From a virus: a DNA stretch of 21,949 nucleotides. Positions 1 through 21,949 of this stretch are shown here, in pieces; position 1 is the stretch's first letter, and every line of letters begins with the position of its first letter. The notes under the pieces were generated by a model. That model had not been told where the DNA came from, did not search any database, and saw only the letters and a program-made list of their open reading frames with translations. The position numbers were made by a program, and so were the translations under genes. The stretch covers positions 1 through 21,949 of the IMG/VR virus record IMGVR_UViG_3300021957_000361; one strand, given 5' to 3'.

Positions 1-1
1 T

Positions 2-220
2 CAGTTAATTGTTAACTCGGGCAGCGCAGTGACTATTACATTACCTGCAAGTCCTAGTGCTGGTAGCGTGGTATTCATTAAAAACGCTGGCTCGGGTTTG
101 GTAACAGTGGCTCGTAATGGCTCAAAAATTAATTCAACTACAGACAACGGCGAGTTAGCAACGGATGCAGCCGCGTCTCTTGTTTACGTTGACACAACAA
201 TCGGATGGAAGGAGCTTTAA
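2..220 (+). CDS. Tail fibre-like protein, C-terminal part (5' end outside window)
   Basis: The reading frame is open from the first bases of the window, so this is the last 72 residues of a longer gene and not a separate small gene starting at the GTG at 29. The visible part is rich in short beta-strand motifs (for example VTITLPASPSAGSVVFIKN and a VTVARNGS segment) and ends in DTTIGWKEL. This style of C-terminus is common in tail fibre and appendage proteins of aquatic phages. Its stop codon directly abuts the ATG of the next tail gene, and its last codons carry that gene's ribosome binding site (AAGGAG). The two are therefore co-transcribed and probably translationally coupled. The exact function cannot be read from the fragment; assignment to the tail rests on the motif style and on the neighbours. 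Confidence 0.6.
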   Translation, partial: QLIVNSGSAVTITLPASPSAGSVVFIKNAGSGLVTVARNGSKINSTTDNGELATDAAASLVYVDTTIGWKEL

Positions 221-1984
221 ATGGCTATTAAACTAGGCGGCGGCGGTGGTGGAGTATCAGTACCTATTGGCGGCAAAATAGACTTACTCGATACAGCAGC
301 TACTGTAACAAAAGGCAGCGAAGTGTTTTTAAGAGATGGGATTACAACACCTTCTTCTACGTATCCTAACGCTCCGATAAAAAGTTATATTGCTAATGGG
401 ACTTTAGATACACAGTATTACGCTGAAACTATATCTCCTTGGCAGGGGGCAGCTACTGTTTATCCGTCTTTGGGTGGTGCAATGGCCGATACGGGAACTC
501 AAGAATTGTTTGTAGTCACCACATCCGGTTGGGTTAACAAATTTAGTGGGTATGGCACTTCTTTTGTAGGTTCTAGAAATCTGCGAGATGGTATTGTTTT
601 TCCTACTACTTGTACCGCAGCGGGTATATCACCCGTTAATTATCATAATACTGCTCGCGCTCAAGGCTCTAACATGGCTGGTGGTGACTTGAGAGCTTTT
701 ATTTCTGGAGACGGAGGTACTGGAGGCATACCGGCAATTGCATATCTTTCTGATGACCTGCAAACGCATTACGGTACTTTTGATATAGCTTCAGTAAGTG
801 GTTATGACTGGCATACTAGTAAAGACAGAATCAAAGCAGCGTTTGTAAGTAGTACTCAGTTTGTCGTTATACAGGCCAATCAATCCACGGATTCAACAGT
901 TTACATGATGCGTTACCCCGTCCCGAACTTTGCTGGCGGAAACTCATCAGGCTCTTTGGCGAATCAAACTGTGTCTACTATCTCACAGGGATCTCACCCT
1001 TGGTCTTGGCACGGAGAGATCGTCCCTTATTACAATAATGCAAATGCCGCCGCTGTTGGCTGGATTATGAATATATCAGGTGCCGCCGGTCAGAGGATTT
1101 ATTATTACAACGGCACAGCGAACGCCGTAACTGCGTACTTTAACTATGCAAGCTATGACACAACTAACATTCCTGTTAGTACCTCGTCTTCATATAGAGC
1201 GCCTTTTGCACATCACGCCAACGGAATTCAGTATATACGTTCTGGTCAGGTAAGCCCATTTTCAGGGGGCTATACAAATACGGGGAATAACAGGATTAAT
1301 TTCGCTACTTCGTATGGTACAAATGATTATGCGGGATATGCCTACAAGGATTCTTCTACTATTTATGTGGGTCATTCAACACAAAACAAAGCATTTACAA
1401 TGCACCCTACTACTAAAGCATTGGGAGCTAGTATTGATATGTCTTCGCAAGCAGCGCCTTATAGGTTTGCGTACCATAACAATGTTTTGTACAACCTGAA
1501 CGGCACAAACATCCACACCTACTCAACTACGAACAATGCTTTTGTTTCAACTATTGATATTAGCAGCAAAGTAAGCGGGACCAACGCTGTTGGTATAGCT
1601 CACGATGGAACTAACTTATATGTGCTTGATGGTTCTAATTCTAAAATTCACAAGTACAACGCAACAGGTTCCAGCTACGTTAGTTTTGTGACCCTTTCTG
1701 ACACGCCTCATACTTCGTCAACACTAGAATCAATTGCAATTGATTCTACAAAAAATGTGTTTTTTGTTACGCATGGAACTACTTGCGCTCTGTATGCTCT
1801 TGATGGAACTGCCAAGTTATCTTCCACGTCAGTAGATTGGAAAGACACAGATGTACATGATGGGCATATAGTTGGGTTGAGAGCTGGTGGGAGTTCACTT
1901 TCAAAAACGGCTACGGTGGATGTTGTCGGTAATCCGACAGGCAGTATTACTTCACCAACAACAAACTACTATAGGGTGGCTTAA
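221..1984 (+). CDS. Beta-propeller-like tail/receptor-binding protein
   Basis: A 587-aa protein with a glycine-rich N-terminus (MAIKLGGGGGG), a start seen in tail-associated proteins of marine phages. The ATG follows the upstream stop with no gap, and AAGGAG lies at a good distance. The C-terminal third has blades of roughly 40-45 residues that alternate hydrophobic strands with DGTNLYVLDG- or NNVLYNLNG-type turns, near residues 374, 413, 458 and 503. This resembles NHL/YVTN-type beta-propellers. No catalytic motif, signal peptide or membrane segment is seen. Position among tail genes and repeat architecture suggest an exposed tail appendage that may contact the host; the receptor role is inference. 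The middle of the protein (about residues 60-350) is Ser/Thr/Gly/Tyr-rich and I do not recognise a domain there. Confidence 0.6.
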   Translation: MAIKLGGGGGGVSVPIGGKIDLLDTAATVTKGSEVFLRDGITTPSSTYPNAPIKSYIANGTLDTQYYAETISPWQGAATVYPSLGGAMADTGTQELFVVTTSGWVNKFSGYGTSFVGSRNLRDGIVFPTTCTAAGISPVNYHNTARAQGSNMAGGDLRAFISGDGGTGGIPAIAYLSDDLQTHYGTFDIASVSGYDWHTSKDRIKAAFVSSTQFVVIQANQSTDSTVYMMRYPVPNFAGGNSSGSLANQTVSTISQGSHPWSWHGEIVPYYNNANAAAVGWIMNISGAAGQRIYYYNGTANAVTAYFNYASYDTTNIPVSTSSSYRAPFAHHANGIQYIRSGQVSPFSGGYTNTGNNRINFATSYGTNDYAGYAYKDSSTIYVGHSTQNKAFTMHPTTKALGASIDMSSQAAPYRFAYHNNVLYNLNGTNIHTYSTTNNAFVSTIDISSKVSGTNAVGIAHDGTNLYVLDGSNSKIHKYNATGSSYVSFVTLSDTPHTSSTLESIAIDSTKNVFFVTHGTTCALYALDGTAKLSSTSVDWKDTDVHDGHIVGLRAGGSSLSKTATVDVVGNPTGSITSPTTNYYRVA

Positions 1985-1986
1985 TC

Positions 1987-2172
1987 ATGGATCACGAAAA
2001 AATGTGCAGAGAACAGTTGCGGTTAAACTTATTACAAAGTGATGAAGTGGCTGCAATCATGGATCACGGTAAAAGAGCTGAAATACTAGCGTGGCGGCAA
2101 TTAATACGCGACTTCCCAGAAACTGCTGATTTTCCAGATATTACCAAAATCCCTGAACCAACTTGGGTGTAA
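1987..2172 (+). CDS. Small tail assembly chaperone-like protein
   Basis: A 61-aa acidic, helical protein. The C-terminal pattern WRQLIRDFPETADFPD...P resembles the small phage tail assembly chaperone family (Phage_tail_APC type), in which a W-x-x-L/Y-R-x-x-L-R-D motif is followed by proline-rich ends. It lies 2 bp after the beta-propeller gene and just before the next gene, in the same operon. Its start context is repeated in frame 72 bp downstream: the 14-bp sequence AATCATGGATCACG occurs at 1983-1996 and 2055-2068, giving a second internal MDH. The longer form is chosen because it is nearly contiguous with the upstream stop. The family assignment is by motif only and is moderately uncertain. 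Confidence 0.55.
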   Translation: MDHEKMCREQLRLNLLQSDEVAAIMDHGKRAEILAWRQLIRDFPETADFPDITKIPEPTWV

Positions 2173-2174
2173 TT

Positions 2175-2630
2175 ATGTTAGCAGAGATCAGTTTATTAGT
2201 AGGTGGTTTAAAGGCCCTTAACGAGGGCATCGCTGTCGTTAAAGAGTCTGGTAGCAACCTTACTGGTCTCGCTAAAGTTTTCGGCACCCTGACAGAAAGT
2301 AAGCAAGCGGTCGAGAAGATTGAGGCTGCTGCTGAAGATGGCGACCACATTCTGACCCAGGAAGAAGCGCTTGAGCTGGCCTGGGCAAAGAACGAGATTC
2401 GCGAAAAAGAAAAAGAACTCAAGAAGGTTACGCCGCGAATGGTGTGGCGCGACATGTTAACCATCCAACATAAATCGCTGATGGAACACAAACATAAGCT
2501 TGAGAAAGAGCGCCTAGCGCGTAACCGAGCAATCACTAAGCGCGACGATCTGATAAAGAATGCGGCAAGTCTTTGCCTACTTTTATGCGTTGGAGTTGGA
2601 GTAGCATATTTCTGGATGCCACTCGTTTAA
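2175..2630 (+). CDS. Coiled-coil protein with C-terminal membrane segment
   Basis: A 151-aa protein of unknown function. The ATG at 2175 is chosen over an in-frame TTG at 2163, because the TTG would overlap the upstream stop and ATG is the normal start. The N-terminus is amphipathic with small residues. Residues of about 60-125 are highly charged (E/K-rich, for example KNEIREKEKELKK) and likely form a helical coiled coil. The last 20 residues (ASLCLLLCVGVGVAYFWMPLV) form one hydrophobic segment, so the protein is probably a C-tail-anchored membrane protein. It sits inside the tail operon and ends about 50 bp before a promoter-like sequence. Alternatives are a tail-associated membrane protein or a lysis accessory (holin- or spanin-like) protein; neither is supported by a specific motif. 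Confidence 0.6.
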   Translation: MLAEISLLVGGLKALNEGIAVVKESGSNLTGLAKVFGTLTESKQAVEKIEAAAEDGDHILTQEEALELAWAKNEIREKEKELKKVTPRMVWRDMLTIQHKSLMEHKHKLEKERLARNRAITKRDDLIKNAASLCLLLCVGVGVAYFWMPLV

Positions 2631-2636
2631 CTTAGG

Positions 2637-2665
2637 TTTCACAGTAATAGTAAAGCTATTATAAT
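2637..2665 (+). promoter_or_regulatory. Promoter with palindromic operator upstream of 565-aa tail gene
   Basis: A TATAAT -10 box lies at 2660-2665. A -35-like TTTCAC (2637-2642, 17-bp spacer) or TTCACA (2638-2643, 16-bp spacer, 5 of 6 to consensus) lies upstream. Inside the promoter is a perfect inverted repeat, TAATAG-TAAAG-CTATTA (2645-2661), of the same type found before several minus-strand operons. The palindrome centre is 28 bp upstream of the ATG at 2681. This suggests an independently regulated transcript for the distal tail genes. Confidence 0.6.
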
Positions 2666-2680
2666 GTCGTAGAGGTAATT

Positions 2681-4378
2681 ATGGCGTATTTTAAAAGAGA
2701 CAGGTTCAGCGGTATTGCTCCTGGGATTTCTCCTAGGTTGGTCGCTGACCAGTTTGGACAGGTAGCACAAAACATAGACTTTGAGTCTGGCCGTTTAGTC
2801 GCGACCAGTGAAAACTCCGATACGCATACGTTGCAAAACGGTGCCCGCCGATCAATCTATTACTACAACGACACAACCTGGCTGGAATGGTCCGAGGATG
2901 GCATATCTGCTGTTGAAGGCCCAATCCCTGGTGATACGTTAAACAGGCTGTACTTTACCGGTGACGATTACCCACGTTTAGGTAGTCAGGCTACGCTGCC
3001 TAATAACACGTGGCGTCTTGGAGTTCCTGCGCCATCCGGTACACCAACTGTTGCAAAGTCTGGTACAGCAGACGCGGACGCAACACCCAACGACGTTTCT
3101 TATGTTTATACGTTGGTAACGGCTGATGGTAGAGAAGGCCCTCCTTCTAGCCCCAGCGCTGTAATCGAACTGACCGACGGTGAGACAGCGACGATAAGCA
3201 TGCCTGCAAGTTATAACCCTTCTGGCTCGGGCCATAACTTTGCAAGCAGCAATAGCGGTAATGCGTTAAAGCGCATTTACCGTTCTAACACTGGCTCGAC
3301 TAATACGCAGTTTCAGTTTTTAAAAGAGATAAACTTTAGCCAGACTAGTTGGCCAGACAATGCCGACGCCGCTACTTTAGGTGAGGTACTACCCAGCGGT
3401 ACATGGATTGGGCCGCCTGACGATAATACTTCGCTATACCCAGACGGTCCTCTCAAGGGGCTGATTCCGTTAGCTCAAGGCGTTATGGCGGGCTTCACAG
3501 GTAAACGCTTTTGTCTTAGCGAGCCATTCCTACCCCACGCTTGGCCAATTCAATACAGAATCACCACCGAAGAAGACATTGTTGCCATAGCGTCTACAGC
3601 AAATGGTGTAGCTGCGCTGACAAATGGACAACCTTATTTTATTACGGGCACCGATCCGAGTGCCATGACCGCGGTCCGCATAGACTTAGCGCAAGCCTGC
3701 GTCAACGTAAACAGTGTCGTGGATATGGGTAGTTATGTTCTTTATGCAGGGCCAGATGGTTTATGTGCCGTGGAGAGCGCTTCGGGGTCCGTGGTCACAG
3801 CCGGACTTATTAGTGTTAAACAATGGAACAGTGATTTTAACCCAACAACAATTCGTGCATTTAGACACGAGGGCACATACGTTGCGTTTAATGCATCAGG
3901 CGGCTGGGTCTATGATCCACGGGGTGACGAAAGCGCGTTGTCTACACTTACTCTTTCTGGAGAAGTTAGGGGTGGGTATACAAATCCCAAGGATGGCGAG
4001 CTGTATGTAATCGTAGGAAACAAGATACAAAAATATCGTGGCAGCAACACAAGCAAGACGTTGTCTTTTAAGAGTAAAAAGTTTGTTACACCGTCACCAG
4101 TGTCTATGGGCTGGGTTTCAGTTCACGCAAATACTTACCCAGTAACCATAAAAGTATATGGCGACAGCACTTTGATTGCGCATTACACGCTCACACAGTC
4201 TGGCTCGACATATACACAAGCAACGACAGTTCCCAGTGGTATTAGTAACGGTACATTACGCGAGCCAGTAATGCGTATGCCTGCAGTTGTTGCCCAAGAG
4301 TGGGAGATACAGGTCGAAGGCACTGACATTAATGAGTTCTGTCTTGCACAGAGCATGGACGAGATACGTCAATCATGA
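2681..4378 (+). CDS. Phage tail structural protein (565 aa)
   Basis: A 565-aa protein beginning MAYFKRDRFSGIAPGISPRL. The early GIAPGISPRLVADQFGQVAQNIDFESGRL stretch (residues about 10-38) is typical of large phage structural proteins encoded beside tail-tip genes. Near residues 138-165 there is a fibronectin-III-like strand pattern (YVYTLVTADGREGPPSSPS). The rest is beta-rich with repeated GxYVLYAGPDGL- and GGYTNPKDGELYVIVG-type blades, consistent with a propeller or beta-sandwich. It has its own RBS (AGAGG, 5 nt before ATG) and a promoter just upstream. Its stop overlaps the start of the 1184-aa gene (ATGA), so the two are translationally coupled. It is probably part of the distal tail; the exact structural role is not determined. 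Confidence 0.65.
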   Translation: MAYFKRDRFSGIAPGISPRLVADQFGQVAQNIDFESGRLVATSENSDTHTLQNGARRSIYYYNDTTWLEWSEDGISAVEGPIPGDTLNRLYFTGDDYPRLGSQATLPNNTWRLGVPAPSGTPTVAKSGTADADATPNDVSYVYTLVTADGREGPPSSPSAVIELTDGETATISMPASYNPSGSGHNFASSNSGNALKRIYRSNTGSTNTQFQFLKEINFSQTSWPDNADAATLGEVLPSGTWIGPPDDNTSLYPDGPLKGLIPLAQGVMAGFTGKRFCLSEPFLPHAWPIQYRITTEEDIVAIASTANGVAALTNGQPYFITGTDPSAMTAVRIDLAQACVNVNSVVDMGSYVLYAGPDGLCAVESASGSVVTAGLISVKQWNSDFNPTTIRAFRHEGTYVAFNASGGWVYDPRGDESALSTLTLSGEVRGGYTNPKDGELYVIVGNKIQKYRGSNTSKTLSFKSKKFVTPSPVSMGWVSVHANTYPVTIKVYGDSTLIAHYTLTQSGSTYTQATTVPSGISNGTLREPVMRMPAVVAQEWEIQVEGTDINEFCLAQSMDEIRQS

Positions 4379-7300
4379 CAGTACGCCCTACAAAAATTCC
4401 AGGTATACCTAAACCACCTGTTTCTGCAGGACCAGAACTCAGGCGCTACCTAGAAAGTCTTGCCGAAGCGGTAGAAATACGGCTTGGTCGTAAGGGTGAT
4501 CCTCGTGATCGCGCGGTTACATTGCGTGAGTTAATAGCGTCTGGATTAGCGCGTGAACTTCGAGGAAACCCTTTTAATCCAAACAACCCTCCAGGGACTC
4601 CTCCTGATTTTGTTAGTGACGATAATGTTGATGTTACTGTAGTCCCACCACAACCTACAGGTTTTACTGCAGACGGTGCTTATAGCGTTGTAAATCTATA
4701 TTGGGATTTTCCTTTATACACGGGCCCGAATCATTCGCATACTGAGATATATAGCTACCCTTCAGACAACCTTGCCTCCGCTATAGATCAGGGGGTTATT
4801 GGTGTTATTACAGGGCGTGCATATACAGATCCTGTAGGAGAAGGCGTAACTCGTTATTACTGGATACGTCACGTAAACGAGCATGGGACTGTTGGTCCGT
4901 GGAACAGCGGCAACGGCACAGTAGCTACAACGGCACTAAATGTAGATCAATTGTTGGAGGAGCTAGAGCGTAGCATACCGGCTGTTGCTTTAGTCCAGGG
5001 TCTTGAACCTATATCCGTCGTTGATACCTTACCGAACGTTTCGGGGTATACCGGCCCGCAAGTCGTGTTTTTAACAAGTGATGGAAAAATTTATCGCTTG
5101 ATTAGTGGTGCGTGGACGGCGGCTGTGCCTACGGTCGACTTAACAGGCACGATAGCATCGTTGCAGATTGCCAACGATGCCGTTACTAATGCAAAGATTG
5201 CAGTTAATGCAATACAAGGTGATGTCATTGCTGCTAGTGCAATTACCGCTGACAAAATAAACGCTAGTGCTGTTACTTCATTAGCAATTGCTAATGACGC
5301 AATTACTAATGCAAAGATTGCTGTAAATGCGATACAAGGTGATGTTATTGCTGCTGGTGCAATTACTACTGATAAAATAAGCGCTGGTGCCATTACTTCA
5401 TTATTAATTGCTAATGGCGCAATTACTAATGCAGAGATTGCAGTTGATGCAATACAAGGTGATGTGATTGCAGCAGGCGCGATAGATGCTGATAAGATTG
5501 CAACTGCTGCAATAACTGAAACAAAGATTGCTGCGGACGCCGTTACTAATGCAAAGATTGCTGTAAATGCAATCCAAGGTGATGTAATTGCTGCTGGGGC
5601 AATTACTGAAACTAAAATAGGTCAAGACGCCGTTACTAATGCAAAGATTGCTAACGACGCAATTCAAGGTGATGTGATTGCTGCTAATGCGATTACTGAA
5701 ACTAAAATAGGTCAAGACGCCGTTACTAATGCAAAGATTGCTAATAATGCAATCCAAGGTGATGTGATTGCTGCTAATGCAATTACTGAAACTAAAATAA
5801 GTAGCAGCGCAATTACTGCTCCAAAGATTTCAGCTAATGCCATAACAGCTGGGAAAATTGCTGCTGGAGCTGTTACAGCAAATGCCATAACAGCAAATGC
5901 AATTACTGCTGGAAAAATTGCAGCTGGTGCAGTCGAAGCAAACAAGATAGCCGCTAACGCAGTTACTGCAGCTAAAATAAGTGCAGCGGCTGTAGTAGCA
6001 GGAAAGCTCGCTGCAGGGGCTGTTACAGCCGATAAAATACTAGCTAATGCAATTACTGCTGGGAAAATTGCGACTGGTGCAGTAGAAGCAGACAAGATAG
6101 CCGCTAACGCAGTTACTGCTGCAAAGATAACAGCAGCCGCTGTAGTAGCAGGAAAGATTGCAGCTAATGCAGTTACCGCTACTAATATTCAAGCAAACGC
6201 AGTGACAGCTGCGAAAATAAATGCGGGCGCAGTTGCAACAGATAAATTAGCAGCCAATGCTGTAACAGCAGTAAAAATACAAGCCGCCGCAATAGAAGCT
6301 GGAAAGATTGCAGCTAATGCAGTTACAGCCGCTACGATTGCAGCTGGAGCAGTTACTGCAACAAAGATACAAGCAAATGCTGTTACAGCTAATGCAATTG
6401 CAGCTAACGCCGTTACGGCTAACGAAATTGCTGTTGGTACTATTACAGCCTTAGAAATTGCTAGTGGCGCAATTACTGCAGCAGAGATAGCTGCAAATAC
6501 TATAACTGCGTCACAGATAAACGCTGGAGCAATTACTGCAACAGAGATAGCTGCTAACGCTGTTACCGCTAATGCAATTGCAACTAATGCAGTTACCGCT
6601 AACGAAATTGCTGCTGGTGCAATTACAGCCTTAGAAATTGCTAGTGGTGCAATTACTGCCGCAAAAATAGCTGCAAATACTATAACTGCGGCACAAATAA
6701 ACGCTGGAGCAATTACTGCTACTGAACTAGCTACCAACGCAGTGACTGCCGTTAAGATTCAAGCAGGCGCTATAACTGCCACTAAAATTCAAGCAGGCGC
6801 GATAACAGCGTTGCAGATTGCTGCAGGTGCTATTACGGCCAATGAGTTAGCAGCGAATAGCGTCACAGCTAATGAAATTGCTGCTGGCGCGATTACAGCT
6901 GGAGCGATAGCTGCTGACGCAATTAGTGCATCCACAATGATTTCTGACGGGGTAATTGTAGGCAACAAGATAGCTGCTAACGCGATTACCTCAGCTAAAA
7001 TTCAAGCGGGTGCAGTTAGCGCTAACGAAATTGCTGCTGGCGCAATAACAGCTACAAAGATCGGAGCTGGCGAAATAGACGCAAGCAAGCTGGTTATTGA
7101 TGGCTCTTCGATTACATCTGTAATCAGCGGCGGGAAACCTACTCTTCAGCTTGGAAATGTGATCGCCAACAAAATTACATCTGGTACCCTCAATGCCGCA
7201 AATATAACAGTTACTAATTTATATGCAGACAACATTTCTGGTGATATTAATACCTTAGTTCCATTTTCTTTAGCCTCACCTGTGCAGATTGCTGGTGGTG

Positions 7301-7929
7301 ACACGCAAGTTTGGTCGGGGCAATTTCCCGCTGCTGGAACAAACGGTAAAGCCAAAAAACCCTACATATCAGCTGTGGGTTATGGTATCTGGGAAAACGA
7401 TGTTGTCTATAAAGTTAAGTTACAAATGAAGGTTAATTCTTCGCCATCCGCTGTTACTGTAGGTACTTGTACAGCCAATACCATAAGAAATTACGGGGGC
7501 TTCTTTTGGCATGAAGCAACTTTTTCGGGTGATAAGCGTTCAGTACTACCAAGTGGAGCAATATTAAGAATTGGCAGTAACGTTAGAGGTACTGTTACAG
7601 CTGCTAGTTATAACGCTACTTCAAATGTGACTACCCTTATATACCAGCCACAAGTTGGTCTTTCTGCCGGCAGTACGGTTACGGCTACACCTACTGTCGC
7701 ATATCAAACTGTTTCTACTATCTTTTTCAGAGCTGATTACGATGACCACCCTGAGCCGTTTGCTATTTCGGGCGGTTTATCAGCAGGCGTTACTGCAAGC
7801 GTTGATGCCAGAATTATGTTTGATACCTATACTAAAAGCTATCAACAGATACCTAGTACTCCGCATGCTACTAACTGGAACCACGACCAGGTGTTCGATC
7901 TTGATGGCCTAATGATGAGTTTAAGATGA
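4375..7929 (+). CDS. Large tail-tip/fibre protein with about 63 decapeptide repeats
   Basis: An 1184-aa protein. Residues 1-100 contain a Pro-rich start and a helical segment (LRRYLESLAEAVEIRLGRKG). Residues of about 105-185 look like a fibronectin-III domain (PTGFTADGAYSVVNLYWDF... RYYWIRHVNEHGTVGPW). Residues 269-899 are an almost uninterrupted array of 10-residue repeats with consensus A-[IV]-T-A-x-[KEA]-I-x-A-[NG]. The last 285 residues return to non-repetitive beta-rich sequence and may form the binding or trimer-capping domain. Similar ITAxKIAAGAV repeats occur in host-specificity and tail-fibre proteins of siphophages, so a fibre or shaft role is likely. It starts by an ATGA overlap with the preceding tail gene, and its own stop overlaps the next start in the same way. 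The antisense ORFs seen across the repeat are artefacts of its simple composition. Confidence 0.75.
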   Translation: MTVRPTKIPGIPKPPVSAGPELRRYLESLAEAVEIRLGRKGDPRDRAVTLRELIASGLARELRGNPFNPNNPPGTPPDFVSDDNVDVTVVPPQPTGFTADGAYSVVNLYWDFPLYTGPNHSHTEIYSYPSDNLASAIDQGVIGVITGRAYTDPVGEGVTRYYWIRHVNEHGTVGPWNSGNGTVATTALNVDQLLEELERSIPAVALVQGLEPISVVDTLPNVSGYTGPQVVFLTSDGKIYRLISGAWTAAVPTVDLTGTIASLQIANDAVTNAKIAVNAIQGDVIAASAITADKINASAVTSLAIANDAITNAKIAVNAIQGDVIAAGAITTDKISAGAITSLLIANGAITNAEIAVDAIQGDVIAAGAIDADKIATAAITETKIAADAVTNAKIAVNAIQGDVIAAGAITETKIGQDAVTNAKIANDAIQGDVIAANAITETKIGQDAVTNAKIANNAIQGDVIAANAITETKISSSAITAPKISANAITAGKIAAGAVTANAITANAITAGKIAAGAVEANKIAANAVTAAKISAAAVVAGKLAAGAVTADKILANAITAGKIATGAVEADKIAANAVTAAKITAAAVVAGKIAANAVTATNIQANAVTAAKINAGAVATDKLAANAVTAVKIQAAAIEAGKIAANAVTAATIAAGAVTATKIQANAVTANAIAANAVTANEIAVGTITALEIASGAITAAEIAANTITASQINAGAITATEIAANAVTANAIATNAVTANEIAAGAITALEIASGAITAAKIAANTITAAQINAGAITATELATNAVTAVKIQAGAITATKIQAGAITALQIAAGAITANELAANSVTANEIAAGAITAGAIAADAISASTMISDGVIVGNKIAANAITSAKIQAGAVSANEIAAGAITATKIGAGEIDASKLVIDGSSITSVISGGKPTLQLGNVIANKITSGTLNAANITVTNLYADNISGDINTLVPFSLASPVQIAGGDTQVWSGQFPAAGTNGKAKKPYISAVGYGIWENDVVYKVKLQMKVNSSPSAVTVGTCTANTIRNYGGFFWHEATFSGDKRSVLPSGAILRIGSNVRGTVTAASYNATSNVTTLIYQPQVGLSAGSTVTATPTVAYQTVSTIFFRADYDDHPEPFAISGGLSAGVTASVDARIMFDTYTKSYQQIPSTPHATNWNHDQVFDLDGLMMSLR
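5179..7071 (+). repeat. Tandem 30-bp coding repeats (decapeptide array)
   Basis: About 63 in-frame 30-bp units, one of them 33 bp (GVIVGNKIAAN). The first part (5179-5790) has higher-order structure: the unit encoding AIQGDVIAA recurs six times, at spacings of 120, 120, 120, 90 and 90 bp, which is 4 or 3 decapeptides per super-repeat. Later units are more uniform (AVTANEIAAG type). The near-identical 90- and 120-bp blocks look like recent duplications by unequal recombination or slippage. Confidence 0.9.
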
Positions 7930-8273
7930 CACAGCTTTTTGTTAAATATGATATTGATACTGAAACGGTACTTGCTGGCCCACAGGGCGTTGCTCCCGAT
8001 GATACTTGGGTGCCGTTTATACCAGCGGAAAATTTAAAACCTCGACAGAAGTCACAAACAAAATGGTTAGAAGATTTAAAAGTAGTAGCGCAAGTCGCGG
8101 GTGATGAACATGCGCCGAATTACGCGGAACAGCGCAGAAACACCTATCCAAAAATTAGCGAACAGTTGGATAAGCTGTTTCATGATATTGATAGCGGTGT
8201 ACTGGATAAAACCGGAAGCTTTTATCAAACTATTAAAGAAGTTAAGGACAGTATACCGAAGCCAGCAGAATAA
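7926..8273 (+). CDS. Conserved phage tail-end protein, function unknown
   Basis: A 115-aa protein whose ATG overlaps the stop of the large tail protein (ATGA), indicating translational coupling. Residues of about 64-115 (YAEQRRNTYPKISEQLDKLF, then HDIDSGVLDKTGSFYQTIKEVKD) follow a pattern I associate with small conserved phage proteins encoded directly after tail fibre genes in aquatic phages: RRxxYPxIxxQLDxLxHDIxxG...GxFYxxIKxVKDxxPK. It is soluble and mostly helical in this part. It could be a tail fibre assembly protein or a minor virion component. There is no catalytic motif. Confidence 0.65.
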   Translation: MTQLFVKYDIDTETVLAGPQGVAPDDTWVPFIPAENLKPRQKSQTKWLEDLKVVAQVAGDEHAPNYAEQRRNTYPKISEQLDKLFHDIDSGVLDKTGSFYQTIKEVKDSIPKPAE

Positions 8274-8297
8274 TATGTAACCACCTGGGAGATAATC

Positions 8298-8396
8298 ATG
8301 CACAAAGGTAAAGGTAAGCAGTGTATTTTGAACCAGCCAGACAAGGCTAAGAAAAAGAAAGCTAAGAAGAAAGGTAAAAAGAACTATGGCTACTGA
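8298..8396 (+). CDS. Very small lysine-rich protein
   Basis: A 32-aa peptide, MHKGKGKQCILNQPDK followed by a run of Lys/Ala/Gly and ending KNYGY. A good RBS (GGGAG, 6 nt before ATG) precedes it. Its end overlaps the start of the HNH-like gene by 11 bp, which fits a coupled pair. Fifteen of 32 residues are Lys, so it probably binds nucleic acid or another polyanion; this is inference from composition. Small Lys-rich proteins in this position are common in phage tail-end cassettes. Confidence 0.5.
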   Translation: MHKGKGKQCILNQPDKAKKKKAKKKGKKNYGY

Positions 8397-8622
8397 GCGT
8401 AACTATAAGAAAGAATACAAAGAGTATCATAGTAAAGACGGGCAAAAGAAGAATCGCGCGGGGCGAAACACGGCCCGCCGTCGAGCGCTTGCTGCAGGCA
8501 AAGTAAAAAAAGGAAGCACAAAAGACGTCCATCACAAAGATGGTAACCCGCGTAACAACAAGAGTAATAACATCGCGGTTGTTAGCCGTAAAAAGAATCG
8601 TGGTAAGTACAGATTTGCATAG
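8386..8622 (+). CDS. Small basic HNH-like protein
   Basis: A 78-aa highly basic protein. Residues 48-60 read VHHKDGNPRNNKS, followed by NNIAVVSRKKNRG. This matches the core of HNH-type nuclease domains (HH-x-DGN-x-x-NN-x-x-N). The N-terminal half is Lys/Arg-rich (RNTARRRALAAGK) and likely contacts DNA. It is shorter than active HNH endonucleases (normally about 100 aa or more), so nuclease activity is uncertain; it may be a minimal HNH or a DNA-binding relative. It is the last recognisable gene of the rightward structural operon, and no rho-independent terminator is visible after it. Confidence 0.65.
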   Translation: MATERNYKKEYKEYHSKDGQKKNRAGRNTARRRALAAGKVKKGSTKDVHHKDGNPRNNKSNNIAVVSRKKNRGKYRFA

Positions 8623-8627
8623 CCTTC

Positions 8628-8642
8628 ATGCATTTAATGCAT
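8628..8642. repeat. 15-bp perfect palindrome
   Basis: ATGCATT-T-AATGCAT: 7-bp arms around one base, starting 6 bp after the HNH-like stop codon. It has no U-tract, so it is not a typical terminator. It may be a protein-binding site at the boundary between the structural operon and the attachment region. Confidence 0.55.
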
Positions 8643-8697
8643 TAGATTCATGACCTGACCCTCTATATAATTGCGCCTCAACCAACCAGAGGCACAC

Positions 8698-8763
8698 ATG
8701 ATTCTTTACGTAATAGCGTTTATCCTTGTAGCACTAGGTGCTATAGCACAGCAGGATTTGTAG
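8698..8763 (+). CDS. Possible 21-aa hydrophobic peptide
   Basis: ATG at 8698 followed by 21 codons (MILYVIAFILVALGAIAQQDL). AGAGG lies 5-6 nt upstream at the right spacing, and a TATAAT-like sequence lies at 8666-8671. Fifteen or so consecutive hydrophobic residues could span a membrane. Short length makes a chance ORF possible. No family recognised. Confidence 0.35.
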   Translation: MILYVIAFILVALGAIAQQDL

Positions 8764-8764
8764 C

Positions 8765-8779
8765 TCCGTCATTGACGGA
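8765..8779. repeat. Short palindrome TCCGTCA-T-TGACGGA
   Basis: Perfect 7-bp arms around one base. The right half, TGACGGAA (8773-8780), recurs at 8991-8998 just before the integrase start, and GACGGA occurs again at 8981-8986. It lacks a following U-tract. It is a plausible integrase or excisionase arm-type site flanking the attachment core, which is an inference. Confidence 0.5.
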
Positions 8780-8811
8780 ACTCAAGATAAAGTAAAATAA
8801 ATTAAGTAGTG

Positions 8812-8881
8812 ATATCAATAAGTTACGAAAATCTGTAGTTGTAGTACAGATAGACATAAGTAGTAGCTAACTTATTGATAT
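8812..8881. repeat. Nested inverted repeat beside attachment core
   Basis: The outer arms are perfect 14-mers: ATATCAATAAGTTA (8812-8825) and TAACTTATTGATAT (8868-8881). Inside is a second perfect stem, ATCTGTA (8831-8837) with TACAGAT (8845-8851), around a 7-base loop. A direct repeat TAAGTAGT also occurs at 8803-8810 and 8857-8864. It may act as DNA (sites for integration proteins) or as a structured RNA. The region 8623-8999 otherwise holds only the palindromes and the short ORF listed here. Confidence 0.8.
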
Positions 8882-8909
8882 AGAAAGAAAAGGTGGGGTA
8901 CGGAGGACA

Positions 8910-8929
8910 GAATCCCTCCCTCTCCGCCA
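8910..8929 (+). other. Putative attP core: 3' end of a tRNA-Ser
   Basis: GAATCCCTCCCTCTCCGCCA matches, from memory of the family, the T-loop/T-stem/acceptor/CCA end of bacterial tRNA-Ser genes. Upstream, GGAGG (8902-8906) can still pair with the T-stem, but the loop reads ACAGAAT instead of TTCGAAT, and no anticodon or D arm is present. It is therefore a copied 3' end and not a whole tRNA. It lies about 70 bp before the tyrosine integrase, with structural genes on its other side. This is the expected place for attP, with integration into and restoration of a host serine tRNA gene. Confidence 0.7.
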
Positions 8930-8949
8930 GCTACCTAAGTGTATGTTTT

Positions 8950-8962
8950 AAATACAGTATTT
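8950..8962. repeat. 13-bp palindrome in integrase upstream region
   Basis: AAATAC-A-GTATTT, perfect 6-bp arms, 38 bp upstream of the integrase ATG. It may be an operator for integrase expression or an arm site for Int/Xis. Confidence 0.5.
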
Positions 8963-8999
8963 GGTAAGATATAAGTCCAAGACGGACGCATGACGGAAT

Positions 9000-9998
9000 A
9001 TGGCTTATATCAGAGAACGAGGCGGCAGGTATTTTGCCGAGATTCGCCGCAAGGGTTACCCCAACCAAAATAAAACCTTCCAAACAAAAGCAGCTGCTCG
9101 AGCTTGGGCTCGTCGCATTGAGACGAACATGGACGACGGTTCGTGGATCGATGCTCGTGAAACGCGATCCGTGTTCATTGAGAACATAGTCGATGAGCTT
9201 ATATATTCTTTCGAGAGGTTTGGCTTAACTGTCGCAGGCCCTAAAGTCGGGCAGCTAAATCAGATCAAAGAACATTTTACTGGTGTGTCAATTCATGATC
9301 TGACTTTTGATGACGTGCTCGACTTTGCAGCACAACGCCGCAAGACAGTATGTGCAAGCACACTCCAAACCCAGATGTATTATCTCAAGCAAGCAGTTGT
9401 AAACAGCAGAATAAAAACCGAGCAACCTGTTGTAGACATGGCAATTGATGAGCTAAAGAAAAAGAAAATTATTATGGGGAGCGTAAGACGCGACCGTCGC
9501 CTGGAACCAGGTGAGCACGAAGCGTTAATGATGGAGGCTGATGGGCATTGGATATCTGTTGCTATCGATATCGCTATTGAATCTGCTATGCGTCAGAGCG
9601 AAATACACCGCCTGAAGTGGGAAGATATCGACGAAAACAAAGGTGTTATTCAGCTGATGCGTAAAGACAAGCACGCTGAAACAGGTCGATCTGAGCAGGA
9701 AATACCTTTATTAGAGGGTGTGAGAGAGGCGCTCCTACGCGCACAGAATAGGTTTCGGCAAGGGCCAAACCTTATTCCTGTAAAGCGTGCAGCAAGCATT
9801 TCGGACAAGTTTGCTAGGATGACGGATAAGTTAGGGATTAATGACTTACGATTCCATGATCTACGTCATGAGGCGATTAGTCGGATGTTTGAGAGGGGGA
9901 TGAGGGTTGAACAAGTGCGAGTGGTGTCGGGTCATCGCACACTTGAACAACTTTCTAGGTACGTTAATTTGCGGCCGGAAGATTTAGCTGGGATGTGA
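9000..9998 (+). CDS. int: Tyrosine recombinase (phage integrase)
   Basis: A 332-aa site-specific recombinase that would integrate the phage at the attachment site just upstream. Residues 1-50 form a small arm-type DNA-binding domain (RYFAEIRRKGYPNQNKTFQTKAAARAW). Residues of about 57-160 form the core-binding (SAM-like) domain and about 165-332 the catalytic domain. The visible catalytic set is Arg198 (AMRQSE), Lys222/224 (beta-hairpin), His286-x-x-Arg289 (FHDLRH), His312 (SGHRT) and nucleophile Tyr321 (SRYVNL). All are present, so it should be active. The RBS is weak (ACGGA very close to the ATG), suggesting low translation. The last 35 bp overlap the convergent excisionase-like gene, so transcription of one opposes the other. 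Confidence 0.93.
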   Translation: MAYIRERGGRYFAEIRRKGYPNQNKTFQTKAAARAWARRIETNMDDGSWIDARETRSVFIENIVDELIYSFERFGLTVAGPKVGQLNQIKEHFTGVSIHDLTFDDVLDFAAQRRKTVCASTLQTQMYYLKQAVVNSRIKTEQPVVDMAIDELKKKKIIMGSVRRDRRLEPGEHEALMMEADGHWISVAIDIAIESAMRQSEIHRLKWEDIDENKGVIQLMRKDKHAETGRSEQEIPLLEGVREALLRAQNRFRQGPNLIPVKRAASISDKFARMTDKLGINDLRFHDLRHEAISRMFERGMRVEQVRVVSGHRTLEQLSRYVNLRPEDLAGM

Positions 9999-10176
9999 AG
10001 TATTGTGCAACACCTTGCGTTGGAAAGAGGTACTTCTTACCTCGTTTGATATGGGGCAAATCTAACTGTCCCCGATAGATCTGCTGATAAACGGACTGAC
10101 GCTTGATGCGCAAAAGCGCGGCTAGTTCTTCGAGGTCCATTAATGGTCCATATTTATTTAGTAACAATTCGTCCAT
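9964..10176 (-). CDS. Small HTH protein, excisionase/AlpA-like
   Basis: A 70-aa protein with a MerR/excisionase-type winged helix-turn-helix: MDLEELAALLRIKRQSVYQQI (residues about 13-33) then an RGQLDLPHIKRGKKYLFP wing. This is the layout of Xis/AlpA (HTH_17) proteins. Partial overlap with the integrase 3' end, convergent orientation and closeness to the attachment region support a role as recombination directionality factor. A transcriptional regulator is the main alternative. A palindromic promoter/operator-like sequence lies 41-57 bp upstream. An internal Met13 could be an alternative start, but Met1 is preceded by a GAAG/ACGG-type sequence and gives the usual length. Confidence 0.7.
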   Translation of the reverse strand: MDELLLNKYGPLMDLEELAALLRIKRQSVYQQIYRGQLDLPHIKRGKKYLFPTQGVAQYFTSQLNLPAAN

Positions 10177-10216
10177 GTACCGTTCTTCTCACTGTGATTG
10201 TTATGTGATCTTATAT

Positions 10217-10233
10217 CATTAGTATAGCTATTA
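10217..10233 (-). promoter_or_regulatory. Operator-like palindrome before excisionase-like gene
   Basis: CATTAG-TATAG-CTATTA: the right arm is perfect and the left arm matches 4 of 6 to the recurring TAATAG-N5-CTATTA site. On the minus strand it contains a TATACT -10-like hexamer (plus 10221-10226); the -35 region is weak. It lies between the repressor-like gene and the excisionase-like gene. Confidence 0.45.
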
Positions 10234-10245
10234 CTATGTTAGGTA

Positions 10246-10818
10246 TTATAGTTTTGGTGTTTCATAAACTATTCGCAAGACGTCATACAGTTTGTCGATT
10301 TTTTTCTTTGGAGGTAGAACGCTGACGTGGTATAGGTCGGCGCGTTTTTGGTTTTTGAGGCGGACTAATAATACCTGCTGTTGGGGGTTACTAGATTCAA
10401 TAACTTTAGCGTAGTATTCGCCGTCTGCATAAACAGACTGAACATCTCCTGAGTAACGGTACAATTTTACATCTGTTAGATCTACCCAAAAAGCACTTGG
10501 AAGCGCATGGATTGTAACTTTTTTGTTAAGTCTTTTAGACATGTCATTAGTTGCGAACCTAATAGCGTGCTCAGCTACATTTGGCAAGTGGTTGACATAG
10601 TCTGGATCAATTTCTACTGGGTCAACGCCTAGAAAGTTGGCGAACTTAACAACTGCTGCGGGCCCCAGGGGCACAACGTTGTTTAGGTAATGGGAGATAG
10701 CGCCCTGGGTCCACTCAAGATCTTTTGCAGCAGTAACCTGCGTGAACTGCATTTCACTTTTTTTCTTGTTCCAGATGCGACGCAGGTTCTCTGCGCTTTT
10801 GGGGCGATCGTTTGGCAT
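10246..10818 (-). CDS. HTH transcriptional regulator, candidate phage repressor
   Basis: A 190-aa protein. Residues of about 11-70 form a lambda-repressor-like (HTH_3/XRE) DNA-binding domain, with helix 2-turn-helix 3 at about residues 27-47 (TQVTAAKDLEWTQGAISHYLN). The C-terminal 110 residues do not show the Ser-Lys pair or GDS-type motif of LexA/S24 self-cleaving repressors, so if it is the prophage repressor its inactivation would work differently. RBS AGGACGAG lies 9 nt before the ATG. The gene starts inside the end of the VRR-NUC gene (65-bp overlap, different phase), so they share a transcript. It is the best candidate in the window to bind the repeated palindromic operators; this is inference from genome context. 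Confidence 0.72.
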   Translation of the reverse strand: MPNDRPKSAENLRRIWNKKKSEMQFTQVTAAKDLEWTQGAISHYLNNVVPLGPAAVVKFANFLGVDPVEIDPDYVNHLPNVAEHAIRFATNDMSKRLNKKVTIHALPSAFWVDLTDVKLYRYSGDVQSVYADGEYYAKVIESSNPQQQVLLVRLKNQKRADLYHVSVLPPKKKIDKLYDVLRIVYETPKL

Positions 10819-11218
10819 TTGCTTGTGCTCGTCCTGAGAATGTTACGTCATAAATCCACTGGGCTACCTGCCGTCGTGGAATACTTTGTTCGACATACAT
10901 AGATTTGCATATATTAGTGGAAAAGTCATCTACTATTATAATAGCGCTATTACTTATGCCGACTACTAAAGCTACAGAGGTGGATTGCTTCATTCGTTCT
11001 AGCCACGCTTCTTGGAGCGCGGACAGCGAATGACGAATCACGGTCGTGTCTTTCTTTGGTAGGTTTTTTATGTACTTATATTCAACGAAGAGCGTTCCTG
11101 CTGGTCCCGCATACATAGCGTCGGGGACTCCTCCCGTATACGTGTCATGGATTTTCCATTTGTACACATCAGGGTGCAGCGCATTGTGGATGGATCTTAC
11201 AAAGCTATGCTCGTTCAT
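10754..11218 (-). CDS. VRR-NUC-like PD-(D/E)XK nuclease
   Basis: A 154-aa protein with the PD-(D/E)XK core GGVPDAMY (Asp33), then VEYKY (Glu46, Lys48) and a downstream QEAWLERM helix (Gln69). This is the pattern of small phage VRR-NUC/Holliday-junction-resolvase-like nucleases. It probably cuts branched or recombining DNA. The N-terminus (MNEHSFVRSIHNAL) fits the family, although no clear Shine-Dalgarno precedes the ATG. The last 21 codons overlap the repressor candidate and encode a basic tail (AKRSPQKRREP). A perfect 14-bp inverted repeat lies 49-107 bp upstream of the start codon. The gene also contains TAATAG-CG-CTATTA at 10939-10952, which resembles the operator motif but has a shorter spacer and may be chance. 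Confidence 0.8.
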   Translation of the reverse strand: MNEHSFVRSIHNALHPDVYKWKIHDTYTGGVPDAMYAGPAGTLFVEYKYIKNLPKKDTTVIRHSLSALQEAWLERMKQSTSVALVVGISNSAIIIVDDFSTNICKSMYVEQSIPRRQVAQWIYDVTFSGRAQANAKRSPQKRREPASHLEQEKK

Positions 11219-11266
11219 AAATTAAGTGATGCGTTTCGGCTTACAGTGCATCAAGCTGTATAGAAA

Positions 11267-11325
11267 CATTAACTTTGAGTTATGACACGATATGGAGATA
11301 GTACGCGCTGTACTCAAAGTTAATG
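11267..11325. repeat. 14-bp perfect inverted repeat between operon segments
   Basis: CATTAACTTTGAGT (11267-11280) and ACTCAAAGTTAATG (11312-11325) are exact reverse complements separated by 31 bp. They fill most of the 120-bp gap between the 233-aa gene and the VRR-NUC gene. As minus-strand RNA it would form a 14-bp stem, but it is not followed by a U-run. It could be an operator pair, a processing hairpin or a replication-related site. No gene is seen in 11219-11338 apart from a 15-codon ATG ORF, which I do not call. Confidence 0.8.
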
Positions 11326-11338
11326 AGAGCCTTATTAG

Positions 11339-12040
11339 TTATTTAGCGTACTGCTCGTAGAGACCTTCAGCGGTCTTGTAATCTTCCTCCTGAGCCCAAC
11401 CAACGAACGTGACTTCACAATTCATGAATGCCTTGCCCATCTTGTTCTCGGTTGGAACGCCTGATACTTTCCACAAGCCAGCGAAACGATCACCACCCTT
11501 CATACCAATCTGAGAGTTCCACGCTTTGGAAACGCGTAGCTTGGAGCTAGCGAAGTCCATGATTGCAGGAGAGCGCTCAAGCTCACCAGTCTCAGGGTTC
11601 TTGATAAGGATAATGTGGGCGTGTGTTTCGTTGATGTCGTACTCATCAGGTTTGTCCTGATTAGCAACGTACACATCTGCGTCTGCTTGTGAACCGAACG
11701 CGCCACCATAGCCACCACCGGCTTCTAGTTTGCGCCACACAACGAATTCGGTCTTGAAGTGCAAGCTAATGCAATACAAGTCATTACCGTAGTTGTGATT
11801 GGTTAGTGTGTTAACCAAGTGACCTGGTTCACACCCTTCGACATAAGCCGCGTGATGCTTATCCACTTCGTTAGACATCTTCTGTAGAAGTTTGACGCGC
11901 GGAATTTGCACGTTTTGTCCAACGTTTTCGTTACCACGACCAGGACCATCAACGGCTTTTAGGTGTGCTGGCAAAGTGTCAGTGGATGATACGAGGCTGT
12001 TTGTTGCTACTTCTGCTACTGCTACTGCTGATTTAGACAT
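11339..12040 (-). CDS. Conserved phage protein near recombination genes, possible DNA-binding role
   Basis: A 233-aa soluble protein. After a low-complexity N-terminus (about 35 residues) it has IPRVKLLQKMSNEVDKHHA, GCEPGHLVNTLTN, a central EFVVWRKLEAGGGYGGAFGS segment and a C-terminal GDRFAGLWKVSGVPTENKMG then AFMNCEVTFVG. I recognise this layout as a conserved phage protein found beside replication and recombination genes, but I cannot name a family with certainty; a single-stranded-DNA-binding-like role is a guess from context. The RBS GAAGAG lies 8 nt before the ATG and is part of a 16-bp element repeated before the 61-aa membrane protein gene. It lies 25 bp after the coiled-coil gene in the same direction. 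Confidence 0.6.
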   Translation of the reverse strand: MSKSAVAVAEVATNSLVSSTDTLPAHLKAVDGPGRGNENVGQNVQIPRVKLLQKMSNEVDKHHAAYVEGCEPGHLVNTLTNHNYGNDLYCISLHFKTEFVVWRKLEAGGGYGGAFGSQADADVYVANQDKPDEYDINETHAHIILIKNPETGELERSPAIMDFASSKLRVSKAWNSQIGMKGGDRFAGLWKVSGVPTENKMGKAFMNCEVTFVGWAQEEDYKTAEGLYEQYAK

Positions 12041-12048
12041 AATAAATA

Positions 12049-12064
12049 CTCTTCATGATTCATG
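12049..12064 (-). repeat. 16-bp element repeated at two start sites (copy 1)
   Basis: On the minus strand CATGAATCATGAAGAG, identical to the copy at 15406-15421. It contains the palindromic core CATGA-N-TCATG and ends in the GAAGAG ribosome binding site of the gene starting at 12040. Confidence 0.6.
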
Positions 12065-12065
12065 T

Positions 12066-12431
12066 TTAAAGGTTTCGAAAGTTAATGCGCCGAATTTCAC
12101 GGGGTTGCAGACCAGGAATTTCTTCACCAAGTTTCAGAAGCTCTTTGTATGCAGTCGACGAGACCCGTCTTTGTAAGAGACTATAGTCTTTGGTGGTGTT
12201 GATATGCCCGTACAGAGCATCCCAATCAACAACGTCAGGTACAGTATCTTGGTTAATGGACACACTGGCTTTGTCATTAGCGGTACGTGACAAACCCTGC
12301 TCGTCCAATTTGGTTATGAGCTGAAAGTCCAATTCGTCTTGCTTGGCTCTTAGCTCTTTGAGTTGTGAGTTAAGCTCAGCCATCTCAGTTTTGACGGTCG
12401 AGCGTTCTTCAATAAGTTCATTGATGTTCAT
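12066..12431 (-). CDS. Conserved phage protein with N-terminal coiled coil
   Basis: A 121-aa protein. Residues 1-45 are a charged heptad-like helix (EERSTVKTEMAELNSQLKEL). Then come ASVSINQDTVPDVVDWDALY and a region LLQRRVSSTAYKELL...IPGLQPREIRRI. This C-terminal pattern (VPxVxDWDALYxxI ... LLQRR) recurs in phage early proteins of unknown function. GAAGGAG precedes the ATG by 9 nt and overlaps the end of the helicase gene, from which it is separated by 14 bp, so it belongs to the helicase operon. A partner or cofactor of the helicase/recombination proteins is possible but not shown. Confidence 0.65.
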   Translation of the reverse strand: MNINELIEERSTVKTEMAELNSQLKELRAKQDELDFQLITKLDEQGLSRTANDKASVSINQDTVPDVVDWDALYGHINTTKDYSLLQRRVSSTAYKELLKLGEEIPGLQPREIRRINFRNL

Positions 12432-12445
12432 GGGCAGTGACTCCT

Positions 12446-13786
12446 TCAGGCTGCTTGTTTAAGTTTGTTTAAGATTCCGAGTAGCTCGTCCATACGTTCT
12501 ACTTTGCCACTCAGCTTTTTGTAGACATCAGGTTCCCAGGTGTCGCGTGCTGCAATCTGAATAACTTCTGTCTTTTCGGTTTGACCTGCGCGGTAAATAC
12601 GCCGGTTGAACTGTTGGTAGTGCTCAGCGTTGTAAGTCGGTGAAGCCCAGATAACAGTCTTCGCCTTGGTCATAGTCAGGCCGTGTCCTGCTGATTGGGG
12701 GTGACAGAACACCACCTGCAGCTGGCCTGCTTGTAGCCGGTCTACAATTTCTTTGCGTCGATGGGCGGGTGCATCGCCATCGATAGTTGCATGCTTGATA
12801 CCTAGCTTGTCTGCTAGCTCAGCCATGTAACGCTGTTCGTGCTTCCAATTGAACGCTACGAGTGACTGCGCACGCTCAGCTACCAGCTGCATTACAAGGT
12901 CGTAACGTTCGGTGTGGATGCTTTGTGTTTCTCCGTGCTCGTCATATATAGAGCCAGTACATAGCTGTAACAACTTCTTGACCTTGGCACCTGCATGTAC
13001 TGCATTGATTGTTGCTTGCCCTGTATACAACACAGAGTCTTCAGACAGCTGTTTGTACTGATGCATAATCTTCTTAGGCAGAGTGACAAACATGGTCTGT
13101 ACACTCTGAGGAGGCATATCGATGCACTCTTCCAGCATGTATCGGATGTTGATGTCACACAGTGCAGCTGCCACGGTTTCTTCTGCATTGTCTTTTTGAA
13201 CCCATTCGTTAGCGAAACCATTGAACTTAGGTGTGCATACAGAAGATCGAAAACTATAGAACCTGTGACCGAGGCGCTCACCATCGTCAACGATTAGCAT
13301 GGGATGCCATAAATCTAGTATGCCGTTGCTATTGGGTGTGCCAGACATAGCAATACGGTTTGTAAATGCTTCTGCAATTTTGCGGCATGCTTTGCTGCGC
13401 TGACTGTCTTTGTTTTTGAATGCTGTGAACTCGTCGATTACTAACGTGTCGAAACCACATAGGACGTGGTAGTTCTTAGCGATCCACTTCACTGCATCGT
13501 GGTTTGTGATCACAACGTCTTCTGTACCAAGAAACGCTTTTTCACGATTCTTGGCGTACGCAATTGCATACGTAAGATCAGGTGTGAACTTATCAATATC
13601 GTCGCCCCATGAGGCTTCTAAGATGGATAGCGGTGCGAGAACCAAGGTTCGTGTACCGCGGTCAACGATTGCGTCAAGGACAGAACGTGTTTTACCAGTT
13701 CCTGGGTCAGATGTGACTAAGCATCGTGGGGTATTCTTGATGTAGTCAGTCGTGACTTTCTGGTGCTCGAAAGGTTTCATAGTCAT
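12446..13786 (-). CDS. SNF2-type SF2 helicase
   Basis: A DEAD/SNF2-like ATPase of about 446 aa that would remodel or unwind DNA during phage replication or recombination. Motifs, numbered from the GTG at 13789: Q-like FEHQ (7-10), Walker A SDPGTGKT (27-34), Ia VLAPLSIL, motif II VIDEF (117-121, DEFT instead of DEAH), motif III MSGTPNSNG (148-156), motif V region GHGLTMTKA, and motif VI QQFNRRIYRAGQTEK (392-406) with arginine fingers. This is a complete minimal helicase without extra domains. Start choice: GTG 13789, ATG 13786 and ATG 13780 are in frame; ATG 13786 is preferred, with a poor RBS. A promoter with an embedded palindrome lies directly upstream. Confidence 0.88.
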   Translation of the reverse strand: MTMKPFEHQKVTTDYIKNTPRCLVTSDPGTGKTRSVLDAIVDRGTRTLVLAPLSILEASWGDDIDKFTPDLTYAIAYAKNREKAFLGTEDVVITNHDAVKWIAKNYHVLCGFDTLVIDEFTAFKNKDSQRSKACRKIAEAFTNRIAMSGTPNSNGILDLWHPMLIVDDGERLGHRFYSFRSSVCTPKFNGFANEWVQKDNAEETVAAALCDINIRYMLEECIDMPPQSVQTMFVTLPKKIMHQYKQLSEDSVLYTGQATINAVHAGAKVKKLLQLCTGSIYDEHGETQSIHTERYDLVMQLVAERAQSLVAFNWKHEQRYMAELADKLGIKHATIDGDAPAHRRKEIVDRLQAGQLQVVFCHPQSAGHGLTMTKAKTVIWASPTYNAEHYQQFNRRIYRAGQTEKTEVIQIAARDTWEPDVYKKLSGKVERMDELLGILNKLKQAA

Positions 13787-13804
13787 CACTCATTGATGGT
13801 TTGG

Positions 13805-13834
13805 AATAATAGCATAACTATTATTAATGTTCAA
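13805..13834 (-). promoter_or_regulatory. Promoter with 21-bp palindromic operator before helicase
   Basis: On the minus strand: -35 TTGAAC (plus 13829-13834), 17-bp spacer, -10 TATTAT (plus 13806-13811) preceded by TGC (extended -10). The palindrome AATAATAG-CATAA-CTATTATT (13805-13825) has perfect 8-bp arms and covers the spacer and -10. Its centre is 29 bp upstream of the helicase ATG. It overlaps the stop codon of the Gp88-like gene. Confidence 0.7.
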
Positions 13835-14519
13835 TAAAAACAACGGGTTGGTCACTGCTCCAGCAATAACCGCATGTTGCACAGCTGTCTGTTTTACCGA
13901 GTTGTTCTGGACATATAACACCGTGCTCGACGTACTCTAAATCTCTTGATTGGACAACATGCGCGCTAAATTCTGTGTCCCAATCATCAGAGTAGCGAAT
14001 ACGAAAGCGTTGCGGGTAAATACGGTTAACGTTATTGATCATGTTGCCCAACTGTGAGTCTGCTGTGTGGTGCGTGTAACCAAACACACGTAAGTTTTCA
14101 TACTGGTTTAGCCACAGTTGCCATTGAACAATGTATTTCCCATCATAAAAGTCACCTAATACGTGGAGTCGTACAACAAAACCCTCTTTGTGTTTTTCGT
14201 TTAACGCGCGCAGCTGAACTTCAAGGTAGCTTATGAAGTTTGTATTAGTGTGGTCGAACCTGTGTGCAAACGGCATGTTGTCACCGTAGCAGTTGTCCCA
14301 CTGCTCACAATCAGAAGGGCACGTAGCGCGCTCTTCAAGGGTGAGAGAGTACATAGTCATACCTTTCCATTTCTTAACGCTTACTTTGTCGCCTAGCTTT
14401 TTGTTTTGTTTGCCGCGCTTTAACATGTTGAGGCTCGGCAGCTTTACGCCTTTGCGGTATCTCGTCCTGGGTGGGCGCAGATTTTTTACTGGGATTAGGT
14501 TCTCTGCTAAGGATGTCAT
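13824..14519 (-). CDS. Gp88-like cysteine-rich phage protein
   Basis: A 231-aa protein with two cysteine groups: Cys67-x3-Cys71-x5-Cys77 (CPSDCEQWDNCYGDNMPFAH) and Cys203-x9-Cys213-x2-Cys216-x2-Cys219 (CATCGYCW). A conserved middle, VVRLHVLGDFYDGKYIVQW and RVFGYTHH, sits between them. This is the architecture of phage proteins grouped with the mycobacteriophage gene 88 type; their biochemical role is not established to my knowledge. The seven cysteines suggest a metal or Fe-S site. RBS GGAG lies 7 nt before the ATG. Its first 146 bp overlap the end of the preceding small gene in another phase. Confidence 0.7.
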   Translation of the reverse strand: MTSLAENLIPVKNLRPPRTRYRKGVKLPSLNMLKRGKQNKKLGDKVSVKKWKGMTMYSLTLEERATCPSDCEQWDNCYGDNMPFAHRFDHTNTNFISYLEVQLRALNEKHKEGFVVRLHVLGDFYDGKYIVQWQLWLNQYENLRVFGYTHHTADSQLGNMINNVNRIYPQRFRIRYSDDWDTEFSAHVVQSRDLEYVEHGVICPEQLGKTDSCATCGYCWSSDQPVVFIEH

Positions 14520-14685
14520 CGAGGATCTCCTGTCGTAGTTCAGCGGCTGTCGTCCGATCGCATTTCGTCATGATTTTGATCTCTGACTTCTTCAAACGGT
14601 GTGTACTCCACACAATCGCTTCCTTCGGGTCGGTTACGAGCTTGTACTCGACTTTTTTCCCATCTCTTTTGTAGAGCATTTGCAT
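14374..14685 (-). CDS. Small basic protein overlapping Gp88-like gene
   Basis: A 103-aa ORF. The unique N-terminal 55 residues (for example KKVEYKLVTDPKEAIVWSTH) look protein-like. The last 48 residues are out-of-phase with the Gp88-like gene and are a basic Lys/Arg/Gln-rich tail. AAGGA lies 8 nt before the ATG at 14685. It overlaps the preceding 66-aa ORF by 146 bp as well. Either it is a real gene with an overprinted tail, or part of a frameshifted coding region. No family recognised. Confidence 0.5.
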   Translation of the reverse strand: MQMLYKRDGKKVEYKLVTDPKEAIVWSTHRLKKSEIKIMTKCDRTTAAELRQEILDDILSREPNPSKKSAPTQDEIPQRRKAAEPQHVKARQTKQKARRQSKR

Positions 14686-14740
14686 ACATCAGGTCCTTTA
14701 CTGGTTGGATAAATAATTCTTTCCATTCGTCATCGGTCAT
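14540..14740 (-). CDS. Small protein, possibly overprinted by the next gene
   Basis: A 66-aa ORF starting MTDDEWKELFIQPVKDLMYA, with a GGAG RBS 7 nt before the ATG and an 11-bp overlap with the preceding 59-aa gene. After about residue 30 it overlaps the next small gene, in the phase expected for an overprinted tail, and becomes very hydrophilic. It may be real and short, or its first 30 codons may join the next frame by a +1 shift near the GGGAAAAAAG run at about 14655-14664. Confidence 0.4.
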   Translation of the reverse strand: MTDDEWKELFIQPVKDLMYANALQKRWEKSRVQARNRPEGSDCVEYTPFEEVRDQNHDEMRSDDSR

Positions 14741-14909
14741 CAGGAAACTCCAAGTAGTGTGCTTCGTCAGCTAGTTCTAACGCTTTGTTTATTGCAGCGA
14801 GCGCTGCGGTTTCGCGGCCTGTCTGCAGCATTAATGCCATCAACTCGATTTGGAATCGTATCTTTTGGCCGTAACTTTTTGGTTCAGGTTTTTGGTTTAC
14901 TTCTTTCAT
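14730..14909 (-). CDS. Small acidic-tailed helical protein (59 aa)
   Basis: A 59-aa protein beginning MKEVNQKPEPKSYGQKIRF, with a central helix IELMALMLQTGRETAALAAI and ending ALELADEAHYLEFPDDR. GGAG lies 7 nt before the ATG. The ATG overlaps the stop of the 96-aa membrane protein (ATGA), a typical coupled arrangement, and its stop overlaps the next start by 11 bp. Its amphipathic composition and good start signals make it a credible gene; the function is unknown. Confidence 0.6.
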   Translation of the reverse strand: MKEVNQKPEPKSYGQKIRFQIELMALMLQTGRETAALAAINKALELADEAHYLEFPDDR

Positions 14910-15196
14910 GGTTGTACTCCAATCCAGCGGTAAGCGCGGTATGGGAAGGTAGAGGTTTTGACTAGTCTTAGTTCTTCGCGACGCATGGTGCGCTTCATGA
15001 TGTATAAAGTGATGGATACAATAAGACCACCAACCATCGCTGCGAACATACCGCTGTATGTGCCAGCAAACGCATACATTAAGAAGCCAGTAACAGCGAT
15101 ATCGATCGGGATGTCGTACGCGATGACACGGCGCACACCAAATTTAAAGATTAAGAACAGTAGTCCCAAGGCGGATAGCAGACCTGCAAAAAACAT
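14906..15196 (-). CDS. Small inner-membrane protein (three membrane segments)
   Basis: A 96-aa protein with hydrophobic segments at about residues 2-18 (FFAGLLSALGLLFLIF), 31-45 and 47-67 (MFAAMVGGLIVSITLYIM), and a basic cytoplasmic C-terminus (KRTMRREELRLVK). GGAG lies 6 nt before the ATG. It is 14 bp downstream of another membrane protein gene and overlaps the next by 4 bp. Small membrane proteins in early phage operons can act in superinfection exclusion or host takeover, but nothing here is specific. A holin seems less likely because the gene is in the early replication operon. Confidence 0.65.
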   Translation of the reverse strand: MFFAGLLSALGLLFLIFKFGVRRVIAYDIPIDIAVTGFLMYAFAGTYSGMFAAMVGGLIVSITLYIMKRTMRREELRLVKTSTFPYRAYRWIGVQP

Positions 15197-15210
15197 AAAT
15201 GACTCCAGGG

Positions 15211-15396
15211 TTATTGGTCGGTGTTAGAAGGAAGTTTTAGGTACATGTAAATTAGCGCGCTGACTGCAGCTGCTAGTATTACGCTGTAAAAAGAAAAGGA
15301 AATTATGGTTGTTAGTAGAGCGAGTAAGACAACGACTGAAAAGACACTCACGCAGAGCATGAGTGCTTTTGTCAGGAAGGTTTTGATATATTTCAT
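15211..15396 (-). CDS. Small membrane protein (61 aa)
   Basis: A 61-aa protein (MKYIKTFLTKALMLCVSVFS...) with two hydrophobic stretches (about residues 11-33 and 36-53) separated by a short polar turn. The frame is open further upstream to 15600, but ATG 15396 is chosen. It has GAAGAG 7-10 nt before it, and the upstream part overlaps the terminator and the nuclease gene. It is the first gene after a strong terminator, so it needs its own promoter, which I cannot place with confidence, or readthrough. Together with the next gene it forms a two-gene membrane cassette of unknown function. Confidence 0.6.
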   Translation of the reverse strand: MKYIKTFLTKALMLCVSVFSVVVLLALLTTIISFSFYSVILAAAVSALIYMYLKLPSNTDQ

Positions 15397-15405
15397 AGGG
15401 ATTCT

Positions 15406-15421
15406 CTCTTCATGATTCATG
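15406..15421 (-). repeat. 16-bp element repeated at two start sites (copy 2)
   Basis: The minus strand reads CATGAATCATGAAGAG, identical to 12049-12064. It again ends in the RBS of the next gene, here 9 bp before the ATG at 15396. Confidence 0.6.
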
Positions 15422-15448
15422 GGGATCATTTGGATTCCGATCGGGAAT

Positions 15449-15480
15449 AAAAAAGCCCTGACACATATAGTCATCAGGGC
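15449..15480 (-). terminator. Rho-independent terminator after Cas4-like nuclease
   Basis: On the minus strand GCCCTGA (plus 15474-15480) pairs with TCAGGGC (plus 15455-15461) around a 12-nt loop, followed directly by a run of six U (plus 15449-15454) and AUU. It lies 35 bp after the nuclease stop codon and separates the primase-nuclease group from the membrane-protein group. A second weak hairpin, CTTACA/TGTAAG, lies at 15487-15510 between the stop and the terminator. The gap 15397-15514 holds only these and the 16-bp element. Confidence 0.88.
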
Positions 15481-15514
15481 AAAGCTCTTACACGCAGGGG
15501 AGAATGTAAGTTGG

Positions 15515-16264
15515 TTAGCTAACACCCCAGTTGCATTCTGGTTCGTCACCTTTACGAAACGAACACCATCTGCAACTGTCTTTACTAGGTGTTGGAGCAA
15601 ATTCTGTTTCAGTTGTCATTTTGATAGCACGTCGATGAAAGCCTGGTGCAAATACCATTGCTTGATCACGTGTGTATGACTTTTTAGTGGTTTCACCTTT
15701 ATCGAGATACCAGAACTCAACTTGTACGAACTGTAAATGTGGGTATCTGAAGAAGGTGCCAATGGCGTAGAGCAACCCTTGTTGCCCGTGAGATATTTCA
15801 TTACCCCACTTCTTACCAGTTTTGTAGTCAATTACTCGGGCAGACGTGTCGTCTTCTTGTACAAGTGCATCGAGTTTGATGCGAGCCCAAGTTTCTTTCT
15901 GCATCCAACCGACTGTTGCCCAATCGAGATCAAAGCCCCACTCACCTTCTAACTCGACTTTGGCGTCGATATACAAGGCGCGTAGTTCTTCGAAGTCGTC
16001 TTTGAACTTGTGTAATGAGTCATGCATCTCACCCATAGTGCCGTTAACGTAGTCTTCAGCGTATTGGTGGATCTCTGTACCACGATCTGCAGCAGGGCCA
16101 CTAGGTTCTTTAATACCTTTGACGCGGCTGATATATGTTCGGTAGGGACATTCTTCATATACCTTGAGAGCTGAGTAGCTCCAGGCTCTGACGTCGCCGA
16201 GGGTTTCTGGTTTTTCGAAATCGACTACATCGTCGGGTCTCGTATCCTGAGTTAATTTAATCAT
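15515..16264 (-). CDS. Cas4/RecB-like PD-(D/E)XK exonuclease with Fe-S cysteines
   Basis: A 249-aa nuclease of the PDDEXK_1/Cas4-RecB type. Motifs: WSYSALKVYEECP with Cys39, RGTEIHQYAE (His66), LDALV (Asp132), VIDYKTGK (Asp146, Lys148) and the QxxLYA helix GQQGLLYAI. Three more cysteines, Cys231, Cys234 and Cys244 (CRWCSFRKGD), complete the one-plus-three pattern that holds a 4Fe-4S cluster in Cas4 and AddB. It probably processes DNA ends in phage recombination or replication. No cas genes or CRISPR array lie nearby, so an adaptation role is unlikely. AGGA lies 6 nt before the ATG. A promoter with a perfect 21-bp palindrome lies upstream and a terminator downstream, so it can form its own transcript. 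Confidence 0.87.
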   Translation of the reverse strand: MIKLTQDTRPDDVVDFEKPETLGDVRAWSYSALKVYEECPYRTYISRVKGIKEPSGPAADRGTEIHQYAEDYVNGTMGEMHDSLHKFKDDFEELRALYIDAKVELEGEWGFDLDWATVGWMQKETWARIKLDALVQEDDTSARVIDYKTGKKWGNEISHGQQGLLYAIGTFFRYPHLQFVQVEFWYLDKGETTKKSYTRDQAMVFAPGFHRRAIKMTTETEFAPTPSKDSCRWCSFRKGDEPECNWGVS

Positions 16265-16289
16265 CTACAGTCCTAGTAGTAGCAAATAG

Positions 16290-16319
16290 AATAATAGTAT
16301 ACCTATTATTACTGCACAA
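16290..16319 (-). promoter_or_regulatory. Promoter with 21-bp palindromic operator before Cas4-like nuclease
   Basis: On the minus strand: -35 TTGTGC (plus 16314-16319), 17-bp spacer, -10 TATTAT (plus 16291-16296). The palindrome AATAATAG-TATAC-CTATTATT (16290-16310) has perfect 8-bp arms. Its centre is 36 bp upstream of the nuclease ATG, and it overlaps the stop codon of the primase gene. Confidence 0.68.
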
Positions 16320-18810
16320 CAGCAAGTAACTTGCGGTCCTTGTCATCGAAGTACTTGTTAGTGACTTCGTTAAATTGCTCTGTATCTAGTTTCCAAGTAG
16401 TGACTACGCCCATAACTGTGTTGGAATTACGTGGCGCACGATGAATACGTTTTCGTTCTTTACTGACGCCACAACGTGCTGCTTTCTTTTGGAAGTCGCG
16501 TTGAGATAAACGGTCATCAGTTAGTACGCCATACACAACACGCAGGTGTTCCATCGGTATAACTGAATGAGGCCATTGAGATTCTGCTACCCACTGCTTA
16601 ACAAAGCGTTGTGCGGTAGTGATCTCTTGTCCCTGTAATACGTTAGTTAAGCTGATGTCTAGTATGTCCATGAAGAACGATAGGTTGCCATGACGTACAG
16701 CAGCGAAGAACTCTTCCATAACCGACATGGTTACTTGAGCCATCTGTGCTTTAGCGTTGTTAGCGATAGGCGTACGTACTAGCTGCTTGTTAACTTTGTA
16801 GCTACGAAGTAATGCAGCGAACTTGTGTAGCTCAGTGCTGATGTCATCGATGCCATCGATAACTTCTGGGTACACATGCTCGAGCTTCTGCTCTTGGCGA
16901 GGCGCGATGTTGTACCGACGGTCGCCTTCTTCAATCTTTACTGCATCCATACGGTTAGTCAGGAAGATGAAGTTTGTGTAGTTAGGCATCTCAACTTGGT
17001 TGGAACGCATTGCACGAATAGTCATTGTGTTTTCTGTAATAGCGTTCTTGAGTTTGTCAGCAATTTTCATGGTGCCTGTGTTAGCTGAAGCCATGTGAAA
17101 CTCATCAACTACCAGGAACAGTGCCTGCCGCATGTACAAGTTGAACTGCTCTTCGATGTTCTGTAATGCACGCATCGGTACGTGTTCGTTACCGAATAGT
17201 GGTCTAAGTACTTTGGTGTAGAAGATACCTTTACCTGTACCAGGGACACCTTGCAGTACCCAAGCAGTCATTGCTTTACGCTTGGTCTGAAAGATATATG
17301 CTAACCAGTTGGTGAAGTGCTCAACTTCAAGGCTCTGTCCTCCCAAGATGTGAGTCATCAACTTGTAGATTAATGGACAAGAGTCCGCGATCTTTGCTGC
17401 GTCACCCATGCTGAGTGGTTCGTGCTCACGGTTTGCCAGCATGTATTCTGTTTTACGAAACATGTTGATGTGATACGGCACGTTAGCCAGGTTAACAGCG
17501 TCGTCATTAGATGCAGGATCAAAGATGACACGAGCATCTGGTATGAAGTCTGGTTTACTGCGGCCGTGAGAGCGCATAAAACCTTCAATACTAGAAGCTG
17601 CACAAGGCATCAATGGAAACTCGTTACTGAATTGGTTCAGATTAGGATCGAATACACCGTTGTAGTAGGTGTCTGTGTAGAAGTCGCGCATTGCAATTGG
17701 GAAATGTGCACGTCCTTCTTTTTCCATCTCTTCTTGGTAATGATCAAACAAAGACTTGTAGAAGTCTGGGTCAGCTTGTTCGATTGACCAGATTGGCTCA
17801 CCTTTAAAGTTATACATGTAGGTGGGGTCATCGAGCTTGAAGTAATAAGCGTTGCTATCTCCACCGTTTACGTTACAGCGTATGTATGGAGGATTGTTAT
17901 CGTCTGTGATTTGTATCGACATGCGGTCCGGATTAGTCAGGATCTCTTCCGACTTATTGTCGACGGTGGCTATGGTTAGGCGTTCTTTTTTTGCTTTGAA
18001 GCCGCGTTGTGTGCGAAGTTTGTTTTTGTATTTATTGCTTTTTTGATGCACAACTTCTGGACTGATGTCTCCCATAAGTTTTGCTAGATCGAGCGTTTCT
18101 GTGATACCGGAAACACGCACAACCCGATCAGCTGCTGAGCTGAAAGGGTCGTGGGTTCCGTCTTCAAAGGTAGGAGGAGCAATGAAGATGAGTTTAGAAT
18201 TGTCAGCTACGCTGGTGTCTAACGGATACTTTAGGGAGTGCCCATTAGATGACAGTTCTAATTGATCTGAAAAAAGCTCTGATTCGAAATTAGCATTTTG
18301 TAACCATAATTTTATTGCTTTGCTAGGCATAGCGTAGGCTAATAATATAAAAATATGTAGTGATACTTTGTCGCCTTTGAGGCCAAGACTTGATGATGCT
18401 TGAGCAATAAAGCCGCAGTCTTGAACTGCTGGTGGTAGCTCGCGCATTACTGCTTTAGCTAAAGTGCTAACGTCTTGTGCATTATAAGACTTAAGATTTG
18501 TGTGATTAGGTAGCGTAATTCCATCAATATCTAGCACAAGCAAATTAGAATAACCGATGCGATCAGTTTTTCCTGCGCGTGATTCGTTTTGTATTGGTCG
18601 TTTTAAGTTACCTTTTAGAAGACAGTGGCCTTGTTGTCCATGATCGCGGATAAGCTGCTCAAGCATGGATAAGCCAGTGTTGTCTGCTGGTGTATTGTGT
18701 TCGTGTGATGTAACGCTTTTTACGTGTGGGTACGGGGTGAATCCGGTTTTGGGACAGTGTCGTTTACTCAGCCGCTGTCCATTGGCGGCTTCTAAAAAAG
18801 TAATTTGCAT
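16309..18810 (-). CDS. Primase-helicase (AEP-like N-terminus, SF3 helicase)
   Basis: An 833-aa replication protein. The N-terminal region has a primase-like acidic motif, LLVLDIDG (Asp94, Asp96), then KVSLHIF (about 148-154) and KLIFIAPP, resembling archaeo-eukaryotic primase signatures. The C-terminal half is a superfamily 3 (DUF5906/D5-like) helicase: Walker A GVPGTGKG (521-528), Walker B FLVVDEFHMA (565-573), sensor-like TNFIFLTNRMDAV and an arginine-finger region. It would prime and unwind phage DNA with the polymerase encoded just upstream. The RBS is very strong (AGGAGG, about 5 nt before ATG). It follows csrA after a 41-bp gap containing an operator-like palindrome, so it may start a new transcript. 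Confidence 0.87.
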   Translation of the reverse strand: MQITFLEAANGQRLSKRHCPKTGFTPYPHVKSVTSHEHNTPADNTGLSMLEQLIRDHGQQGHCLLKGNLKRPIQNESRAGKTDRIGYSNLLVLDIDGITLPNHTNLKSYNAQDVSTLAKAVMRELPPAVQDCGFIAQASSSLGLKGDKVSLHIFILLAYAMPSKAIKLWLQNANFESELFSDQLELSSNGHSLKYPLDTSVADNSKLIFIAPPTFEDGTHDPFSSAADRVVRVSGITETLDLAKLMGDISPEVVHQKSNKYKNKLRTQRGFKAKKERLTIATVDNKSEEILTNPDRMSIQITDDNNPPYIRCNVNGGDSNAYYFKLDDPTYMYNFKGEPIWSIEQADPDFYKSLFDHYQEEMEKEGRAHFPIAMRDFYTDTYYNGVFDPNLNQFSNEFPLMPCAASSIEGFMRSHGRSKPDFIPDARVIFDPASNDDAVNLANVPYHINMFRKTEYMLANREHEPLSMGDAAKIADSCPLIYKLMTHILGGQSLEVEHFTNWLAYIFQTKRKAMTAWVLQGVPGTGKGIFYTKVLRPLFGNEHVPMRALQNIEEQFNLYMRQALFLVVDEFHMASANTGTMKIADKLKNAITENTMTIRAMRSNQVEMPNYTNFIFLTNRMDAVKIEEGDRRYNIAPRQEQKLEHVYPEVIDGIDDISTELHKFAALLRSYKVNKQLVRTPIANNAKAQMAQVTMSVMEEFFAAVRHGNLSFFMDILDISLTNVLQGQEITTAQRFVKQWVAESQWPHSVIPMEHLRVVYGVLTDDRLSQRDFQKKAARCGVSKERKRIHRAPRNSNTVMGVVTTWKLDTEQFNEVTNKYFDDKDRKLLAVVQ

Positions 18811-18830
18811 GGCTCCTCCTACAGAGACAT

Positions 18831-18849
18831 AATAATAGCATAACTAATA
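18831..18849 (-). promoter_or_regulatory. Operator-like palindrome/extended -10 promoter before primase
   Basis: AATAATAG-CATAA-CTAATA: the left arm is perfect and the right arm has one mismatch in six to the recurring site. On the minus strand it contains TGC-TATTAT (extended -10, plus 18832-18840); the -35 region (ACTAAA) is poor. The centre is about 30 bp upstream of the primase ATG. Confidence 0.55.
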
Positions 18850-18851
18850 TG

Positions 18852-19043
18852 CTATTTAGTAGGATTTGCGTTTTTTTCGAATACTTCCTGTCGATCAATC
18901 CTGATCTTGCTGTCCGCTTCAAAGGTTAAACGGACTTGATTCCTGTCAACTTTAGAGATTTTAACTCTCGCTAAAACGCCGTTGTCGTCATCGTGGATGA
19001 CAATTTGTTCGTTAATTTTCCTTGTTAGTACCAATCGTGACAT
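18852..19043 (-). CDS. csrA: CsrA family RNA-binding regulator, phage-encoded
   Basis: A 63-aa protein matching CsrA/RsmA along its length: SRLVLTRKINEQIVI (beta-1/beta-2, with Leu4 and Arg8), VKISKVDRNQVRLTFEA (beta-3/beta-4) and IDRQEVFEK, where Arg51 corresponds to the RNA-binding Arg44 of E. coli CsrA. CsrA dimers bind GGA motifs in mRNA leaders and block or activate translation. The key RNA-binding arginines are kept, so it is probably functional. It lies 8 bp after the polymerase gene and just before the primase gene, whose leader contains AGGAGGAG. No good RBS is visible for csrA, so it is probably translated by coupling to the polymerase gene. Targets could be host or phage mRNAs. Confidence 0.88.
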   Translation of the reverse strand: MSRLVLTRKINEQIVIHDDDNGVLARVKISKVDRNQVRLTFEADSKIRIDRQEVFEKNANPTK

Positions 19044-19051
19044 TGTTATAG

Positions 19052-20854
19052 TTACTTACTGTATTTAGTGTCATATCCACCCTCCGCATCTAAAGGAATA
19101 TCTAATGCCCAACTTGGGGGGGTGCACATGTGATCAATGATCTTTTGCATTGTAACATCAGCATTAATACTATTACTAATAAAAACTATTTCGTCATGTA
19201 CTGTAAGAACAACATCTCCGCCGAGTGATTCGTCTGATTGGATAGCCAGCATCGCATCAGTAACAATTATGCGAGACAGCGCTTGGACTACGTTTTCAGT
19301 GATACGTCCGCCCCACGTAGTTTCTGTCATACGTGAGTCGTAAGTGAGCTTACCACCTTCGAACCGGAGATTGTTGTAGTGAAGGGCTAAGCCGTTAGGT
19401 AGATATATTTTATTTTGGTAGAAGCGTAACCCGTGCCACGTCTCGTCGTAGTTAGGGTTGATGGTGTTGGCCAGCTTTAGTTCTAGTTTTTTCCAAAGAA
19501 GCGGAACGCCTGAGTATGAAGTGCGATAGGTGTTCACTACATTGTATGCTTCGTCAGTGCTGAACTTCATAGATGGGCCCATAGCACCTGCTTCTAGTGT
19601 TGCTTGGAACTTAGGTGCGCCCATTCCATAACCTAGACCGAGCACAGCTGTCTTGCCGACGAAGCGTTCTGTCGGGTCGTCGTCTTTGTTAATTGGCCGG
19701 TCGTAGATTACAGATGCGAGATTGCTGTAGATATCCTCGCCGTCACGAAACTGATTTAGTAAGTCGTGTTCGTCGGCAAGCCATGCGAGCATGCGTGCCT
19801 CGATGTTAGACAAGTCAGCAACATAAACGAAATGGTCTTTTGGTGAGCACAAAGCTAGGCGCAGTGGGGATTTGCGCGGCATGTTCTGCATGTTGATTTT
19901 TTCTGTACCACCGAAGCGGCCAGTATGGGCAGCATAATAACGTAATGGCACAGAGATGGTGCCATCATCGTGCGTTGCGTCGATGAAGCGTTGAGCCCTG
20001 GTCTCGTTGATGCGACTCTTTACTGCTTTACGTGCATCCCAAATGTGCTTGAACTGGGGGTACATGTTCTGCATTTGAGTAAACGCTTTGTCGTTTTTAC
20101 CTAATGCAGGTATGTCTTTGCCGGTAGTAGGGCTGACTTTGGTCGGTGGTACTAGGCCCATACTATATATGTGTTCTGCAAATTGTTGATTGGAGCTGAG
20201 TACTTTGCGGCACACACCTGCTGCATCGATGAGCGCCTCACTGGCCGCGATAGTTTCGTCACGGAACGTGATTAGTGCTTCGCGGTCTACGATCAGTTTT
20301 GGTTCACAGAACATACGACAAGTCAGGTCGATTAACTCAAGCTCAGACATTGGCATTTGTTCTACCATTCTTTGGTACAAAGCGTAAGTTAGGTCGACAT
20401 CTTGTATGCAGTAGCCTGCTAAGGCTTCTTCTGTTTCAGGGTCGAGATCATATATACCTTTGGCGTCTGTAAGTTCTTCACCTTTTCGCATTGATTGGTC
20501 GTCAGGGAACTCACGTATGGCACAATCTTTAAGACGCGCTGACTGCCCAGGGGCTAGTGCGCGCGCCATTGCGGCCGTGTCTACGTAGAAGTTAGGGATT
20601 ACGCCGTAGTGTCTGGTTAGGATATAACCGTCGAATGGCGTGTTGTGGCATACAAGTGTTACGGTGCTCCAGTCGATGTCGCGGATCGCGGCTTCAGCTT
20701 CGTCCTCACCGAACCATTCTGTTTCTTCGTGGTCAATCTTGATGCCTACGCCCCACACTTTGAATTTCTCGTGTCGGACGTAATCCATTGTAGTTAGTTT
20801 AGTAAGGGATACTTTGGTATCGAAGTAGGTTTCGAAGTCGAGAGTAACGAGCAT
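19052..20854 (-). CDS. polA: Family A DNA polymerase with 3'-5' exonuclease
   Basis: A 600-aa replicative polymerase without a 5'-3' exonuclease domain, as usual in phages. Proofreading domain: Exo I LDFETY (Asp6, Glu8), Exo II CHNTPFDGY (Asp75), Exo III YCIQDVDL (Tyr148, Asp152). Polymerase domain: YYAAHTGRFGG, motif A VADLSNIEAR (Asp347, Glu352), O-helix ERFVGKTAVLGLGYGMG (Arg397, Lys401, Tyr409) and motif C TVHDEIVF (His553-Asp554). All catalytic residues are present. The position equivalent to E. coli Pol I Phe762 is Leu405 (codon 19640-19642). Its ATG overlaps the stop of the preceding small gene by one base (TGATG). csrA and the primase follow, forming the replication core. Confidence 0.95.
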   Translation of the reverse strand: MLVTLDFETYFDTKVSLTKLTTMDYVRHEKFKVWGVGIKIDHEETEWFGEDEAEAAIRDIDWSTVTLVCHNTPFDGYILTRHYGVIPNFYVDTAAMARALAPGQSARLKDCAIREFPDDQSMRKGEELTDAKGIYDLDPETEEALAGYCIQDVDLTYALYQRMVEQMPMSELELIDLTCRMFCEPKLIVDREALITFRDETIAASEALIDAAGVCRKVLSSNQQFAEHIYSMGLVPPTKVSPTTGKDIPALGKNDKAFTQMQNMYPQFKHIWDARKAVKSRINETRAQRFIDATHDDGTISVPLRYYAAHTGRFGGTEKINMQNMPRKSPLRLALCSPKDHFVYVADLSNIEARMLAWLADEHDLLNQFRDGEDIYSNLASVIYDRPINKDDDPTERFVGKTAVLGLGYGMGAPKFQATLEAGAMGPSMKFSTDEAYNVVNTYRTSYSGVPLLWKKLELKLANTINPNYDETWHGLRFYQNKIYLPNGLALHYNNLRFEGGKLTYDSRMTETTWGGRITENVVQALSRIIVTDAMLAIQSDESLGGDVVLTVHDEIVFISNSINADVTMQKIIDHMCTPPSWALDIPLDAEGGYDTKYSK

Positions 20855-21057
20855 CAGAAAGGTAGCTCCGTGTTAGTGTCATCGCAGGCATACTGCGCCA
20901 TGATTTCGTTTTCGATACATTTGAATCGGGACTTAAGTTCGTTATATGCCTCGGGCATCCGCGACTTCATCCATACAGCGGTATAGACGTGGAACTCGGG
21001 GTGTATGCTGTCTTCTTCTAGGCTTGGCAGGTTTTGGAAAAACTCTTTTGTCTTCAT
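20854..21057 (-). CDS. Small acidic phage protein before polymerase
   Basis: A 67-aa protein, MKTKEFFQNLPSLEEDSIHP..., with a helical C-terminal half (PEAYNELKSRFKCIENEIMA) and an acidic end. The frame is open back to 21126, but ATG 21057 has a strong GGAGG 6 nt upstream, so the shorter form is chosen. Its first 116 bp overlap the preceding gene in another phase, and its stop overlaps the polymerase start (TGATG), implying coupling with the polymerase. No family recognised. Confidence 0.6.
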   Translation of the reverse strand: MKTKEFFQNLPSLEEDSIHPEFHVYTAVWMKSRMPEAYNELKSRFKCIENEIMAQYACDDTNTELPF

Positions 21058-21247
21058 TGCACCCTCCTCGGTGAAATATTTCGATGACTGTGTGTGCGTT
21101 CCACTTCTCACGGGTGTATTGGTCATCAGTGATTACAAATAGATTACGGTCGTCATCGCAGACCAGGTAACAGGTCTTCTTGAGTTCGTGTTGTATAAAG
21201 TGACCTTCTTCTACAGCTGCTTGAATATCCGTGAAACAACTACTCAT
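20942..21247 (-). CDS. Small phage protein with overprinted basic tail
   Basis: A 101-aa ORF beginning MSSCFTDIQAAVEEGHFIQH. Residues 1-62 (including CYLVCDDDRNLFVITDDQ) look like a compact alpha/beta domain. Residues of about 64-101 overlap the next gene out of phase and are basic and Pro-rich (KPAKPRRRQHTP). The ATG overlaps the stop of the DUF3310 gene by 8 bp (ATGAGTAG). It is probably real because of this coupling, but the tail may be a by-product of late termination. Function unknown. Confidence 0.58.
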   Translation of the reverse strand: MSSCFTDIQAAVEEGHFIQHELKKTCYLVCDDDRNLFVITDDQYTREKWNAHTVIEIFHRGGCNEDKRVFPKPAKPRRRQHTPRVPRLYRCMDEVADARGI

Positions 21248-21572
21248 TTTCTTTGGTGACCATCTTGGTCAGCTTGTCTAAGTACCAGCCAGCTTTCTGT
21301 AAGTCCTCTACCTGCTTGCCTTTATAGTCATACCTCCAAAGGTATTTCATACAGTTGCCCTTGAGGTACCCCTTAAACGCTACTGAAGACATAGACTCTT
21401 CAATACCTTCAATACACTCGATGTTTCCAGTGTTGTAATGGCGGGGTGCGTTTACGGGGTCATTTATTGGTGGTTGGTCGTACGGGTCGACGTATTCTTC
21501 TTTTTGCCAGTGTTCTAATCCTGTTTTTTTAAGCCTGTCCCAGTCTTGAGGTGTTGCGTCGTTTATACTCAT
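21240..21572 (-). CDS. DUF3310 family phage protein
   Basis: A 110-aa protein with the DUF3310 core: DPVNAPRHYNTGNIECIEGI (residues about 38-57), then YLKGNCMKYLWRYDYKGK and EDLQKAGWYLDKL. The family is widespread in phage early regions and sometimes labelled nucleotide kinase-like; its biochemical activity is unproven. Two adjacent ATGs exist (21575 and 21572); the second has the better spacing to GGAGAG (6 nt). A promoter-like sequence with a variant of the recurring palindrome lies just upstream, making it the first gene of the polymerase operon. The gap 21573-21627 contains only that promoter. Confidence 0.88.
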   Translation of the reverse strand: MSINDATPQDWDRLKKTGLEHWQKEEYVDPYDQPPINDPVNAPRHYNTGNIECIEGIEESMSSVAFKGYLKGNCMKYLWRYDYKGKQVEDLQKAGWYLDKLTKMVTKENE

Positions 21573-21595
21573 CATACTCTCCTAGTAAGAGCGAA

Positions 21596-21624
21596 ATAGT
21601 ACTACTGCTATTATATTAGTTCAA
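21596..21624 (-). promoter_or_regulatory. Promoter with variant operator before DUF3310-polymerase operon
   Basis: On the minus strand: -35 TTGAAC (plus 21619-21624), 17-bp spacer, -10 TACTAT (plus 21596-21601). It has the same -35 as the helicase promoter. The inverted repeat here is AATAG...CTATT with an 8-bp spacer (plus 21595-21612), a longer-spaced variant of the recurring motif. Its centre is about 32 bp upstream of the DUF3310 ATG. Confidence 0.6.
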
Positions 21625-21627
21625 GTA

Positions 21628-21949
21628 TTACAGCTGGATATGCGTCGTTTGTCCCCAGGGGGCTTCGTGACGTTCCGTTGAAACCCATAAAACTGGGTAC
21701 ATTGGTTGCTCACCAAAGTCATGTGACTCGAGGTCGGTGAGATACACAGCTGCTTCTACATCCGGATAGTGTTCGTTGATGTAATCAAACGCTGGGCTGA
21801 ACGCAGTGCCGCCACCGCCTGTTACGGGCGTCATTGGGAACTGGTCATCAGGCATAATTTCATCAACATGTGCTACTTTTGTATCTACATGGAGAATCGT
21901 CATTTGAGATGGTCGCAACTCTCCATGAATAGCTGACATTTCACTGATG
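21628..21949 (-). CDS. VWA-like/DUF2201 metallopeptidase-like protein, C-terminal part
   Basis: The frame is open to the right edge of the window, so only the last 106 residues are seen; the ATG at 21939 is probably internal. The segment SQMTILHVDTKVAHVDEI, then VTGGGGTAFSPAFDYINEHYPD and AAVYLTDLESHDFG, matches the C-terminal von Willebrand A-like domain of DUF2201 proteins (GGGGT-x-F-x-P-x-F and T/D-D). Such proteins are often encoded with a MoxR-type AAA+ ATPase in phages and bacteria, and that partner would lie outside the window. Their phage role is unknown. It ends 55 bp before the DUF3310 gene. Confidence 0.78.
   Translation of the reverse strand, partial: ISEMSAIHGELRPSQMTILHVDTKVAHVDEIMPDDQFPMTPVTGGGGTAFSPAFDYINEHYPDVEAAVYLTDLESHDFGEQPMYPVLWVSTERHEAPWGQTTHIQL

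Follow-up and report, generated by a model that had tools for sequence, protein, structure and literature searches.

A family of dispersed palindromes as probable operators of a lambda-CI-like phage repressor

Short palindromes scattered through a phage sequence and its relatives are very probably the DNA-binding sites of a phage repressor. We consider it highly likely, from comparison of the sequences, that a lambda-CI-like protein encoded by the phage itself, a 190-aa helix-turn-helix (HTH) protein, uses them as operators, and that the bound protein represses early genes. Palindrome and protein would then very probably constitute the master off-switch of the phage and its binding sites. A first-pass annotation had proposed that a single DNA-binding protein, probably this same HTH protein, governs a regulon spanning the phage, and that proposal is supported by the intergenic placement of the sites, by their recurrence before orthologous genes and by their covariation with the protein in both presence and sequence.

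The stretch of DNA analyzed (the window) is a virus record of 21,949 bp in a single fragment. Its plus strand carries the structural genes and the integrase, while the minus strand encodes DUF3310, DNA polymerase I, CsrA, a DUF5906 primase/helicase, a Cas4-like exonuclease, a GP88-like protein, an SNF2-type helicase, a Pam3 gp34-like protein, a small nuclease-like protein (named VRR), the HTH protein and an HTH_17 excisionase-like protein. The phage CsrA (63 aa, window 18852-19043, minus strand) lies between DNA polymerase and primase in 70 related contigs. For comparison we used 80 related contigs from IMG/VR, retrieved via the primase. The closest cultured phages are KPP25/phiR18, with 33% primase identity, and the group is one of little-known marine phages that, as far as searched, is represented in metagenomes only.

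The family-wide element reads TA[T/A]TA[G/C]-N5-[G/C]TA[T/A]TA and spans 17 bp in a 7-3-7 layout. The consensus in the relatives is TATTAGY-N3-RCTAATA, and the form in the window is TAATAG-N5-CTATTA. Its spacer is fixed at 5 bp, with 305 exact copies in the contigs of the primase set, and any other spacer from 0 to 12 bp yields 0–13 copies. The window holds six exact copies of the family code (shuffled sequences have none) and three copies with one mismatch, one of them at 4532 and the others in Table 1; most of the copies lie in inter-gene gaps. Each of five further contigs (37–61 kb) contains 5–12 exact copies where a Markov model predicts at most 0.05, and most of these copies lie within the 3–6% of the sequence that is intergenic. 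Across the relatives, 370 of 514 loose copies are intergenic versus 14 of 41 for a reversed control, so the motif is not equally common inside genes. A collection scan for TATTAGYTATACTAATA was left out of the statistics.

Table 1. Proposed operators, promoter-like elements and associated genes in the window
Feature	Position	Strand	Location or composition	Relatives or other support
Operator, exact (TAATAGTAAAGCTATTA)	2645..2661		28 bp before internal virion protein gene at 2681 (+)	Same site in G010, L005, L007
Tyrosine integrase	9000..9998	+	PHROG integrase	Found in 35 related contigs
HTH_17 excisionase-like protein	9964..10176	-		Found in 36 related contigs
Degenerate operator (CATTAGTATAGCTATTA)	10217..10233		Before HTH_17 gene	One mismatch to family code; site in 18 relatives
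190-aa lambda-CI-like HTH protein, proposed repressor	10246..10818	-		Presence and sequence covary with operators
Sigma70-like promoter, TTGAAC-N17-TATTAT	13806..13834	-	Overlapped by operator	TTG in register at 31/41 helicase sites
Operator, exact	13807..13823		Before SNF2-type helicase gene	41 sites before helicase genes
Promoter-like element, TTGTGC-N17-TATTAT	16291..16319	-		TTG in register at 1/62 sites
Operator, exact	16292..16308		Before Cas4-like exonuclease gene; holds TATACT (16301-16296)	62 sites
Operator, exact, mixed half-sites (TAATAG..CTAATA)	18833..18849		Before primase gene	38 sites before primase genes
Operator-like sequence, exact	19165..19181		Inside DNA polymerase gene, directly after HDE motif	
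Sigma70-like promoter, TTGAAC-N17-TACTAT	21596..21624	-	Overlapped by tandem pair	TTG in register at 12/26 DUF3310 sites
Tandem pair, first operator (TAGTACTACTGCTATTA)	21597..21613		Before DUF3310 gene	One mismatch
Tandem pair, second operator (TATTAGTTCAAGTATTA)	21614..21630		Before DUF3310 gene	Exact

The motif as first proposed, AATAATAG-N5-CTATTATT, has five matches in the window with up to three mismatches against 0.18 expected, and none of 100 shuffles reaches five. Its copies at 13805-13825 and 16290-16310 are indeed perfect, while those at 18831-18851 and 21595-21615 carry two and three mismatches, respectively. The copy at 10217, which had also been called perfect or near-perfect, is degenerate, and the supposed longer-spaced variant at 21595 turns out to be a tandem pair of ordinary operators with 5-bp spacers; such pairs before DUF3310, 17 bp apart, are also present in G001 and G005. 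A good copy at 2643-2663 in the structural (plus-strand) arm had been overlooked. The first-pass annotation placed sites in most of the larger gaps of the early arm, which is true of five of the eight gaps of at least 20 bp, but the two largest (15197-15514 and 11219-11338) are empty. A cluster resembling a site, TAATAGCGCTATTATAATAG, at about 10936-10952 within the VRR-like gene was dropped for its wrong spacing and coding location.

Related phages keep sites before the same orthologous genes, most often before the Cas4-like, helicase and primase genes (Table 1), followed by DUF3310 (26 sites) and HTH_17. The sites persist down to 42% primase identity (L089/L090), where tandem copies with GATTAG half-sites are found. 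In four genomes a site lies about 230 bp upstream of the major head protein gene, and other genes of the structural arm in relatives also have sites nearby. The operator-like sequence in the DNA polymerase gene (polA) also recurs: 49 of 81 genes match with at most one mismatch at this point, compared with 2.3% of other polA windows, although it is absent from L059, L088 and several HTH-bearing lineages. Since the residues encoded there vary (ISQAN, ITSTN, ISNSIN), selection on the DNA is favored; constraint on the protein is a possible explanation as well.

The occurrence of the sites follows that of the HTH gene. Among loci whose sequence extends through the gene following VRR, those encoding the HTH protein, either in full or as a stand-alone HTH domain of 72–86 aa, carry the sites, and intergenic sites are missing from L059 and L088, the two without it. 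The palindrome was likewise not found in the scanned parts of KPP25 (34 kb) and phiA008 (27 kb). Most members of a second set of loci, found via the HTH protein and overlapping the first, agree with this pattern. A few HTH-bearing loci score zero in a simple scan, some of which carry other half-sites such as TAATAC, and the sites in G005, L051 and L078 are mostly mixed or degenerate.

The HTH domain aligns with that of lambda CI without gaps (profile E-value 3.2e-8), and its predicted model (mean pLDDT 92) superposes on lambda CI at 1.1–1.3 A over 71 residues. The C-terminal domain is modeled confidently as beta-rich. This half has no S24 signature, with neither an S24 Pfam match nor a conserved serine in the C-terminal alignment, and its fold gives no confident match, the CI C-terminal domain appearing at an E-value of 4.8. 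RecA-driven self-cleavage is therefore unlikely. In cultured phages, the only relative of the HTH domain found is a DicA domain with 40% identity.

Further evidence linking protein and palindrome comes from the letters of the half-sites. Where the loop that follows the recognition helix contains a proline, the half-sites are TAATA[GC], with A in 17 of 20 sites; with other loop residues the half-sites are TATTAG, and A is found in 14 of 271. The proline types are VVPL in the window, ETPL in G010/L007, and QTPL in L033 and in L157/L168. A third helix type, HYIANINKLN (L082/L085/L087), is associated with TAGTAG half-sites. On a tree of 69 proteins, well-supported branches force three changes of the proline label, which may be gains or losses. 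The covariation P-value of 8e-7 overstates the case because it treats the proteins as independent, and it is these repeated changes that carry the argument. By alignment, the proline adjoins the equivalent of CI Asn55, a known DNA contact. That the proline reads half-site position 3 directly was considered and dropped, as correlation is what the data show.

Several of the sites overlap promoter-like elements. Three promoters of the form TTGxxC-17 bp-TATTAT/TACTAT had been read at the palindromes, and all three are present as written (Table 1), but the TTG at the 16290 site is not conserved. Among 264 oriented distinct contexts in the relatives, 81 have a TTG placed exactly 17 bp ahead of the right arm; other offsets give 0–23. 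This register derives from helicase and DUF3310 sites (Table 1) and from those of cl26 (8 of 11) and the major head protein (4 of 4), and is mostly missing from Cas4-like sites and from primase sites (3 of 38); the promoter part of the earlier proposal is borne out at some of the sites. Part of the helicase signal may be coding, since its -35 element shares bases with the conserved 3′ end of the GP88-like gene. What is conserved at the Cas4-like site is instead the TATACT inside the operator, and it is kept without the palindrome arms in L059, which has no HTH gene, and in L054, whose contig ends before the HTH position. Operator and promoter-like element are thus separable, as expected for repression.

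These features are consistent with the following mechanism. A dimer of the HTH protein would bind TA[T/A]TA[G/C]Y-N3-R[G/C]TA[T/A]TA through two 7-bp half-sites around a 3-bp center. At the best-conserved sites the operator would cover the -10 element of a sigma70-type promoter, so that the bound protein would block RNA polymerase. The protein would control genes of replication and recombination (DUF3310, primase, Cas4-like exonuclease and helicase) as well as the excisionase-like gene and some genes for virion proteins. As the repressor gene is the second-last in the early arm that it is proposed to control, early transcription would also make the repressor. The outcome would be a self-limiting early program and, with the adjacent integrase and excisionase, a silent lysogen state. 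A temperate context is present in many of the relatives, as the integrase and excisionase-like counts in Table 1 indicate. The exceptions are L075, L076, L077 and L083, which have no integrase beside VRR and keep the operators together with the small HTH-only protein. Lysogeny is therefore not the whole story. More tentatively, a CI-type repressor lacking an S24 signature, with a dozen scattered operators and the polA site, may serve as a self-timing brake on early genes during lysogeny and lytic growth alike, of which the integrase-less relatives keep the DNA-binding domain alone; the operator letter, switched together with the proline more than once, may then define natural immunity groups.

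The same protein could also act at most of its sites by halting elongation between genes and not at promoters, as in mycobacteriophage L5. We regard this as rather unlikely, although TTG-N17 is not conserved at many sites, chiefly those before the Cas4-like and primase genes, one site lies inside polA, and sites of the L5 type are for the most part not associated with promoters. Such sites are asymmetric and follow the direction of transcription, whereas the present ones are palindromic; elements resembling promoters recur at the helicase, DUF3310, cl26 and major head protein sites, and the TATACT of the Cas4-like site outlives the palindrome arms. That the protein instead switches on middle or early genes from these sites seems improbable: the integrase-less relatives do retain an HTH-only version, which would suit an activator, but the operator covers the -10 element, where a bound protein is expected to block the polymerase, and the promoter-like TATACT of L059 persists without operator or protein.

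Explanations that dispense with the phage protein have very little in their favor. Sites of a host regulator exploited by the phage would not be expected to vanish with the phage HTH gene, nor their letters to follow the protein that this gene encodes, and we hold this origin to be highly improbable. Equally slight is the chance that the palindromes are RNA hairpins for processing or stability, or mobile palindromic repeats. Their intergenic position would fit, and any palindrome can fold in RNA, yet the arms are A+T-rich with no intrinsic-terminator T-tract, and their letters are near-identical within each genome, which a hairpin does not need. Conserved positions with differing flanks argue against mobile repeats, and the covariation with a DNA-binding protein argues against both. 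Rfam has no family at the sites, with one weak match elsewhere that is far below the gathering score.

Repression by the CI-like protein can be compared with several known systems. Lambda CI operators are 17 bp long. The likeness to lambda CI lies in the gapless HTH alignment and in the 17-bp palindrome, here with its 7-3-7 layout. In contrast, CI operators are grouped at two control regions, while the present sites are scattered genome-wide and have a different half-site; the C-terminal domain shows no signature of the S24 (LexA-like) peptidase with its Ser/Lys dyad and no confident fold match, and the gene is located late in the early arm. The phiC31 repressor is known for dispersed inverted repeats at early promoters that are conserved among relatives, but its host group is unrelated. 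The C1 protein of P1 represses lytic genes from dispersed 17-bp operators (PMC8546580), and the present phages resemble P1 in their many widely dispersed sites of that length. The P1 operator, ATTGCTCTAATAAATTT, is asymmetric, whereas the sites here are palindromic, the comparison being one of operators. Cluster A mycobacteriophage repressors (L5, Bxb1) have 20–30 dispersed sites, and motif and repressor diverge together (PMC6550527). Dispersal and joint divergence among relatives are shared, but their sites are asymmetric and mostly outside promoters, while several of the present palindromes lie over promoter-like elements. The SPbeta element SPBRE was, like the present family, a repeated intergenic element first read from sequence, and was later shown to be the site of the MrpR master repressor (PMC10516654). 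MrpR differs from the CI-like protein described here in having a tyrosine-recombinase fold, and its motif is 15 bp long.

As in these dispersed-operator systems, a short motif is repeated above chance and a phage protein is matched to it, here through covariation. While dispersed phage operators are known from P1 C1, L5 and SPbeta MrpR, this protein/operator pair appears to be undescribed. As far as comparison shows, the system would join P1 C1, the L5-type repressors and SPbeta MrpR. Its own traits are the palindromic CI-like operator, the gene order and a repressor that lacks an S24 signature. This assigns a likely regulator, operator code and regulon to a phage group known, as far as searches went, from metagenomes alone, and would make it possible to predict immunity groups and the capacity for lysogeny from sequence alone. 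The covariation of protein and operator, with three proline changes on the tree, offers a natural experiment on the specificity of lambda-type repressors.

Some other features of these phages were observed. A 20-nt sequence upstream of the integrase (window 8910-8929, GAATCCCTCCCTCTCCGCCA) resembles the 3′ terminus of a serine-type tRNA; relatives carry it with small changes, and it is a likely attP core. ARAGORN found no tRNA genes in the phage contigs scanned. The gene for a 1184-aa structural protein (4375-7929) has a long array of 15/30-nt repeats (window 5150-7100) with 39 copies of one family. The contigs of L088, L089 and L090 are binned in metagenome-assembled genomes of Neomarinimicrobiota, Planctomycetaceae and Rhodospirillaceae. 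At least one of these bin labels is doubtful because the HTH proteins of L089 and L090 are near-identical, and a host assignment from the three matches was dropped, their host names being inconsistent. The 61-kb contig G007 (L091-L094), classed as linear, has the integrase region at both ends, and may therefore be a complete, circularly permuted genome.
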